The position numbers and the translations under genes were made by a program. A stretch of 64,000 nt of DNA. Source: Rhodovibrio salinarum DSM 9154. Its GTDB lineage: Bacteria; Pseudomonadota; Alphaproteobacteria; Kiloniellales; Rhodovibrionaceae. The DNA is taken from the NCBI RefSeq assembly GCF_000515255.1, contig NZ_KI911559.1, positions 3,909,347 through 3,973,346 on the forward strand. The letters run 5' to 3'. This document shows, in pieces, positions 1 to 64,000 of the stretch (position 1 is the stretch's first letter; each line of letters begins with the position of its first letter). A model generated the notes under the pieces. That model searched no databases and was not told the origin of the DNA. It was given only the letters and a program-made list of their open reading frames with translations.

Positions 1-452
1 GCCCCGGTCGCCATGTTGCGGGTGTACTGCTCGTGCCCCGGCGTGTCGGCGACCACGAACTTGCGCTTGTCCGTGGTAAAGAACCGGTAGGCGACGTCGA
101 TCGTGATCCCCTGCTCGCGCTCCGCCTGCAGGCCGTCCACCAACAGCGCCATGTCCGGCTCTTCCCCGGTGGTGCCGAACTTGCTGCTGTCGGCGTCCAG
201 CTGCGCCAGCTGGTCCTCGAACAGCAGCTGGCAGTCGTACAGCAGCCGGCCGATCAGGGTCGACTTGCCGTCGTCCACCGAGCCGCAGGTGATGAACCGC
301 AGCAGGTCCTTGTCCTGCTGGCTCTGCAGATACGCCGCAACCTCCGCCGGCGTCGCCTTGCCGGTCCCGCTTTCCGCCTCGGACACCGTCACCTCGCCCT
401 GGGTCACATCGCCCTGGGCCACCTTGCCCAGCTCATGTTCGTTCGGGGCCAT
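1..452 (-). CDS. cysN: Sulfate adenylyltransferase subunit 1 (CysN), N-terminal part, cut by window edge
   Basis: GTPase subunit of ATP sulfurylase, which with CysD makes adenosine-5'-phosphosulfate from sulfate and ATP. The reverse-strand reading shows the P-loop GSVDDGKST followed by the switch region [16 protein letters not shown], typical of the EF-Tu-like GTPase domain of CysN. The ATG (450-452) overlaps the TGA of cysD by one base, so the two are translationally coupled in the order cysD-cysN. Only about 150 residues are present; whether a CysC kinase domain is fused at the C-terminus cannot be seen. Confidence 0.95.
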
Positions 453-1360
453 CAGAAGTAGCCCTCCTGCTTCTTGGCTTCCATCGAGGCGCCGGCGTCG
501 CGGTCGATCACCCGCCCCTGGCGCTCGCTGGTCTTGGCCAGCAGCATCTCCCGGATCACCTCGGGCAGCGTGGTGGCGTCGCTCTCGATCCCGCCGGTCA
601 GCGGATAGCAGCCCAGCGTGCGGAAGCGCACCTGGCGCATCTCCGGCGTCTCCCCGGGCTCCAGCGGCATCCGCGCGTCGTCGACCATGATCCAGGTGCC
701 GTCACGCCACACCACCGGGCGCTGCTTGGCGAAATACAGCGGCACTACCGGGATCCCCTCCAGGTAGATGTATTGCCAGATGTCCAGCTCGGTCCAGTTC
801 GACAGCGGAAACACCCGGATGCTCTCGCCCTTGTTGATCCGCCCGTTGTACAGGCTCCACAGCTCCGGGCGCTGGTTCTTCGGGTCCCAGCGGTGCGAGG
901 ACGTCCGGAACGAGAACACCCGCTCCTTGGCCCGGCTCTTCTCCTCGTCCCGCCGCGCCCCGCCGAACGCCGCGTCGAACTTGTAGCTGTCCAGCGCCTG
1001 CTTGAGCGCCTGGGTTTTCATCACCTCCGTGTGCACCGCAGACCCGTGGTCGAACGGGTTGATCCCCTGACGCACCCCCTCCGGGTTCTGGTGCACCAGC
1101 AGCTCCAGCCCCAGCTCCGCCGCCCGCCGGTCGCGGAACTGCGTCATCTCCTTGAACTTCCACGTCGTGTCCACGTGCAGCAACGGAAACGGCGGCTTCG
1201 ACGGGTAAAACGCCTTCAGCGCCAGGTGCAGCAGCACACTCGAATCCTTGCCGATCGAATACAGCATCACAGGATTGCGAAACTGCGCCGCCACCTCCCG
1301 GAAGATGTGAAGACTCTCCGCCTCCAGACGCTCCAAATGCGTCATCTGCGCCGATGTCAT
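452..1360 (-). CDS. cysD: Sulfate adenylyltransferase subunit 2 (CysD)
   Basis: Catalytic subunit of the heterodimeric ATP sulfurylase in assimilatory sulfate activation, cytoplasmic. It has the PP-loop motif SIGKDSSV near residue 35 and the family sequence [11 protein letters not shown]. The reading frame is open to 1417, but starting at the ATG at 1360 ([15 protein letters not shown]) gives 302 residues, the usual CysD length, so this start is preferred; no strong Shine-Dalgarno distinguishes them. It precedes and overlaps cysN. Confidence 0.95.
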
Positions 1361-1422
1361 CTCGGCGGCAGCGGAGCTGTCACCGCGTCCCATGCTCTCG
1401 GTCAAGAAGCGCTCCAACGATC

Positions 1423-1570
1423 CCGGGTGTGCAAACTTTCAACACCGGACAATACGGAGGTGACAGCCCGGTCATCAAGGCTGCTTACCAGATCACCGCC
1501 CAGCCTACGTGTAAAAACTGCCGCTGGGATATCGTGCCTGAGCGAGCCTCTCCCAAAGCTGCGCCCAGCC
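1423..1570. other. Spacer between cysD and the polyol dehydrogenase gene
   Basis: About 150 bp upstream of cysD and downstream of the dehydrogenase gene, both read leftward. It should contain the cysDN promoter. I see no gene and no clear terminator or operator. Confidence 0.5.
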
Positions 1571-2590
1571 CTACCGGTTCGGCATCACCACCGCCTTGAT
1601 CGCACCGTCCGCATGGTCCGCCATCAGGCGGAAGGCGTCGGCCGTCTCCTGCAGGGCGACCTCGTGCGTGACCATGCGGGTGACGTCCACGCGTCCCTCC
1701 GCCACGAGTTGGATGGCGCGGGGATAGACATGACCCATCCGCCGGGCGAACTTGATCTCCAGGCCTTTCCGACGCGCCGACGCCGCCGTCAGGTTGTATC
1801 GGTCTCCGTCCGGAATCCCGACCAGGAGGATACGCCCGCCGATCCGCGCGGCGTCCACCGCGTGCTGGGCACCATCCGGACTGTTGGTTGCTTCCAGTAC
1901 CAGGTCGGTACCGCGTCCATCGGTCAGATCGGCGATCGCGTCGACGTGCGCGGCGACGGCATCGGCGCCATGCTGACGGGCCGCTTCCGCGCGGTAGTCG
2001 ACCGGGTCGACCGCGTAAATTCGTCCGACGCCGGCATGCCGGGCCAGCTGCAGCAGCATCAGCCCGATCGGTCCGCACCCGACGACCGTCACCGTCTCCA
2101 GCAGCTGCGGCTTGGCGAGGTCCATGGCGTGCACCCCCACACCGAGCGGCTCCAGCATCGCCGCCTCGACCGCCCCGAAACCATCAGGCAGCGGGTAGAG
2201 CTGCTCAACGCCGGCGTAGACCGTCTGCGCCAGGCCACCGGGGTTCGGCGGGGCGCCCATGAACACGACGTGGGGACACAGGTTCACGTGAGCGCGCAAG
2301 CAGTGTTCGCACACCCCGCAAGGCCGCGCGGGATCGACCGCGACCAGTTGGCCCGCTTTCAGTCCGGCCTGGGGAACGTCCTGCTCCAGATGACCGGCGA
2401 ACTCGTGGCCCATGATGAACGGCTCGGTAACCCGGGCCGCGCCGATCCCGCCTTCCTTATAATAATGCAGATCACTGCCGCACACACCGACACACGCAAC
2501 CGCGATGGGCACGTCGCCGGCATGACGCGGCGCGGGTTCCCAGGTGCCCAGACGGATATCCCTGGCGCCGTGGAGATAGGCTGCTTGCAT
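1571..2590 (-). CDS. Zinc-dependent polyol dehydrogenase (xylitol/sorbitol dehydrogenase type)
   Basis: Medium-chain, NAD-dependent alcohol dehydrogenase of 339 residues that probably oxidises a polyol such as xylitol or arabitol to a ketose. Visible landmarks are the catalytic zinc site CVGVCGSDLHYY with GHEFAG, a structural-zinc cysteine cluster (CGVCEHCLRAHVNLC near residue 97), and the Rossmann motif VVGCGPIGLM near residue 170. It sits directly downstream of a xylulokinase gene on the same strand, so polyol to xylulose to xylulose 5-phosphate is the natural reading. The exact polyol is not determined. Confidence 0.85.
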   Translation of the reverse strand: MQAAYLHGARDIRLGTWEPAPRHAGDVPIAVACVGVCGSDLHYYKEGGIGAARVTEPFIMGHEFAGHLEQDVPQAGLKAGQLVAVDPARPCGVCEHCLRAHVNLCPHVVFMGAPPNPGGLAQTVYAGVEQLYPLPDGFGAVEAAMLEPLGVGVHAMDLAKPQLLETVTVVGCGPIGLMLLQLARHAGVGRIYAVDPVDYRAEAARQHGADAVAAHVDAIADLTDGRGTDLVLEATNSPDGAQHAVDAARIGGRILLVGIPDGDRYNLTAASARRKGLEIKFARRMGHVYPRAIQLVAEGRVDVTRMVTHEVALQETADAFRLMADHADGAIKAVVMPNR

Positions 2591-2656
2591 TCGCGAGTCT
2601 CCCAGCAGTGGCGGATGATCGCCGACACCGATTTCGGGCCGGCAGTGGATCAGGGC

Positions 2657-4132
2657 TCAGTCAGAAACCTGCCGGAACAGCGGGCGCAGGGTCTGGTACA
2701 GCTCCGCAAAGCGCGCGCGCCGGGCGCGGTAGCGGACCGTGAGTGCCGGGTCCGGACGCACTGTCTCCTCTACCGGCAGCGCGGTGCAGACCGCAGCCGG
2801 GTCCTCGCCGCTTTCGGCCAGGCGGCCCAACCGGGCGGCGCCGTAGGCCGGCCCCAGTTCGCCGCCGAGCGGATAGGTCAGCGGCAGGTCCAGCGCCGCG
2901 GCCAGGATCCGCCCCCAATAGCGCGAACGCGCCCCGCCCCCCACGACCTGCGTCGTCTCGAACGAAGTGCCGGTCGCCGCAAGCGCGTCGCGTCCTTCGG
3001 CGATCGCGAACGCGACGCCTTCCAGGACCGCCTGCGCCAAGGCGGCACGGTCGTGCGAAGGCGTCAGGCCGAAGAACACCCCCTTGGCATGGGGATCGTT
3101 GTGCGGTGTGCGCTCGCCCGACAGATAGGGCAGGAACAGCGGCCCCTCCGGCCGGTCGGCGTCCGCCGACGCGCGCTCGGCTTCCGCGAGCAGCGTCGCC
3201 TCGTCGCCGCCAGTCACCTGCGCAATCCACGTCAGGCAGCTCGCCGCCGAAAGATGCACCGCCATCTGATGCCAGGTATCGGGCAGCGCGTGGCAGAAGG
3301 TGTGGACGCCGTTGTCCGGATCCGGCTGGCAAGCGTCGCTGGCAGCGAACAACACGCCGGACGTGCCGAGCGACAGAAAGCCCTGCCCGCGCGCGATCGC
3401 GCCCACGCCGACCGCCGCGGCGGCGTTGTCGCCGCCGCCCCCGGCGACCGGCACCGGTGGCAGCCCCCATTGGCGCGCGATATCCGCATCCAGCCTGCCG
3501 CTTGGCTCGGACCCCTCAACCAGCTCCGGCATATGACGGCGGGAGAGGCCGGTTGCCGCCAGCATGCGATCCGACCAGCCGCGCCGCGCGACATCCAGCC
3601 AGTACGTGCCCGCGCTGTCGGACGGGTCGCTGACCAGCTCGCCGGTCATGCGATAGCGCAGATAGTCCTTGGGCAACAGGACGTGGACGACCTGCGCGAA
3701 CAGTTCGGGCTCGTGCTCCGCAACCCACAGCAGCTTCGGCGCCGTAAAGCCCGCCATCGCGAGGTTGCCGGTAATGGTGCGCGCCTCGGGCTCCCGACGC
3801 TCCAGTTCCGCACACTGCGGACCGCTGCGTCCGTCGTTCCACAGGATCGCGGGGCGTAGCGGCTGGCCTCGGGCATCCAGCAAGACCGCCCCATGCATCT
3901 GCCCGGACAGGCCGATTCCGCGCACGGCGGCGAGCGCTTCCGGATGGCGTGCTTGCAGATCGGCGATCGCACCTTGGCAGGCCTGCCACCAAGCCTCGGG
4001 ATCCTGCTCGGACCACAGCGGCCGAGGCCGCGACACCTCGAGCGGGCGGCTGGCCTGGCCGCAGACCCGACCCTCGACGTCGACCAGCACGGCCTTCAAC
4101 GCCGACGTTCCGAGATCGATCCCGAGATACAT
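2657..4132 (-). CDS. xylB: Xylulokinase (FGGY family)
   Basis: Phosphorylates D-xylulose to D-xylulose 5-phosphate for the pentose phosphate pathway. The protein begins MYLGIDLGTSALKAVLVD (first ATP-binding motif) and has the xylulokinase hallmark GLSGQMHGAVLLD and a GGGARS motif late in the C-terminal domain. The frame is open to 4189, but the ATG at 4132 places the FGGY motif at the usual N-terminus and gives 491 residues. It is transcribed with the polyol dehydrogenase gene and faces the rpiB-type gene across a 190-bp divergent promoter region. Confidence 0.93.
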   Translation of the reverse strand: MYLGIDLGTSALKAVLVDVEGRVCGQASRPLEVSRPRPLWSEQDPEAWWQACQGAIADLQARHPEALAAVRGIGLSGQMHGAVLLDARGQPLRPAILWNDGRSGPQCAELERREPEARTITGNLAMAGFTAPKLLWVAEHEPELFAQVVHVLLPKDYLRYRMTGELVSDPSDSAGTYWLDVARRGWSDRMLAATGLSRRHMPELVEGSEPSGRLDADIARQWGLPPVPVAGGGGDNAAAAVGVGAIARGQGFLSLGTSGVLFAASDACQPDPDNGVHTFCHALPDTWHQMAVHLSAASCLTWIAQVTGGDEATLLAEAERASADADRPEGPLFLPYLSGERTPHNDPHAKGVFFGLTPSHDRAALAQAVLEGVAFAIAEGRDALAATGTSFETTQVVGGGARSRYWGRILAAALDLPLTYPLGGELGPAYGAARLGRLAESGEDPAAVCTALPVEETVRPDPALTVRYRARRARFAELYQTLRPLFRQVSD

Positions 4133-4322
4133 ACGTGCTTTTTCCCAAGCCGAATCCGGGCTGCGATGATGCGCGCACCAGGTCGCCACGACAACAGCCT
4201 CCTGATCATCTGTATAGCGGCGTAGACATTTGTAACGCTATCGCCCATACTGGTGCGACACGGGGCCGCGGGTTTTTGTTCGCCCGGCCAAAAGAGCCCC
4301 GAACAGATGGGGAGGCCTGACG
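4133..4322. promoter_or_regulatory. Divergent promoter region of the polyol island
   Basis: This 190-bp spacer separates the leftward xylB-dehydrogenase genes from the rightward isomerase-transporter-kinase run. It contains an inverted repeat, ATAGCG (4214-4219) and CGCTAT (4236-4241), a candidate operator for the SorC-family regulator encoded at the far end of the island. The RBS GGGGAGG lies just before the start at 4323. Operator assignment is inference from position only. Confidence 0.5.
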
Positions 4323-4799
4323 ATGACCGACAAGCCGCGAGTCGTGCTTGGCGCCGACCATTTGGGCCGCGTTCTGAAGGACACGCTGCGCGACCACCTG
4401 ATCGCCAAGGGCTATCAAGTCGAAGACATGGGGGTCGCGAGCGACGACGCGGTCGATTACCCCGATATCGGCTTCGCCCTTGCCGAACGCGTGGCCAAGG
4501 GGGAGTTCCCGCGCGGCATATTGGTGTGCGGAACCGGCGCCGGCATGGCGATCTGCGCCAATAAGGTCGCAGGCGTACGGGCCGCCTGCGTGATGGACCC
4601 GCATTCCGCGGAACGGGCGATCGCGTCGAACGACGCGCACGTGATCACCTTCGGCAGCCAGATCACCGGCCCGGAAGTTGCCAAAAAGCTCACCGACATC
4701 TGGCTCGCCAGCGATTTCCAGGGCGGTCGATCCGCCCCGAAGGTGGGCAAGATCACCGCGGGCGAGCGCCGGCTGCTGAGCCAGCCGGCTTCGGAGTGA
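4323..4799 (+). CDS. RpiB/LacA-LacB family sugar-phosphate isomerase
   Basis: 158-residue aldose-ketose isomerase of the RpiB family, interconverting phosphorylated pentoses or tetroses. Residues around 62-72 read LVCGTGAGMAICANK, matching the RpiB active-site loop with its catalytic cysteine. A GGGGAGG RBS precedes the ATG. In rhizobial and mycobacterial tetritol/pentitol pathways an RpiB homologue acts as a pathway-specific isomerase (EryI, LerI, DerI), so this need not be the housekeeping ribose-5-phosphate isomerase; the island setting favours a catabolic role. Confidence 0.88.
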   Translation: MTDKPRVVLGADHLGRVLKDTLRDHLIAKGYQVEDMGVASDDAVDYPDIGFALAERVAKGEFPRGILVCGTGAGMAICANKVAGVRAACVMDPHSAERAIASNDAHVITFGSQITGPEVAKKLTDIWLASDFQGGRSAPKVGKITAGERRLLSQPASE

Positions 4800-4839
4800 C
4801 GGCGCCCTTCCCAACGGCCAACGACCGGGACCACCTGGC

Positions 4840-5790
4840 ATGAACGCTTCATCTACAGCGGCCAGCACGCGTCCGCACAACCAGGGCCCGCAGCGGAGCC
4901 CCTTCGGCCTGCGCCTGCCGCGCTTCCTGACCAGCGAGTCGCCGGTTCCCTGGGTGGCGCCGCTGGCGGCCTTCTTCCTCGTGTTCGCCTTGTTTCCGCT
5001 GCTCTACAACATCTGGCTCAGCTTCCACGAATATTCGGCGATAACCCGAGCGCTGGAGCCGGTTGGCTGGGCCAACTGGGAACGATTGGTTTCCGAGGCA
5101 CGGACGACCAACGCGATCGTCGTCACGCTGGTCTACGTTGGGGTCTGCCTGGCCGCGCAGCTCGTCCTGGGCCTGGCGATCGCGCTGCTGCTGGACAGCG
5201 ACGACCGCGGCTACGGCACACTGCGCGCGCTGATCACCCTGCCGCTCGTGGTGCCGCCGGCGATCACCGCACTGCTGTTCCTGTTCATGGAGGACCCACA
5301 GTTCGGCATCCTGTCCTACGTCTTCGACCAGCTCGGCCTGATCTCGCGCTCGGAACCGATCCTGTCGAACGCCGACACGGCCCTGTTCGGCGTCATCCTG
5401 GCCGATGTCTGGCAATGGACGCCGTTCATGGTGCTGATCTTCCTGGCGGGGCTGCGCGCCTTGCCGCGCGAGCCGTTCGAGGCCGCCGCCATCGACGGCG
5501 CCAGCCGACTACAAATCTTCTGGCGGATCACCCTGCCGATGCTCTCCAAGGTGATGGCGGTGGCGATCCTGGTGCGCGGGATCGATCTGTTCCGCTTCTC
5601 CTTCGCCTATATCTACACAATGACCTCGGGCGGGCCGGGAACCGTCACCGAAACGATCATCTACTACGCGTGGAAGCAGACCTTCACCTTCATCAAGTGG
5701 GGCTACGGCGCGACGCTCAGCCTGCTGACGCTGATCGCGCTGATCGTGATCTGCAACCTGTTCATCTACTTCGCCCGGGTGAGGTGGTAG
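4840..5790 (+). CDS. Sugar ABC transporter permease (MalF/UgpA type)
   Basis: Inner-membrane permease of a CUT1-type carbohydrate importer, 316 residues with several hydrophobic segments; the first spans about residues 43-63. The EAA loop is visible as EAAAIDGASRLQIFWRITLP near residue 213. It pairs with the second permease starting two bases after its stop and with the Tat-exported binding protein and the MalK-type ATPase of the same island. Substrate is unknown; the neighbours suggest a polyol. Confidence 0.9.
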   Translation: MNASSTAASTRPHNQGPQRSPFGLRLPRFLTSESPVPWVAPLAAFFLVFALFPLLYNIWLSFHEYSAITRALEPVGWANWERLVSEARTTNAIVVTLVYVGVCLAAQLVLGLAIALLLDSDDRGYGTLRALITLPLVVPPAITALLFLFMEDPQFGILSYVFDQLGLISRSEPILSNADTALFGVILADVWQWTPFMVLIFLAGLRALPREPFEAAAIDGASRLQIFWRITLPMLSKVMAVAILVRGIDLFRFSFAYIYTMTSGGPGTVTETIIYYAWKQTFTFIKWGYGATLSLLTLIALIVICNLFIYFARVRW

Positions 5791-5792
5791 CC

Positions 5793-6677
5793 ATGGACCT
5801 CACGCCAGCCCAAAAGATCCTGCGCGCCACGGCCGCGTGGCTGGTCACCTTGACCTTCGTGTTCCCGATCTTCTGGTGGGCGCTGACATCGATCAAACCC
5901 TATCAGGCGACCTTTAACGACACGCCGGTGTTCTTCGACTTCGAGCCGGTGTGGAACTTCTACGAAGTCGTGCTGCTGGGGATGAGCCGGCAGGAGGCCA
6001 CCGGTCAGGGCGGCGGCGCGGCCGGCTCCGGGTCCGGCTACTATTCGCTGCCGGCGATCTTCGACAGCCTGATCGTCGCGGGCGCGAGCACGGCGCTCTG
6101 CGTGCTGCTGGCAACCGGCGCCGCCTATGCGATGTCGCGCATGCGCTTCAAGGGGCAACACCACTTCGTCTTCACCGTGCTGTCGACCCGCATGCTGCCG
6201 CCGGTCGCCGTGGTGATTCCGCTCTTCCTGGTCTATCGGCAACTCGGCCTCTACGACAGCTACACCGGCGTCGTGCTGGCGCACACGCTGGCAAACCTGC
6301 CGCTGGCCACGCTGCTGCTGAAGAGTTTCTTCGACGATCTGCCCAAGGAGGTCGACGAGTCCGCGCTGATCGATGGCGCGAGCCGCTGGAAGACGTTCTG
6401 GCTGATCGCCTTTCCGATGGTGAAAGGCGGCGTGGCTGCCGCGGCGGTGCTTTGCTTCGTGTTCTCCTGGACGGAATTCCTGATGGCCCTGTCGCTGACG
6501 CAAACGGGCGTCCGCACCGTGCCGGTTGCCGCGTCCAGCTTCGTTACCTCCACGGGCACGGAATGGGGCTTCCTCTCCGCGCTCGGGACAGCCGCGACGA
6601 TCCCGGCGTTCATCTTCATCGTCCTGGTCCAGCGTCACCTGGTGCGCGGCCTGACCTTGGGCGCGGTCAAGGAATAG
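5793..6677 (+). CDS. Sugar ABC transporter permease (MalG type)
   Basis: Second CUT1 permease, 294 residues. The ATG at 5793 follows the upstream permease stop by two bases and fits the usual start MDLTPAQKILRATAAW. The EAA loop (ESALIDGASRWKTFWLIAFP) lies near residue 190. A Gly/Ser-rich insertion, GQGGGAAGSGSG, near residues 70-82 sits in a predicted periplasmic loop and is unusual. Confidence 0.9.
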   Translation: MDLTPAQKILRATAAWLVTLTFVFPIFWWALTSIKPYQATFNDTPVFFDFEPVWNFYEVVLLGMSRQEATGQGGGAAGSGSGYYSLPAIFDSLIVAGASTALCVLLATGAAYAMSRMRFKGQHHFVFTVLSTRMLPPVAVVIPLFLVYRQLGLYDSYTGVVLAHTLANLPLATLLLKSFFDDLPKEVDESALIDGASRWKTFWLIAFPMVKGGVAAAAVLCFVFSWTEFLMALSLTQTGVRTVPVAASSFVTSTGTEWGFLSALGTAATIPAFIFIVLVQRHLVRGLTLGAVKE

Positions 6678-6788
6678 CGAGCCGACAAGGACAAGACCCG
6701 GGGAAACAACCGGGCACAAGACCGTCGCTTCCCGGGTGATCGGTAAAGCGGCGCCAAACGAGAAAAACATATCGGGAGGAGAGACGTC

Positions 6789-8300
6789 ATGAAGGAAGAG
6801 GATCGCAAGAAAGCCCTTGCGGACCTGACCGGACGCTATGTCAAAGGCAAGGTCAGTCGACGCAAGTTCCTTACCGACTGTGGCAAGCTGGGGCTCGGCT
6901 TCTCTGCCGCCGGGCTTGCCGGCATGTCCGGGCTGCGTCCCTGGAACGGCTTTGTGAACACCGCGTTCGCCCAGAGCCAGATGGCCCAGGAGACGCGCGA
7001 CTGGCTCAAGGAAGTCTCCAAACCGTTTCGCGGCCAGACCGTGCGCATGGCCACCGAAGCCACCCCGCCGAGCCGCGTGATCAGCCAGCTGGTGGGCGAA
7101 GAGTTCACCAAGCTTACCGGCATCAACGTTGAGATCGAGCTGTTGCCCCTGGAGCAGGTGCTCCAGAAGCTGTCGCTGGACGTTTCCGGCCAGATGGGCA
7201 ATTACGACGTCTACTACATGGATCAGTCGTGGATGGCCCAGTTCTCGCGCGACACCATCGACCCGCGGGAGAAATACGAGTCCAACAAAGAACTGGCGAT
7301 GCCGAACTACAACTTCGACGATTTCCTGGGCCCGCTCGTCGACGGCATCTCCATGTACAAGGATAAGATGGTCGGGGTTCCCTACGACATCCCGATCTTC
7401 ATCATGATGTACCGCCAGGACATTCTGGACGACCTCGGCCTCGAGGTGCCGCGCACGATGGACGACTACATGGCCGTCGTGCAGGCGATCAACGAAGAGA
7501 AAGCCCCAGATACCTATGGTACCACCGGCCAGCTTAAGTCCGGTCACTATTCCCTGGAGTGCGACTGGACCTGCTGGCTGTGGTCCCACGGCGGCAGCAT
7601 CTTCGGGCCGGACGGCATGTTCACCGGCGGCGACGCGCGCGGCATGGACGCCCTCAACTACATGCTGGAGCTGACCGACTACATGCCGCCCGGCGTCAAC
7701 GGCTGGACCTGGGACGGCCAGGGCCGTTCGGTGCAGCAGGGCAAGGCCGGCATCTACATCTCCTGGGGCGAGTTCTTCCCGTCATACGACGATCCGGAAA
7801 AGTCCAAGGTGGTCGGCAAGATGCAAGCGACCACGCCGCCCCAACCCAAGGCGCTGCGCACGCCCGAGGAATGCGGGTTCAACGAGATTCCGCAGATCGG
7901 CCACCAAGGAGGCAGCGCGGCCGGACTGTCGAAGTACTCCAAGGTGCCGGATGCCGCGTGGATCTTCCTGCAATGGGCCACCAGCTCCGACGTCCAGACC
8001 CGCGCCTCGCTCATGGGTGGCGGTTCCAGCCCTGTCCGAACCTCTACCTTCGAGGACCCGCGCATCAAGGAGGCCGCGACCGTGAGCGCGGGCACCACCC
8101 GGCACTTCCCGGCGATCCGCGAGACCATCAATACAATGATGGGCTCCGAGCCGGACATGGAGGCTTGGCCGCAGATTTCCAATGACATCATTCCGGTGGA
8201 ATTGGGCCGTCTGCTCGCCGGGCAATACGACGGCCCCAAGGAGGCAATGGACACCATCACCAGCAAGGTGAACGCGGTCACCAAGCCGTTCCGCGGCTAG
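6789..8300 (+). CDS. Extracellular sugar-binding protein with Tat signal peptide
   Basis: Family-1 solute-binding protein (503 residues) of the CUT1 importer. The N-terminus carries a twin-arginine signal: SRRKFL near residues 24-29, then a hydrophobic stretch and an alanine-rich end (TAFAQS) resembling a cleavage site. Export in folded form is thus predicted, in contrast to the Sec-type binding protein of the second sugar island. A strong GGGAGGAG RBS precedes the ATG. It lies between the permease genes and the kinase gene. Confidence 0.9.
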   Translation: MKEEDRKKALADLTGRYVKGKVSRRKFLTDCGKLGLGFSAAGLAGMSGLRPWNGFVNTAFAQSQMAQETRDWLKEVSKPFRGQTVRMATEATPPSRVISQLVGEEFTKLTGINVEIELLPLEQVLQKLSLDVSGQMGNYDVYYMDQSWMAQFSRDTIDPREKYESNKELAMPNYNFDDFLGPLVDGISMYKDKMVGVPYDIPIFIMMYRQDILDDLGLEVPRTMDDYMAVVQAINEEKAPDTYGTTGQLKSGHYSLECDWTCWLWSHGGSIFGPDGMFTGGDARGMDALNYMLELTDYMPPGVNGWTWDGQGRSVQQGKAGIYISWGEFFPSYDDPEKSKVVGKMQATTPPQPKALRTPEECGFNEIPQIGHQGGSAAGLSKYSKVPDAAWIFLQWATSSDVQTRASLMGGGSSPVRTSTFEDPRIKEAATVSAGTTRHFPAIRETINTMMGSEPDMEAWPQISNDIIPVELGRLLAGQYDGPKEAMDTITSKVNAVTKPFRG

Positions 8301-8430
8301 CGTTCCGGTGTCCACAGGGACCGCGCCCCGCTGGGCTGCGCGCCCGCGGGGCGCATCTCCCATCCCTGCGGAGTCTGACAGGACACGCCCGTCAGCACGT
8401 CCGAATCCTTGAGGAGCCCACGCCCCCATC

Positions 8431-9966
8431 ATGGCCACTGGCAGTCCGGCCGACCTGATCGTCGGCCTCGATAGCAGCACCACCGCCACCAAGGCGATTG
8501 CCTGGACCCCGCAGGGCGAGGCGGTCGCCGAAGGCCGCAGCCGCCTGCCTCTCGACACCCCGGCGCCGGGCCGCTTCGAGCAGTCGGCGGCCAGTTGGTG
8601 GGACGCGGCGTGCGCAGCGCTGCAGCAAGTCGCACAGCAGGTGGAGCCAGCGCGGATCGTCGCGCTCGCGATCGCCAACCAGCGCGAAACCTTCGTGCCA
8701 CTGGACGCCGAGGGCACACCGCTCCGCCCGGCAATCGTGTGGGTCGACGAGCGGTGCCGCGCGGATGTGGCAACGCTGGCCGAGGCGGTTGGCCGCGAGA
8801 CGATCCACCGCCTCAGTGGCAAGCCACCCGACATGACACCGGTCTGCTACCGCCTGGCCTGGATGCGCCGGGCGGAGCCGGAGCTGTACCGGCAGATCGG
8901 CATGGTCGCGGACGTCCAGACCTATCTGGTCAGGCAACTGACCGGCCACTTCCGCACCAGCGCCGCCAGCGCCGATCCGCTCGGTCTCTACGACATGGAT
9001 GCCGGCGGCTGGTCGACGACGATCCTGTCGGCCTTGGAGCTCGACACCAGCCAAACGCCGGAAGCCCGGGTCTCCGGCACGGTCCTGGGCCACCTAACCC
9101 CGAACGCGGCAGCGGCGACCGGTCTCGCCGCCGGCACGCCCGTGGTGGCCGGTGGCGGCGATGGCCAGGCGGCCGGTCTCGGCGTCAACGCCCTACGCGC
9201 CGAACGCGCCTATCTGAACCTTGGCACGGCCACGGTGTCCGGCATCTATTCCGCCGATTACCGGGCGGATACGGCTTGGCGCACGATGGGCAGCATGACC
9301 GGGCACGGTTGTTATCTGGAGACCTGCCTGCGCACCGGCACCTTCCTGATCGACTGGTTCGTTACCCACGTCTGCGGCATCGACCCGACCAAGACCCCTG
9401 GCATTTACAGCCAGTTGGAAGCGCAGGCGTCGGAGCTGCCGATCGGGGCGGACGGCCTGTTGCTCGTCCCGTACTGGAGCGGGGTGATGTCGCCCCACTG
9501 GAACCTGGATGCGCGCGGGGCGATCGTCGGGCTGGGGCCGACCCACACGCGCGGCCACATCTACCGCGCCCTGATGGAGGGGGTGGCCCTGGAACAGGCA
9601 CTGGCCACGCACGCCGTCGAACAGCAGGCCAACATGGAACTGAAGGAATACGTCGCCATCGGCGGCGGCGCGCAGAGCGATCTGTGGTGCCGCATGGTCG
9701 CCGCCGCAAGCGGCAAGCGCGTTCTACGCTCCGCCACGGTCGAAGCGTCCAGCCTCGGGGCGGCGATGGCCGCGGCGGTCGGCGCGGGTATCTACAACAG
9801 CGTTGAGGAAGCGGCCACGCAGATGGAAGGCCGCATCGTCTCGACGTTCGATCCGGAGCCCGAATGGGCAGGGCGTTACGGCGAACTGCTGGCGCTTTAC
9901 CGTCAAGTCTATCCCCAGCTGACCCATATCTACGACGGCCTGGCCCGTTTCGCGGAGGGCACGTAA
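8431..9966 (+). CDS. FGGY-family carbohydrate/polyol kinase
   Basis: 511-residue kinase with the N-terminal phosphate motif IVGLDSSTTATKA, the FGGY landmark GGGDGQAAGLGVNAL near residue 245, and the C-terminal ADP-binding region AIGGGAQSDLW. It is distinct from the xylulokinase at 2.7-4.1 kb. Because two phospho-polyol-type dehydrogenases follow, it may phosphorylate the polyol itself, as erythritol kinase EryA does, but the substrate cannot be read from the sequence. Confidence 0.85.
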   Translation: MATGSPADLIVGLDSSTTATKAIAWTPQGEAVAEGRSRLPLDTPAPGRFEQSAASWWDAACAALQQVAQQVEPARIVALAIANQRETFVPLDAEGTPLRPAIVWVDERCRADVATLAEAVGRETIHRLSGKPPDMTPVCYRLAWMRRAEPELYRQIGMVADVQTYLVRQLTGHFRTSAASADPLGLYDMDAGGWSTTILSALELDTSQTPEARVSGTVLGHLTPNAAAATGLAAGTPVVAGGGDGQAAGLGVNALRAERAYLNLGTATVSGIYSADYRADTAWRTMGSMTGHGCYLETCLRTGTFLIDWFVTHVCGIDPTKTPGIYSQLEAQASELPIGADGLLLVPYWSGVMSPHWNLDARGAIVGLGPTHTRGHIYRALMEGVALEQALATHAVEQQANMELKEYVAIGGGAQSDLWCRMVAAASGKRVLRSATVEASSLGAAMAAAVGAGIYNSVEEAATQMEGRIVSTFDPEPEWAGRYGELLALYRQVYPQLTHIYDGLARFAEGT

Positions 9967-9969
9967 AGC

Positions 9970-11280
9970 ATGGCGACCTCGCACACGCTGGAGGACGTGC
10001 TCGCCGGGCGCTGGCTGACGCCAGCGACCGGCACCGCGCCCACGATCCCCATCGACAGCCTCGTGCTGGAGCGCAGCCTGGACGGGGCCGAGGCGGACCT
10101 GCTGGCGCCGCTCGACCTGGGCCGCCGGTTGGCGATCGTGTGCGATCCGAACACCTACACCGCCCTTGGCCAGCGGGTCGAACGGGCGCTGACCGGCCGA
10201 TGGCATGTCGACCTGGTGCTGCTGGACGATCCGCATGCCGACCAGGCCACCGTCGAAACGCTCCGCCATCGCACGGCCGAAGCGGACGCCCTCGTCGCCG
10301 TCGGCTCGGGCACGATCAACGACCTGTGCAAATACGCAACCCTGCGCGACGGCCGTCCCTTCGTGGTCTTCGCCACGGCCGCCTCGATGAACGGCTACAC
10401 CTCGACGACCGCCGCGATCACCGACGGCCGCGGGGTCAAGCGGTCCCTGCCCGCCCACGCCCCGCGCGGTCTGTTCATGGATCTGGAGGTGATGGCCGCG
10501 GCACCATCCTTCCTGACCCGCAGTGGGCTGGGCGACTGCCTGTGCCGGTCGACCGCGCAGGTCGACTGGCTGATGTCGCATCTGCTGCGCGACACCCATT
10601 ACGACGACAGTCCCTTCGTCCTCCAAGCCGCGGACGAGGCGGTGTTGCTGGAGCGCGCGGATCGGCTCGAAACCGGCGACCTGGAGGCCGTCGACGCCTT
10701 GGTGCGCGTGCTCACGCTGTGCGGGCTTGGCGTGCTCTATACCGGCACCAGCCACCACGGCTCGATGTCCGAGCACCTGATCAGCCATTTCATCGACATG
10801 TTCGCCGGCGACGCCCATCCCGGCACGCTGCACGGCCACCAGGTAGGCGTCGCCGCGGTCAGCATGGCCCGGCTGCAACGCCGGATCCTGATGCGCGCGA
10901 CGCCGCCCGAGGTCGCCCCCACGGCGATCGACGCGGAGGCGCTAACCCAACGCTACGGCGCGGAGATCAGCGCAAGCTGCCTGGAGCAGTGGCGGTCGAA
11001 AGCGCTGGATGCCGAGGGGGCGCAAGAGGTTAACCGCCGGCTGCGGGCCGACTGGGATGCCCTGCGCGAACGCCTGCTGGCGCACAGCCTGCCGGGCGAG
11101 CGCCTCGAAGCAACCCTGCGCAGCTGCGGCGCGCCGGTGCGTGGAACCGAGCTGGGCCTGGAGCCCGATTTCTACGAACGTGCCATACGCCATGCCCGCG
11201 AAATCCGCGACCGCTGGTCGATCCTCGACCTTGCCGGGGATGCAGGCGAGCTCGACGCGTTCGCGATGGAGGAGAGATGA
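9970..11280 (+). CDS. sn-Glycerol-1-phosphate dehydrogenase-like enzyme (AraM type)
   Basis: Iron/zinc-dependent dehydrogenase of the EgsA/AraM family, 436 residues. Visible motifs: VGSGTINDLCKYAT (nucleotide site), FATAASMNGYTSTTAAI, the metal aspartate in SGLGDCLC, and metal histidines in TGTSHHGSMSEHLISH and HGHQVG. Family members reduce dihydroxyacetone phosphate to glycerol-1-phosphate; bacterial AraM copies also sit in arabinose/arabitol operons with unclear roles. The gene starts three bases after the kinase stop, which suggests it oxidises the kinase product. Confidence 0.85.
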   Translation: MATSHTLEDVLAGRWLTPATGTAPTIPIDSLVLERSLDGAEADLLAPLDLGRRLAIVCDPNTYTALGQRVERALTGRWHVDLVLLDDPHADQATVETLRHRTAEADALVAVGSGTINDLCKYATLRDGRPFVVFATAASMNGYTSTTAAITDGRGVKRSLPAHAPRGLFMDLEVMAAAPSFLTRSGLGDCLCRSTAQVDWLMSHLLRDTHYDDSPFVLQAADEAVLLERADRLETGDLEAVDALVRVLTLCGLGVLYTGTSHHGSMSEHLISHFIDMFAGDAHPGTLHGHQVGVAAVSMARLQRRILMRATPPEVAPTAIDAEALTQRYGAEISASCLEQWRSKALDAEGAQEVNRRLRADWDALRERLLAHSLPGERLEATLRSCGAPVRGTELGLEPDFYERAIRHAREIRDRWSILDLAGDAGELDAFAMEER

Positions 11281-11353
11281 GTGCCCTGACCCTCAGGGCG
11301 GCGACGCCCACCGGCGTGCGGCCCCGCGCCGCCGCCAGTCACCGGGAGCAGAT

Positions 11354-12421
<1,068 letters not shown>

Positions 12422-12459
12422 AGCCACACGCACACCTTAGCGACAGGGGAGCCGACACC

Positions 12460-13524
12460 TTGGCTAAGATGACCATCCTGGGCGCTGGCGTCATGGGCAG
12501 CGCGTTCGCCGTGCCCGCTGTCGACAACGGCCACACCGTCCATCTCGTGGGCACGCACCTGGACGACGACTGGGTCGATAGTGTCGCCGAAACGGGCTGG
12601 CATCCGAAACTGCGATGCCATCTGCCTGACGGCATCAAGGCTTTCCGCAACGACCAGCTGGCGGAAGCCTTGGGCGACGATACCGATCTCGTTTGCCTGG
12701 GCGTGAATTCCGCGGGGATCGAATGGGGCGCGGACCGGCTGTGCGAAGTGCTCCAGCGCAATCACCCGGTGATCATGATCACCAAGGGCCTGCGCGCCCA
12801 CGCGACAGGGTTCGAGAACTTCCCCACCCTGGTCGCCCGCAAGCTCGACGCCGCCGGCCTGGATGCCAGTCGGGTGGCGGCCGTGGCCGGCCCATGCATC
12901 GCCGGAGAACTGGCCGCGCGGCGAGAAAGCGGCGTCGTCTTCACCCACCAGGACCAGGGCTATCTGGACTGGCTGCGCCAGTTGCTGGCGAATGACAGCT
13001 ACTATTTCGTGCGCACCAGTACCGACGTCGACGGCGTCGAAGCCTGTGCGGCCTGGAAGAACTTCTATGCGCTCGCGATTGGCGTGCCGTCGGGGTATCT
13101 TGACGTTCGCGCGCCGGCGGAGAATGGGGCCGCCATGCACAACCCGGCGGCCAACCTCTTCGCCCAGGCGATCTCGGAAATGCGGCTGCTAACCACGTTC
13201 ATGGGCGGCTCGATCGAGAATGTCCTGGCCATGCCGGGGACCGGCGACCTATATGTCACCTGCCAAGGGGGCCGGAACAGCCGGCTCGGGCGGCGGCTGG
13301 GCGCGGGCAAACTGTACCGCGATATCATGGCCGGCCCGATGCACGGCGAAACGGTAGAGGGCGCGGAACTCGCCCTCGCCGTGGGGCCGGCCCTGGAGCG
13401 CCTGTGCGGCGAAGGTCGGCTGCCGGCCGAGCGGCTGGCGCTGGCGCGGGCGGTGTGCCATGCGATCGCGCAGAACGCGCCACTCGACCTGCCTTGGTCA
13501 CATTTTCATCCACCCCCCGCCTAA
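12460..13524 (+). CDS. NAD-dependent glycerol-3-phosphate dehydrogenase-like protein
   Basis: 354-residue protein with an N-terminal Rossmann motif ILGAGVMGSAFA and the GpsA-family regions AVAGPCIAGELAARRESGVVF and AAWKNFYALAIG with its catalytic lysine. A TTG start is chosen because GGGGAG lies at the right spacing; the alternative ATG is three codons later. In this island the enzyme more likely handles a phosphorylated polyol or ketose than housekeeping phospholipid synthesis, but that is inference. Confidence 0.8.
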   Translation: MAKMTILGAGVMGSAFAVPAVDNGHTVHLVGTHLDDDWVDSVAETGWHPKLRCHLPDGIKAFRNDQLAEALGDDTDLVCLGVNSAGIEWGADRLCEVLQRNHPVIMITKGLRAHATGFENFPTLVARKLDAAGLDASRVAAVAGPCIAGELAARRESGVVFTHQDQGYLDWLRQLLANDSYYFVRTSTDVDGVEACAAWKNFYALAIGVPSGYLDVRAPAENGAAMHNPAANLFAQAISEMRLLTTFMGGSIENVLAMPGTGDLYVTCQGGRNSRLGRRLGAGKLYRDIMAGPMHGETVEGAELALAVGPALERLCGEGRLPAERLALARAVCHAIAQNAPLDLPWSHFHPPPA

Positions 13525-13597
13525 ACGCACGCCCCTTGACGCTGCTGGCGTCCAGGTGTTCGGCCCCTGATCCGGCCCGCATCGCGAGGATCCCTGC

Positions 13598-14605
13598 TTG
13601 CCTGACGATATGGACCCCAAGTTCCCGGTCGACCCCGACGAGCAGGTCCGCACGCGGATTGCCTGGTACTACTACTTCGAGGGGCAAACCCAGGCCGCGA
13701 TCGCCCAGCGGCTGCGCATGAGCCGGGTGCGGGTCAACCGCATCCTGGCCCAGTGCCGCGAGGAGGGGCTGGTCCAGATCCGGATCAATTCGAAACTGAC
13801 GTCCTGCGTCGCGCTGGAGCGTGCGCTGGAACGCCGGTTCGACCTGCACGAAGCGGTGGTCATCCCCAGCCCGCGCGCGGAAGCGGACATTCCCGCCGTC
13901 CTGGGTGCCGCCGCCGGCGCCTACATGTCGGATATCCTGAACGACAACCAATCGGTCGGCGTCGGCTGGGGCCGGACGCTCTACCACAGCCTGCGCTCGG
14001 TGCGTCGACGCCCGCTCACCGGCCTGTCCGTCGTCTCCTTGCTGGGCGGCCTGACGCGCGCCTCGGCGATGAACACCTACGAAACCGCCGCACGCTTCGC
14101 CGATCTGTTCGGCGCCGAGTGTTATTATATCGCGGCCCCCGCGTTTACCGACACCGAGGCCTCACGCGACATGCTGATGCAGCAGGAGGTGCTGCAGGAG
14201 GTCTTCGACAAGGCCCGTCAGGTGGACATCGCTTTGGTCAGCGTCGGTAAAGCGACCACCGACAGCACGATCTACCGCCTGGGTCTGGTGAGCGAAAAGG
14301 AGATCGCCGAACTGCAGGCCCTGGAGTCCGTCGGTGACCTACTGGGCCACTATCTGGATGCCGAGGGCAGGCTGGTCGACCATTCGCTGAACAATCGCGT
14401 GATGGCCCTGTCGCCGCTGCATCTGGACCAGGTCGGCCAGGTCGTCCTGGTCTCCGGCGGCCCGTCGAAGGTGCCGGCCGTGCGGGCCTCTCTGCTGGGG
14501 GGCTACGTCAACACGCTGATCACCGACGAAGTGGCCGCGAACGCCCTACTTGGCGACGGGCAGGATATCGACCCGACCGCCGCACGGGACAGTACTCCCC
14601 GCTGA
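13598..14605 (+). CDS. SorC-family transcriptional regulator
   Basis: 335-residue regulator: N-terminal helix-turn-helix (QTQAAIAQRLRMSRVRVNRILAQ split across residues 27-49) and a C-terminal sugar-phosphate-binding domain of the SorC/DeoR-C type (GVGWGRTLYHSL; LLGGLTRAS). The TTG start has a GCGAGGA RBS seven bases upstream; an ATG lies four codons later. As last gene of the polyol island it probably controls it, sensing a phosphorylated intermediate as EryD and relatives do. Confidence 0.88.
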   Translation: MPDDMDPKFPVDPDEQVRTRIAWYYYFEGQTQAAIAQRLRMSRVRVNRILAQCREEGLVQIRINSKLTSCVALERALERRFDLHEAVVIPSPRAEADIPAVLGAAAGAYMSDILNDNQSVGVGWGRTLYHSLRSVRRRPLTGLSVVSLLGGLTRASAMNTYETAARFADLFGAECYYIAAPAFTDTEASRDMLMQQEVLQEVFDKARQVDIALVSVGKATTDSTIYRLGLVSEKEIAELQALESVGDLLGHYLDAEGRLVDHSLNNRVMALSPLHLDQVGQVVLVSGGPSKVPAVRASLLGGYVNTLITDEVAANALLGDGQDIDPTAARDSTPR

Positions 14606-14755
14606 GCCGGTGCAGCCGGGCACAGCCGCATGGTCTGACCCGCGCAATGTGCGCGCTTACGGGAACAAAACCGCGCCAACACCCGTCACTTGTGTACAGC
14701 CGCGTATCGAAGACTCGTCGCGGTGGCATCAAGACTGGTGGTTGGGAGCGAGAGA

Positions 14756-15346
14756 ATGACGGCAGCGGCACAGGACGGTCCGGTCCAGGACGTGGTGACG
14801 GGCCTCAAGCGTGCGACGAACACGCAGAAGACGACCGTCGGCGACATCCTGGACGCATTCGGGCAGCGGGCGTACGGGCCGCTGTTCTTCGTGATCGGCC
14901 TGGTCGCCTTGTCGCCGGTCGGCGCCATCCCGGGCGCATCGATCATTTGCGGCACCCTGATCGTGCTCCTGGCCGCCCAGCTTGGCACCCGCAGCGGGGC
15001 ACCGTGGGTTCCGGACGGGCTACGGCGGCTCGCGGTCGATGGGAGCAAGGCACGCCGATCCGTCGACCGGATGGAGCCGTACGTGCGTAAACTGAGCTAT
15101 GTGACCCGACGTCGGTATGTGCAGTTGTTGGAGGGAAATGCCCTCTATCTCGTTATGGGCGCGCTCTGCATCCTGGCGATATCGATGTATCCGTTGGCGC
15201 TCGTACCCTGGGGCGTGATCCCCTCGGCGGCCGGCATCACCGTGATCGGGCTGGGCCTGCTCGCCCGGGACGGGGTCATGATCTGCATCGGACTGGCCCT
15301 GGCGGTTGCAGCGGCCGGCCTGGGCCTGGTGCTGGTCATGCCGTAG
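14756..15346 (+). CDS. ExoD-family membrane protein
   Basis: 196-residue protein of the ExoD (exopolysaccharide synthesis) family with hydrophobic segments near residues 40-78 and again from about 122 to the C-terminus. The ATG at 14756 follows GGGAGCGAGAGA; the frame is open further upstream to 14690. The family was named for exopolysaccharide and alkali-sensitivity phenotypes in Sinorhizobium; its biochemical function is not known. It is not obviously linked to either neighbour. Confidence 0.8.
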   Translation: MTAAAQDGPVQDVVTGLKRATNTQKTTVGDILDAFGQRAYGPLFFVIGLVALSPVGAIPGASIICGTLIVLLAAQLGTRSGAPWVPDGLRRLAVDGSKARRSVDRMEPYVRKLSYVTRRRYVQLLEGNALYLVMGALCILAISMYPLALVPWGVIPSAAGITVIGLGLLARDGVMICIGLALAVAAAGLGLVLVMP

Positions 15347-15386
15347 CGCTCCCCCTGACCCGGTGCGATCAGTAAAGCAGGGCTGA

Positions 15387-16007
15387 TCAGTTCCATGTCA
15401 TCAGGAGCGACATGCCAACGGACCCGAGCAGCAAGACGGCAAAGACGATATTGATCGCACGACCGAGCACCGGGTTGGTCAGAACACGTGAAAAGGTCGA
15501 TCCGAACAGCAACCACGCCGTGTTCACGATGACGATCACCCCGGTCAAAGCGATCACCTTCACCACCGCATCCAGCCCGGGTTGGCTTGGCACGATGCTA
15601 TGCCCGGAATAGACCGCGCCGATGGCGGCAAAGGCCTTGGGGTTGGCGATCGCCAGCCCCAGACCGGGCAGAAACGACGCCACGACGGCGTTCGGCCGCA
15701 CCTCTGCATTGTCCACGGATGACCGCACCGGCGCCGTGGCGATCTTCCAGGCGAGATACACGATATAGACCGCCGCCGCGATCTGAAGCCCCAGCAGCAT
15801 GACCGGTTCGGCGGTCACGATGGCGGTGACGCCCGTAGCCACGATCAACAGCACGGTAGTCGTCCCGGCGATAATCCCGAGCAGATAGCCCCGACAGCTA
15901 CGGAACCCGAAAGCAGCCCCCAGGCTGGCCAGGCTGAGCGTCGCCGGTCCCGGGCTCCCCATCAGGGAAAAGGCGGCCAGCAGGAGGAAGACGAGCTTGC
16001 TGATCAT
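15387..16007 (-). CDS. LysE-family amino-acid/metabolite exporter
   Basis: 206-residue inner-membrane protein with about six hydrophobic segments and the LysE-family N-terminal motif GSPGPATLSLAS near residues 17-28. It starts five bases after the MFS gene stop, so both are likely one operon. Substrate is unknown; family members export amino acids or homoserine lactones. Confidence 0.85.
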   Translation of the reverse strand: MISKLVFLLLAAFSLMGSPGPATLSLASLGAAFGFRSCRGYLLGIIAGTTTVLLIVATGVTAIVTAEPVMLLGLQIAAAVYIVYLAWKIATAPVRSSVDNAEVRPNAVVASFLPGLGLAIANPKAFAAIGAVYSGHSIVPSQPGLDAVVKVIALTGVIVIVNTAWLLFGSTFSRVLTNPVLGRAINIVFAVLLLGSVGMSLLMTWN

Positions 16008-16011
16008 GGGC

Positions 16012-17259
16012 TCACACCGTAGCCAAGGCGGCGCGTTCGCGCACCGTAAGATGGATCAGGGCGGACAGCAGACCCAGCACGACGGCAATGAGCCAGACCC
16101 CTTCGTAGCTGTCGAACTGGTCGAACCACACGCCGCCCAGCCAGACCCCGGCGAACCCCCCGAGCTGATGGCTGAGAAAAACGAAGCCGAACAGCGTCCC
16201 CATGGCCCGCGGGCCGAACATGACCAGCACCAGCGCGCTGGTTAAGGGGACGGTCGACAGCCAAAGCCCGCCCACCAACAGCCCGAAGATCATCACCGAG
16301 GTCGGCGTGACCGGCAACGAGATGAACCCGAGAATGATCGCCGCGCGCAGGGCATAGATCGCGGCCAACACATAAGGCTTGGGGAAGAGGCTGCCCAGCC
16401 GCGCGGCGAGCAATGTTCCGAAGATATTGGCGAACCCGGCCAGCGCGAGCGCGCGCAGCCCCAACGCCCGCAGTTCGTCCGGCGACAAAGAGGTGCCGAC
16501 ACAGAAGTTCTGCACGTAGGTCGGCAGATGCGCGGTTATGAACGCGAGATGGAAGCCGCACACGAAAAATCCGGCGCTCAGCATCACGAAGCTGCCGTGC
16601 CCGAAAGCGTGGCGAACAGTCTGGCGCAGGTCGATGAGACCCGCCGTCGGCGCTGTCTGCGCCCCCACCCGGAGAAAAGGGATGCAAAGCGCCATCGGCG
16701 CCAGCATCACCGTGACGACGACCAGCGTCATCCGCCAGTCCAGGGAAGCGATCAGCCACGACGCCAGTAACGGCACCAGCGCCTGTCCCGCCGACCCCAT
16801 GGCAGAGGCGATCCCCAGGTAGAAGCCCCGCTTTTCCGGCGGCGCCGCGCGTCCGACCACCGCCAGCACCGTGCCGAAGGCGGTGCCCGAGATGCCCATG
16901 CCGACAAGGACGCCCGCCCCCATATGCTGCGCAAACGGCGTGCTCCCGGTGATGCAGACCGCCATGCCAAACAGGTAGCAGAAGAACCCCAGCCAGAGCG
17001 CGCGCCGGTCCCCGAACCTGTCCGCAATCATCCCGAAGCCGGGCTGCGCCAGGCCCCAGACGAGATTCTGGATCGCGATGGATAGCGAGAAGATCTCGAT
17101 CCTACCCATGAACAGGTCATCGGAAAGCGGCTGGACGACACCGCCGAAGACCGCACGCACCCCGAAGGAAAGCGCGAGCACAATGCCCCCGGCTGTCACA
17201 ATCGTGACGGTCTCGCCTCCTTCCCGGCCAGTCATCCGAGAGCTCATACCCCCCTTCAT
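16012..17259 (-). CDS. Major facilitator superfamily transporter
   Basis: 415-residue membrane transporter with about twelve hydrophobic segments and an MFS loop motif GMIADRFGDRRALW near residue 75. It is co-directional with the LysE exporter and divergent from a LysR regulator, the usual arrangement for an inducible efflux or uptake unit. Substrate cannot be inferred. Confidence 0.87.
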   Translation of the reverse strand: MKGGMSSRMTGREGGETVTIVTAGGIVLALSFGVRAVFGGVVQPLSDDLFMGRIEIFSLSIAIQNLVWGLAQPGFGMIADRFGDRRALWLGFFCYLFGMAVCITGSTPFAQHMGAGVLVGMGISGTAFGTVLAVVGRAAPPEKRGFYLGIASAMGSAGQALVPLLASWLIASLDWRMTLVVVTVMLAPMALCIPFLRVGAQTAPTAGLIDLRQTVRHAFGHGSFVMLSAGFFVCGFHLAFITAHLPTYVQNFCVGTSLSPDELRALGLRALALAGFANIFGTLLAARLGSLFPKPYVLAAIYALRAAIILGFISLPVTPTSVMIFGLLVGGLWLSTVPLTSALVLVMFGPRAMGTLFGFVFLSHQLGGFAGVWLGGVWFDQFDSYEGVWLIAVVLGLLSALIHLTVRERAALATV

Positions 17260-17378
17260 TGCAGGCGTTCCGACGCAGACATCACCGACGGGCGCGCGCC
17301 CAGTTGCCCGAAACCATAACGAGCGCTAAAACTTAATAATAACGAATATATCGAAACTCTTAGTTTTGGATTCTTGAA
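17260..17378. promoter_or_regulatory. AT-rich divergent LysR/MFS intergenic region
   Basis: A locally AT-rich spacer in a GC-rich genome. It carries an inverted pair AAAACT (17328-17333) and AGTTTT (17362-17367) around CGAATATATCG, a plausible LysR-type operator overlapping both promoters. Assignment is by position and symmetry only. Confidence 0.5.
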
Positions 17379-18278
17379 GTGAAGCCCGCTTTCGATATCG
17401 ACGCGCTGCGCGCGGTCGTCGCTGGTACGGATCTCGGCAGCTTTGCCCGGGCTGCCGTTCATCTCGGCCGTTCGCAATCGGCCGTAAGCATGCAGCTCAA
17501 GAAGCTCGAACAGCAGGCCGGCACCCAGCTCTTTGCGCGCAAAGGACGTGGACTGGTGCCGACCGAGGCCGGGGAAGCCTTCGTCGCCTATGCACGGCGG
17601 ATCGTTGCGCTGAATGACGAGGCGGCGCTCGCGTTGGATGCCGCGACCACGACGGTTTCGGTACGGCTTGGCCTCCCCCAAGATTTCTTCGACGACGTCA
17701 TGCCCGCGACACTGACGTCTTTCGGACAAAAAAACGACACCGTGCACGTCGAGGTTCGTGCCGGCGAAAACCACCGCCTCGCGGAGGACGTTCGCGCCGG
17801 ACGGCTCGACGTGGCCATCGCCTTTGCCAAGCCCGGCAGCCCGGCCGAGGGCGAACGTCTCTGCGCATTGCCGATGCGGTGGCTGGCGCAGCCCGAGATG
17901 GTTGGCAGAATCGACCGCCAAACCGTGCCGCTCGTGCTGTTCAACTACCCTTGCCTCTTCCGTCAGGCGACCCTGACCGCGCTCGAACAGTCGGGCACGC
18001 GCTGGCGCGCGGCCCTCACCACGCCCAGCCTACCGGGCATCTGGGCGGCACTGCGCTCCGGGCTTGGCATCGCGGTGCGCACCGAGCACGGCACCCCCGC
18101 CGACATTGCCTGTGTCGGACCGGACCTCGGCTTGCCCGAATTGCCGGCGATCGAACTCCGCCTGCTCCGCGCACCGAACATCTCGCCCCGTGCCGAGGCT
18201 TTGGCCGAGATCCTGCGCCGCGAGACGCTGGAGCGGGTGGCACCTGGCAATCAACGCCCGCCGGACGGGGCGCGTTGA
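17379..18278 (+). CDS. LysR-family transcriptional regulator
   Basis: 299-residue regulator with an N-terminal winged helix (LGSFARAAVHLGRSQSAVSM, about residues 21-40, then QLKKLEQQAGTQLF) and a C-terminal effector domain. It starts with GTG. It is divergent from the MFS-LysE pair and most likely regulates it. Confidence 0.9.
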   Translation: MKPAFDIDALRAVVAGTDLGSFARAAVHLGRSQSAVSMQLKKLEQQAGTQLFARKGRGLVPTEAGEAFVAYARRIVALNDEAALALDAATTTVSVRLGLPQDFFDDVMPATLTSFGQKNDTVHVEVRAGENHRLAEDVRAGRLDVAIAFAKPGSPAEGERLCALPMRWLAQPEMVGRIDRQTVPLVLFNYPCLFRQATLTALEQSGTRWRAALTTPSLPGIWAALRSGLGIAVRTEHGTPADIACVGPDLGLPELPAIELRLLRAPNISPRAEALAEILRRETLERVAPGNQRPPDGAR

Positions 18279-18283
18279 TTGCC
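18246..18283 (+). other. 12-bp perfect hairpin over the LysR stop codon
   Basis: GGCAATCAACGC (18246-18257) and GCGTTGATTGCC (18272-18283) form a perfect 12-bp stem that spans the TGA of the LysR gene. There is no T-run after it, so it is either a factor-assisted terminator, a transcript-stabilising hairpin, or insulation ahead of the TPP riboswitch that begins 20 bp later. Confidence 0.6.
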
Positions 18284-18302
18284 CGCGCCAGGCTGATACC
18301 AT

Positions 18303-18424
18303 GCCCTCGACCGAGGGGAGCCTCGACAAGAGGCTGAGATTCTGCTGGCCCCGCATCCTCAAATGCCCGGGCAGCGCAGTGACCCTTTGAACCTGATCCG
18401 GATCATGCCGGCGAAGGGACGGGG
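18303..18424 (+). ncRNA. TPP riboswitch (THI element)
   Basis: The conserved THI box elements occur in order: GGGGAGCC at 18315, GGCTGAGAT at 18332, GACCCTTTGAACCTGATCC at 18380-18398 and ATGCCGGCGAAGGGA at 18405-18419. These are the pyrimidine- and pyrophosphate-sensing arms of the aptamer. It precedes the nudix-thiD operon, so thiamine pyrophosphate should repress those genes. Confidence 0.95.
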
Positions 18425-18446
18425 ACGCCGCGCCCTCCTCCTTGCC

Positions 18447-18465
18447 GGCCTCAACAGACGAGGCC
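18447..18465 (+). promoter_or_regulatory. Probable riboswitch expression platform sequestering the RBS
   Basis: GGCCTC and GAGGCC form a 6-bp stem with a 7-base loop immediately before the nudix start codon at 18469, placing the GAGG Shine-Dalgarno inside the stem. This suggests TPP acts at translation initiation, the common mode in Gram-negative bacteria. Confidence 0.65.
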
Positions 18466-18468
18466 GCC

Positions 18469-18927
18469 ATGCTGAACCAACCTGAATTTCCTTCGCCAGA
18501 GCGCCCCATCGCGGCAACCATCGCCGTGGTCATTCGGGAAGCGCAGGTCTTGCTGGTCCGCCGGGCCAATCCGCCGGATGCGGGGCGATGGGGCTTTCCC
18601 GGCGGCAAGATCGAGCCGGGTGAACCGCTGGCACAAGCCGCCGTTCGCGAACTGATGGAGGAAACCGGCGTATCGGCCGAGGCGCTTCGTGTTGCCACCG
18701 CGGTGGACGCCTTTGACCGGGACACGGACGGCAGCGTACGCCGGCATTTCGTCCTGATCGCGGTGGTGTGCCGCTGGACGCATGGCGAACCGGTCGCGGC
18801 CGACGACGCGCTGGACGCCCGCTGGTTTCCGATCCGGGATCTCGATACATCCGAACTCGCGCTCAGCCTCGACGTCGCCGAGGTCGCACGCCAGGCCGCG
18901 GATTTGCTGACGGAGGCGCAACCATGA
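18469..18927 (+). CDS. Nudix hydrolase in a thiamine-regulated operon
   Basis: 152-residue Nudix protein with a complete Nudix box (G5-E-x7-RELMEETGV, about residues 42-64), so catalytically competent. It is the first gene behind a TPP riboswitch and overlaps thiD by four bases (ATGA), implying a role with thiamine or its pyrimidine precursors, for example cleaving HMP-PP analogues or oxidised thiamine pyrophosphates. That role is inference; the sequence alone fits general MutT-like hydrolases. The ATG at 18469 is chosen for its adjacent RBS. Confidence 0.85.
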   Translation: MLNQPEFPSPERPIAATIAVVIREAQVLLVRRANPPDAGRWGFPGGKIEPGEPLAQAAVRELMEETGVSAEALRVATAVDAFDRDTDGSVRRHFVLIAVVCRWTHGEPVAADDALDARWFPIRDLDTSELALSLDVAEVARQAADLLTEAQP

Positions 18928-19736
18928 TCGCCAACGTACTGACCATCGCCGGCACGGACCCGTCCGGCGGCGCGGGCATCCAGGCGGACATCAAGACCTT
19001 CTCGGCGCTCGGCGCCTATGCCACCTCGGCGATCACCGCCGTGGTGGCGCAGAACACCCAGGGGGTCCGTTCCTACGTCGCGCTAGAGCCCAGCTTCGTC
19101 GCCGATCAGATCGATGCCGTCCTCGACGACGTGCGGATCGACGCGGTCAAGATCGGCATGATCGCCAACGCGCAGGTCGCCGAGGCCGTCGCGGACCGCC
19201 TACGCCATCACGCGGCCCGCAACATCGTGCTCGATCCGGTCATGGTGGCCAAAAGCGGGCATGCGCTGCTCGCCCCGGATGCGGTCGCAGCCGTCCGCGA
19301 CCTGCTGGTGCCAATGGCGACCCTGATCACGCCGAACCTTCCAGAAGCCGCTGTTCTTCTGGGGCGCGAGGACGACTGGACGGCCGAGGACATGCGCGCA
19401 CACCTGCCCGACCTGCTGGCCTTGGGTCCCGAATGGGTGCTGTTGAAAGGCGGGCACCTGCAGGACAGCACCGAAAGCACCGACCTCCTGACGGGAGCGG
19501 CGGGCACGGAAACGTTCGCGGCCCCGCGGATCACAACCCGCAACGATCACGGCACGGGCTGTACGCTGTCCTCCGCCATCGCCGCGCTGCTGCCATCGCG
19601 AAGCGTTACGCAGAGCGTGCGGGAGGCCAAGACGTTTCTGCACGACGCGCTCGCGGCGAGCGACGCGCTCGATGTCGGACACGGGCACGGGCCGGTGCAC
19701 CATTTTCACCGCCTCTGGCCCCGCGAACCGCGCTAA
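18924..19736 (+). CDS. thiD: Hydroxymethylpyrimidine/phosphomethylpyrimidine kinase (ThiD)
   Basis: Phosphorylates HMP and HMP-P to HMP-PP in thiamine biosynthesis and salvage. It opens with the ThiD signature LTIAGTDPSGGAGIQADIKTFSALG and ends with the ribokinase-fold anion hole NDHGTGCTLSSA. 270 residues, normal length. It is translationally coupled to the nudix gene and lies under the TPP riboswitch. Confidence 0.95.
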   Translation: MIANVLTIAGTDPSGGAGIQADIKTFSALGAYATSAITAVVAQNTQGVRSYVALEPSFVADQIDAVLDDVRIDAVKIGMIANAQVAEAVADRLRHHAARNIVLDPVMVAKSGHALLAPDAVAAVRDLLVPMATLITPNLPEAAVLLGREDDWTAEDMRAHLPDLLALGPEWVLLKGGHLQDSTESTDLLTGAAGTETFAAPRITTRNDHGTGCTLSSAIAALLPSRSVTQSVREAKTFLHDALAASDALDVGHGHGPVHHFHRLWPREPR

Positions 19737-19821
19737 GGGCAGACCCGCAGCGTTTTAGTCGGGGACGTTGGCGTATCGTGGCGACCGGCGGTTCAGGCGC
19801 CGTCAAAGACGCGACCGCGCC

Positions 19822-20856
19822 TCATTGCAGGATCGGAAGCAGCCGGCGCATGGGCGGCACGTATTCGGCCACGATCCGGATCACCGCAAGAACCGGAACC
19901 GCAAGGATCGCGCCGATCGCGCCCCACGCCCAGGTCCAGAAGAGGACCGACACGAAGATCACCACGGGGTTCAACGTCAGTTGCCGACCCAACAGGTGCG
20001 GCGTGACCAGGTTGCCCTCGATCACGTTCAGGCCCGCGTAGACAACCGGCGGCAGAATGATCCCGGTCCAGGTATAAGACTCCAGCAGCGCGGCGGTCCC
20101 GATCAGGATCACCATGATCAGGGGGCCGATGTAGGGCAGGAAGTTCAGGAGCGCCGCCATCACGCCCCACAGAATGGCGTCGGGCAGGCCCAGCACCGTC
20201 ATCGACAGCCAGACCAGCACGCCGAACCCGATGTTGATCAGCGTGAAGGTCCGCAGATAGACGGCGATCTGCTGACGCAGGTCGAGCAGCATCTCGTTGC
20301 CCGATTCCCGATGCCATGCGTCCGGCAGAATCTCAACGAAACGCTTGCTCAGATGCGTTCCCTGCGACAGCAGGAAGAACAGTAGCACCAGCATGGTCAG
20401 CAGGGTCACGAATGCCGAGCGGGTCCGGTCGATGACAATTCCCACAAGGTCGGGCGCGCCGCTGCCACTGGCCTGTATCTGGCTAGTCTTTCCTCCGCCA
20501 TCCTGGGTCATTTCTTCGATCTGCTGCGCGATGTCGCGCATCTGCTCGATCGATTGCTGCACAGCCGCGAAACGGAATTTCAGCTCCGCGGTCAAACGCG
20601 GCAGCCGGTCCGCCCACTCCTGCAACGGCGCAGCCAGGGAATAGAGCGCACCGAACATCATGCCGAGAAAGGCCAGCACGATCAAAGCAGCGGCCAGCGT
20701 CTCGGGCACCCGCAAGGCATGCAGACGCGTCACCGCAGGCCGAAGCACGATGGCAAGGAAACCAGCCAGGAAGATCGGCAGTAGAAACCCACGGGCGAAG
20801 TAAATCGCAGCCGCGGAAGCCAGCACCGCCAGCCAGATCGTCGCTTTGTCACGCAT
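19822..20856 (-). CDS. AI-2E family transporter (PerM/YdiK-like)
   Basis: 344-residue integral membrane protein with two N-terminal hydrophobic segments, a central soluble region (about residues 70-150, with coiled-coil character) and a cluster of hydrophobic segments to the C-terminus, as in the AI-2E exporter family (TqsA, PerM). Some relatives are Na+/H+ antiporters, so the substrate is open. It is a lone gene, bounded on the 5' side by an IS1380 insertion 25 bp upstream. Confidence 0.87.
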   Translation of the reverse strand: MRDKATIWLAVLASAAAIYFARGFLLPIFLAGFLAIVLRPAVTRLHALRVPETLAAALIVLAFLGMMFGALYSLAAPLQEWADRLPRLTAELKFRFAAVQQSIEQMRDIAQQIEEMTQDGGGKTSQIQASGSGAPDLVGIVIDRTRSAFVTLLTMLVLLFFLLSQGTHLSKRFVEILPDAWHRESGNEMLLDLRQQIAVYLRTFTLINIGFGVLVWLSMTVLGLPDAILWGVMAALLNFLPYIGPLIMVILIGTAALLESYTWTGIILPPVVYAGLNVIEGNLVTPHLLGRQLTLNPVVIFVSVLFWTWAWGAIGAILAVPVLAVIRIVAEYVPPMRRLLPILQ

Positions 20857-20884
20857 TGTCGCGGGTCCATGAGGCAGTGGCTAG

Positions 20885-22534
20885 CCCGGATCTCTCACGA
20901 AGGAAGGTGCATCGGGGTCTGAAATCGGCGAAAGTGTAAGCGCCAACAGACACTTAACCCGATCTCAGCGGAGCCCCCGATGCCGACACAGTGTAACCCG
21001 GACTCTATGCTTTTCGCACGCCTCGATCGCCGCGAGTTGGTGGCGGATTTTGGCGGTGGGGCGATCACCTCGGACGCCGGCGCGCTGCTGCTGGGCGCGA
21101 CCGACAAGGCGATCAACCTGGTTGACCGGTTCGCCGCCTGCTTCACGGATGGCCGGACAGCAGGTCGCGTCGTTCATGATGTCCGCACCCTGGTCGGCCA
21201 GCGCGTGTTCGGCATCGCGCTCGGCTACGAGGATCTGAACGATCACGACGACCTGCGCCGTGACCCGGTGCTCGGGCCCGTTCTCGGCAGGCTGGAGGCG
21301 CGCCGGGCCCGCTGCGCGCCGCTGGCCGGCAAAAGCACGCTGAACCGGCTGGAGCACGCCCCGGTCGACGGCGACCGGTACCGCAAGATCGCCCACGATC
21401 CGGACGCGATCGAACACCTGTTCGTCGATCTCTTCCTGGACGCGCACGCCAAGCCTCCGGCACGCATCACGCTCGACCTGGACGCCACGGACGACCCGAT
21501 CCACGGCCGCCAGGAAGGACGGTTCTTTCACGGCTACTACGACTGTTACTGCTACCTGCCGCTCTACGTGTTCTGCGGCGAGCACCTCATAGCGGCGAAG
21601 CTGCGCCGGTCCAACATCGACGCCAGCGCGGGTTCGGTCGAGGAGATGTCGCGTATCGTCAGCCGCATCCGCCAGCGCTGGCCTAAGGTCAAGATCCTGC
21701 TGCGCGGTGACAGCGGGTTTACGCGCGAGGCGCTGATGGCGTGGTGCGAAACAAACAAGGTCGACTTCCTGTTCGGTCTCGCACGCAACGCCAGGCTGGT
21801 CGACCAGATCCACATCGATCTGGCCTGGGCCGAGGATGAGGCGGAGCGGACCGGTAAGCCGGCCCGCCGGTTTGCCGACTTCCGCTGGACCACGCTGAAC
21901 AGCTGGACCCGGCGCCGGCGAGTGGTAGCCAAGGCCGAGTGGATGCCGAACCGCGACGAGAACGGCGCCAACCCGCGGTTCGTCGTGACGTCCCTGCCGG
22001 CGAAAGAGGTCGATGCCCGGACGCTCTACGAGCGGGTCTACTGTGCGCGCGGCGAGATGGAGAACCGGATCAAGGAATGTCAGCTGGATATGTTCGCCGA
22101 CCGCACCAGCGCGGCGACCATGAAGGCCAACCAGCTCCGCCTATGGTTCGCGTCGATCGCCTACGTCCTGCTCGCGGCCCTGCGCCGGATCGCACTCGCG
22201 CACACCCAGCTGGAGAAGGCGACCTGCGGGTCGCTGCGCCTGAAGCTCATGAAGATCGGCGCGCAGGTAACGGTCACCGTTCGTCGCATCCGCGTCGCCA
22301 TGGCCTCCGCCTGCCCCTATGCTGAGGAGTTCGCCCTGGCGCACGCCCGATTGTGCCGTTGATCCGCGCGACCCGCGCTACCGTCACCCGCCAATCAACA
22401 ACGCTGGACCCGAACTGACCTGGTAGCGCCCACGCGGCGCAAGGATCAGGCATGCCTGCGTCGCTCTGGATCACACAGCAACCGTCGACTGCACCCCACG
22501 ACGACGGCTCAGAAGCCCTGGTGAGAAAAGCGGG
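20885..22534 (+). mobile_element. IS1380-family insertion sequence, complete
   Basis: A 1650-bp element with terminal inverted repeats: left end CCCGGATCTCTCAC (20885) and right end, read inward, CCCGCTTTTCTCAC (22534), matching at 11 of 14 positions. It is flanked by a 4-bp direct duplication CTAG (20881-20884 and 22535-22538). It holds one intact transposase gene and is inserted 25 bp upstream of the AI-2E gene, where it may affect that promoter. Confidence 0.88.
20980..22362 (+). CDS. IS1380-family transposase
   Basis: 460-residue DDE transposase, full length for the family and without frameshifts. Diagnostic parts are the N-terminal DFGGGAITSDAGALLL, the first-aspartate region LDLDATDDPIHG (about residue 166), the second-aspartate region LLRGDSGFTREAL (about residue 245), and the Y-region with glutamate ARGEMENRIKE (about residue 358). 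The intact ends and target duplication suggest recent movement. Confidence 0.95.
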   Translation: MPTQCNPDSMLFARLDRRELVADFGGGAITSDAGALLLGATDKAINLVDRFAACFTDGRTAGRVVHDVRTLVGQRVFGIALGYEDLNDHDDLRRDPVLGPVLGRLEARRARCAPLAGKSTLNRLEHAPVDGDRYRKIAHDPDAIEHLFVDLFLDAHAKPPARITLDLDATDDPIHGRQEGRFFHGYYDCYCYLPLYVFCGEHLIAAKLRRSNIDASAGSVEEMSRIVSRIRQRWPKVKILLRGDSGFTREALMAWCETNKVDFLFGLARNARLVDQIHIDLAWAEDEAERTGKPARRFADFRWTTLNSWTRRRRVVAKAEWMPNRDENGANPRFVVTSLPAKEVDARTLYERVYCARGEMENRIKECQLDMFADRTSAATMKANQLRLWFASIAYVLLAALRRIALAHTQLEKATCGSLRLKLMKIGAQVTVTVRRIRVAMASACPYAEEFALAHARLCR

Positions 22535-22538
22535 CTAG

Positions 22539-22905
22539 GCGGGTTGGCGCATGTCAAATCAAACAAACCGACCGCGCGATACCACGCGACCGGTCATGGC
22601 GACAGCGTTTCTTTTCAAAACTTTAGGGCATGAGCCGCTTCGACGGACACCCCCGTCCAATCGGGTCAGTAGCCGATCCGGCCAGCGCACTGCAACGCAT
22701 TCCACCTCCTGTCCCGCGCGGCCGCCATCGGGACAGGAGGCGGTAGATTAAGATGGGCTCTAGTCCTGTGGGCGCTGGACACGCGGCACTTAGCCGACCC
22801 GCTCATCTGCCAGGGCACGGTGGAGATTCTCTTCCTGCGCGTCCGACAAGGAGGTCCGCAGGATGGTTCCCTCGAACTGCTCCATTGGCACCCCATAGGG
22901 GGTCG
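22539..22905. other. Gene-poor spacer with a strong hairpin
   Basis: About 370 bp between the IS1380 element and a DUF1328 gene. It contains an 11-bp perfect inverted repeat, CCTCCTGTCCC (22705-22715) and GGGACAGGAGG (22730-22740), possibly a terminator or small-RNA hairpin, though no T-run follows. I find no convincing gene; a 32-codon reverse frame ending at 22790 lacks an RBS. Confidence 0.5.
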
Positions 22906-23085
22906 CTACGGGGTTGGAGGGCGTCCACCACGCACCAGCGAGACCACCAGGGAGATGGCAAACAGCACCAAGAACACCACGAACAGAACCTGGGCGATCC
23001 AGGCGGCTGTGCCCGCAATCCCGCCGAAGCCGAAAGCTGCGGCGACCAGGGCAATGATCAAAAAGAAGACGGCCCAACCAAGCAT
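22906..23085 (-). CDS. DUF1328 (YtjA-type) small membrane protein
   Basis: 59-residue protein beginning [20 protein letters not shown] with two hydrophobic helices (about residues 5-23 and 29-50) and a short polar tail RGGRPPTP, the pattern of the DUF1328 family common in alphaproteobacteria. A strong GGGAGG RBS lies upstream of the ATG at 23085. The function of the family is unknown, though homologues are often found with stress genes. Confidence 0.85.
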
Positions 23086-23103
23086 CCTGACCTCCCTAGA
23101 ATG

Positions 23104-23364
23104 TTAGCCGTTGCGATAGCTGTTCAGGATCCGTTGGAAGCGCTCGCGGGCATCCTGGAAACCCGACTGAACCTCCGACGGAGCGGTATCGCCGGCGGCC
23201 TGCAGCTTCTGCCAGTGCTCCTGCAAATCGTTCCACGCGGTTTCCAGGGTCTGCGAAACCCCGCTCGCCCCGTTGTTCTGGACGTTCTGACGGACTTCTT
23301 CGAATTCACTTTGCAGCTTGTCGATATCCGCGCGGGCGGCTTCCAGGTAGCGGTTCTGCGACAT
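23104..23364 (-). CDS. Small helical hypothetical protein
   Basis: 86-residue, highly charged, predicted all-helical protein (MSQNRYLEAARADIDKLQ..., with heptad-like leucines and tryptophans at DLQEHWQKLQ). No enzyme motif is visible. It is just upstream of, and on the same strand as, the DUF1328 gene, so the two may form a small stress-type operon. I do not recognise a named family with confidence. Confidence 0.7.
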   Translation of the reverse strand: MSQNRYLEAARADIDKLQSEFEEVRQNVQNNGASGVSQTLETAWNDLQEHWQKLQAAGDTAPSEVQSGFQDARERFQRILNSYRNG

Positions 23365-23509
23365 GACTTGAGACCTCTATCTTCTAACTTTGGCGCTCGA
23401 AGACGACCGAGGGCACGGTGGGTTTATTCCCGCCACCGGCTGATCGGCGATCGTGGAACGCTGAGGCCCTGCGATTTGCAGACCTTCTCAGGGGCATCAA
23501 AATGAGTAT

Positions 23510-23521
23510 TGAAACGTTTCA
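23510..23521. promoter_or_regulatory. Palindrome TGAAACGTTTCA upstream of deoC (candidate LacI-type operator)
   Basis: A perfect 12-bp palindrome with the central CG typical of LacI-family operators, 106 bp before the deoC start. The identical 12-mer recurs at 29223-29234 over the start of the binding-protein gene. Between the two sites lies a gene for a LacI-HTH protein, the obvious candidate to bind both. Confidence 0.65.
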
Positions 23522-23627
23522 CCAAGTGAGTCACCTTTCACCGTCTCATGCTTTCCGAGCGATCCGTGCGCCCGACGCGGGCATCCTGGAGAGCCACCGC
23601 ACGCCTCCAGATGGGCAGGCAAAGGCG

Positions 23628-24617
23628 ATGACATTAGCGAAGCTGGCACACGCGGAGAGAGAGGCGGCGCAGGCCCGTAATCCGGGATGTGCGCTTCACC
23701 TGGACTGGCTCGCCGAAATCCGCGTGAACCGCGCCGCAGCGGAGCGCCGCGCGGCAACCGTGACGACCCGGCGCAGCGTCAAGGGCGCGGCCCAGGCCGC
23801 TTGGCTGGTCAAGGCTCTTACCTGCACCGACCTGACCACGCTCAACAGCGACGACACGCCCGGCCGCGTTCGCCGGCTTTGCAGCAAGGCCCGCCGCCCC
23901 CTCGATCCCGCGTTGCTGGACGCATTGGGGCTGGGCGACCGATCGATCCAGGTGGGCGCGGTCTGCGTCTATCACGCCATGGTGCCCACTGCCGTCGCTG
24001 CCTTGGAGGGCACAAGCATTCCGGTCGCGGCGGTGGCGGCAGGTTTCCCGCACGGCCTGAGCCCGATGCGCGCACGCCGCGCGGAAGTCGAGGAGTCCGT
24101 GGCCGCCGGCGCCAGCGAGATCGACATCGTGATCTCCCGCCAACACGTCCTGCGCCGGGACTGGCAGGCGCTTTACGAGGAGGTGGCCGCATTCCGGGAA
24201 GTCTGCGGGCCCGCGCATCTGAAAGCGATCCTGGGAACCGGCGACCTGAAGACGCTGCGCGACGTCGCGCGCGCTTCGCTGGTGGCGATGATGGCCGGCG
24301 CGGACTTCGTGAAGACCTCGACCGGCAAGGAAGCGGTGAACGCCACCCTGCCGGTCGCCCTGGTGATGGCCCGCACGGTGCGCGCCTACGCCGAAGCGAC
24401 CGGCTACCGCGTCGGCTTCAAGCCCGCCGGCGGCATTTCCACCGCCAAGGACGCACTCGCCTACCAGACCCTGATGCGCGAGGAACTCGGGCGGCCCTGG
24501 CTTGAACCGGACTTGTTCCGGATCGGGGCATCCGGATTGGTCGGAGATATCGAGCGCCAGCTGACCCACTTCACCACCGGGGCCTACGCCGCCGGCCATC
24601 GACACGCCCTGGCATGA
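23628..24617 (+). CDS. deoC: Deoxyribose-phosphate aldolase (DeoC), long form
   Basis: Class I aldolase cleaving 2-deoxyribose 5-phosphate to acetaldehyde and glyceraldehyde 3-phosphate. The Schiff-base lysine is in DFVKTSTGKEA and the proton-relay lysine in GFKPAGGIST. An open frame extends to 23418, but the ATG at 23628 gives 329 residues, as in long proteobacterial DeoC proteins, and keeps the palindrome at 23510 upstream of the coding region. It is followed by an aldehyde dehydrogenase gene, the expected acetaldehyde sink. Confidence 0.92.
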   Translation: MTLAKLAHAEREAAQARNPGCALHLDWLAEIRVNRAAAERRAATVTTRRSVKGAAQAAWLVKALTCTDLTTLNSDDTPGRVRRLCSKARRPLDPALLDALGLGDRSIQVGAVCVYHAMVPTAVAALEGTSIPVAAVAAGFPHGLSPMRARRAEVEESVAAGASEIDIVISRQHVLRRDWQALYEEVAAFREVCGPAHLKAILGTGDLKTLRDVARASLVAMMAGADFVKTSTGKEAVNATLPVALVMARTVRAYAEATGYRVGFKPAGGISTAKDALAYQTLMREELGRPWLEPDLFRIGASGLVGDIERQLTHFTTGAYAAGHRHALA

Positions 24618-24664
24618 CGCGGGGGTAACGTGACCCGAGGTTCGACCATCAGAGGCCCGGCCCG

Positions 24665-27061
24665 ATGAGCGTTGCGGACTATTTCGACATGATGGACTAC
24701 GCGCCGGCCCCGGAATCCCAGAAGGAGGCGGAAGCCTGGCTGCAGCGCCACGCGGCGGGCTTCGGTCTGTTCGTGGATGGCGCCTGGTGCGCGCCCGCAG
24801 ACGGCGGCTACCTCGACAGCCTGAACCCGGCCAGCGGCGCGCCTCTGGGACGGATCGCCCGCGCCACCGTTCAGGATGTCGATAAAGCCGTCGACGCGGC
24901 CGTGCGCGCGCAGCCAGAGTGGCAGGCGCTGGGCGGGCACGGCCGCGCCCGCGTGCTGTACGCGCTGGCGCGGCTGGTGCAGCGGCACAGCCGGCTGCTG
25001 GCCGTTCTCGAAAGCCTGGACAACGGCAAGCCGATCCGGGAAAGCCGCGACATCGATGTCCCGCTGGTCGCCCGGCATTTCTACCATCACGCGGGCTGGG
25101 CGCAGCTGCTCGACCAAGATGCAGAGCTGGCGCAACACGCCCCGGTCGGCGTGTGCGGCCAGATCGTGCCGTGGAACTTCCCGCTCCTGATGCTTGCCTG
25201 GAAGATCGCGCCTGCGCTTGCGTGCGGCAACACCGTGGTGCTGAAGCCATCGGAGCTAACCAGCCTGAGTGCGCTGAAGTTCGCGGAGCTCGCCGAACAG
25301 GCCGGCCTGCCAGCGGGCGTGCTGAACCTCGTCACCGGCGATGGACAGACCGGCGAGGCCCTGGTCGACCACCCACAGATCGACAAGATCGCCTTCACGG
25401 GCTCGACCGCCGTGGGTCGGCGGATCCGCGAACGCACCGCCGGCAGCGGCAAGGCGCTCACCCTCGAACTGGGCGGCAAGTCGCCGTTCATCGTGTTCGA
25501 CGACGCTGACCTCGACGCCGCAGTCGAAGGCGTGGTGGACGCCATCTGGTTCAATCAGGGCGAGGTCTGCTGCGCGGGGTCGCGCTTGCTGGTGCAGGAA
25601 AGCATCGCGGAAGACTTCTATAGCCGCCTGCGTCGGCGCATGGCGACGCTGCGCGTGGGGTCACCGCTCGACAAGAGCGTCGACGTCGGCGCCCTGGTCG
25701 ACGCACGCCAGCGTCAACGCATCGCGGCGATGGTCTCGGCCGGACGGGAAGCCGGCTGCACCGTCTGGCAGGCCGATGGCGAGGGACCCGAGACCGGCGC
25801 ATTTTACCCGCCGACGCTGTGTACCGACCTCGGCACCGACAATCCGCTCTGGCAGGACGAGGTGTTCGGCCCGGTCCTGGCGGCGATGACCTTCCGCACG
25901 CCGGACGAGGCGGTGCAGCTCGCCAACAACACCCGCTACGGCTTGGCCGCGAGCGTGTGGAGCGAATCGATCAGTCTGGCGCTCGACATCGTGCCGCAAC
26001 TTCAATGCGGGGTCGTGTGGGTCAACGCGACGAACATGCTGGACGCCGCCGCCCCGTTCGGCGGCTACCGCGAGTCCGGCTTCGGCCGGGAGGGCGGCCG
26101 CGAGGGGCTGTTCGAGTACCTTACGCCCCGCCTCGGCCCGTGCGTCGCGCAATCGTGGCAGGCGCCAGCGGCCTCAACTTCGGACGCAACGCCGACTGCC
26201 ACCGCCCCAGCCGCCACGATCGACCGGACGGCCAAGCATTACATTGGCGGCAAGCAGGTGCGCCCGGACGGAGGCACAAGTCGCCCGGTGCAAGGCACCG
26301 GCAGGCAGATCATCGGCGATGTTGGCGAAGGCAACCGCAAGGATATCCGAAACGCCGTCGAAGCGGCGCGCAAGGCGGGCTCCTGGTCAACGACCCCGGC
26401 CCACGGCCGCGCCCAGATCCTGTACTACCTGGCGGAGAACCTGGAGACGCGGGCACCTGAATTCGCAGACCGGCTGCGCAGCCTCACAGGCTGTGACCAG
26501 AAGGCCGCGGAGGCGGAGGTCGGGGGTGCCGTCCACCGCCTGTTCACGGCGGCCGCCTGGGCGGACAAGTTCGCCGGTGGGGTCGATGCGGTCCCGATGC
26601 GCGCCCTGGCGGTGACGCTGCGCGAACCGCTCGGCGTGCTCGCGATCGCAGCACCTGCGGAAGCCCCGCTGCTCGGGTTTGTCAGCCTGCTCGCCCCGGC
26701 GATCGCGGCGGGCAACCGCGTGGTGATCGTGCCCGCGCAAACCGCGCCGCTGTCGGCGACGGACTTCTACCAGGTTCTGGAGACATCCGACGTCCCGGAC
26801 GGGGTGGTGAATATCGTCACCGGCGACCGGGACGATCTCTCGGACGTCCTCGCCCGACATCTGGATGTGGACGGAATCTGGTACGTCGGCCCGGCCGACG
26901 GCTGCCGGCGGATCGAAGCCGCCAGCGCCGGGAACCTGAAGCAGGTCTGGACGAACCAGGGCAAGGCGGTCGACTGGCACGATCCGGCGCGGCTGGAGGG
27001 GCCGAGTTGGATGCGTCGGGCCAGCCAGACGAAGACCGTCTGGATTCCCTACGGCGCATGA
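24665..27061 (+). CDS. Two-domain aldehyde dehydrogenase, C-terminal domain degenerate
   Basis: 798-residue protein made of two ALDH domains. The first (about residues 30-500) has the glutamate motif LELGGKSPF, the catalytic cysteine in NQGEVCCAG and the C-terminal PFGGYRESGFGREGG. The second (about 520-798) keeps the fold-like segments (VGEGNRKDIRNAVEAARKA; GVLAIAAPAEAPLLGF) but lacks a catalytic cysteine motif and is shorter, so it is probably structural. Next to deoC it likely oxidises the acetaldehyde or another aldolase-derived aldehyde. Confidence 0.9.
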   Translation: MSVADYFDMMDYAPAPESQKEAEAWLQRHAAGFGLFVDGAWCAPADGGYLDSLNPASGAPLGRIARATVQDVDKAVDAAVRAQPEWQALGGHGRARVLYALARLVQRHSRLLAVLESLDNGKPIRESRDIDVPLVARHFYHHAGWAQLLDQDAELAQHAPVGVCGQIVPWNFPLLMLAWKIAPALACGNTVVLKPSELTSLSALKFAELAEQAGLPAGVLNLVTGDGQTGEALVDHPQIDKIAFTGSTAVGRRIRERTAGSGKALTLELGGKSPFIVFDDADLDAAVEGVVDAIWFNQGEVCCAGSRLLVQESIAEDFYSRLRRRMATLRVGSPLDKSVDVGALVDARQRQRIAAMVSAGREAGCTVWQADGEGPETGAFYPPTLCTDLGTDNPLWQDEVFGPVLAAMTFRTPDEAVQLANNTRYGLAASVWSESISLALDIVPQLQCGVVWVNATNMLDAAAPFGGYRESGFGREGGREGLFEYLTPRLGPCVAQSWQAPAASTSDATPTATAPAATIDRTAKHYIGGKQVRPDGGTSRPVQGTGRQIIGDVGEGNRKDIRNAVEAARKAGSWSTTPAHGRAQILYYLAENLETRAPEFADRLRSLTGCDQKAAEAEVGGAVHRLFTAAAWADKFAGGVDAVPMRALAVTLREPLGVLAIAAPAEAPLLGFVSLLAPAIAAGNRVVIVPAQTAPLSATDFYQVLETSDVPDGVVNIVTGDRDDLSDVLARHLDVDGIWYVGPADGCRRIEAASAGNLKQVWTNQGKAVDWHDPARLEGPSWMRRASQTKTVWIPYGA

Positions 27062-27079
27062 GTGGGAAGCAACGGGACA

Positions 27080-28321
27080 ATGGCACGTAAGACGATTCGC
27101 GACGTCGCTCAGCACGCCAGGGTCTCCGTCGGGACGGTGTCCAACGTCCTCAACGGTCACGGCCGCGTGGGCCCCGAGACGCGCCGCCGGGTCGAGGAGG
27201 CGATCGCCGAGCTCGGCTACCGGCCGGACACGATCGCCCAGTCCCTGATCGCGCGCCGGCGCGCTTCCAGTGCGCGCACGCTGCCGCCGAATGCTCCGCG
27301 CCTGTCCAGCGTCGGCTACCTGTCGGTCGATTTCATCACCCGCATCGATGTCCTGCCGCATCGGGACGACCGCATCACCGCCGAGAGCATCAACCGCGCC
27401 CTCGGCGGTCCGGCGGCGAACGTCGCCACCTATGCCGCCAGCCTGCACGACCGCTACCCGGTGCACAGCGAACTGATCACCGCCCTGGGCTTCGATGCCG
27501 ACAGCGAATGGGCGGTCAGCGAACTGTACGCCCGTGGGGTCAACACGATCGGGATCGACCGGCGCGCCGGCCAGCGCTTGAGCCGCGCGATCGTGATGGT
27601 CGAGCCCAACGGCAGCCGAACCATCATCAACGAACCGCTGGAACTGGGGCGGGTCAACGTCGCCCGACACCTGGGCCGCACGGAAAGCCCCCAGCAGGCC
27701 GACCAGCGCCATGCAGTGCATGTCGAAGGCTACCAGGTCGATAGCTTGGCCGACGAGCTGAAGCAGGTGCACGACCTGGGAGTGACCACCAGCATGCACG
27801 CCGCCGGCCTGCCGTCGCATTGGGCCAATGCCGACGGCTTCCGCCGCCTGACCGAGATCTTCGGTCTCCTGTTCATCAACCGGGAGCTGGCGACGCGGAT
27901 TGTCGGTATGCCCGGACGGCCCCGCGACGAGATCGTCGCCGCCATGCACGATCTGCTGACCCATTCGCCCGCCACGCAAACCAGCTGCCAGTTGATCCTG
28001 ACCCTGGACCAGGAGGGCGCAAGCTACCTGCGGGCCGATGGCAGCGGCGTGCAGATGGCCGCGCCGCCCACGCAAGTGGTCGACCTCACCGGCGCCGGGG
28101 ACACCTTGGCCGGCGTCTTCCTCGCGGTCTGGCTGAACGGCGAGGGTCCCGCGGTGGCCCTCCAAAACGCTGTCGCGGCGGCCTCAGAGGCGATCCGGCA
28201 CCAGGGTGCCCAGGGCCTCGATCTGGATGCCGCGACACTTGCCACCCTAACGGCAGCCACCGAAGCGCCGGTCGCCTTCGGCGGGCGCGCCGCATCCAAA
28301 AACGCTCAGGCGGAGGCTTAA
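27080..28321 (+). CDS. LacI-type HTH fused to PfkB-family sugar kinase
   Basis: 413-residue chimera. Residues 1-60 are a LacI DNA-binding domain (TIRDVAQHARVSVGTVSNVL, then GYRPDTIAQSLIARR with the hinge-like helix). From about residue 70 it is a ribokinase/PfkB fold: substrate-side GGPAANVATYAASL and the catalytic signature DLTGAGDTLAGVF with the base aspartate. The usual periplasmic-binding-like effector domain of LacI is replaced by a kinase-like domain, so the protein may sense its sugar or nucleotide by binding or phosphorylating it. The ATG at 27080 is preferred over an upstream GTG. Confidence 0.9.
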   Translation: MARKTIRDVAQHARVSVGTVSNVLNGHGRVGPETRRRVEEAIAELGYRPDTIAQSLIARRRASSARTLPPNAPRLSSVGYLSVDFITRIDVLPHRDDRITAESINRALGGPAANVATYAASLHDRYPVHSELITALGFDADSEWAVSELYARGVNTIGIDRRAGQRLSRAIVMVEPNGSRTIINEPLELGRVNVARHLGRTESPQQADQRHAVHVEGYQVDSLADELKQVHDLGVTTSMHAAGLPSHWANADGFRRLTEIFGLLFINRELATRIVGMPGRPRDEIVAAMHDLLTHSPATQTSCQLILTLDQEGASYLRADGSGVQMAAPPTQVVDLTGAGDTLAGVFLAVWLNGEGPAVALQNAVAAASEAIRHQGAQGLDLDAATLATLTAATEAPVAFGGRAASKNAQAEA

Positions 28322-28324
28322 CCC

Positions 28325-29131
28325 ATGGCACTGCTGGAGATGACCGGCATCGAGAAGCATTTCGGCGGGGTTACCGCCCTCAACGGTGTCGACTTCGAAA
28401 CGGACGCTGGCGAGGTCATGGCCCTGGTGGGCGACAACGGGGCGGGCAAGTCCACGCTGATCAAGACCATCGCGGGCGCACACCAGCCGGACGCCGGCAC
28501 GATCCGCCTTCAGGGCAAGGACGTCTTCATGCGCTCGCCGCAGGACGCCTGGAAACTTGGCATCGCCACGATCTTTCAGGAACTGGCGCTCGCGGACAAA
28601 ATGAACGTGCCGGACAACATCTTCCTTGGCCAGGAGCTGCGCCGGTCGATCCTCGGTATCCCGTTTCTCGACCGCAAGCGCATGCGTCAGCGCACCCGCG
28701 AGCTGCTCACCGACCTGGAGGTGCAGATCCAGGACCTCGACCTCACGGTCGAAGCCATGTCCGGCGGCCAACGCCAGGGGATCGCCATCGCCCGTGCGCT
28801 GAACCTCGACGCCGACCTGATTATCATGGACGAACCGACGGCCGCGCTGGCCGTGGCCGAGGTGCGCAAGGTACTCGACTTCATTCAACATCTGCGCGCC
28901 CAGGGCAAGGGCGTGATCCTGATCTCGCACAACATCCAGGACGTCTTCGCCGTGGCCGACCGGGTCACGGTGATGCGCCAGGGTCAGGTGGAAGCGGTGC
29001 GCCGGATCGACGCGACGACGCCGGAAGAGGTGATCGCCCTGATCACCGGGGCGCGCGCGGTCGACCTGTCCCACCGCCCCGCGCACAACACCGGTGGCGA
29101 TGCCGCCGCTCAGCCGACGCCCGCCGGGTAA
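28325..29131 (+). CDS. ABC transporter ATP-binding protein (CUT2, FrcA/RbsA half-size type)
   Basis: 268-residue single-cassette ATPase of a ribose/fructose-type importer: Walker A VGDNGAGKST, signature MSGGQRQGIAIA, Walker B LIIMDEPTAAL, switch ILISHN. RbsA proteins carry two cassettes; this one carries one, like FrcA. It starts three bases after the LacI-PfkB gene stop. Confidence 0.9.
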   Translation: MALLEMTGIEKHFGGVTALNGVDFETDAGEVMALVGDNGAGKSTLIKTIAGAHQPDAGTIRLQGKDVFMRSPQDAWKLGIATIFQELALADKMNVPDNIFLGQELRRSILGIPFLDRKRMRQRTRELLTDLEVQIQDLDLTVEAMSGGQRQGIAIARALNLDADLIIMDEPTAALAVAEVRKVLDFIQHLRAQGKGVILISHNIQDVFAVADRVTVMRQGQVEAVRRIDATTPEEVIALITGARAVDLSHRPAHNTGGDAAAQPTPAG

Positions 29132-29221
29132 CGCCCGGCCCGCGTACCGTCCGTGACCGGACGCAAAAACGCCGGCCGTAAAGGCCGTGCCCGACCCTCA
29201 CGAAAGCAGGAAAGGCTCACG

Positions 29222-30208
29222 ATGAAACGTTTCATTGCCGGCATTCTCGGCGCATCGGTCGCCCTCGGCGCGGCGGCCAGCATGGCGAGCGCGCAAGACG
29301 CCCCGCGCGTCGGCTTCGTCCCGCAGATCAAGGGTATCCCGTACTACGTCGCGATGCGCAAAGGCGCCGACCGCGCGGCCGAACGCTTCGGCGTCGACTA
29401 CCAGCAGCAGGGGCCGACCAGCACCAACGCCTCGGACCAGCTCCGCGTCTTCCAGGGGTTCGTGAACCGCGGCTTTGATGTGGTCGCCGTCAGCCCGGTG
29501 GATGCCAGCAGCCTGAAGCCCGCGATCAAGCGCGCGGAGGCCCGCGGCACCCACGTGATCACCTCGGATGCCGATGCGCCGGACAGCGCCCGCACGTTTT
29601 TCGTCGCCCAGGCCCTTGACCGGGAACTCGGTGCCACGGTCGCCGACGAACTGATCGCGCGCACCGGCGAGGATGCCAAGATCGCGATCATTTCCGACGC
29701 GCCCACCATCCAATCGCTGAACAACTGGATCGCTGCGATCAAGCAGCGGGTGGAGGACGCCTACCCGTCGGTCGAAATCGTTTCGACCCAGCACACCAAC
29801 GGCACCACCCAGCAGGCCTACCAGTACGCCACCGACGCGATGACGCGGCATCCAGACCTGGATGCGATTATCGGCATCGCCTCGACCACCTGCCCGGGCG
29901 TCGCCCAGGCGGTGAGCGACGCCGACAAGATCGGTGAGGTCATCACGACAGGCTACTGCTCGCCCAACACCGTGCGCGACTACATCAAGTCGGGCGCGAT
30001 GCCCTTCTCGGTGCTCTGGAACCCGGCCGATCTCGGCTACCTGACGGTTTGGGCGTCCAAGCAGCTGGTCCAGGGCAAGGACTTCGAGGAGAGCATGAAC
30101 GTGCCCGGACTTGAGAATCCCGTGCGCTGGCTGCCGGAGCGCCAAATCCTGCTGCTCGGCCCGCCGATGGTCTTCACCAAAGAGAACATCGACGCGTTCG
30201 ACTTCTAG
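29222..30208 (+). CDS. Sugar ABC transporter periplasmic binding protein (RhaS/LsrB-like)
   Basis: 328-residue type I binding protein with a Sec signal peptide (MKRFIAGILGASVALGAAASMASAQD, cleavage likely after ASA near residue 24). The order of segments VGFVPQIKGIPYYVAMRKGA, GFDVVAVSPVDA and IISDAPTIQSLNNW matches rhamnose/autoinducer-2-type binding proteins more than RbsB. The ligand is not certain. The start codon region overlaps a candidate operator palindrome. Confidence 0.88.
   Translation: MKRFIAGILGASVALGAAASMASAQDAPRVGFVPQIKGIPYYVAMRKGADRAAERFGVDYQQQGPTSTNASDQLRVFQGFVNRGFDVVAVSPVDASSLKPAIKRAEARGTHVITSDADAPDSARTFFVAQALDRELGATVADELIARTGEDAKIAIISDAPTIQSLNNWIAAIKQRVEDAYPSVEIVSTQHTNGTTQQAYQYATDAMTRHPDLDAIIGIASTTCPGVAQAVSDADKIGEVITTGYCSPNTVRDYIKSGAMPFSVLWNPADLGYLTVWASKQLVQGKDFEESMNVPGLENPVRWLPERQILLLGPPMVFTKENIDAFDF
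29223..29234. promoter_or_regulatory. Second copy of palindrome TGAAACGTTTCA, over the binding-protein start
   Basis: Identical to the 12-mer at 23510-23521. It begins inside the ATG of the binding-protein gene (codons Met-Lys-Arg-Phe). A regulator bound here could block transcription into the transporter genes. It could also be a coding coincidence, since Lys-Arg-Phe is common in signal peptides. Confidence 0.5.
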
Positions 30209-30278
30209 CCTCCACTGCCAAAGCGGGCGGGGACGGTCCCTCGGCGTCCCCGCCCACCCCCTGCAATAGGTTTGCGAC

Positions 30279-31259
30279 ATGGCCCTGACTGAGACGGCCA
30301 CGCCCAGCTGGCTACAACGGCTGCTGCACGCCAAGCGCGAGCTCGTGCTGCTTGTAGCGATCGTGCTGATCGGCGGCTTCTTCGCGCTGAGTTCGCCGTA
30401 CTTCCTCACGGTCGACAACCTCACGACGACGCTGCGCAACAGCGTCGACCTCGCGATCATCAGCGCCGGCATGACGCTCGTGATCATCTCCGGATCGATC
30501 GACGTCTCGGTCGGCGGGGTGCTCGCGGTCGCGGCGATCTTCGTCGGACGCGGGTTCCAGTGGGGCCTGCCCGCGCCGGCGGTGGTGCTGCTCGGCCTCG
30601 GCGTCGGCACCTTGCTGGGCCTGGTGAACGGGACCGTGGTCGCGAAGGCGAAGGTTCCGCCGATCATCGCAACCCTGGGCACGATGTACGTCTTCCTCGC
30701 CGTGCTGTTCCTGGTGATCGGTGGGGAATGGATCTCGGGCCTGCCGGACACGCTCTCGCCGCTTGTCTCCGGCGATTTTCTGGGTCTGCCGGTGCCTCTC
30801 TACCTGATCGCCGGGGTGTATGGCGTCTGCTACCTGCTGCTGCGCCATCACAGCTTCGGCCGGCACCTCTACGCCATCGGCAGTAACGAACACGCCGCCC
30901 GGCTCGCGGGCATCGCCGTCGACCGGGTGAAGATGCAGGTCTACGCCCTGCTCGGCTTCCTCGCCGGAAGCGGCGCGCTGATCTACGTCGCGCGCCTGCG
31001 CAACGTGGAGGTCAACATCGGCACGACGATCGCCCTGGAAGCGATCGCGGCCGTCATCCTGGGCGGCGCCAACATCCGTGGCGGCGTCGGCTCGCTTCTG
31101 GGCGCGCTTCTGGGCGTGCTGTTCATCAAGATGATTCAAAACGGGCTCGTTCTGATCGGCGTGTCCTCGCTTTGGGAAACGGTGGTGATCGGCGGTCTGT
31201 TGATCGTCGTCCTAACCGCCGACGCACTGAAACACGGCGGACCACAACGGGCGCAGTAG
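30279..31259 (+). CDS. Sugar ABC transporter permease 1 (CUT2)
   Basis: 326-residue membrane permease of the ribose/AI-2 class with eight to ten hydrophobic segments and the family region GSNEHAARLAGIAVDRVKMQVY near residue 200. It works with the permease that follows two bases downstream, the single-cassette ATPase and the binding protein. Confidence 0.9.
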   Translation: MALTETATPSWLQRLLHAKRELVLLVAIVLIGGFFALSSPYFLTVDNLTTTLRNSVDLAIISAGMTLVIISGSIDVSVGGVLAVAAIFVGRGFQWGLPAPAVVLLGLGVGTLLGLVNGTVVAKAKVPPIIATLGTMYVFLAVLFLVIGGEWISGLPDTLSPLVSGDFLGLPVPLYLIAGVYGVCYLLLRHHSFGRHLYAIGSNEHAARLAGIAVDRVKMQVYALLGFLAGSGALIYVARLRNVEVNIGTTIALEAIAAVILGGANIRGGVGSLLGALLGVLFIKMIQNGLVLIGVSSLWETVVIGGLLIVVLTADALKHGGPQRAQ

Positions 31260-31261
31260 AG

Positions 31262-32272
31262 ATGACCACAAGCTCGATTGATACCGCGCGCGGCGCCCGC
31301 CGGGCCGCCGGCGCCCTGCTGCGGCACCTGGAGAACCGCTTCGCCCTGCTGCTCGTTCTGTGGGGCGTGGCGATCTGCGTGATGTCGCTGCTATCGCCCT
31401 ACTTCCTGCAGGTCAGCACCCTGCCCTACTTCCTACAGTACATCCCGGTGCTGGGTCTGCTGGGCATGGGACAAACGCTGGTCATGCTCGCTGGCGGCCC
31501 CGGCATCGACATCTCCGTCGGCTCGGCGATGTCGCTGTCCGGTGTTTTCCTGGGCTGGCTGCTCGGAAGCCTGGACGTCCCGATCCTGATCGCCTGCCTC
31601 GCCTGTTTGGCGTTCGGCGCCGGCCTCGGCTTTTTCAACGGGGTGCTGGTCAACGTCGTCGGCATCCCCTCGCTGATGGCGACACTGGCGACCTACTTCG
31701 CGTTCGGCGGGCTGGCGCTCGCGCTCACCGGCGGCCGGCCGCAAACCGGATTTCCGGACGCCTTTGCATGGCTCGGGGCGCCGGGATGGCTGGACATTCC
31801 CAACCACGTCTTCTTCGTCTTCGTGCCCGTGGCCGTGGTGCTGCACATCGGGCTGTCGCGCACGGTCGCGGGCCGACACGTTTACGCCTGCGGCAACAAC
31901 GAGAAGGCCGCCCGGCTGCTCGGCATCAAGGTCGACGCCATCCGGCTCAGCCTCTACACGCTCTCCGGCGCGCTTGCCGGGCTCGCCGCGATCGTCAGCG
32001 CGTCCTGGTTGATGTCGGCAAGCCCGGATGCCGGCGAGGGACTGGAGCTGCTGTCGGTCACCATCGCCGTTTTGGGCGGCACCCACATCTTTGGCGGCGA
32101 AGGCGACATCCGGGGCACCGTCCTGGCGATCCTGATCGTCACCACGCTGCAGACCGGCCTGGAACTGGCGGGAATTTCCATGGCCTGGCAGCTCGGCGTG
32201 ATCGGCGGCCTGATGATCCTCAGCGTCGCGGCCACCCAGGCGGTGCGCCGGCGACGGGCGGCGGGCCGATGA
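31262..32272 (+). CDS. Sugar ABC transporter permease 2 (CUT2)
   Basis: 336-residue permease homologous to the preceding one (family region CGNNEKAARLLGIKVDAIRL). The ATG at 31262 follows the upstream stop by two bases. Its TGA overlaps the ATG of the PfkB kinase gene (ATGA), which couples uptake and phosphorylation genetically. Confidence 0.9.
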   Translation: MTTSSIDTARGARRAAGALLRHLENRFALLLVLWGVAICVMSLLSPYFLQVSTLPYFLQYIPVLGLLGMGQTLVMLAGGPGIDISVGSAMSLSGVFLGWLLGSLDVPILIACLACLAFGAGLGFFNGVLVNVVGIPSLMATLATYFAFGGLALALTGGRPQTGFPDAFAWLGAPGWLDIPNHVFFVFVPVAVVLHIGLSRTVAGRHVYACGNNEKAARLLGIKVDAIRLSLYTLSGALAGLAAIVSASWLMSASPDAGEGLELLSVTIAVLGGTHIFGGEGDIRGTVLAILIVTTLQTGLELAGISMAWQLGVIGGLMILSVAATQAVRRRRAAGR

Positions 32273-33183
32273 GCGATCCCGTGCTCTTGTGCATCGGCGA
32301 CATCGACCGCGACGTGATGATTTCGGTGCCCAGCCTGCCGACCTTCGACGGCAAGGTCAGCGGTCGGCCACTGGGTGAGTGGCCAGGGGGAATGGCCGCC
32401 AACGTGGCGATGGCCGCCACCCGGCTGGACACCCGGACCCGCCTGCTTGGCGTGGTCGGTGAGGATGCGACCGGCGAACGGATCCTGGCCGGGCTCGACC
32501 GCGCGGGGATCGATGTCTCGCCCTGCCGCCTGCTCCCCGACAGCGAGACGTTCACCTCGCTCGTGTTCCTGACGGACAGCGGAGAGAAGGCGCTGGTGCG
32601 CGTCGAGACGCCCGCATTCATGCCGGACCCGGCGGATATCACGCCAGAGGTGATGGCCGGCGCCAGCTACGTCCACATCAGCTACGGCGCGCCCGCGTTG
32701 GCGAACGCGGTCGTCGAGGCCGCGGAACGCGTCGGTGTCCCGGTCTCCATGGACCTGGAGCTCGCCGACCTGCCGTCCGACCGCACGGATTTGGCGCGCC
32801 TGCTGCCGCGGCTCGACCTCCTGTTCGTCAACCGCGCCATGCGTGAGGCGCTCGACGACCTGCGCACGCCGCGGCCCGACGGGCCTGCGCTGGTCACCAC
32901 GCTCGGCGCGCAGGGCGCGCGCTACGAGGACGCCGACGGCGCGGTCCATCAACGCGGCATCGCGACCACACCGAAAGACACCACAGGCGCCGGTGACTGT
33001 TTCGCCGGGGCCTTCCTGAGCGCACGGATGTCCGGCGAGTCGCCCAAGACGTGCCTGATGTTCGCGAATGCGGCCGCCGCGCTGTCCACTCAGGCCTACG
33101 GCGCGCAGGCCGCGTTGCCGACCCGAACGGATGTCGCGGCCGTACTTGCCCGCCAGCACGCCGACACGAACACGATCACCTGA
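32269..33183 (+). CDS. PfkB-family carbohydrate kinase
   Basis: 304-residue ribokinase-fold kinase: N-terminal LCIGDIDRDVMISVPSLP, substrate motif GGMAANVAMAATRL and the catalytic signature DTTGAGDCFAGAF. It is the free-standing counterpart of the kinase domain fused to the LacI HTH upstream. With DeoC in the island it could be a deoxyribokinase; with the eIF2B-like isomerase next door it could phosphorylate another pentose or deoxysugar. Confidence 0.88.
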   Translation: MSDPVLLCIGDIDRDVMISVPSLPTFDGKVSGRPLGEWPGGMAANVAMAATRLDTRTRLLGVVGEDATGERILAGLDRAGIDVSPCRLLPDSETFTSLVFLTDSGEKALVRVETPAFMPDPADITPEVMAGASYVHISYGAPALANAVVEAAERVGVPVSMDLELADLPSDRTDLARLLPRLDLLFVNRAMREALDDLRTPRPDGPALVTTLGAQGARYEDADGAVHQRGIATTPKDTTGAGDCFAGAFLSARMSGESPKTCLMFANAAAALSTQAYGAQAALPTRTDVAAVLARQHADTNTIT

Positions 33184-33204
33184 GACCGACGAAGGACGCC
33201 CCCC

Positions 33205-34218
33205 GTGGAAGGCCGAAGCCAGCTTTACGACCGACTGCTCACCGACGCCGGCCTGGCGGCGCCGGATGACACCGAGCGCCACTACCTCTGGCAGATCGTC
33301 GACGAAGGCGTGCTCGGCGCCAGCAAACATGTCGCGCTGAGCCAGGAATTGATGCGCTACATCCTGGATACCGCCACGCCCGGCGATCTCGAGGCGCCGG
33401 ACGACAGCCAGGATCCCCCCGCCCTTCGCCGCGCACGCCTGGCCGGGGAAACGATCGCCCGCACGCGCGGCGGTGACGCCCCCGTCGTCGCGAACGCGAT
33501 CGCTTGGCTGACCACGGGGCTCGACAGCCAGCCGCCTGGCCAGCGGGTCGCGACCCTGCGCGCGCGGATGACACGATGGCAGGACGAGGCCGAGCAACGC
33601 ACGCACCGCCTGACCGCGGTTGCGGGATATCTGCTGGCCGGCTGCCCGCGGCTGCTGTTGTTCGATTACTCCAGCACGGTGGCCAAGGTGGTGAAGGCCC
33701 TGGCCGAGCGGGGAACCGCACAGCGTCTGGTGATCCCGGAAAGCCGCTGCATCGCCGGCGGATGGAGCTACGTCGAAGAACTCGCAAGCCTTGGCCTGCC
33801 GATCGACTACGTCGTCGACGCGGCGATCGACCACGCCGTCGCCAACAGCGATGCCGTGCTGTTCGGTATCGAGAGCCTCTACTGCGACGGCAGTTTCCTG
33901 AACACGGTCGGCAGCCGCCCCTATGCCGAACGCGCCCGGGCCGCGGGCCGCACGGCCTACGCCTGCGGCGATCTGTTCAAGCTCGACCGGCGCAGCTACC
34001 GCGGCGCTTTCAAGGCGCCGCGGGTTCGGGACTTTGACGCCCGCCTGCTGACCGACCCCACCGGGGTTCACGCAGCGGACCTGTCCACGCGGAGCCCGGA
34101 ACTGGAACGCGTGCCGCCGGACTCCTTCGACGGCCTGATCACCGATCAAGGGTTCGTCACGCCCCAGGCGGTCTGGGGTCTCGGCCGGGAGCTGTTCGGC
34201 CCGGCGCCCATCACCTGA
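33205..34218 (+). CDS. eIF2B/MtnA-like putative sugar-1-phosphate isomerase
   Basis: 337-residue protein that I place in the eIF2B-related Rossmann family, which includes methylthioribose-1-phosphate isomerase and ribose-1,5-bisphosphate isomerase. Supporting segments are the helical N-terminal third, VIPESRCIAGG (cf. the family ESRPxxEG strand), and DAVLFGIESLYCDGSFLNTVGSRPYAERARAAG (split over residues 214-246; cf. the family GAD...G...N..GT..LA). Similarity is distant and the catalytic Cys/Asp pair is not certain. It starts with GTG after GAAGGA and lies between kinase and SIS genes. Confidence 0.65.
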   Translation: MEGRSQLYDRLLTDAGLAAPDDTERHYLWQIVDEGVLGASKHVALSQELMRYILDTATPGDLEAPDDSQDPPALRRARLAGETIARTRGGDAPVVANAIAWLTTGLDSQPPGQRVATLRARMTRWQDEAEQRTHRLTAVAGYLLAGCPRLLLFDYSSTVAKVVKALAERGTAQRLVIPESRCIAGGWSYVEELASLGLPIDYVVDAAIDHAVANSDAVLFGIESLYCDGSFLNTVGSRPYAERARAAGRTAYACGDLFKLDRRSYRGAFKAPRVRDFDARLLTDPTGVHAADLSTRSPELERVPPDSFDGLITDQGFVTPQAVWGLGRELFGPAPIT

Positions 34219-34255
34219 CCTGCCTGCGGTTCCCTCTACAGCCTGGAGTGCCCTC

Positions 34256-35341
34256 ATGGCCAACGCGACGATGCGCGCAGACATCGAACGCCAGCCCGCC
34301 GTACTTGCAGAGATCCTGCCCAAGCTGCGCGCAGCCGCGCAGCAAGCGGTTCCGAAAACCCCCGGCGGGCGAATCTGGGCGGGCGGCTGCGGCGACAGCC
34401 TGTTCGCCGCGCAAGCCGCAGCCCCCTACTTCGCCGCCACGGGTCTGCCTTACCGCGCCGGCAGCGCGCTGGAACTCGGCTTCCAGCACGACGGGCCGCA
34501 AGAGGGCGATCATGCCGTCCTGATGTCGATCTCCGGCGGCACCATGCGCACAGTGGAGTGCGCGCGTCGCCTACAGGCGCGTGGCGTCCGGGTGATCGCG
34601 GTGACCTGTGCTCCGGGCTCGGCCCTGAACCAGGCTGCGGCTGCGAGCATGCAGCTCGATTACGAACCGATGCCCCGCACGACACCGCACACCACCGATT
34701 ATACCGTGACGCTTTTGGCCCTCGCGGCCCTGGCCGAAGCCTTCGCCGGTCACGAGATCCCGGAACTGGAGACACTGCCCGCGCGCACCCGCATCGCCCT
34801 GCCGATCTGTTTCGAAGGGAGCCGCGACACGCTTCTGGGGCACTACGACCCGGACTTGCGGGCCCGCTACTTCTTCCTCGGCGGGCTGGATGCCTATGGC
34901 ACCGCAGCGTACGCCGCCGCCAAGTTCCATGAGGCGGGTGGTCTCCCAGCACTCGCGGCTGAGAGCGAGAACTTCGTCCACGGCATGAACTTCATGCTTG
35001 AACAGACGGACCTCGTCGTCCCCATCGTCGATCCCGGACCGGCGGGCTTCCGGGCCGGCGAACTCGCCCGCGAACTCCCGGCCCTGGCGGAAACACGGGC
35101 CATTCTTGGCACAACGGAGGACTCTCCGGAGGTATTGGACCGTCCGCTGGTTGACCTGCGTGGCGAGGTCCCCCTGCATTTTCCGATCCTCTCCGCGCTG
35201 GCCGTCCAGGCCCTGGCCCTGACCGTGGCCGAGCTTGTCTGTCCCGACCTTGAAGAACCGCGCGCCGGCTTCGCCGATGGCGAGCGCCACGCGGCCGTTC
35301 AAAGCCGGCTGATGAAGCAAGGCCGCACGGTATTTCGGTAA
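34256..35341 (+). CDS. SIS-domain protein (double phosphosugar isomerase/binding domain)
   Basis: 361-residue protein with two SIS modules as in GlmS/AgaS C-termini: IWAGGCGDSLFAAQAAAPYF (residues 38-57) and ISGGTMRTVECARRL in the first, then FFLGGLDAYGTAAYAAAKFHE in the second. Such proteins isomerise or deaminate phosphorylated (amino)sugars. It is the last gene of the second sugar island and probably acts on the same phosphosugar pool. Confidence 0.82.
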   Translation: MANATMRADIERQPAVLAEILPKLRAAAQQAVPKTPGGRIWAGGCGDSLFAAQAAAPYFAATGLPYRAGSALELGFQHDGPQEGDHAVLMSISGGTMRTVECARRLQARGVRVIAVTCAPGSALNQAAAASMQLDYEPMPRTTPHTTDYTVTLLALAALAEAFAGHEIPELETLPARTRIALPICFEGSRDTLLGHYDPDLRARYFFLGGLDAYGTAAYAAAKFHEAGGLPALAAESENFVHGMNFMLEQTDLVVPIVDPGPAGFRAGELARELPALAETRAILGTTEDSPEVLDRPLVDLRGEVPLHFPILSALAVQALALTVAELVCPDLEEPRAGFADGERHAAVQSRLMKQGRTVFR

Positions 35342-35442
35342 CGGCCGCCATACGACAACAAGTTCGGAACGCAGTTTAAGCGCTGCCCCAGATACACCGC
35401 TCACCGCCTCAACCAAGGCGGATTGGGAGCGACGGGCGCCCT

Positions 35443-36894
35443 CTAATCCAATGCCAGCGGGGGAGTCGCGCCATCGGTCTCCAGCTCCCACCACGCCCGC
35501 CATGTATCGGCGCGGCGTTCGAGCACCAGGTAGTTGCGTTGTGGCGTATAGATCATCGACTGACCGGGCAAAGGGTGCAGGCGGATCGGTTGGTCCGGCA
35601 GCGGCGACTCGCCAAGCCGTGCAAGAGCGCTGAGCATCCGGACGTACAGCTTGGGCGGCGGCGGATGCGCGATTCCAGAGGCCACGAGCTGGTGTAACGG
35701 ACCATTCGGCGTGGCCAGCGTGCCCCGGGTCGCCAGATGGATCTCGCCGGACAGGACGGTGACCCGGCTGCCGTCCGTCTTGTGACGATCCGACAGCGTT
35801 TTCAGAAAGCGGCGCCACTCCGCCCGGTGGGCGCGGCTCTGCCACTGGTCGCGCAGATCGTCCTCGTACTTCTGGGCCTTCGGGAGCAGTTGCATGGCGG
35901 CCTCAACCCACGACAGACGCGGGCCGAGCGCGGGCACGCTCGACAACAGCAGGATACGACCGTCGCCGCAGCGCGCGAGCGCGTCCTGGAAGGCGGACCA
36001 GCCGGATTCGGCCATCACCCGCGTCGGCCGGCGCTGCGCGCGCAGATCGGGCGCGACGACGTCGAGCCCAGGCAGCCGCGCATGCCAGCTCAGGCTGTGG
36101 CCACTGGGATCCACGCACGTCGCCGGATGATCGTCCGGACCGGCCCCTAGCTGAAACAACCGGAACTGCTCGCGCGCCGCGTCGAACAGCGCCCAGCCAA
36201 TGGGCGAGTCCAGCTTGGCCGGCGCAAGCGATCCCCAACCGTCGCAGATATCGTGGTCGTCCCACATCGCAAGCGACGGCACACGCGCCATCAGCCATCC
36301 GATCTCCGGCTGGCTGTAGAGCTCCAGGTAGCGGCGGAACAGCTTCGTCGCCAACGTCTCCCGCAGTTCCCACCGATCCCGGTTACAGACCGGCGGCTTG
36401 TTGCTGGCTTCGGACCAAGCGCGCACCTCGGGCTCGGACTCGACCACCTCGTCGGCGTAAAGCTGGTCGCCGCCATGGAGTAGCAGGTGGAAGGGCTGCT
36501 GCGCATGCTGCGCGGCCAGACGCGCCCACAGGGCGTTGCGCGCGACGCGCGGACGCTCGCGGTCGCCGTCCTCCTGACCGTTGCAGGAGACGAAGGCGAT
36601 GCGAAGGTCCCCGCGCGGGTCCGCGGCGAGCGGGTAGTCGACACCGTCGAACCGGTAACTGGCCGTCGCGCCCGCCGGGACAGAAAAGTCATAGAGCCAG
36701 GCACGGCAGCCCGCACACTGCAGAGCGCACCTGGCCGCAACCGCCCCGTCGGGCCCAGACAGCTCCGGCGCGGGCGCGCCATCCGGTCGGACCGCCAGCA
36801 CGCTTAGGGACAGGCGCTCGCCATCGTGATCCCGCAAGAACAGGATCGGGCCAGCGCTGGTTTCCACGTCAGTCATGGCGGGCGGGTTGGACAC
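35443..36894 (-). CDS. PhoD-like metallophosphatase
   Basis: 483-residue protein with PhoD-family metal-site segments: IAFVSCNGQ, LLLHGGDQLYADE near residue 135, and LAMWDDHDICDGWG near residue 210, plus SGEIHLATRG near 378. There is no signal peptide, so it appears cytoplasmic, unlike classic secreted PhoD. It converges on the SIS gene and is unlinked to it. The start may be six codons later (MTDVE). Confidence 0.82.
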   Translation of the reverse strand: MSNPPAMTDVETSAGPILFLRDHDGERLSLSVLAVRPDGAPAPELSGPDGAVAARCALQCAGCRAWLYDFSVPAGATASYRFDGVDYPLAADPRGDLRIAFVSCNGQEDGDRERPRVARNALWARLAAQHAQQPFHLLLHGGDQLYADEVVESEPEVRAWSEASNKPPVCNRDRWELRETLATKLFRRYLELYSQPEIGWLMARVPSLAMWDDHDICDGWGSLAPAKLDSPIGWALFDAAREQFRLFQLGAGPDDHPATCVDPSGHSLSWHARLPGLDVVAPDLRAQRRPTRVMAESGWSAFQDALARCGDGRILLLSSVPALGPRLSWVEAAMQLLPKAQKYEDDLRDQWQSRAHRAEWRRFLKTLSDRHKTDGSRVTVLSGEIHLATRGTLATPNGPLHQLVASGIAHPPPPKLYVRMLSALARLGESPLPDQPIRLHPLPGQSMIYTPQRNYLVLERRADTWRAWWELETDGATPPLALD

Positions 36895-37060
36895 GTAAGG
36901 CTGCGCAATCTGTCTGGGAAAGCGATGGATGGTTTGACGGCCCCGGCCTGTCGACCGTCGCCGGAGCGGGAAGCTTCCCTATCGGATGAAATAAATCGCT
37001 CAACGCACGTCCGCCATCCCGAACCAAGTCGCTGTCTCCGGCACGAGACGTGATCCCCGA

Positions 37061-38335
37061 TCAGGATCGGGCTGGGACGTGGCCTCCCTGCGCCCGCAAT
37101 TCAGCATCCACAAGGTCGAGGAGGTTCCCCGAACCGAGGAGGTGACCGCGCACCCCCGCCGCCGCCGCCGCCTCGACGTCGCCCGGTCGGTCGCCAACCA
37201 AGAAACTCCGGTCGAGGTCGGTTGGCCAATCCCGCAGCGCCGCGGCGATCGACCCGGCGCCTGGCTTTCTGCAGGAACACGCGCAGGTGTAAGCTGGCAC
37301 GTTGCCTTGCGGGTGGTGCGGACAATAGTAAATGGCGTCCACGTGCGCGCCGGTCGCGATCAGCTCCCGCTGCATCCAGGCGTGCAGCGCATCGACATGC
37401 GCGGTGTCGTAGTAGCCGCGCGCCACGCCGGCCTGGTTGGTCACCACGACGACCCGATAGCCGTGATCGTTCAGCCGCTTGATGGCTGTCTTCGCGCCAG
37501 GGAGCCAGTCGAACGCCTCGACCGTGTGCACGTAGCCGTGATCGACGTTCAACGTGCCATCGCGGTCCAGAAAGGCGGTCGGCCGCCGCAGCGCCGCCAC
37601 CGCGCTCTGGGCGCGCGCGAGATTGTCGGACCCGCCAAGGTCGAGAAAGAAACCGTCATAGACGCGACCGGCCAACGCGCCTTCCTCGGCAAGGCGGGGA
37701 AACAGATCCTGCGCCAGCGCGCCCGCCCCTTCCGGCAATCGATCGAGTGCGCGATCTGATAGCAGATAGACCCCACCGTCACTCGCTCCGGGTCCGCCAC
37801 CAAGCTGCGCCGCCCAGGCCGCCAGCCGGTCGCCTGTCAGTTCCATCCGGTCGTCGCGGCCAGTGGCGGCGCCCCGGCGCAACGCGACCGTCGCGAGCGC
37901 GCCGGCCGAGCGGTGCAAACTCGCCAGATCATGCAGGTTCACATCGAACAGGCTGTCGCCGTTGAGCACGAAGAAGCGTTCTGCCAGCGCGCCCTGCCGG
38001 CAGGCGAAGGCGAGCGCGTCGCCAGCCCCGAGCGCCTGCGGCGTGCACAGGCAACGCACCTGGGCACCGTTGATCCGGGTACCGTCATAGCGCGCCCAAA
38101 CCGCCTGAGCGTGGGCGCCGCACAGCAACAGCAGGTCGGCAATCCCGTGACGGGCGATTTCGCCCAGCAGATGGTCGAGGAAGGGCCCCCCACCGATATC
38201 GGACAACGACGGCGGCGGGGTATCGTCAAGACGGTGCCCGTCGCCAACCCACACGACGGCCTGCCCGGGCGCGGGCGACGGCGCGGCGGGCTGGACCGGG
38301 CTGCGATGCGGACAGGACGACGCGGCGGGAGGCAT
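37061..38335 (-). CDS. Nucleotidyltransferase-like domain fused to GmhB-type HAD phosphatase
   Basis: 424-residue fusion. Residues about 25-255 resemble sugar-1-phosphate nucleotidyltransferases (HddC/RmlA type: FFVLNGDSLFDVN; SDGGVYLLSDRALD), but the N-terminal GGxGTR nucleotide loop is replaced by VGDGHRLDDTP, so catalysis is doubtful. Residues about 256-420 are a HAD-IIIA phosphatase with FLDRDGTLN, VVVTNQAG, the CPHHPQG...CACSCRKP zinc loop and VGDRPGDVEAA, all as in GmhB (heptose 1,7-bisphosphate phosphatase). A role in heptose/surface polysaccharide synthesis fits the divergent fcl gene. The exact start is uncertain. Confidence 0.82.
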   Translation of the reverse strand: MPPAASSCPHRSPVQPAAPSPAPGQAVVWVGDGHRLDDTPPPSLSDIGGGPFLDHLLGEIARHGIADLLLLCGAHAQAVWARYDGTRINGAQVRCLCTPQALGAGDALAFACRQGALAERFFVLNGDSLFDVNLHDLASLHRSAGALATVALRRGAATGRDDRMELTGDRLAAWAAQLGGGPGASDGGVYLLSDRALDRLPEGAGALAQDLFPRLAEEGALAGRVYDGFFLDLGGSDNLARAQSAVAALRRPTAFLDRDGTLNVDHGYVHTVEAFDWLPGAKTAIKRLNDHGYRVVVVTNQAGVARGYYDTAHVDALHAWMQRELIATGAHVDAIYYCPHHPQGNVPAYTCACSCRKPGAGSIAAALRDWPTDLDRSFLVGDRPGDVEAAAAAGVRGHLLGSGNLLDLVDAELRAQGGHVPARS

Positions 38336-38472
38336 GGGCGAAAGTGGCGGGCACCGTTTCCAGGGTCGGACGCACGCGACACGCTTGCTGCGCCCGCGCT
38401 AGGTGTAGCACAAGCAGACGACCACGCCAGCGCACGTGCGCTGGTGCCCGGGCGTAACCGATGGGGATCGGG

Positions 38473-39441
38473 ATGGAAACGGGCGACAAGATTTATGTGG
38501 CCGGCGATCGGGGCCTGGTGGGATCGGCAATCACTCGGCGTCTGGCGGCGGCGGGCTACACCAATCTGATCGGGCGCAGCCGCCACGCGCTCGACTTGAC
38601 GGATCAGCAAGCCGTGCGCGCCTTTTTCGAGGCTGAACGCCCCGACCACGTATTCATGTGCGCGGCCAAGGTCGGCGGTATCCGGGCCAACAACAGCTAT
38701 CCGGCCGACTTCATCCATTTGAACCAGCAGATCCAAACCAACGTCATCGATGCGGCTTGGCGCAGCGGTGTCCGCAAATTCCTGTTCATGGGCTCAAGTT
38801 GCATCTACCCGCGCGACTGCCCGCAGCCGATCAAAGAAGAGTATCTGCTGACCGGACCACTCGAGGTCACGAACGAGGGATACGCCATCGCCAAGATCGC
38901 CGGCCTGAAGACCTGTATGGCGCTTCGCCAGCAGTATGGCTTCGACGCCATCAGCGTGCTGCCCGCGAACCTGTATGGACCCGGCGACAACTTCGACCTC
39001 GATCATGCCCACGTCATCCCAGCCCTGATCCGCCGCTTTCATACGGCGAAGGAAAACGGCGACCGGCACGTCACGGTGTGGGGAAGCGGCACGGCGCGGC
39101 GGGAGTTCCTGTTCGTCGACGACCTGGCCGACGCCTCGATCTTCGTCATGAACCACTACACGGGCGCGCAGCACCTCAATGTCGGCTCTGGAAAAGATCT
39201 ACCGATTGCCGACCTCGCCCGTTTGATTGCGGAGATTGTCGGGTTCGAGGGTGAGATCGTGCAAGACCCCAGTATGCCCGACGGCACGCCACGCAAACGG
39301 CTGGATTCCAGCCGGCTCCGGGACCTAGGCTGGACACCATCGGTTGACCTGCGCACCGGACTGACACGAACCTACGCTTGGTTCCTCGACAACCGCACCC
39401 GGCTGCGCGAAGGCCGCGGGCACGCGCTATCGCATGGGTAG
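38473..39441 (+). CDS. fcl: GDP-L-fucose synthase
   Basis: Short-chain dehydrogenase that epimerises and reduces GDP-4-keto-6-deoxymannose to GDP-L-fucose. It shows the Rossmann motif IYVAGDRGLVGSAI, GSSCIYP with the catalytic serine, YAIAKIAG with the Y-x3-K pair, and the substrate region NLYGPGDNFD. 322 residues from the ATG at 38473, preceded by GGGGA; an ATG four codons earlier lacks an RBS. No gmd gene is in view. Confidence 0.92.
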   Translation: METGDKIYVAGDRGLVGSAITRRLAAAGYTNLIGRSRHALDLTDQQAVRAFFEAERPDHVFMCAAKVGGIRANNSYPADFIHLNQQIQTNVIDAAWRSGVRKFLFMGSSCIYPRDCPQPIKEEYLLTGPLEVTNEGYAIAKIAGLKTCMALRQQYGFDAISVLPANLYGPGDNFDLDHAHVIPALIRRFHTAKENGDRHVTVWGSGTARREFLFVDDLADASIFVMNHYTGAQHLNVGSGKDLPIADLARLIAEIVGFEGEIVQDPSMPDGTPRKRLDSSRLRDLGWTPSVDLRTGLTRTYAWFLDNRTRLREGRGHALSHG

Positions 39442-39783
39442 ACCGACCTGTCGCAATGGCAATGCACCGATGGCTCCCCTCCCGACAACGAGGCCATGCT
39501 AACGGACGGGGGAGGTAAGGATGAGGTGCAGATTGTCAGATTTACAGCCGGCGAATTTTACGGGTGGTTTTGAGCGAGGCTTTACCCTTGCCGCCGCGAT
39601 AACTCTCCAGCCGACCATCGCAAGGCCCTACCCCGGAGTTCCGCCGACTGTACCAGGAAACCGGCTGTAGGTGCGCCGCCGCGGCGGCCGCAGGCGCGCA
39701 CTCGGCACCAGAGCGCCGCTGGCGTTACCGGAGGGTGTGGATAGGCATCGAAGTGTGACACCCAAGAATAACGTGAACTCCGA
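39442..39783. other. Spacer at the border of the accessory region
   Basis: About 340 bp with no gene I can support. On the reverse strand a short tail, GGKGKASLKTTRKIRRL then stop (about 39550-39600), may be the decayed end of a gene. This is the first base-composition change at the edge of the remnant-rich region. Confidence 0.4.
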
Positions 39784-40240
39784 CGGTTAGCGCGCCGATC
39801 GGCGTGCTTGACCCCAGCCGATCCACATCCGGGTGCAGTAGCCGTTTCGCGCCTGATGCTGGGCGCCGGTGTCATCGACGCTGACCCAGGATGCCGTGCC
39901 CAGCCCGGCGTGCAGCACGTCTTGCGCTTCGCCGAGCAGATCGGCGGCGCTGTTGTCCTGGAGCAGGCGTCGTATCTGCCGGCGATCGATGTCGATGCCC
40001 AGATCGCGCAGCTGCGTGGTGATCCGCGGGATCGTCATCTGCCCGCGATGGTACAGGGTCACGATCAGCCGGCGGAGATCGCCGTCGTAGTGGCCCTGGA
40101 CGTGCCCCGGCAGGTCCGCCGTTAGCGCCTGCCCGCCGGGGATCAGCCAGCGCTCAGTGTCCGATGCGGGCGTGTGACGGTTTTGCCCGCCGAGCCGTGC
40201 TGGTAGGATCGACAGGTTCGAGCGGAACCGAGCGCGTCAG
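39784..40240 (-). pseudogene. Transposase remnant (DDTGA-type), truncated at both ends
   Basis: The reverse strand reads continuously through RHTPASDTERWLIPGG, LRRLIVTLYHRGQMTIPR, DIDRRQIRRLL and SWVSVDDTGAQHQARNGYCT, segments I recognise from a transposase group common in alphaproteobacteria. An in-frame stop closes the 5' side near 40240, and the frame ends at 39787 soon after the first acidic motif, so most of the catalytic domain is gone. IS family assignment is uncertain. Confidence 0.6.
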
Positions 40241-40339
40241 CGTCGACCCTCTGCGTTACCGGGCGCCCAATTCCAGAGCATCAGATCCGGCAGATCGCGG
40301 GTCTTGAGGCATCGGGCGAGCTGGCCTGGAGGCTAACAC

Positions 40340-41588
40340 TTAAGCCGCGTTGTGATCGCGGACAGTCAGGGTCCGCTCCCGGATCTCGCGGCTGAATTCG
40401 GTCAGCATCCCGTGACTGCCACCGGGCATCGCGGCGACCTCGTTAATGGCCGCATCGACTTCCGTCGGAATCAGCTCACATATCTCGTCGACCCGCCGGC
40501 GCAGTTGTGTCGCGTTGATCCCGCTTTCCGCCGCCAGGCGCGCCCAGTGCCGGCCGTGGATGTGCCGTCCACGGTTCTGACCGCCGACATCCTGCGCGTG
40601 GTTTTCGGTTATCCCCGGCCACGCCAGTCCGCTCATGAGATCGTACAACGGTGCCAGCGCCGGTGGTCCACCGTCCAGCGGATACAGGACACTGTAGTTT
40701 TTGGCATGGCTGTCGACGTTGCCGATCGCGATGTTGAAGATGACCGCATCCAGAAACCGGGGTACTTGCCCCGGGGCCAGCCGGTCCCGGACCAGTCCGA
40801 TCATCGTTCTCAGGTCCGGGCCGCGCCGTCCGGTCTGGCTATGCTCGTACTTGGCTCCGGGCGGGCGGCCCAGCGCTTGGCAGAAATCTTCCTGATGCCG
40901 GCGCAAAATGGTCCCGTCACCGCGCCGGTTACGGTCGTAACGGGTTACGAGGAGGTAAGTCCGCGCGCCCCGTCGTGACCGCGCAGGTGGTCAATCCCAC
41001 GCGCCGCGCCAGCACCAGATACAGGGCCTCGTTAACGACACTTCCGTGCAGCCGGTTGTTGTCCGGCTTGAGGATGTGCGTCGACGGCGCACCGTGGACC
41101 GGAACGGCGATGCGGCCGTTGTCGTCGGCGTGGACTGGCAGCTTGTACTGCGCGCCGGCGAGCGACATCGAGACCCCCGCCTCGTCCACCAGGAACGGTT
41201 TGCTCGGCAGGTCGGCGAGGACCCGTTCCAGATCAGCCTCGGTCTCAACGGGGCGATACCCGGCCTGAGCGCGGTCGCGTGGCTCCCCGATGGACAGCGC
41301 CCCGGCAGTGTCACCGCCGATACGCTCTAGAAGCGCGATCACGTCCTCCTGGGCGATCCCGAGCGCGCTGCCCGTCGCCCGCAACGGGTCGCCCTCCGGC
41401 AGGAGGTTCATCAACCACGGCATCAACACGTCGCCCGAGTGCTTATCCGAGCTCAGTGGCATGCTCAGCGAAACCGGGAAAGCCTGGCGGGTACGTTGCC
41501 AGCGACGGTCGTAAGTGAACCATATATGGCCGGCATCGATCTCGATGCCGCCGACGCGGAAAGTCTCGTAATAGATGTCGAGTGTCAT
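40340..41588 (-). pseudogene. hipA: HipA-family serine/threonine kinase toxin, broken by a one-base insertion
   Basis: Two adjacent frames form one HipA protein. The first (41588-40929) has the N-terminal subdomain and SLAGAQYKLPV with THILKPD; the second (40906-40340) continues with RRHQEDFCQALG, the catalytic loop GNVDSHAKNYSVLY and LAPLYDLMS. An extra A in the run at 40957-40958 shifts the frame; removing it restores DYLLVTRYDRNRRGDGT. The ATG overlaps the hipB stop (ATGA). A sequencing error cannot be excluded, but as given the toxin is dead. Confidence 0.85.
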
Positions 41589-41872
41589 GAGGGATCGAAC
41601 AGACTGCCGTAACCGTCTTCCTTATCGATGTCGGACGCCTCCACGTCGGCAAGATCGCCAAGACGCACGCCGACGGCCGCGGCCGTCTTCAGCGCCTTAC
41701 CGAGCTGACATGACGGCTTGCCGCGCTCCAGTTCGACAATGAACCGCTCGCCAGCGTTGATGGTCAGAGCAAGATCGAGTTGCGTCATCCCCAGCGCCCG
41801 GCGTCGGCGGCGGATCAACTGGCCGAAGTCCTCGGCGCTCGCCAGTCTTCCCGTTCGGGCAGTTTTCGTCAT
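41585..41872 (-). CDS. hipB: HipB-like XRE-family antitoxin
   Basis: 95-residue XRE helix-turn-helix protein (LIRRRRRALGMTQLDLALTINAGERFIVELERG, split over residues 19-51), the DNA-binding antitoxin of a HipBA pair. Upstream lie two copies of an operator-like palindrome exactly 50 bp apart. An ATG start at 41872 is used; a GTG is one codon earlier. It remains intact although its hipA is frameshifted. Confidence 0.88.
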   Translation of the reverse strand: MTKTARTGRLASAEDFGQLIRRRRRALGMTQLDLALTINAGERFIVELERGKPSCQLGKALKTAAAVGVRLGDLADVEASDIDKEDGYGSLFDPS

Positions 41873-41896
41873 CACGACCCCGGTTTTTGCTCAATT

Positions 41897-41962
41897 CTTA
41901 CCGAACGGTAAGTTCGCACGTATCACCTCGGCAAACAAGCCGAGTTCTTACCGCTCGGGAAG
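41897..41962. promoter_or_regulatory. Two HipB operator-like palindromes, 50 bp apart
   Basis: CTTACCGAACGGTAAG at 41897-41912 is a perfect dyad with a 4-base centre. CTTACCGCTCGGGAAG at 41947-41962 is a near copy. They sit directly upstream of hipB in the position of E. coli hipBA operators. The 50-bp period recurs in the second hipBA module. Confidence 0.8.
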
Positions 41963-42080
41963 CGCGCAAAATGAGCCGGTCCGCAGGTTCGATCACCGTC
42001 TGCGGACAGCGGTTCTTCGGGTTGATAGCTGTGCGCGACGGCAACAGACACTCGTCCACCTCCGGGCTCAGCCACAATAC

Positions 42081-42117
42081 AAAAGAGCCGCTGCAGTTGA
42101 GCCGCAGCGGCTCTTTT
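42081..42117. terminator. Strong bidirectional intrinsic terminator
   Basis: AAAAGAGCCGCTGC (42081-42094) and GCAGCGGCTCTTTT (42104-42117) form a perfect 14-bp stem with a 9-base loop, an A-run before and T-run after, so it can stop transcription from either side. No intact gene now ends here, implying that its parent gene has been lost. Confidence 0.85.
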
Positions 42118-42193
42118 AGGGATCCATGCGCCGAAAGGCCAGGCCTTCAGGCCCCACCAGAGGCGGCTTGGGACACGCTCGCGTGCCCATTGG

Positions 42194-42246
42194 TGACAAA
42201 CCTCTCGAACATGAACAACAGCTGTCATGAGCGCCAAGGTTTGTCA
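42194..42246. repeat. 9-bp inverted repeat TGACAAACC ... GGTTTGTCA
   Basis: Perfect 9-bp arms at 42194-42202 and 42238-42246 separated by 35 bp, in a 337-bp stretch (42118-42455) with no gene. It may be an operator or an old element end; nothing else recognisable is present in this stretch. Confidence 0.5.
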
Positions 42247-42455
42247 TCAAAGGTGACCGTAAGTTGCGGATCATGCCGGATCTCTGTTCATCTGTGTTCG
42301 CCGGATCCGGCATATATGTGCGCGGGAGCTTGCACCAAGCGTCTACCCTCGACATGGTTCAAGCAGCCTGGCTGGTCTGCTGACGGAAGATTGGACCGGT
42401 AGGGATGCGAGTTTTCCGGTTAGGCTATGTGGAATGGTGGTGAGAAGCCTGACCG

Positions 42456-42508
42456 ATGAAGAAGAGCCGGTTTACGGATCAGCAGATCGCGTTTGCCTTG
42501 CAGCAGGC
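42456..42508 (+). pseudogene. IS3-family orfA, 5' fragment
   Basis: The first 17-18 codons, MKKSRFTDQQIAFALQQA, match the start of IS3-family OrfA helix-turn-helix proteins. The frame then runs directly into the 3' truncated istB in antisense, so this is a junction between two broken elements. Confidence 0.65.
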
Positions 42509-42509
42509 G

Positions 42510-43180
42510 GTCGAGCAGCGCGGTGGCGACGACCGGGTCGCCGAACACCTCACCCCACTCGGCGAACCCACGGTTGGAGGTGAGGATCATGGCGCCGCGT
42601 TCGTAGCGAGCGTTGACCAGCTGAAAGAACAGGTTGCCGCCACCGGGGATGACCGGCAGATAGCCGATCTCGTCGACGATCAGCAGCGCGAGCCGGCAGA
42701 GGAACCGCAGGCGCTCGCGCAGCGTGCCCTCGCGTTAGGCCTTGGCGAGCGAGGCGACGAGATCGGCGAGTGCGGTGAAGTACACGCTCCGGCCAGCCTT
42801 GACCGCCTCCACGCCCAGCGCCAGCGCCAGGTGGTCTTGCCCGTACCGGGCGGACCCTGCAGGTGGACGGCCTCGCGGCGGTCGATGAAGTCCAGCTGGG
42901 CGAGCGCGAGGACCCGCTGGCGGTCCAGCGACGGCTAGAAGGTGAAGTCGAAGCTGTCCAGGGTTTTGACTGGGGTCAGGTTGGCCATCTGCAGGGCGAC
43001 CTTGATCCGCCGTCCCTCGCGCAGGGTGCGCTCCTCGGCGAGCAGCACCTCGATCGCCTCCAGGGCGGACAGCTCGCCGCGTTCGAGCTGGCGGACGAGG
43101 CCGTCCAGGGCCTCCAAGGCGCGCGGCATCTTGAGGCCGACCAGATGGCCCCGGATGCGCTCCAGGGTGGCCGCGCTCAT
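42510..43180 (-). pseudogene. istB: IS21-family istB (ATPase helper), multiply disrupted
   Basis: The N-terminal part (MSAATLERIRGHLVGLKMPRAL) is clean but ends at an in-frame TAG (42935-42937) where IstB has glutamine after DFTF. Beyond it I can follow the Walker region GPPGTGK with a one-base deletion near 42833, a second stop TAA (42735-42737), then LLIVDEIGYLP and RGAMILTSNRGFAEWGEVFGD. The gene is cut at LLDRLL by the IS3 fragment. Clearly inactive. Confidence 0.88.
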
Positions 43181-44417
43181 GAGCGCACCTCCATGAGCGC
43201 GAGGGCGCGTCCGATCGCGTCGTAGATCGCCAGAGCCCGCGTGGGCACGGTCTCCCCGGCCCGCTGGAGGGGCTTAGCCGGCTCGCGAGCGAACCGGCTG
43301 TTGCCCGGCGCCGGCCCGGTCCGGTGGCCCTCGATCACCCGACGGCCGCCGCGCCCGGGCAGGACGGGATGGCTGGCGATCAGCCGGCCGTCCTCCAGGA
43401 TGCGGATCTCCTCGGTCAGGCTGTGCACCTCGACGGTCCGCCGGCGGGTGCCGTCGGGCACGCTGTACTTGTTGCCGCCCACCGAGACCAGGCCGTCCTT
43501 GGTGACGCGCCGATCCAGCTTGAGGACGGCGGCGTGTGGGCCCGCGGGCAGCGTACCCAGGCTCGGTGCCTCCTCGGCGAAGTGCGCGTCAACGATCCGC
43601 TCGGTGGTGGCGTGCCGGCGGGCGTTGGCCACGTCCGCCAACCAGGCGCGGTACTGCGCGTTCAGGTCCGCGTGATTGCGGAAGGTGCGTGCGAGGAAGA
43701 AGTCCTGCCGGACGTAGCGGTAGGGGCGCTCGACCTTGCCTTTGGTCTTGGCGCGGTAGGGCCGGCACGCCTTGGGGAGAAAGCCGTAGTGTTCGGCAAA
43801 GGCGAGCAGGGTGGCGTTGTAGACGATCCCCGTCTCCTCGCTTTTGTCGCTCTGCACGGCGGTTTTCATCTGGTCGTACAGGATCTCGCCCGGCACGCCG
43901 CCGAGCTCGGTGAAGGCGGCGACGTGGCAGCGCAGCAGGGTCTGCAGGTCCTGGTGCAGGACGAACTGGCCGCACAGCTTGCGGCTATGACCCAGCACCA
44001 TGGAGAACAGCCAGACGATGCGCTCCTGCGAGGGCTCGTCGGTGAACACCGTCTTGAAGAACGCGAAGTCGACCTGGGCCTGCTGGCCGGGCGGGGTTTC
44101 GAAGCGGCGCTCGAAGGCCGCCGGGTCATCGGGCCGGATCTCGCGCAGGAACTCGGTCACCTGGGCGTAGCAGCCGGCGTAGCCCTGGTCGCGGATCTCG
44201 CGGACCAGCGCCGGGCGCTCAGGCCGGGATAGGCCGTCACCCGCTCCCGGAGATAAGCCTTGTACGGGTCGACCACGGTCGGCCGCGGTGCCCGAGGGCC
44301 GTAGACGGGTACGACCAGGCCGCGGGCGATGTGCTTGCGCACCGTCTTGCGGTCCTGGCCGGTCTCCCGGGCGATGGCCGCGACCGTCAGGCCCTGGCGG
44401 TGAAGATCCAGGATCAT
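43177..44417 (-). pseudogene. istA: IS21-family istA transposase, frameshifted
   Basis: N-terminal part from 44417: MILDLHRQGLTVAAIARETG with HTH RKTVRKHIARG. The frame shifts near 44211-44220 (one base missing) and continues as ALVREIRDQGYAGCYAQVTEFLREIRP with the DDE core: QAQVDFAFF, GGVPGEILYDQMKTAV, RPYRAKTKGKVERPYRYVRQDFF. The stop overlaps the istB start (ATGA), the normal IS21 order. Confidence 0.88.
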
Positions 44418-44559
44418 CAGAAGTCCCCTCAACGGGATCACCAACGGCCTCCGCTGCATACTGTGCGACGGCGGCATCATCGGTGATCAGGTTTGGCCTA
44501 AGTGGGGACTTTTCAAACAGCACATCTGGGGAGAATTGCAGCAGCAGCGACAGCTGCTG

Positions 44560-44829
44560 CGGCAACGCCCGGGTAGCGCCAAGGGCGTGATCTTCGCGAC
44601 GCTGGAGGACGAGACCGGCGTCACCAATGTCGTCCTGTGGCCGAAGGTCTTTGAGGGCTATCGCCGACCGTTCCTGCAGGGCCGCCTGCTCGGGGTAAGC
44701 GGCCGGGTCCAGCGCGAAGGGCTGGTGCTGCATCTGGTCGCCGAGCGCATCGACAATCTCGATGACCGGCTCGAGCGCTTGAACGACGGCACTGGCGGGC
44801 TCAAGCCAGAGTGCCGATCGTTTCATTAG
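44560..44829 (+). pseudogene. dnaE2: 3' fragment of error-prone DNA polymerase dnaE2 (imuC)
   Basis: About 89 codons reading RQRPGSAKGVIFATLEDETG, VVLWPKVFEGYRRPFLQGRLLGV, REGLVLHLVAERIDNL and ending RSFH, the OB-fold end of DnaE2. The true C-terminus appears kept while everything upstream is missing, replaced by an IS21 remnant. imuA-imuB, its usual partners, lie at 54.3-56.5 kb on the other strand. Confidence 0.85.
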
Positions 44830-44841
44830 AGCGGGACCCCA

Positions 44842-45063
44842 TCAGTCTGGATCCTTTCCGGTGGCGACGAAGGAGGTGGCACATTCTTCAGGCGTGAAGG
44901 TGTCGACGACTCCGGCCAATGGTAGACCAGACAGCTTCGACAGTCCGTTCGGCGGCTTTGCGCACGAGGGCCTTGAGCGTGGCGGACACGTTTTCGGTCG
45001 GATTGAGCCCTGGCCTTTAGGGCGGCTGGAAGCGGAGGCTGACGCCAGATTGGCGATCTGCAC
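44842..45063 (-). pseudogene. IS630-family transposase C-terminal remnant
   Basis: Reading across frames on the reverse strand gives LNPTEN, ATLKALVRKAAERTVEAVWSTIG and VDTFTPEECATSFVATGKDPD, the end of an IS630-type transposase. Stops and frame changes break it. The next 190 bp (45064-45252) contain nothing I can identify. Confidence 0.65.
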
Positions 45064-45252
45064 GGCCGTGGGCGGCGCGTCGCCTCGACGGTCGGGTCGG
45101 GCGATCAGTCGCCTCGGGCGCCCAAGCTCATCGACCTCGACACGCGGCGCGTATCCGTCAGTAATAGCGGCTCAGGCCGGATCCGTATGCCAGAAATAGC
45201 TGCCGGTCATCCTCCTTCCCCAAGACAGGAGCCGGACCCGACACGAGCAGCC

Positions 45253-46182
45253 TTAGGCAGATTTGTAGAATCTGAGATCGACCCCGAGTTCACGGAGCAT
45301 GCCGGGAATTGTGTGATGCTCCCGGCGGCGAACGACGCGGCTCATGCCCCACGCTAGCGTTTTGGCAGCCCACGCGAGTTGGTCGCCCCCGCCGTTGGCG
45401 ACGAGCAGGTTGAGCGTGGCCTTGGGAAGAGGCGGCAAACCGGCGCCGTCGTGCCAACATCCAAGGGATGAAGACAGGTCGGCGGACATGATCGTGACCC
45501 CGCCGTTCTTCAGCTCGCAGAACACCTCGTCGATGCTGTCGTGCATGATGTGTCGCTCGATGGAGAGCTGCGCGCGCTCGATCGCATTTGTCGCGACACC
45601 GGTGTAAAGACAGCCGTGCGGCAACGATACGATCCGAATATCCCGTCGTCGTTCGGGCGCTGGTTCGCAACCGGCCCAGCGCAGGCCCAGGCGCCAGGTT
45701 CGTGTCGATGCCTCGAGGGGACGCGATGTCGCGGCGATTCCGACATCGATATCGCCCGCATTGAACGCCCGGATAACCGCTTGCGATGTCATCGATTTAA
45801 TCTCGATGCTGTCAGCTGTAAGCGGGGCCAGACACGTTTTACAGGCGACCCAGAGGTCTTCAGGTATGCCCACCCGGATGCGTTCGTCCGGCATCTGTGC
45901 GATCCTGTCGACGCTGCATTCGAACGCGTGAAAAAACGCGGTTGCCTCATGGACGAGACGCTCGCCGCGTGCGGTAAAATGCACACCGCCACGGCGATGG
46001 TGAAGAACCGCGAACCCGACGGCATCCTCGACCGCATCAACCTGCTGGCTGATCGCGGGTTGCGTTCGCCCAACTTCAGTTGCCGTATCAGACATGCTGC
46101 GGGTGCGGTGGAGGGCTTCGAGCGTCAGCAGATGCCGGAAGGACAGCTTTCCCAGATAGGACACCATACCCGCCTCAATCAT
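45253..46182 (-). CDS. LysR-family transcriptional regulator
   Basis: 309-residue LysR protein: winged helix near the N-terminus (MSDTATEVGRTQPAISQQVD, residues 30-49) and a C-terminal effector domain. It overlaps the end of the EamA exporter gene by eight bases and follows it on the same strand. The exporter promoter and the cysteine-synthase-like/methyltransferase promoter share a LysR-type dyad, so this regulator may control the entire 45-54 kb cluster. Confidence 0.88.
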   Translation of the reverse strand: MIEAGMVSYLGKLSFRHLLTLEALHRTRSMSDTATEVGRTQPAISQQVDAVEDAVGFAVLHHRRGGVHFTARGERLVHEATAFFHAFECSVDRIAQMPDERIRVGIPEDLWVACKTCLAPLTADSIEIKSMTSQAVIRAFNAGDIDVGIAATSRPLEASTRTWRLGLRWAGCEPAPERRRDIRIVSLPHGCLYTGVATNAIERAQLSIERHIMHDSIDEVFCELKNGGVTIMSADLSSSLGCWHDGAGLPPLPKATLNLLVANGGGDQLAWAAKTLAWGMSRVVRRREHHTIPGMLRELGVDLRFYKSA

Positions 46183-47119
46183 TGGGCTTATTCGCGAACG
46201 ATACCATTACTTTCAGGCTAATTGAAGCCATCAACACAACCACACCGATTATCTTTGACGTGGTCATAAGCTCGCCGAAAAACAGAGCGCCGAGGCCCAT
46301 GCCCATGATCGGCGTCATCAGGAAAAACGAGGCGGCTTGGTTCGCCGTCATGAGGGATAGCAGCTTGAACCAGAGGGCCATGCCGACGATCGATCCGAGC
46401 AACACCAGGTAGCCGAGCTCGGGCAACGCACGGGCCAGCGCGTCCCAGCCCGGTGTCGTCTCCAGGATCAAAGACACAACGAGCAGAACCACGCCAGACG
46501 TCAGGAACTGCGGACCGCAGATATCGATGTAGTTGCGCGCCGTCACGATGCGCTTGACCAGCGTGTTCCCGAGCGCCAGCGCCGCGACCGCTACCAGTAG
46601 CAGCATCGCGGCCGCCGTATAGGCGCCCTCGTTCACCATGCGCATGCTTTGCGTGTCGAAGACGGCGATGGCGACCCCGGTAACCCCCAGAACGACGGCG
46701 AATGTTTCGATGAGAGACGCGCGTTCACGCAGGACGAGAAAGGCCGCTGGAATCGTGAGCAGCGGCAACGCGGAGACGACGATGTTGACCACCGATGTTG
46801 GGATCGCCGTCAGCGCCCAGTATGCAGCGCCCAGGTAGACGGCCTGGGCCAGGAGACCGGCGAGAATGATCGTGCGACGCGTCGCGGGCGACGCAGCGCG
46901 CCAGGTCGCCAGCGTCGTGCGCGCGCGAAAGGCGACGAGCAGGGCCCCTGAAGCGATCAGCCGGATCGCCGCAAGGAGGACGGGCGGTATGTCAGGCAGG
47001 GCCAGCCGGGTCACCACGAAGGAGAGCGACCAGATCAGGGCGAACAACGTACCGCCAAGTGCCGCCCATAGCGCGATTTGCGACGGGAAGCCGTCAGCAC
47101 GGATGGAAGAACGCATCAT
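46175..47119 (-). CDS. EamA/DMT-family metabolite exporter
   Basis: 314-residue membrane protein with ten hydrophobic segments in two EamA repeats (ALIWSLSFVVTRLALPDIPP near the N-terminus). DMT exporters move amino acids, their derivatives or opine metallophores. It is first in an operon with LysR and is one of two exporters of the cluster. Confidence 0.88.
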   Translation of the reverse strand: MMRSSIRADGFPSQIALWAALGGTLFALIWSLSFVVTRLALPDIPPVLLAAIRLIASGALLVAFRARTTLATWRAASPATRRTIILAGLLAQAVYLGAAYWALTAIPTSVVNIVVSALPLLTIPAAFLVLRERASLIETFAVVLGVTGVAIAVFDTQSMRMVNEGAYTAAAMLLLVAVAALALGNTLVKRIVTARNYIDICGPQFLTSGVVLLVVSLILETTPGWDALARALPELGYLVLLGSIVGMALWFKLLSLMTANQAASFFLMTPIMGMGLGALFFGELMTTSKIIGVVVLMASISLKVMVSFANKPND

Positions 47120-47239
47120 GACCTCATTGGAAATTTCAAGACACCGTAGGCCGGTCCCCGCACCGCAGACGTAACGATCAGATACGGCGACGCGACCTCA
47201 TAGCGGCGTGAACCCTGCGGGCGTCACGCTCGAACGTGA

Positions 47240-47259
47240 AATTGATTATTCTTATTTGG
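47240..47259. promoter_or_regulatory. Candidate LysR operator upstream of the EamA gene
   Basis: AAT at 47240-47242 and ATT at 47254-47256 separated by 11 bases (AAT-N11-ATT, T-N11-A class) with TTCTTATTTGG at 47249-47259. The same 11-mer in the same dyad position occurs at 49971-49981 in the second divergent promoter of the cluster. It lies in an AT-rich pocket. Confidence 0.6.
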
Positions 47260-47329
47260 ACCTATTGCGTTGTGCTTCGGCCTACCAAATGTTGACGTTC
47301 ATGGTTCGTCCCGGTCAAGCTGATCGGTG

Positions 47330-48868
47330 ATGAGCATCCCTCGGACCATCCACCGCACTGACCGTTTGCCGGTCTTTCCTAACGCTGGGAAAGAACAAGC
47401 GGTGCGTGAACTGCTGTTTGCCTGGCGCGACACGGCCGAGACGGTTGCTGCCGACCAATGGCGGCGGTTTTTCGAAACAGGTCGGTTCGAGAAGAACCTA
47501 TCGGCCAACCAAGAAGCCGCTGTTGCGCCGATCCGCGAGGCAAAACGCCGGATCGGCGCGGCGCGTGTGCAAATGGTGCGCTACCAGGTCGTTGGAACGC
47601 TGCAGAGCTTCATGGCCAACCGGCAGAACGACTTCCGGCGGATCGTTGAAGCGTCCAGCCTGGACGACACGACGAAGCACCAGCTCCACACCATCAACAA
47701 GCGCCAAGCCTGGTTCCGGCGCGACGCCGTCGCCATGAAAGACGGGACGGTCGTTCCGGCCGAGACGCAGAAGCTCGCCCGGCGGATCATGCGGCACGTG
47801 CTGAGCCAGCACCGACGGCCGTTGTTCGCCCGTTGCAATATGGTCATGGATCAGCGTCAGGCGGTTCTGGGCCGAGCGACGCAGGCCGGCGCGTTCGACT
47901 ACTGGTTCAGGCTCGGGACGCTGGACCGGCGCAAGATCGACGTGCCGCTGCGCTCCTACCCGTACCATGACGCGCGACAGGGTGACCGTTGCAAAACCGT
48001 CCAGATCAACGCCGATCGGGACGGTGCGTTGAGCGTTGGTGTGGTCACCGATGTCACTGAGTCGTTCCGGCAGAGCCGCACCACGTACCAGCCGCTCCGT
48101 GATGCGATCGCCGTGGACTTTGGTCTCTCCACCCTCGTCGCTACGGACGAGGGCGACCTGATGGGCCGGAACTTCATCGACCATCTGGCCAAGCTCGACC
48201 GGCGCATCGACAAGATCGCCCGCGTCCGCCAGCGGGCGGGTTTTAGAGTCAGGTCGGAGCGGTACGACAAGGCGGTCCAGCAACTACGGGGCTACATCAA
48301 AACCGAGATTAACCGGGTGCTAAAGCGGCTCGCTCGGTTGAAGCGCCCCGAAACGCTAATCGTCGAGCGCCTGGACTTTTCCCACCCGGACCTGTCGAAG
48401 CGGATGAATCGTATCATCCGTCGCTGCGGCCGCGCCGTCTTCCGCCAGAAGCTCCAAGATCTGGAAGAGCGCTTCGGCGTCGAGACGGTCGAGGTCAACG
48501 CGGCGTACAGCTCACAGCAGTGCAGCAGCTGCGGCTTTACATCCAGAGACAACCGTCCGGGCCGCGCGACGTTCCGCTGCGGCCGGTGTGGGCACACGAG
48601 TCACGCCGACGTGGACGCGGCGCGGTCCTTACGGGTCAGACGTTCTGATTCCGGTCTGAGGGATCCGCGTCGGTCACGCCGGCAGGTCCTGGCCGAGCTT
48701 CAGCGGCGTGGCTTGTACGCCGCGAGCTCTGGCCAGCGACGGGCGGGCCAAGTCCGTCGATCCGCTCAGCAGGGCTGGAGCGGCAAACCGCCGACAGCCG
48801 GGTTCCATCCGCCCGGTCCGGCGGAGAGCGCGTTGCGGGACGCTACGGCTACATCTGGACGGGCGTAG
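47330..48868 (+). CDS. TnpB-family RNA-guided nuclease, large form, no TnpA
   Basis: About 512 residues, longer than the roughly 400 of typical TnpB. The C-terminal half is clear: RuvC-I aspartate in IAVDFGLSTLVAT (about 264), RuvC-II glutamate in TLIVERLDF (about 347), zinc ribbon CSSCG...CGRCGH (about 399-422), RuvC-III aspartate in SHADVDAARSL (about 428). The N-terminal 250 residues diverge from the usual REC/WED region. No tnpA is adjacent. It separates the exporter from the cysteine-synthase-like gene. A 70-residue Arg-rich tail follows RuvC-III and may overlap the guide RNA region. Confidence 0.85.
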   Translation: MSIPRTIHRTDRLPVFPNAGKEQAVRELLFAWRDTAETVAADQWRRFFETGRFEKNLSANQEAAVAPIREAKRRIGAARVQMVRYQVVGTLQSFMANRQNDFRRIVEASSLDDTTKHQLHTINKRQAWFRRDAVAMKDGTVVPAETQKLARRIMRHVLSQHRRPLFARCNMVMDQRQAVLGRATQAGAFDYWFRLGTLDRRKIDVPLRSYPYHDARQGDRCKTVQINADRDGALSVGVVTDVTESFRQSRTTYQPLRDAIAVDFGLSTLVATDEGDLMGRNFIDHLAKLDRRIDKIARVRQRAGFRVRSERYDKAVQQLRGYIKTEINRVLKRLARLKRPETLIVERLDFSHPDLSKRMNRIIRRCGRAVFRQKLQDLEERFGVETVEVNAAYSSQQCSSCGFTSRDNRPGRATFRCGRCGHTSHADVDAARSLRVRRSDSGLRDPRRSRRQVLAELQRRGLYAASSGQRRAGQVRRSAQQGWSGKPPTAGFHPPGPAESALRDATATSGRA

Positions 48869-48917
48869 CAGAACGCAATAGTGCCCTTCTTATTCATGAA
48901 ACGCTGTGGCCGGCTCG

Positions 48918-49898
48918 CTACACGGCAGCGACGCTTCCCGCCGCTGCGGACTGGGCTGTATCCGTATAGATCTTCGAGAGGTATTTGACACCGAGGTCGG
49001 GCAGGATGGTCGCGATCGATGCCCCCGGATATTGCTCGGCCAGCTTCATCGCGCCCCACACGTTGGCCCCGGAGCTGCCGCCGCAGAGCAGTCCCTCGCG
49101 TGCCGCCAACAGACGGGCTGTCGCGAAGGCGTCGTCATCGGTAACCCGGATCACATCGTCGATGACGGAGAAATCCATACAGTCAGCGAGATGATCCTCG
49201 CCAACCCCCTCAACTGCATAGGGTGTGATGTCGTTTTCATCCACGGCCCCGCTGTGGAAGTAGGTATAATAGACGGATCCGACCGGGTCGACGAGCACCA
49301 CCTTGATGTTCGGGTCGCATTTCTTGAGGTAGCGCCCGACGCCGGAGATGGTTCCGCCGGTGCTGCCAGCCGTCACGAAGATGTCGATATCTTCCCCGCA
49401 ATCGCGCCAAAGTTCCGGCCCGGTTGTTAGATAGTGCGCCTCCGAATTGAGGGGGTTGTCGTACTGGTTCACCATGAATGCGCCAGGCTCACGTGCGAAA
49501 ATGTCCCGAGCGCGCTGCACGTAGTGATCCGGCGTTCCAGGGCGCGCCGCGGTTGGGCAAACCACGATTTCGGCCCCGAGTGCGCGAAGCACGGCCTGCT
49601 TCTCCGAACTCACCTTGTCGGGCATTGTCAGGATTGCCCTGTAGCCTTTCTGCGCAGCGATCATCGCGATCGCGGCTCCGGTGTTTCCCGAGGTGTTCTC
49701 CACAATCGTCCCGCCTGGACGCAGATGACCGCGGCGTTCCGCATCGGCCACGATGTAGTGCACGATGCGATCCTTAATGCTTCCGCCCGGGTTGGCGAAC
49801 TCGAGCTTGGCCCATAGTGACGCGTCGACTGGCCCCGGCAGGTTATCCAACTTGACGCACGGTGTATTTCCGATTGCCGCCAGCACCGATCCCTTCAT
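48918..49898 (-). CDS. Cysteine synthase/cystathionine beta-synthase-like PLP enzyme
   Basis: 326-residue fold-type II PLP enzyme: IGNTPCVKL, PLP lysine in NPGGSIKDRI (about residue 42), NTSGNTGAA, phosphate loop GSTGGTISG and GGSSGANVW. It lacks a CBS regulatory domain. Related enzymes join a thiol or amine to an activated serine (cysteine, cystathionine, diaminopropionate precursors). It is divergent from the methyltransferase gene over a 203-bp AT-rich promoter region and so is probably part of a dedicated pathway rather than housekeeping. Confidence 0.88.
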   Translation of the reverse strand: MKGSVLAAIGNTPCVKLDNLPGPVDASLWAKLEFANPGGSIKDRIVHYIVADAERRGHLRPGGTIVENTSGNTGAAIAMIAAQKGYRAILTMPDKVSSEKQAVLRALGAEIVVCPTAARPGTPDHYVQRARDIFAREPGAFMVNQYDNPLNSEAHYLTTGPELWRDCGEDIDIFVTAGSTGGTISGVGRYLKKCDPNIKVVLVDPVGSVYYTYFHSGAVDENDITPYAVEGVGEDHLADCMDFSVIDDVIRVTDDDAFATARLLAAREGLLCGGSSGANVWGAMKLAEQYPGASIATILPDLGVKYLSKIYTDTAQSAAAGSVAAV

Positions 49899-49961
49899 CG
49901 CACACCTCCCTTTATCGGATTATGAAGCGATGATGCTAGCCGGCGCGCTCTCTGTTCTAAT

Positions 49962-49981
49962 AATAAATTCTTCTTATTTGG
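49962..49981. promoter_or_regulatory. Candidate LysR operator between the PLP enzyme and methyltransferase genes
   Basis: AATAA (49962-49966) and TTATT (49974-49978) form an inverted repeat with 7 bases between, i.e. AAT-N11-ATT; TTCTTATTTGG at 49971-49981 is identical to the copy at 47249-47259. It could control both divergent genes. Confidence 0.6.
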
Positions 49982-50101
49982 CAATGTGTGTGCGTTTCCC
50001 TCAATGTCGTCGAACGAAAAACGTGCGGTCTGGGCCAAGTTCTGCGCAAATCCGCACGAGCGCTGAAAGAAGATTGGTTTTTATTTTCGGGAGGGGATGC
50101 C

Positions 50102-51073
50102 ATGACGGATTTGTATGTGACGATCCGGCCGCTCTTAGAACTGCACGGCCTGGCCTCGAGGACGAAAGAAGACCGTATTCATCTAACGGCGAAAATGTCC
50201 GGTATCGAAAAGGATGCGGCGAACGACTGGCTACACGTCGCGCTCAATGAGCTGCGGCGGTTCAAACAGCGTAACGGGGACCACATCGGCCGCGCGGCCT
50301 TCATCGGCAGCGCCAATGGGGTCGATGCGATCGCCGCGCTTCGGCTGTTTCAGATCGAGTCCATGGTGATCACTGACATCTTGCCGGACATCCTGGCACC
50401 CATCGAACAGAACATCCGTCACAACACGACAGCTCAGGAGATGCCGGAGGCGATCGACTTCGTGGCCGGCCGGGATTGCGAGCCGGTCCCAGACGGATGC
50501 GATCTGATCTATGCAAACCTTCCGCTGATCATGACGTCGCCGGACGATCTCGGAACCGATCTCGCGACGACGACGCTTACCGACGCGAGCGCCTACGAGC
50601 GCCTCGCCGAGGGCGAAGACGATCCGTTGGTAAAATGGTCGCTGTTGTCGCAACTCGGCTTTCTATTCTCCGCGAAACGTAAGCTCAAGCCAACCGGCTC
50701 GGTGATCACGTTGATCGGCGGCCGCATCCCAGACGACGCGATCGCGGCGTGCTTTCGACGCGCCGGCATGACCTTTGAACGCGGGACCGTTGCCATGATG
50801 CGTCAAAGCGACGAGGAATACGTCGAACACTACGCCCGTTACGAGGCGACGTTCACCCACGACGCATTCCTGTTCTACGACGAGGCTAAGGCGGCCCGGA
50901 TCCTCCAAGACCATTCCTACGCCTATCCGGCGATCGTCGACATGTCCGCGGAGTGGGTACGCGACACCCTCGCACCGGCTGCGCTCACGGCAGCAGAAGC
51001 CTGGGACCACGTCCGGGCCGGGAAGCATGTCGCGCACCTGTCTTACGGTTTCCGGGCCACGCCGGGGACCTGA
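50102..51073 (+). CDS. Class I SAM-dependent methyltransferase-like protein
   Basis: 323-residue protein with a Rossmann methyltransferase core: AAFIGSANGVDAIAALRL (motif I-like, residues 59-76), MVITDILPDILAPIEQN (acidic motif II) and DLIYANLPLI (motif IV, cf. NPPY). A GAGGGGATG RBS fixes the ATG at 50102, although the frame is open to 49988. The substrate is unknown. It heads a rightward operon with a D-cysteine-desulfhydrase-like gene and a LysE exporter. Confidence 0.75.
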   Translation: MTDLYVTIRPLLELHGLASRTKEDRIHLTAKMSGIEKDAANDWLHVALNELRRFKQRNGDHIGRAAFIGSANGVDAIAALRLFQIESMVITDILPDILAPIEQNIRHNTTAQEMPEAIDFVAGRDCEPVPDGCDLIYANLPLIMTSPDDLGTDLATTTLTDASAYERLAEGEDDPLVKWSLLSQLGFLFSAKRKLKPTGSVITLIGGRIPDDAIAACFRRAGMTFERGTVAMMRQSDEEYVEHYARYEATFTHDAFLFYDEAKAARILQDHSYAYPAIVDMSAEWVRDTLAPAALTAAEAWDHVRAGKHVAHLSYGFRATPGT

Positions 51074-51127
51074 TCGCACCCGCGGTTCCGCCGTTGCGTG
51101 AAGAGGTCAGGAAACCAGGAGGCGTCT

Positions 51128-52138
51128 ATGTCCCTGTCTTATTTGCGATCGGGCATCATCAAACCGACCCTGGCGCCGACGCCGATCGACCACTGCCCTG
51201 TGTTATCCGACGAGCTGGGCGCGGAAATCTGGGTCAAACGGGAGGACCGTCAGGACGATATCGGCTCCGGTGTCAAACGTCGCGCGATCGAGGCCACGCT
51301 GAGATACCTCGCCGCGACGGGAAAGAACGCTCTGGTCGCCGATGGTGTTGCCCAGTCGAACTGTTTGCGCGCCCTCGCACACTACGCCTCCCGGGCCCGA
51401 ATCCCGGTTTACCTGGTCGTGCGGGGGCATGTCCCGGATCCCCCGCACGGCAATTACCTGGGCTTACTGCGGTCGGGGGCGCGGATCGTTCACATTGCGG
51501 ACCCGGCGGGCCTGGATGACACAATCCAGGCAATCGTGCGTGATCTCACGCACCATGGGTACGATCCGCTCGTCGTTCCGGCGGGTGCCGCCGCATCATT
51601 CTCCGTCGGCGGGCCGATGGGCCTCGGATGCGAGATATCGGATCAGGAACAGAGCCTCGGCGTCACGTTTGACTACGTCGTTCTGCCCGTGGGAACCGCC
51701 GGCACCGCGACCGGCCTGCACTTTAGCAAGAAAAGGCACGGTGCGCGCTGGTCGGTCATCGGGGTGCGTATCGATGAGTACACAGCCCGCGTCTATCACC
51801 GGCTAACCCAGACATTTGCGTCAGCCCTGGGTGTGACCGACACGGACGCAAGCGGGCCGCAAGGACTCCCTTTTCATCTCCACCAGGCCGCTCTGGCCGG
51901 CGGCTATGGCCAGTTCAGCTGGGAAGACGTTCAGGAAAGCGAACGATTGCTAAGCCTTACGAACCTGTACTTTGGACCCACCTACATGCTGAAAGCGCTG
52001 ACCGGACTGCGCCAGATGCTCTCGCAAGGAAGCCTGCGGCGGGACGCCCGGATTCTGCTTGTCCACACTGGCGGTACGGATGAACGTGCGGTCCTAAGAC
52101 CGGACACGACGGCGGACTACGTCGCCGCGCACAACTAA
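51128..52138 (+). CDS. D-cysteine desulfhydrase/ACC deaminase-like PLP enzyme
   Basis: 336-residue PLP enzyme of the ACC deaminase/DcyD family: TPIDHCPVLSDELGAEIWVKRED near the N-terminus, PLP lysine in GSGVKRRAIEATLRYL (the family normally reads GGNKxRKLE), ADGVAQSNCLRALAHYA and LPVGTAGTATGL. The altered lysine environment hints at a different substrate. RBS AGGAGG precedes the ATG at 51128. It ends one base before the LysE start. Confidence 0.85.
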   Translation: MSLSYLRSGIIKPTLAPTPIDHCPVLSDELGAEIWVKREDRQDDIGSGVKRRAIEATLRYLAATGKNALVADGVAQSNCLRALAHYASRARIPVYLVVRGHVPDPPHGNYLGLLRSGARIVHIADPAGLDDTIQAIVRDLTHHGYDPLVVPAGAAASFSVGGPMGLGCEISDQEQSLGVTFDYVVLPVGTAGTATGLHFSKKRHGARWSVIGVRIDEYTARVYHRLTQTFASALGVTDTDASGPQGLPFHLHQAALAGGYGQFSWEDVQESERLLSLTNLYFGPTYMLKALTGLRQMLSQGSLRRDARILLVHTGGTDERAVLRPDTTADYVAAHN

Positions 52139-52139
52139 G

Positions 52140-52799
52140 GTGGCCGAAGGTCTTGCCCTCGTTTCGGGGTTGGGTCTCTTCGCTGTGGCCGCCCTGACGC
52201 CGGGGCCCAGCAACATCCTGATTGTCGAGACCACGATCCATCGGGGCCAAACCGCTGCGCTATTCCTCGCTTTCGGGGTCTCGGTCGGCACCTGCATCTG
52301 GGCGACCGCGACAGCCGCCGGCACTGCAGCCCTGCTCGCGGCAAGTTCGGTCTATCCCGTGCTTGTCGTTGTCGGTGCCACCTATCTGGCGAAGCTCGCC
52401 TACGATAGTTTCGCGCGGGCGATCGCGAGTCAGCCCGTCACTTGGCGCGTGCCCGAGATCTCCGGGCAGTTGGACCGGGGCGGAGATCGCCGGCGCCCCG
52501 TACGCACGCGCATGCTACTCAAAGGTGTAATGACCTCCCTCTCGAATCCCAAGTCGGCCCTTTTCTGGATCTCTGTGATGTCCGTTGCCGCGAAACCGGA
52601 TGCGGCGCCCTGGGCCCTTACGGTTTTTGTTGGCGTCTGCACGGTTTCGGCGCTTGCGATCTACGGCGGGTTCGCCGTGGTTTTCCGGACCGAGACGGTA
52701 CACACGTTTCTCGATCGCCATCGTCGGGTCGTCTTCGGAGTTGTGGGCGGACTTTATCTGGTCTTCGCCGGCAAGGTGCTCACAAGCGGTCTTTTCTGA
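52140..52799 (+). CDS. LysE/RhtB-family exporter
   Basis: 219-residue inner-membrane protein with about six hydrophobic segments and the family motif LTPGPSNILIVE near residues 18-29. It begins with GTG one base after the PLP-enzyme stop and so is translationally linked. With the EamA gene it gives the cluster two exporters of amino-acid-like compounds. Confidence 0.88.
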   Translation: MAEGLALVSGLGLFAVAALTPGPSNILIVETTIHRGQTAALFLAFGVSVGTCIWATATAAGTAALLAASSVYPVLVVVGATYLAKLAYDSFARAIASQPVTWRVPEISGQLDRGGDRRRPVRTRMLLKGVMTSLSNPKSALFWISVMSVAAKPDAAPWALTVFVGVCTVSALAIYGGFAVVFRTETVHTFLDRHRRVVFGVVGGLYLVFAGKVLTSGLF

Positions 52800-53081
52800 T
52801 CGGACTTATTACCCAAACAAAGGTTCGACCGAGGAACCGAGACAACCGCCACACAACATGTTGTGCATTGGGGTGCGGCGGTTTTACGTTTTGGTTCGTT
52901 GAAACCTTCAAGCGTGTTGCGTCTCGTGGTCGATGATGGTCGCTGGGGACGTGGCTTGCCGACAACGGTTCACGCGCGAGAAGCGCGAGTTTATCTGTCA
53001 GCAGGTCCTGTTAATGGGCCGGAGCCGAAAAAGCGCTCCCATATCGCAGGTGAGCCGACCTACGGTCTGGGGACGAGTCAC

Positions 53082-53654
53082 GTGCCGCGAAATTCACAAT
53101 ACGAAGAGGCTTTGCGTCGGTACGATGAGTTGCGCAGAGTCTCGTACGAGCTGACGCTGGAAGTTTACAGCGCGACCTACCCAGGGTTGGTTTTAACCCC
53201 AATCACCAGCGCGGCAGCAGGGTCCGTCGATAGGCTTCCTGCTGGAGAGCGCCACCCTGAAAGCCGAGAGTGGTCATGGTCCCATTTGCGCTTCGGCCGC
53301 CCGGGTGTCAGGACAAACCCGGCGCGGTTTGAGATCGCGCTTTGGAACCGCGCGGAGATGACATCACTCCACGCTCTCGCAGTGGGGAGGGTCAGCCACA
53401 ACCGGCATGAGGTGCGCCTTGATCATATCGAGAGCTTTCCGCCGGACGCTCGGCACCCGTTTCGCGGGGACGTGATCCCTATTGTGGTCAGAAACCTCGT
53501 GGACTGGGGTTATCTGCTGGGCGCCAGTTACGCGGTCGCGTTGGATGCCATCGAACCGACTGTCCCGTGCTACGAGGAACAAGGCTTCTCTGTTGTAGGC
53601 CATTCCTCGAACCTATATACTCTCAGGCGACCTCTGGAAGGAGATGAGCCGTGA
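53082..53654 (+). CDS. GNAT-like acetyltransferase
   Basis: 190-residue protein whose C-terminal half matches a GNAT fold: ALAVGRVSHNRHEVRLDHIESFPP, a loop before IPIVVRNLVDWGYLLGASYAVALDAIE and the terminal YEEQGFSVVG. The acetyl-CoA pyrophosphate loop is not a textbook R/QxxGxG/A, so activity is unproven. The start is taken as GTG 53082 after GGGGACGAG; the frame is open to 52863. Its stop overlaps the next gene's GTG. Confidence 0.6.
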   Translation: MPRNSQYEEALRRYDELRRVSYELTLEVYSATYPGLVLTPITSAAAGSVDRLPAGERHPESREWSWSHLRFGRPGVRTNPARFEIALWNRAEMTSLHALAVGRVSHNRHEVRLDHIESFPPDARHPFRGDVIPIVVRNLVDWGYLLGASYAVALDAIEPTVPCYEEQGFSVVGHSSNLYTLRRPLEGDEP

Positions 53655-53848
53655 ACACCGCAACCGCAGAAAAGCGCCAGACCGAGCTATCCAGCTCCGC
53701 GCGGCGTGGAATCGGACTTCCGCAATCCCAGGAAGAGCTGGCGTTGCGCATCAAGCGCGCCCGGGCGGATCGGCTCGTCAACGGGCCTAAGAACATCGGC
53801 CAGAACGCTGGGAAATACACGAAAGAGATCGCAGGCTGCGGGAAATAA
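53651..53848 (+). CDS. Small protein coupled to the GNAT gene
   Basis: 65-residue polar protein (MNTATAEKRQTELSSSARRG...), starting GTGA-overlapped with the GNAT stop and followed 20 bp later by an intrinsic terminator. No family recognised. As a short charged partner after a GNAT it could be an antitoxin, but the order is reversed relative to TacA-TacT pairs and there is no ribbon-helix-helix signature. Confidence 0.55.
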   Translation: MNTATAEKRQTELSSSARRGIGLPQSQEELALRIKRARADRLVNGPKNIGQNAGKYTKEIAGCGK

Positions 53849-53868
53849 GCGTGGCCAAATGATTTTTG

Positions 53869-53894
53869 AAAGGCCGGGATGCAACCCGGCCTTT
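53869..53894 (+). terminator. Intrinsic terminator of the methyltransferase-LysE-GNAT operon
   Basis: AAAGGCCGGG (53869-53878), loop ATGCAA, CCCGGCCTTT (53885-53894), followed by CTGATTCT. A perfect 10-bp stem with T-rich end, closing the rightward operon that begins at 50102. Confidence 0.85.
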
Positions 53895-53970
53895 CTGATT
53901 CTATAGACGTTGTTAATGGGTAATCACGCGTCGCCCGCCGCCGATTCTTACGACTTGTCGCAACGCGGCT

Positions 53971-54285
53971 TCACCCATCCCCAGTAGAGGGCGCGCTTCC
54001 CGCCGGGCCTTCTCGGCCCGCAGGCGTTGATAGCGCAGCCGCCGCGGCAGCGGCTCCGGATCCCCGGCCCGACGGTCCGTAGACGACGAACAGTGCCAGG
54101 ACGTCGTCCGATTTGATTAAGCGCGCCACCAGGATGCCCAGGCATTCCCGGCTGAACTCGTCGACCACCGTGAGCATTCGGAACGGTCGTCCGTCGTGCG
54201 TGCGATCCTGCACGAAGTCGTAGGCCCAGACATGATGCTGCCACCCGGGTCGCAGGCGGATGCAGGACCCGTCGTTGAGCCACAG
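53971..54285 (-). pseudogene. IS3-family transposase (orfB) internal remnant
   Basis: The reverse strand reads LWLNDGSCIRLRPG, HHVWAYDFVQDRTHDGRPFRMLTVVDEFSRECLGI, split across residues of the rve integrase core with its first aspartates, then decays into GC-rich low-complexity Ala/Gly. Both ends are missing. It occupies the position where dnaE2 would follow imuB. Confidence 0.75.
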
Positions 54286-54318
54286 GCGCCATCAGCAGCA
54301 GCGTCCAGCCCATGAACT

Positions 54319-55836
54319 CTACGCGTAGAGTCCGTGCAGGTACCAACGCCCTTTGGCGTGAACGATCCAGTAGCGCCGGCCCGCTTCGGTCTCGATGCGG
54401 AAATAGTCGCGCGTGGCCCGCTGGCGGTTGGTGCGCCACCATTCGGATGTCAGCCGCTCGGGGGCCTCGGACCGGACGACGGCAAGCCGTTGGCGGTTGA
54501 GCCAGAGTTCTGTCGGCGGGTCACCGGGGCGCGGCGTAGCCGCCTCGATCGGCCGCAGCCGGGTCAGCAGACGCAACGGACGGTGGGCCGTTGTCGGCCA
54601 AGCCAGAGACGTCGTTTCGAACGGCCCGAGACGGCGGACGCTGCGCTCCGGCAGATGGCTCGCCCACGGGGCCGGGCGGCTGATCGCATCGGATCCAAGA
54701 CGGGTCCCGAGGCGGTCGAGAAGGTTGGCGAGATCGTCAGTCGGTGCTTCATAGCCCGGCAGTGCCGCTTGCTGCGCCGGTAGGGCCTCCACGGCGGTAG
54801 CGGCCAGAACCAACGTTTCGATGCCGACGCCGGGGTCGAGCTCGTCCGCCCGGGCGGTAAGCAGCGGGGCCAGGTGATCCCGGTCCCGGCTGGCTCTGTG
54901 GGTGCCGATCTCCAGCCGTGTCCAGGTGCCGTCCATGCGATACCCAGCCAATTCGATCCGACGCACCCCGCGCTGTTCCGCTTCCAGGCGCTGGACCAGC
55001 TTGGCCAGCAGACTTGCGCTGGCCCGTGCGAGATCGTCGGGGATGGTAAGCGGCTCGGCGAAGTTTCGTCGGACCCTCAGCGCCGGGACGGGAAGGCACG
55101 GATTGATCGGTTCAGCGATCCGGCCCAGGGCCTGGTCCAGACGCCGGGCGACCCCGCGGCCAACGCGAGGGCTGAGGGCGGCGGGCGCGATCGCCAGCAG
55201 ATCGCCAACGCACCGCAAACCCAGACGGTGCAGCAGCTCGCGTTCGGCGGCGCTCAACCGGAGTGCGGCCGGCGGCAAAGGCGCGAGGGCGTCGTTTTCG
55301 GCTCCCGGGGATACGATCCGGGTCGGCGTACTGGCTTGGGTCCCGAAGCGCGCGAGGGCCCACGCGGCTCCGGGCGTCCCGGCCATTGCGGCCCGCGCGG
55401 AAAGGCCCAGAGCGGTGATCCGACGGTAAATGTCGGCCAGCATCGCCGCTTCGCCGCCGAAGAGATGCGCGCAGCCTGTAGCATCGATCAGGATCCCTGC
55501 GCCGCCGCCGGCATCATGACCGCCATCGGGCGCGGTCCAGGGACTGTACTTTCCACACCAGGCAGCCAGACGCGTCAGTGCCTGGGTGTCCGCCACCGGA
55601 TCGGCCCGGTCCACAACAAGATCCGGCACCTGCGCCCGGGCCGCGGTCAGCGCCTGTCCCGGCGCGAGCCCGGCTGAGGCCGCAGTTGCATCCACCGCTG
55701 TTAAGGCCTGACAGCCATGGCGCTCGTCGACAAGGGCATGCGGTCTAACCGACGTCCTGGAATCGCTCGTCCGATCCGTCCAACGCCGCCGCTCCGTCGT
55801 AAAGCGGGGTAACCAAAGCGAAATCAGCCGTCGCAT
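54319..55836 (-). CDS. imuB: ImuB, Y-family polymerase-like mutagenesis protein
   Basis: 505-residue inactive Y-family polymerase homologue that links ImuA and DnaE2 (ImuC) to the beta clamp in SOS mutagenesis. The N-terminus MRRLISLWLPRF, the finger/palm region (GILIDATGCAHLFGGEAAMLADIYRR) and the terminal GRWYLHGLYA are typical. The frame is open to 55989; the ATG at 55836 matches family starts and overlaps imuA by 92 bp. Its usual third partner is not downstream. Confidence 0.88.
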   Translation of the reverse strand: MRRLISLWLPRFTTERRRWTDRTSDSRTSVRPHALVDERHGCQALTAVDATAASAGLAPGQALTAARAQVPDLVVDRADPVADTQALTRLAAWCGKYSPWTAPDGGHDAGGGAGILIDATGCAHLFGGEAAMLADIYRRITALGLSARAAMAGTPGAAWALARFGTQASTPTRIVSPGAENDALAPLPPAALRLSAAERELLHRLGLRCVGDLLAIAPAALSPRVGRGVARRLDQALGRIAEPINPCLPVPALRVRRNFAEPLTIPDDLARASASLLAKLVQRLEAEQRGVRRIELAGYRMDGTWTRLEIGTHRASRDRDHLAPLLTARADELDPGVGIETLVLAATAVEALPAQQAALPGYEAPTDDLANLLDRLGTRLGSDAISRPAPWASHLPERSVRRLGPFETTSLAWPTTAHRPLRLLTRLRPIEAATPRPGDPPTELWLNRQRLAVVRSEAPERLTSEWWRTNRQRATRDYFRIETEAGRRYWIVHAKGRWYLHGLYA

Positions 55837-56518
55837 CGTTCCACTCCACGAGAAAGTCGGCGGGACGCCCGCCGCGGCAACGCCGCAGTTCGACCCGCCA
55901 GCGCGGATGGCCCGGCGTTTCCGGTGGCGTGCCCCCCGAACCCGGCATGGCGCCGATGTGCCAGCGCGTGGTCGCCGCCGAGGGCTCAACCCGGCCGGAC
56001 TGCGCGCGGTCCCGCCGCAGCAGGAGCAGCCCGGTGGTCCGGCCAGTTTCGGCAGCGAGATGTAGACGGCGGCTGGCGGTACGGTCGATCTGCCGGATCT
56101 CGCTCACCACGGCCGCCACGGCTGGCGAGCGCAGTGCCGTTTCCATGGCCCAGAGGGTGTCGCTGGCATGATGGGCCCGAGCCAACAGGAGACGTGCGGG
56201 ATCCACGCCGAACGCCGGCAGCCCCGGCGGATGAAGGTCTGGCTGGCTGGCGATCCAGAGAGCCGGCCGTGCGTCCTGAGCTAACACCCGACCCAGCAAT
56301 ACCAGCATGAATCCGGTGGCCGGGCCGTCGTCCCAGGAGAGACGTACCGGTGCGATTTCGTGCACGGCCGCCCGGGCCAGGCCACCGCCAGGCAGCGCGT
56401 CGTCCAGAACGGGGGCGCCGAGCGGGGTTGCCGACATCTCAACGCCGCCTCGCTCGAGCGCGCGGATACGCTGGCGCAGCGCAGCCAGGTCGGTTTCAGA
56501 GGTCGAATCAGGCGGCAT
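55745..56518 (-). CDS. imuA: ImuA, RecA-like SOS mutagenesis protein
   Basis: 257-residue RecA-related protein that opens the imuA-imuB-dnaE2 cassette. Segments LDDALPGGGLARAAVHEIAP and ALWIASQPDLHPPGL fit the family; Walker A is absent, as in other ImuA proteins. The start at ATG 56518 is supported by a LexA box 24 bp upstream; an open frame reaches 56539. Confidence 0.85.
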   Translation of the reverse strand: MPPDSTSETDLAALRQRIRALERGGVEMSATPLGAPVLDDALPGGGLARAAVHEIAPVRLSWDDGPATGFMLVLLGRVLAQDARPALWIASQPDLHPPGLPAFGVDPARLLLARAHHASDTLWAMETALRSPAVAAVVSEIRQIDRTASRRLHLAAETGRTTGLLLLRRDRAQSGRVEPSAATTRWHIGAMPGSGGTPPETPGHPRWRVELRRCRGGRPADFLVEWNDATADFALVTPLYDGAAALDGSDERFQDVG

Positions 56519-56541
56519 CGTCGATTCCCACTGCCACAAAC

Positions 56542-56556
56542 GTTCTCTTTATGTTC
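56542..56556. promoter_or_regulatory. LexA (SOS) box of imuAB
   Basis: GTTCTCTTTATGTTC, i.e. GTTC-N7-GTTC, the alphaproteobacterial LexA consensus (GAAC-N7-GAAC on the coding strand), 24 bp upstream of imuA. DNA damage should therefore induce imuA-imuB. Confidence 0.88.
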
Positions 56557-56599
56557 TGACCTCCGGGCCGAGAGAGTCAACGACGCAAGAGCAGCGTGC

Positions 56600-56734
56600 G
56601 CATGATATTTCGGTGTCGAAAGCCCGGTAGGCATCGACGATCGCGTCCATGATCCGGTCCCGAGCCGCCGACCGCAGCGTCCAGAAGATGGCGTTCAGGA
56701 TGCGGTGATCGTCGATCCGTGGTGCGCCACGTGT
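56600..56734 (-). pseudogene. IS5-type transposase remnant
   Basis: The reverse strand reads RGAPRIDDHRILNAIFWTLRS then jumps to DRIMDAIVDAYRAFDTEIS, i.e. the N-terminal helix-turn-helix region of an IS5-type transposase with an internal deletion removing the GAPWRDLP segment. Flanks show no ends. Confidence 0.65.
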
Positions 56735-56850
56735 GGATCGGTGCGGGGTCACGGCGCCGATCGGCCGGACAAGGACCTGCATAAGAACAATAGCTATCAA
56801 CTGACCCCTGTGCCGATATGCAAAATCGGCAAATACAGCGGGTACCTCAT

Positions 56851-56884
56851 TTTGTATGCTGACCCGCTTTGTATGCTGACCCGC
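56851..56884. repeat. 17-bp tandem duplication
   Basis: TTTGTATGCTGACCCGC is present twice in tandem (56851-56867 and 56868-56884), just beyond the hipA stop. Probably replication slippage near a decayed IS5 element; no functional reading. Confidence 0.75.
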
Positions 56885-58230
56885 TATGACATACGCCACC
56901 CTGGCGGCGTAGCGACCGGTGCATCGGTATCTGCGGGGACGCTCCAACCGAACGCATCGTTCAGGTTTCGAATACCGGCTCCGACGAGATTACGGATCCT
57001 GCGACCCCTGTGTTCCAAATTCTCTTCTTCGAGTAAGGTGTCCAATTCGGGTAGGACGCCCTCAACCAACGGCTTTATCGTACGATTCAAAACACGCTTT
57101 TGAGCGCCGTTGGTTCGGATACCGCTCTCATTAAGAAACGCGCCCCATTCATTGCCACCGATCTCATCATAGTCCTGCTTTCCGCCAATGGAGAGCGCGA
57201 ACGATTTTGATGTGTCAGGGTAAACGCCGGTGCTGACGATGTCGTAGAAAGGTGCCAAGTGCGGGCGCCGGCCCTGGTAGAGCAAGGCGAAGTTCTTCGC
57301 ATGTGCGTCGAAGTTAGCGATGAGGTAGTTGAAGACCGTGATCGAGATCATGGCCTGACGTGCTTCGATGGGGCTCACAGTCTCGCCAAGCAGGTCGAAA
57401 ATACCATCGAGAGTCGCGCGACGGTCACCATGGCCGTGTTCTTCGTACTTCAGGGTTCCTGGCAACCCGAGCGCTTGACAGGTGTCCTCCTGGTGGCGTC
57501 GATGTATATATCCATTTGAATCCCGGTAGCGATCAAAACGCTCGACCAGGAGATAAGGAACGTCGTCTGCGTAACCGATCGTGGCGTGGGCCGCGTCCAA
57601 TCCAAGACGCCGCGCCAGTTTCAGACAAATGTATTCGTTCTCGACCAGTGCGTGGTAATCGGGGTCACCAACCTTGAGTACGTGCGTTGTCGGCGCGCCG
57701 ACCCCCTCGGCAGTCTCGTAAAGACGTCCGTCTTCCCCAACCGTGACCGCCAATTTGCCTTGGACGCCGGCCAACGAAATGCGTCGGTTCCGCCGGGGCG
57801 GTTTACCTTCATGCATCGCGCGCACCTCGGCAGCAAGCTCGTTTGCTTCGATCTCACGGTAGTCGTCCGGGATTATCCCCGGCTGTTTCCCCGGCGGATT
57901 GCCCTCGGGAACGATTGAGATAGCACCGGGGCATTCCTGACCAAGATGGCTCAAGAGGCCGGCGACGTTGTCGCGATCAAGGCCTTCCCTATCAGCAACC
58001 TGGTCGAGACGGCGCCCTTCCAGAAGCAGGTTCTGAAAGAAAGCCCGGCAAGCGAGATCCGTGTATTCGGATTGAGAAAGCGGCATTCTCAGAGAAAGCG
58101 GCAAAGCGTCTTCAAGCTCGCCATAGGCGCGCTCGTAGCTGAAATGTAGGGTGTAGTCCTCATACCCAACGAGCGTACCAACCGGCCGTTGAAACTGCTC
58201 AAGATAAACAGTCAGCCTGTATTCGCTCAT
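56884..58230 (-). CDS. hipA: HipA-family serine/threonine kinase toxin, intact
   Basis: 448-residue toxin kinase; E. coli HipA phosphorylates glutamyl-tRNA synthetase and induces persistence. Landmarks: RRISLAGVQGKLAVTV, THVLKVGDPD, RRHQEDTCQALGLPG, catalytic NFDAHAKNFALLY (about residue 315) and metal DFG-like APFYDIVSTGVYP. The ATG overlaps the hipB stop. It is a divergent relative of the broken hipA at 41 kb, and the only functional HipA of the two. Confidence 0.92.
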   Translation of the reverse strand: MSEYRLTVYLEQFQRPVGTLVGYEDYTLHFSYERAYGELEDALPLSLRMPLSQSEYTDLACRAFFQNLLLEGRRLDQVADREGLDRDNVAGLLSHLGQECPGAISIVPEGNPPGKQPGIIPDDYREIEANELAAEVRAMHEGKPPRRNRRISLAGVQGKLAVTVGEDGRLYETAEGVGAPTTHVLKVGDPDYHALVENEYICLKLARRLGLDAAHATIGYADDVPYLLVERFDRYRDSNGYIHRRHQEDTCQALGLPGTLKYEEHGHGDRRATLDGIFDLLGETVSPIEARQAMISITVFNYLIANFDAHAKNFALLYQGRRPHLAPFYDIVSTGVYPDTSKSFALSIGGKQDYDEIGGNEWGAFLNESGIRTNGAQKRVLNRTIKPLVEGVLPELDTLLEEENLEHRGRRIRNLVGAGIRNLNDAFGWSVPADTDAPVATPPGWRMS

Positions 58231-58463
58231 CGCCGGTGGCCGTATAAATCGTATCCACAGACCTGCAAAACTGAAAGAACACGATCGATTTGCAAGGTAG
58301 GCTTGCCCTTTTCGAGTTCGATCAGAAAACGGCGTCCCACGTTAGCGAGGCCGGCGAATTCATCTTGCGTCATACCGAGTTCGCAACGACGCGCCCTGAC
58401 GAGCTTTCCGATGTCTCCGGCTGTCTTCAGGTAAACTGGCGAAGCCGTTGGCATAGCAGGCAT
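58227..58463 (-). CDS. hipB: HipB-like XRE-family antitoxin
   Basis: 78-residue XRE repressor (LVRARRCELGMTQDEFAGLANVG and FLIELEKGKPTLQ). The frame is open to a GTG at 58493, but that start would place an operator inside the gene; the ATG at 58463, after CGGGAACACGGG, leaves all three operators upstream. It is coupled to hipA by an ATGA overlap. Confidence 0.85.
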   Translation of the reverse strand: MPAMPTASPVYLKTAGDIGKLVRARRCELGMTQDEFAGLANVGRRFLIELEKGKPTLQIDRVLSVLQVCGYDLYGHRR

Positions 58464-58469
58464 CCCGTG

Positions 58470-58583
58470 TTCCCGATCGGGAATATACATCACGGTTCCG
58501 GCTTAAACAAATCGAAATGTTCCCGACCGGGTACATTTCATGTCGACAACGCGCCCAAGGTCACCGCTGTTCCCGAGCGGGCA
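58470..58583. promoter_or_regulatory. Three HipB operators at exact 50-bp spacing
   Basis: TTCCCGATCGGGAA (58470-58483), TTCCCGACCGGGTA (58520-58533) and TTCCCGAGCGGGCA (58570-58583). The first is a perfect palindrome, the others lose symmetry on one arm. The regular spacing, close to five helical turns, would put HipB dimers on the same DNA face. Confidence 0.85.
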
Positions 58584-58758
58584 CATCAACCGGACCAAGG
58601 AAGAGTGGCTCAGAGCCTTTCTGACTGACCTCGCAGCGCGGCTGGCGCAACCTTCCTCGCCGCCGTCCAGATCGCGGCCATCGTCAGCTACTGGTTATGA
58701 GTCCCGGCCCTAAATCGGTAAGGTACAGCCGATCCCGCACCGCACGAATGAAGGCGAT

Positions 58759-58971
58759 ATGTCCGAGACCGAGCAACCGCCAGCCATCACCCGCGAACTC
58801 TTGGAACAGGACGGCCTGCGCGCCTATTTCGCCCGACATCACCCAGACGTCGAGGTACTGGATGACGCCACCCTAAGGGCGTCACGAGACCGGATGCTGG
58901 CCGACGCCCCTGATGGTGTGAACCCGGATGGCGGCGTGTTTGTGTTCGCCTACGGCTCACTAATCTGGAAC
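58759..58971 (+). pseudogene. chaC: chaC 5' fragment (gamma-glutamylcyclotransferase)
   Basis: Codons from MSETEQPPAITREL to GVFVFAYGSLIWN, the N-terminus and substrate loop of ChaC, which cleaves glutathione to 5-oxoproline and Cys-Gly. The frame then runs eight codons into foreign sequence and stops at 58998. The remaining part of the gene resumes at 63088. Confidence 0.88.
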
Positions 58972-58998
58972 CGCTCCCCAGGACCTATGCAAACCTGA

Positions 58999-60198
58999 TC
59001 ATGCCGTTGCATGAGCCGGTTTGCCGCCTGGTTCCCGCTTCGTCGAGGCGAGGTTCACCGGGGCGCGTGCGCCCCGGCCATGGCTCTCCTCTCCACGGGC
59101 TGTCACGGCCGAGCTGGCCGCGATATGCTGCAAATTCGCCGCGGCGTTGGCATCCCGCTCGTGCGACGTGCCGCACGAGCAGCACGTCCATGCCCGGTCA
59201 CCGAGCCGTAGCATCTCGTTCTTCGACCCACACGCCGAGCAGGTCTTGGACGAGGCGTAGAACCGGTCGGCCACGACGATCCGCGTGCCGTACAGCTCGG
59301 CCTTGTATTCCAACTGCCTCCGGAACTCGTGGAGTCCAACGTCCGCGATGTGACGTGCCAAACGTTTGTTCTGGCTCATGCCCGACACGTTCAGATCCTC
59401 GATCCCGATCACGTCGTAGCGCCCGACAAGCTCAGATGTGAGCTTATGCAACGCATCGGCCCGGATGTTGGCGATGCGCCGGTGCAGCCGGGCCAGCTTC
59501 GCCGCGGATTTACGCTTGTTCTTCGACCCATTCTTCTTCCGGCTGTGGGCTTTGCTCAAGCGTCGGAGCTTCTTCAGATTCCGCTCCAGCGCCTTCGGGC
59601 TCTCGAACGTCGTCCCGTCCGGCAGGGTGGCCAGCGCCTTGACGCCCAGATCGACACCGCCGATCGCTTGGTTCTCACGATCGGGCGTTTCGGTGTCCAT
59701 CTCGACGAGCACGCTGGCGTACCACCGGTCGGCGGTTCGAGAGACGACGACCCGCTTCAGCCTGCCGCTGAATCGCAAGGGTTCACGGGTTTTGATCCAC
59801 CCGATCCTGGGCAGGCGGATCCGCTTGCCCTGAACGTCGAACGTGCCAGGGCCGTTGTCAGCCCGAAAGCTGTCGTCGACGAACTTCTTCTTGAACCGTG
59901 GATAGGCGTTCTTCCCCTGGAAGAAACGCTTGAACGCCTCCCCGAGGTCCTTTACCGCCTGTTGTGGAACAGACTTCGAGACCTCGAACATCCACGGATA
60001 ATCCGTGCCTTTGACCGCGTTCAGCTGGCGGCGGAGCGCAGCTTCGGTCGGCTTTTCGCCGTTCCGATACTGCCTTTTCCATTCATCCAGCACCCAGTTG
60101 TAGGCGAACCGCGCCGTCCCGGCCGACCTGGCCAGCAACGTGTGCTGCTTGTTGGTCGGATCCAGCGCGATTTTATGGGTCAACTGGAAGGTTGGCAT
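58999..60198 (-). CDS. tnpB: TnpB-family RNA-guided nuclease (IS607 type)
   Basis: 399 residues, normal TnpB length. RuvC-I aspartate in GGVDLGVKALATLPDG (183), RuvC-II glutamate in VIGIEDLNVSGM (267), zinc ribbon CSACG...CCSCG (320-343) and RuvC-III aspartate in HERDANAAANL (349), so catalytically complete. Its 3' end abuts the chaC 5' fragment; in TnpB elements the guide RNA overlaps this end and takes its guide from the flank, here chaC itself. Its tnpA upstream is truncated. Confidence 0.92.
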   Translation of the reverse strand: MPTFQLTHKIALDPTNKQHTLLARSAGTARFAYNWVLDEWKRQYRNGEKPTEAALRRQLNAVKGTDYPWMFEVSKSVPQQAVKDLGEAFKRFFQGKNAYPRFKKKFVDDSFRADNGPGTFDVQGKRIRLPRIGWIKTREPLRFSGRLKRVVVSRTADRWYASVLVEMDTETPDRENQAIGGVDLGVKALATLPDGTTFESPKALERNLKKLRRLSKAHSRKKNGSKNKRKSAAKLARLHRRIANIRADALHKLTSELVGRYDVIGIEDLNVSGMSQNKRLARHIADVGLHEFRRQLEYKAELYGTRIVVADRFYASSKTCSACGSKNEMLRLGDRAWTCCSCGTSHERDANAAANLQHIAASSAVTARGEESHGRGARAPVNLASTKREPGGKPAHATA

Positions 60199-60230
60199 GT
60201 CTACATTTTATCATGCCAATTGACTCTTCC

Positions 60231-60560
60231 TCAACATCTTGCCGCGTTTCGGTTCTGGTGAGACCGGCGTCCGTAAAGCCGGGCAGAGAATACCGTGCCA
60301 GGATAAGCGTGCCTTTTGCCGTAACTTTCCAGTCGCTCGGCCTGTCGCTGCAGATCATCTTTCTGGTCATGGGACGAAACACGCGCATAGCCAACTGTTC
60401 TGCGTTCTGTCGCTGCGCGGCCCGTAAAGTTGCTCAGATCATCGATGGTGTAGCGCCGGTGACCACCCGGTGTTCGCCAGGCCGGCACAAGCCGGCCGGC
60501 TCTCTCCCACCGGCGTAGTATCACAACAGCCACACCCAGAAAAGCGGCGCTCTGACGCTT
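60231..60560 (-). pseudogene. tnpA: IS607 serine-recombinase TnpA, truncated
   Basis: Reads FLGVAVVILRRWERAG, VPAWRTPGGHRRYTIDDL (MerR-like DNA-binding part) and TVGYARVSSHDQKDDLQRQAERLES with the catalytic-serine motif, then departs from the family and stops. The rest of the recombinase catalytic domain is missing, so the element cannot move by itself. Confidence 0.82.
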
Positions 60561-61011
60561 CAAATGGATTTCGAGATATCGCCGATCGGGGCTGCGAGCA
60601 GGTAGATCATGGCGATGAAGGTGGCCGGGCTGCTGTAGCCGCGGGCCCGGTGTCGGGCGGCCTGGAAGATCGAGTTCAGGCCTCCAGGCGGGCGTTTGAG
60701 TGGGTCGAGTACCAGCGCTGGATGATCCGGTCGATCTGCTGCCGAACGGGCTCCAGCGCGTCGTCGCTGGCGGCCATCTCGTCGGCATGGTTTAGGAAGC
60801 GCGTTAGGCGCCAGCGGGCGGCCTGTGGGGTCGCGGCCTTGCGCACCCAACGCAGCTTCTCCTTGATCTTGTACGCCGCCCCGGTGGCCATGCCGAGGCG
60901 CTCAAGTTCGTCCAGCGCATCGCGATCACGATCCTTCAGCGGGCCGTCGCCGCCGTGGGCATGCAGGAAGCGCCGGAACTGGCGAATGCAATCCTTGCCC
61001 TTGCCGACCAT
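60561..61011 (-). pseudogene. ISL3-family transposase, C-terminal remnant
   Basis: One frame gives VGKGKDCIRQFRRFLHAHGG, LDELERLGMATGAAYKIKEKLRW and WYSTHSNARLE; a one-base loss shifts it to GLNSIFQAARHRARGYSSPATFIAMIYLLAAP, the end of ISL3 transposases. About 60 residues after HGGD are deleted, including the catalytic middle. Confidence 0.82.
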
Positions 61012-61037
61012 GGTGCGCAGCCCGGTTCTGCTTGTGT

Positions 61038-62144
61038 CTAGGGCGTCGGCGCGCCTTCGGTTCCGGGAAACTCGTCAAGAGCCTCCCCGATGGACTCCAA
61101 TCCCTCTCGGAGCGTCTCGACGCTCGCCTCCCGTGCCTTTTCCGGCATCAGGTCGAGGCCCTTCCTGATCGCGCTCCTCCAGGACAGGCCTCTGTTCCAC
61201 GCCTCGGTCAGGACTTCGGCGAGCTCGTCCTGACAACGAGTGGTCGCCAGCGCCTCAATCAGCAGGCTGGCCTGGAGGAGGTCCTTTTCACGTTTCGCCT
61301 GGCCATCCGAATTGGATTGCCGTTGCGAGGCCACGATCAGTTTGTGAACGGCATATCGCTCCGGCGCGGGGACCGTGACCGGAACGCCCGCCCGATGCAG
61401 CATGACTGTCCGAATGGGTTCGTGGATCAGGAAGTCCAGGTAACGCAAGGGTTGCGCGGAGGCCCCGCCCAGCGCCGGCATTTGGCTGGCCCGATCGCTG
61501 TATTCGTCAGATCCCCGGTTCGGCGTCAGGAACTCGACCTTGTAACGGGAGGCGTTCTGAAACTGCGTCACGCGCATCGGATCCGATTTATGCGGGATAG
61601 CCCGGAAAGTCGGATCAACGTCGTGCAGGACGTCGACGACGTTTGGAATGCTGTCCTCAACGGCGGAGGAGATCGAATAATGTTGCGCGAAATCCGTGTC
61701 GCCCGTCTGTAGTGACGACCCCGGCAATTTGACGCCAAGGTGCCCCGAGTATGTCTGGAACGCCACCGTGCCGATCAGGATACCGCGAAGACGAAAGATG
61801 CCGGCTTTCCCCATGGCATCCACGACGTCGCCCGTGAAGCGGTCCGGCGCAGTCAATCTGCCTTCGCGGGTGAGCGTCGACACGAGCTTGCGCCGGCTCC
61901 GGATATCGTCCTTGATTTCCCTGAATTTTTCGACCCGCTCGGCGATATCGGGGTCGTCGGCGGGGCCGACGTATTTGCGCGTCTTCTCAGGCATGGTCCT
62001 TTCGAAGTACCAGTAGTCTCTTCCCTTTACGGGAACCCGGACAAAGTTCCCTTCTGGCGTGAATTCGCTTTCGAATGATGCGTCCAGGCATCGTTGCGCC
62101 AATTCGGCGAACATCGTTCGGTATGCGAGGTCGATGGTCTTCAT
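61038..62144 (-). CDS. GSU2403-family nucleotidyltransferase-fold protein
   Basis: 368-residue protein of the nucleotidyltransferase superfamily close to AbiEii/DUF1814-type enzymes: a helical N-terminus (DLAYRTMFAELAQRCLDASF), then LIGTVAFQTYSGHLGVKL and TGDTDFAQHYS carrying the acidic catalytic pair, and a helical C-terminal half. Related enzymes act as toxins or phage-defence effectors that modify tRNA, but this subfamily is uncharacterised to my knowledge. Start ATG 62144 has GGAG upstream. It lies between two halves of an ISL3 transposase with no antitoxin gene. Confidence 0.75.
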   Translation of the reverse strand: MKTIDLAYRTMFAELAQRCLDASFESEFTPEGNFVRVPVKGRDYWYFERTMPEKTRKYVGPADDPDIAERVEKFREIKDDIRSRRKLVSTLTREGRLTAPDRFTGDVVDAMGKAGIFRLRGILIGTVAFQTYSGHLGVKLPGSSLQTGDTDFAQHYSISSAVEDSIPNVVDVLHDVDPTFRAIPHKSDPMRVTQFQNASRYKVEFLTPNRGSDEYSDRASQMPALGGASAQPLRYLDFLIHEPIRTVMLHRAGVPVTVPAPERYAVHKLIVASQRQSNSDGQAKREKDLLQASLLIEALATTRCQDELAEVLTEAWNRGLSWRSAIRKGLDLMPEKAREASVETLREGLESIGEALDEFPGTEGAPTP

Positions 62145-62155
62145 GTGAGGCACTC

Positions 62156-62187
62156 CGTTATAAGCGTTTCTCAACGTTCTTATAACG
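62156..62187. promoter_or_regulatory. Inverted repeat upstream of the nucleotidyltransferase gene
   Basis: CGTTATAAG (62156-62164) and CTTATAACG (62179-62187) are perfect 9-bp arms 14 bp apart, 12 bp before the start codon; a further GTTATAAG occurs at 62214-62221. The AT-rich pocket likely contains the promoter and an operator. Confidence 0.7.
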
Positions 62188-62234
62188 GCTCCGCGGGCAT
62201 ACGGCAAGTCGAAGTTATAAGCAAAATGCGAGAG

Positions 62235-62810
62235 TCATATAACTGCGCTGATGGTCCGGGGTTGGCCGCGAGGCCATAGCGCCTGATACACGGCAGGTTC
62301 TGCGTAATGCCGCAATTTCTCAACGAGCTCTGAAGCGGGGTGACCCCGACACCTGTCCATGCGCGCGACCGCCCGGTGGACGTAGAACAGCACCACCCGC
62401 CAAAGACGCTTGTCGGTGACGGTCATCTGCCGCGCGGCCGCTGCGACCGGCATCTCGCGCACGATCGCAAGGGCGGCTTGCTCGAACAGCAGCGTGAAGC
62501 TGCTGCCCTCCCGCGCCCAGGGGACCTGGATCCGTTTGACGCCGTGCTCGGGGCAATCCACCCGCGGCACCGGGGCGGTGAGATAGCAGTGATGCTGGAA
62601 AAAGTTCAGATGCCGCCAGGTCATCTCCTTGAAGTCGTGCGCCTTGCACGACCGCCCGCAGGTCGGACACGGGAGCTGCGCCCCGCGGCGCGTGCCCACG
62701 CGCAGGTGCAGCTCGTGCGGCTGCTTGCTGGTGTCGAGGTGCTGATCGAGGAGCGTCCAGGGCTCATCCAGACCAAGACCGAGCGCGAAGATGTCCTGAC
62801 TGCTGCTCAC
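62235..62810 (-). pseudogene. ISL3-family transposase, N-terminal part
   Basis: 191 codons with the ISL3 zinc-finger N-terminus (CPTCGRSCKAHDFKEMTWRHLNFFQHHCYL) and CPEHGVKRIQVPWAREGS, VREMPVAAAARQMTVTDKRLWRV. The frame ends just where the catalytic domain should start; the matching C-terminal piece lies 1.2 kb further left beyond the nucleotidyltransferase gene. Confidence 0.85.
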
Positions 62811-63087
62811 TGGAACCCCCAGACCGCTGCCGCCGTTGGCCGCCGCGGCTGGCGGGCTCCGCCTTATGGAGGGGCTCCGCCCGCCAGCCGCGGCTCCACC
62901 CGTTCAACTCGGAAACCAACCTGCCGTGCAGCCGGGGCGAAGCGCCACCCGAAATCCATTCGCAGCGTCGGGGAGCCAGAAAAGCCGCAGCTTGACCGAT
63001 ACGCATTCCCATCCCGACCATCCTCCATCACCGGATGATCAGGTTTTATCATCTATCTCGCCTGCTGCTGCGTGCCCATGCGTGCCC

Positions 63088-63564
63088 GTGGCCGAGCACC
63101 GACCGGCCCGGCTACACGGCTATCACCGCGACTTCCGCCTGCGCATGACCCACGGCCGCGGCTCGCCCGAGGCGCCCGGGCTGATGCTCGCTCTCACGGG
63201 TGGTGGGAGTTGCCGGGGTGTGGCGCTGCGTTTGCCGCCCCAGAACTTGCGCGCGGAACTCCTACTGATTTGGCGGCGCGAGATGCTCACGGGCGTGTAC
63301 GTCCCGCGTTGGGTCGCCCTCGCCACGCCCGGCGAGCGCGTGTGGGCGCTCGCGTTCGTCGCCAACAAGCGCAGCGAGCGCTACATTCCGCGCCCAGACG
63401 AGGCGACCGCGGCCGAGTACCTGCGTACAGGCCGGGGCGCGCTGGGTACCTGCGCGGTCTATCTGGACAAAACGGTTCAGGACCTGCGCGCCTGGGGCCT
63501 GCATGACCGTCGGCTCGAACGCCTCCACCGACGTGTTTTCGCGCAAGCTGAACCGGGCGAATGA
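63088..63564 (+). pseudogene. chaC: chaC 3' fragment (gamma-glutamylcyclotransferase)
   Basis: Continues ChaC from VAEHRPARLHGYHRDFRLR through RGSPEAPGLMLAL, GGGSCRGVALRL, the catalytic-glutamate region IWRREMLTGVYVPRW and TCAVYLDKTVQDLRAWGL to a normal stop. Together with the 5' fragment only about three or four codons are missing, so a single functional gene was split recently. Confidence 0.88.
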
Positions 63565-63793
63565 CCGTCCAGCTGTCGATCGGCAGCAAGATAGACGATG
63601 GCCGATGTCACAGGCTCTTGGATACGAAAGATTTTGAGGGGGCAGGTGCTGACGCCCAGCGGCCACCTTCGACGGTAGACGAGCGAAGCCCTGCGTAACC
63701 GGGACCCAACGACGTAATCGTCGGTATCAGCCTCTGGCCCAAACCAGAACATTATGCGAACCTGCGCTCGGTCTCCAGGGGAAGCAGCAGGTC
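63565..63793. other. Spacer before the helicase gene
   Basis: About 230 bp between chaC and the uvrD-type gene. It must hold the helicase promoter; I see no other feature. Confidence 0.4.
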
Positions 63794-64000
63794 ATGTCCA
63801 AGCCGGCCGAACGCGATCAAGAGCTCTTCACCGACCTCAACGATCAGCAGCGCGCGGCGGTCTTTCACGGCCTCGATGCCGTCGCTGTCGGAGAGGTCCC
63901 CTCCCCGCTCCTGATCGTCGCCGGTGCTGGAACCGGCAAGACGAAGACGCTGACCGCCCGGGTGGCCAACCTGATCCTCAACGGCGCCGATCCGGGACGG
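63794..64000 (+). CDS. UvrD/Rep-family ATP-dependent helicase, N-terminal part, cut by window edge
   Basis: 69 codons present: LNDQQRAAVFHGLDAV (Q motif region) and Walker A LLIVAGAGTGKTKTLTARVANLI, the start of a superfamily 1A DNA helicase. The remainder lies outside the window, so UvrD, PcrA or a shorter relative cannot be told apart. Confidence 0.9.
   Translation, partial: MSKPAERDQELFTDLNDQQRAAVFHGLDAVAVGEVPSPLLIVAGAGTGKTKTLTARVANLILNGADPGR

Follow-up and report, generated by a model that had tools for sequence, protein, structure and literature searches.

The α subunit of the eukaryotic translation-control protein eIF2B is believed to have evolved from sugar-phosphate isomerases, the ancestral pocket having been kept as a metabolite sensor. 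Two other kinds of sugar chemistry are relevant here: fructoselysine and fructose-asparagine are used through kinase/deglycase routes, and DeoC splits 2-deoxyribose-5-phosphate into acetaldehyde and glyceraldehyde-3-phosphate, not DHAP. Within the eIF2B group, extracts from two studies report that ribose-1,5-bisphosphate (R15P) isomerase activity is abolished by Cys135→Ser and Asp204→Asn (PMC5789824), and that eIF2B-α holds fructose-6-phosphate by Glu198, Asn208, Tyr130 and Lys234 (PMC8187479). As for regulation, the excerpted text of PMC4052901 defines the LacI family by a sensor domain of the periplasmic-binding-protein type, and excerpts from two further papers describe BzdR as an HTH with a shikimate-kinase-like domain (PMC3602430) and MocR as a GntR HTH with an aminotransferase (PMC5320631).

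Here we examine a 64,000-nucleotide stretch of the Rhodovibrio salinarum DSM 9154 genome (the window), in which genes for a PfkB kinase, an eIF2B-like protein and a SIS protein lie side by side. A preliminary description had read these genes, with their neighbours, as a possible route in which a sugar-1-phosphate is isomerized and then cleaved by an aldolase. This interpretation holds in part: an eIF2B/R15P isomerase fold does sit within a kinase-containing sugar-uptake operon, an arrangement of which we found no description in the open-licence literature, but the route from sugar-1-phosphate isomerase to aldolase finds no support. What we favour instead, tentatively and with confidence slightly short of even, is a catabolic operon for one sugar or glycosyl compound, governed by a LacI regulator with an enzyme-fold sensor, in which the eIF2B-like protein is most likely an isomerase.

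Organization of the operon

The reported gene trio is real, with Pfam matches to PF00294, PF01008 and PF01380, and forms the 3′ end of an operon that runs in one direction (+ strand) with an ABC importer and a LacI–PfkB protein. The PfkB/ribokinase-family sugar kinase (32269..33183; PF00294, 2.4e-39) is followed by the eIF2B/R15P isomerase-fold protein, which has a GTG start (33205..34218) and for which the profile search returned the expected eIF2B-family match (PF01008, 1.3e-19; 71.0 bits against a Pfam cut-off of 22.4), and by a double-SIS phosphosugar isomerase/deaminase/deglycase-like protein (34256..35341; PF01380, 6.9e-18, two stretches). The transporter, aldehyde dehydrogenase (ALDH) and DeoC genes, identified by Pfam and NCBIfam, lie 5′ of the trio on the same strand. 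DeoC, a deoxyribose-phosphate aldolase (23628..24617, likely start; open frame from 23418), passes its NCBIfam equivalog cut-off (TIGR00126: 147.0 vs 117.3 bits), and the ALDH (24665..27061; 798 aa) carries a second ALDH stretch (PF00171, 3.4e-204, two stretches). The importer comprises a single-domain sugar ABC ATP-binding protein (28325..29131; PF00005), an LsrB/RhaS-like periplasmic sugar-binding protein (29222..30208; PF13407), and two permeases (31259..32272, likely start, with an open frame from 31172, and 30279..31259; both PF02653). The binding protein scores below the NCBIfam cut-offs for both LsrB (189.1 bits, cut-off 384) and RhaS (186.1 bits); because it falls so far below the LsrB cut-off, AI-2 was set aside as a substrate. 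Promoter and terminator scans yielded nothing informative.

Fold and pocket of the eIF2B-like protein

The model of the eIF2B-like protein (pLDDT 87.5) aligns with P. horikoshii R15P isomerase (5yfx) at Z 30.0 and rmsd 2.6 over 307 residues, with the MtnA-type structure 2yvk at Z 25.1 and with eIF2B-α (7kma_C) at Z 24.9, in a library made up of eIF2B-group members and RpiA, absences from which carry no meaning. With the R15P isomerases (TIGR00511; P. horikoshii PH0208, T. kodakarensis) it shares the fold and the ligands of the 5-phosphate and the sugar: across alignment A3 (all 16 related loci plus the window, 17 rows), the 5-phosphate residues Ser137 and Lys240 and the sugar residue Asn214 are retained in 17/17. 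It differs at the two catalytic positions, where Cys135 has become Asp and Asp204 has become Glu in every row (Asp154 and Glu223 in the window), and around the 1-phosphate, where Arg22 is replaced by Leu (its counterpart being read one residue past the printed alignment), Gln166 by Gly and Lys215 by Thr or Ala (15 and 2 sequences), so that only Arg65 is retained. From MtnA and DrdI, aldose-1-phosphate isomerases of the same fold, it differs in lacking the catalytic Cys and Asp of their signature, in having NT for NK, and in its PfkB and SIS partners, as far as the excerpted sources describe those enzymes; the MtnA of the same genome retains these residues (THCNAG, GTDR and NKIGT, by eye). Judged by its residues, then, the protein does not belong to the standard MtnA or ribose-1,5-bisphosphate isomerases, and the MtnA/R15P isomerase chemistry once proposed for it is not borne out, both catalytic residues and three of the four 1-phosphate side chains being replaced. 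A sugar phosphate would seem to fit its pocket, which lacks the catalytic residues of known isomerases, and on the best reading the protein either converts a sugar 5/6-phosphate or senses it.

Close to the preliminary description is a scheme of the archaeal pentose-bisphosphate type, in which a ribose-1-phosphate kinase and an R15P isomerase would produce ribulose-1,5-bisphosphate, with DeoC or the SIS protein downstream. The best NCBIfam matches of the kinase and the eIF2B-like protein are indeed to haloarchaeal ribose-1-phosphate kinase and to ribose-1,5-bisphosphate isomerase (TIGR00511), and haloarchaea, according to an excerpt of PMC9700705, carry rbsK and the R15P isomerase gene in common operons that feed a phosphatase and a FucA-like aldolase. 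These scores, however, lie far below the curated cut-offs (159.4 vs 330 and 67.1 vs 314.1 bits), all 17 sequences have other residues in place of the catalytic Cys and Asp and of three 1-phosphate side chains, and none of the eight core genes of the operon (see below) encodes a phosphorylase, a phosphatase, Rubisco or a FucA-like aldolase. The scheme is quite improbable, and the ribose-1-phosphate route was set aside on the eIF2B-like residues and the partner genes. The suggested parallel with 5-deoxyribose disposal (drd) is likewise not supported: the drd pathway combines a methylthioribose-kinase-like kinase with a class II aldolase (PMC6079011), whereas the kinase here is PfkB and the aldolase DeoC.

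The protein might instead be a sugar-phosphate sensor and no enzyme, like eIF2B-α, a possibility to be taken seriously although we rather doubt it. Its role in the window would then be to act, by protein contact, on the LacI–PfkB protein or on an enzyme. Besides the fold, the two share the loss of the catalytic Cys and the Asp→Glu change (PMC8187479, in excerpt), and a constant offset (query 149 = chain 124, from an unprinted alignment) would put the fructose-6-phosphate residues Glu198, Asn208, Tyr130 and Lys234 of eIF2B-α at Glu223, Asn233, Tyr155 and Lys259. The protein differs from eIF2B-α in being bacterial and in its partners, which are a kinase and a SIS protein or else a fused LacI domain. 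Its invariant Asp154, where eIF2B-α has Ala, and the position of its gene between two enzyme genes in the core operon speak against a purely sensory role.

The kinase, the SIS protein and a possible pathway

The SIS protein has Glu226 and His242, 16 residues apart, at the Glu/His positions of GlmS, which we take to be Glu488 and His504, and these place it in the isomerase/deaminase/deglycase group. Together with Lys223 they are invariant in all 13 rows of alignment A5 (without L015, L024, L025 and L026); in the five printed PDB relatives, Glu and His are kept in 5/5 and Lys in 4/5.

On the reading that we favour, the importer would take up a sugar or glycosyl compound, PfkB would phosphorylate it, most likely at a terminal 5- or 6-hydroxyl, and the double-SIS protein, to go by its conserved motif, would isomerize, deaminate or deglycate the phosphosugar. 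The eIF2B-like protein would bind a sugar 5/6-phosphate with a free C1, and would most likely act as an aldose–ketose isomerase through an Asp/Glu acid–base pair resembling the carboxylates of RpiA. Some points run against an isomerase: the exchange of the catalytic pair for Asp and Glu may equally mean that catalysis was lost; Arg65, a 1-phosphate ligand, is retained; and, should the SIS protein already isomerize the sugar phosphate, it is not obvious what a second isomerase would do.

The pairing of a PfkB kinase with a double-SIS protein that keeps Glu and His also recalls the FrlD/FrlB and FraD/FraB kinase and SIS deglycase modules, from which the window differs in its additional eIF2B-like protein and in a SIS protein that is only distantly related. 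An Amadori-type or other N-glycosylated compound could also be used through a kinase/deglycase route, with the SIS protein removing the amine and the eIF2B-like protein an accessory. This would agree with SIS profile matches to 3eua (a putative fructose-amino-acid-6-phosphate deglycase), 8eol (glucosamine-6-phosphate deaminase) and similar chains, and the M20 deacylases carried by related operons, or PuuE-like allantoinases near them, would be in keeping with an aglycone that is an amide or amine. We consider this route unlikely, though not implausible: the SIS matches, the best of which scores 67 bits, are distant and span the whole SIS isomerase group, and the core genes include no asparaginase or amidase. 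The catalytic residues of FraB were sought in PMC12051030 and not found there.

Probable regulators with enzyme folds and their putative operator

The gene at 27062..28321 (+ strand; alternative ATG start 27080), absent from the preliminary description, encodes a LacI-type HTH (PF00356, residues 11–56, 6e-17, 61.6 bits) fused to PfkB (PF00294, residues 81–385, 2.4e-34), and is a probable regulator. In two related Rhodospirillales MAGs (L024 and L025; L009/L010 duplicate the contigs of L025/L024 and are not counted again), it is the eIF2B-like protein that has an N-terminal LacI domain (54.6 bits to PF00356 in L025), in a continuous frame with no stop or N; the two fusions are 80% identical and share their pocket with the free-standing eIF2B-like proteins. 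No periplasmic-binding-protein-like effector domain was found by Pfam in the fusions, only PfkB (window) or IF-2B (L025). The HTH domains of the two fusion types match at 59.6% (57 residues, 66.2 bits), where the next LacI protein gives 48.3% (61.2 bits); the link between them is modest. LacI fusions to PfkB or eIF-2B were not found described in the open-licence literature. The HTH and a palindromic operator with central CG are shared with the LacI family, whereas the sensor here is PfkB or IF-2B. BzdR and MocR, in the excerpts cited above, likewise join a DNA-binding domain to an enzyme fold; what sets the present case apart is that a single HTH type and a single operator go with two folds.

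The palindrome TTGAANCGNTTCAA is common to both regulator types. In the window, an operator-like palindrome, TTGAAACGTTTCAC (23509..23522, no strand), lies 106 bases 5′ of the likely deoC start with one mismatch to TTGAARCGYTTCAA, and a second, ATGAAACGTTTCAT (29222..29235, no strand), overlaps the start codon of the binding-protein gene with two mismatches; 2/100 shuffles of the window reached the two sites found. TTGAANCGNTTCAA occurs at the operon in 14/14 genomes (14 of 18 sites; 11 genomes have no other), the four remaining sites being in G801 (two), G804 and G814, and a reversed control pattern gave five sites in 4/14 genomes; the motif was itself derived from these loci, and therefore only its rarity elsewhere is independent. 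Except in L011, it lies no more than about 70 bases from the regulator start and has 0–1 mismatch (12/12 LacI–PfkB loci); in L011 the site is 5′ of deoC as in the window, and the palindrome over the binding-protein start is also conserved. With one mismatch allowed, the search is not specific in the window's own genome (three sites vs two for the control), where the other two sites are at 270323, within an open frame, and at 3403811. One LacI–PfkB gene (L057) has no operator beside it. We infer that the LacI-type repressor, with a PfkB fold in place of the usual periplasmic-binding-protein-like sensor, acts at TTGAANCGNTTCAA.

The fusion accounts for the single LacI HTH match in the L025 genome, where the operator occurs once, directly 3′ of the fusion gene. 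The eIF2B-like protein fused to a DNA-binding domain in the two MAGs probably acts as a gene regulator; the similar operator there would belong to the LacI::eIF2B fusion, and the eIF2B fold would therefore be a sensor, or enzyme and sensor, linked to DNA by the LacI domain. This, with the shared pocket, argues for sensing, while LacI–PfkB regulators with the same operator occur in stretches without an eIF2B gene, so that the regulator does not need eIF2B. It is conceivable, though we hold the idea with reserve, that the eIF2B fold became a sugar-phosphate sensor in bacteria as in eukaryotes, serving as a LacI effector domain in two Rhodospirillales lineages, with the window protein sensory (or enzyme and sensor) beside a kinase-effector repressor. 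If so, one HTH and one operator would have been joined to two enzyme folds from a single pathway. The bacterial branch, whose pocket is altered in a similar way and which is free-standing in some species and fused to a DNA-binding domain in others, offers a simple system for testing the change from enzyme to sensor.

Conservation and distribution

The order LacI–PfkB, ATPase, binding protein, permease, permease, PfkB, eIF2B, SIS is identical in 13 of 16 related loci, and the adjacency is therefore not due to chance. Of the others, L017 is interrupted by a contig end, with the same last six genes present and the binding protein partial, and L024 and L025 differ in type from this eight-gene core. 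The 16 loci are a lower bound from a scan of genome contigs with two short peptide patterns; alignment A4 (LacI–PfkB) has 13 rows, without L017, L021, L024 and L025, and A6 and A7 have 15 and 14. DeoC and ALDH lie upstream of the core in only 2/13 complete loci, which makes them an add-on and does not bear out their suggested role as a step of the route; in Aureimonas they form a separate unit with its own DeoR-type regulator and without a matching operator. They may have been acquired in the window lineage and placed under the same operator. Rhizobium plasmids carry the operator and LacI–PfkB without the eIF2B gene, and hence the latter travels with PfkB and SIS rather than with the regulator. 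Orthologues of the eIF2B-like protein occur in Phyllobacterium endophyticum and Rhizobium sp. BK251. The operon predicts an undescribed route of sugar uptake in Alphaproteobacteria that live in soil or with plants, and the operator tells which genes belong to it.

This sugar-use operon with its eIF2B relative is rare. Among 143 relatives, the eIF2B-like search returned the own genome and only three distant matches at E ≤ 1e-5, two of which (L004 and L005, whose loci were read) belong to another eIF2B-like family; none was found in plasmids or viral contigs, and only the own genome among 398 of the phylum. Across 385 genomes of the class, LacI–PfkB was confined to the own genome at E ≤ 1e-50 (1/385) and SIS relatives numbered 5/385 at E ≤ 1e-30, those in G181 and G187 (L060, L061) having different neighbours and, within the fetched stretch, neither the operator nor an eIF2B-like ORF. 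The eIF2B-like protein itself was found in the own genome, G304 and G383, and, within the order of G304, in two of five genomes.

A rare operon with a conserved eight-gene core

Ten plus-strand genes, with small gaps between them, occupy positions 23628–35341 of the window and encode, in order, DeoC, a 798-aa aldehyde dehydrogenase (ALDH), a fusion of a LacI helix-turn-helix (HTH) to PfkB (LacI-PfkB), an ABC ATPase, a periplasmic binding protein, two permeases, a PfkB kinase, an eIF2B-like protein and a SIS protein. The last three genes and their order agree with the preliminary description, from which the LacI-PfkB fusion was absent; this fusion proves to be one of the operon's most telling parts. 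Genes of other kinds lie 3' of the operon (35443–39441: a PhoD-like phosphatase, a HAD/nucleotidyltransferase fusion and an NAD-dependent sugar epimerase), as does a HipA-like protein split across different frames (40340–41588, minus strand), with the HipA N-terminal part and some of HipA_C at 40929–41588 and the remaining HipA_C at 40340–40906. Transposase genes flank the region at 20980–22362 (plus strand) and 43177–44826 (minus strand), with families DDE_Tnp_1_4, and rve plus Mu-transpos_C_2.

Two short peptide patterns, taken from an alignment, were used to scan 84,980 species genomes once for relatives. This yielded 16 loci, all alphaproteobacterial, in Rhodovibrio sodomensis (eIF2B-like protein 76% identical to that of the window), Skermanella, Rhizobium, Phyllobacterium, Devosia, Mesorhizobium, Labrenzia, Aureimonas, Pelagibacterium, Kaistia, an unclassified Rhizobiaceae MAG and two Rhodospirillales MAGs. 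The eight genes from LacI-PfkB to SIS are complete and in the same order in 13 of the 16; the core of L017 is incomplete because the locus ends at a contig end, and the Rhodospirillales loci (L024, L025) are of a different type. Even sampling shows how rare the system is: at E <= 1e-15, 3 of 385 genomes of the class (its own included) and 1 of 398 of the phylum (only its own) contained the eIF2B-like protein, and no PLSDB plasmid matched it at E <= 1e-5.

An altered pocket in the eIF2B-like protein

The AlphaFold2 model of the eIF2B-like protein (17 sequences; mean pLDDT 87.5, pTM 0.83) resembles the Pyrococcus horikoshii ribose-1,5-bisphosphate isomerase PH0208 (Z 30.0, rmsd 2.6, 307 residues), as well as MtnA (2yvk; Z 25.1) and eIF2B-alpha (7kma; Z 24.9). 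We transferred the PH0208 ligand and catalytic residues, as listed in PMC5789824, through a profile alignment and scored 17 sequences. In all 17, catalytic Cys135 is replaced by Asp154 and catalytic Asp204 by Glu223. Among the 1-phosphate side chains Arg22 has become Leu, Gln166 Gly and Lys215 Thr (15 sequences) or Ala (two), leaving only Arg65, while the 5-phosphate/sugar side chains Ser137, Lys240 and Asn214 are retained in 17/17. The MtnA/R15Pi-type sugar-1-phosphate chemistry proposed earlier is not supported, with both the catalytic pair and three 1-phosphate side chains replaced, and the residues kept suggest a pocket suited instead to a sugar phosphorylated at position 5 or 6 and free at C1. 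PMC8187479 describes eIF2B-alpha, where the catalytic Cys is also lost, as holding fructose-6-phosphate by Tyr130, Glu198, Asn208 and Lys234; by the offset of the match, these would correspond to Tyr155, Glu223, Asn233 and Lys259 here. The MtnA of the same genome, whose gene adjoins an MTA-phosphorylase-like frame, retains the Cys, Asp and NK motif (by eye). A second alphaproteobacterial eIF2B-like family (L004:1330-2226 and L005:1357-2316; IF-2B 177.6 and 171.3 bits) has Ser at the Cys position and retains the GAD and NK motifs; its genes adjoin MutS-like and AdoMet-synthetase-like frames (by eye).

By family the SIS protein falls in the double-SIS group, which also includes GlmS, glucosamine-6-phosphate deaminase and deglycases. 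Its Lys223, Glu226 and His242, which we take to be GlmS Lys485, Glu488 and His504, are invariant in 13/13 aligned sequences, and the Glu and His recur in five of five printed relatives. The PfkB kinase retains its GAGD and GG motifs (15/15) and scores best, below the cut-off, against a haloarchaeal ribose-1-phosphate kinase. The same motifs are kept in the LacI-PfkB kinase domain (13/13), which may therefore still be active. Two reports describe a haloarchaeal pairing of ribose-1-phosphate kinase with ribose-1,5-bisphosphate isomerase (PMC9700705) and a 5-deoxyribose disposal route (PMC6079011) that joins a kinase to an MtnA-like isomerase and a class II aldolase; we rejected both as models, since residues or partners do not match.

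Two probable fused regulators and a predicted common operator

In L024 and L025 a LacI HTH stands at the N-terminus of the eIF2B-like protein itself (PF00356 54.6 bits and IF-2B 87.8 bits in L025). The two fusions are 80% identical, their reading frames contain no stop and no N, and the genes that follow encode two SIS proteins and then a PfkB kinase. The fusion model (mean pLDDT 83.7) is confident over the eIF2B part and shows helices at moderate confidence over the HTH, which is covered by just two alignment rows. The fusion's HTH is the only LacI HTH found in the L025 genome; among 30 LacI loci of three genomes it is closest to that of the window's LacI-PfkB (59.6%, 57 residues, 66.2 bits), with the runner-up close (48.3%, 61.2 bits). 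Near SIS genes lie, in L024 (18189-20335), a PuuE-type allantoinase above the cut-off and an M20 deacylase and, in L060 (4402-5397), a PuuE-type allantoinase below the cut-off.

A palindrome near the regulator start matches TTGAARCGYTTCAA with 0 or 1 mismatch in 12/12 LacI-PfkB loci (L011, from Rhodovibrio, excepted), and in L024/L025 it separates the LacI-eIF2B gene from the first SIS gene. Sixteen loci hold 22 sites with <=2 mismatches, against a shuffled-locus mean of 0.95 (largest 3). As the motif was derived from the same loci, independent evidence comes from its rarity elsewhere: TTGAANCGNTTCAA has 18 sites across 14 genomes, against five for the reversed control; each genome carries one at its operon, and 11 carry no other. 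In the window's own genome the one-mismatch motif is not specific (three sites versus two for the control), and the count of two sites in the window was reached in 2/100 shuffles. We infer one predicted operator common to both regulator types. Joining an HTH to an enzyme fold is not new in principle, as BzdR (PMC3602430) and MocR (PMC5320631) show; for LacI-PfkB and LacI-eIF2B, with a common predicted operator, we found no description in the literature searched.

DeoC and ALDH are add-ons to the core, lying upstream in two of the 13 complete loci (L011 and L021, from Aureimonas) and not in the visible flank of the other 11 (just 389 bases in L020 and 3.8 kb in L018). The Aureimonas pair follows its own DeoR-type regulator, with no operator of the LacI-PfkB kind. 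An operator-like site lies 5' of deoC in both the window and L011, and thus deoC and ALDH seem to have been recruited to the regulon in that lineage. The earlier proposal holds in part, as a predicted sugar route that involves an eIF2B-fold protein and is not described in the literature searched, but not in its chemistry or its aldolase step. Gene order, fold, residue changes, fusions and operator motif are observed here; substrate, reaction, DNA binding and sensing are predictions.

Enzyme or sensor

LacI-PfkB homologues occur on five PLSDB plasmids. On two Rhizobium plasmids (L056, L058) LacI-PfkB lies behind an exact operator at the head of another operon, with a GATase1_like protein, an ABC importer and an M20 deacylase, and the plasmid stretch contains neither SIS nor the eIF2B-like protein. 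The eIF2B-like gene accompanies PfkB and SIS in 16/16 loci (the PfkB of L024/L025 being only distantly similar). It is therefore tied to these two genes and not to LacI-PfkB, which argues for a metabolic role of the free-standing protein, while the joining of this fold to a LacI HTH in L024/L025 shows that it can also be linked to a putative DNA-binding domain. Weighing this association and the fusions, we put a putative Asp/Glu isomerase first, with a pure sensor close behind. In Roseivivax (L057) LacI-PfkB, with no operator beside it, stands alongside BtpA, a ribokinase and TenA; LacI-PfkB or the core operon lies near BtpA/SgcQ and TenA family genes in L057, L059 and L019:14679-15536.
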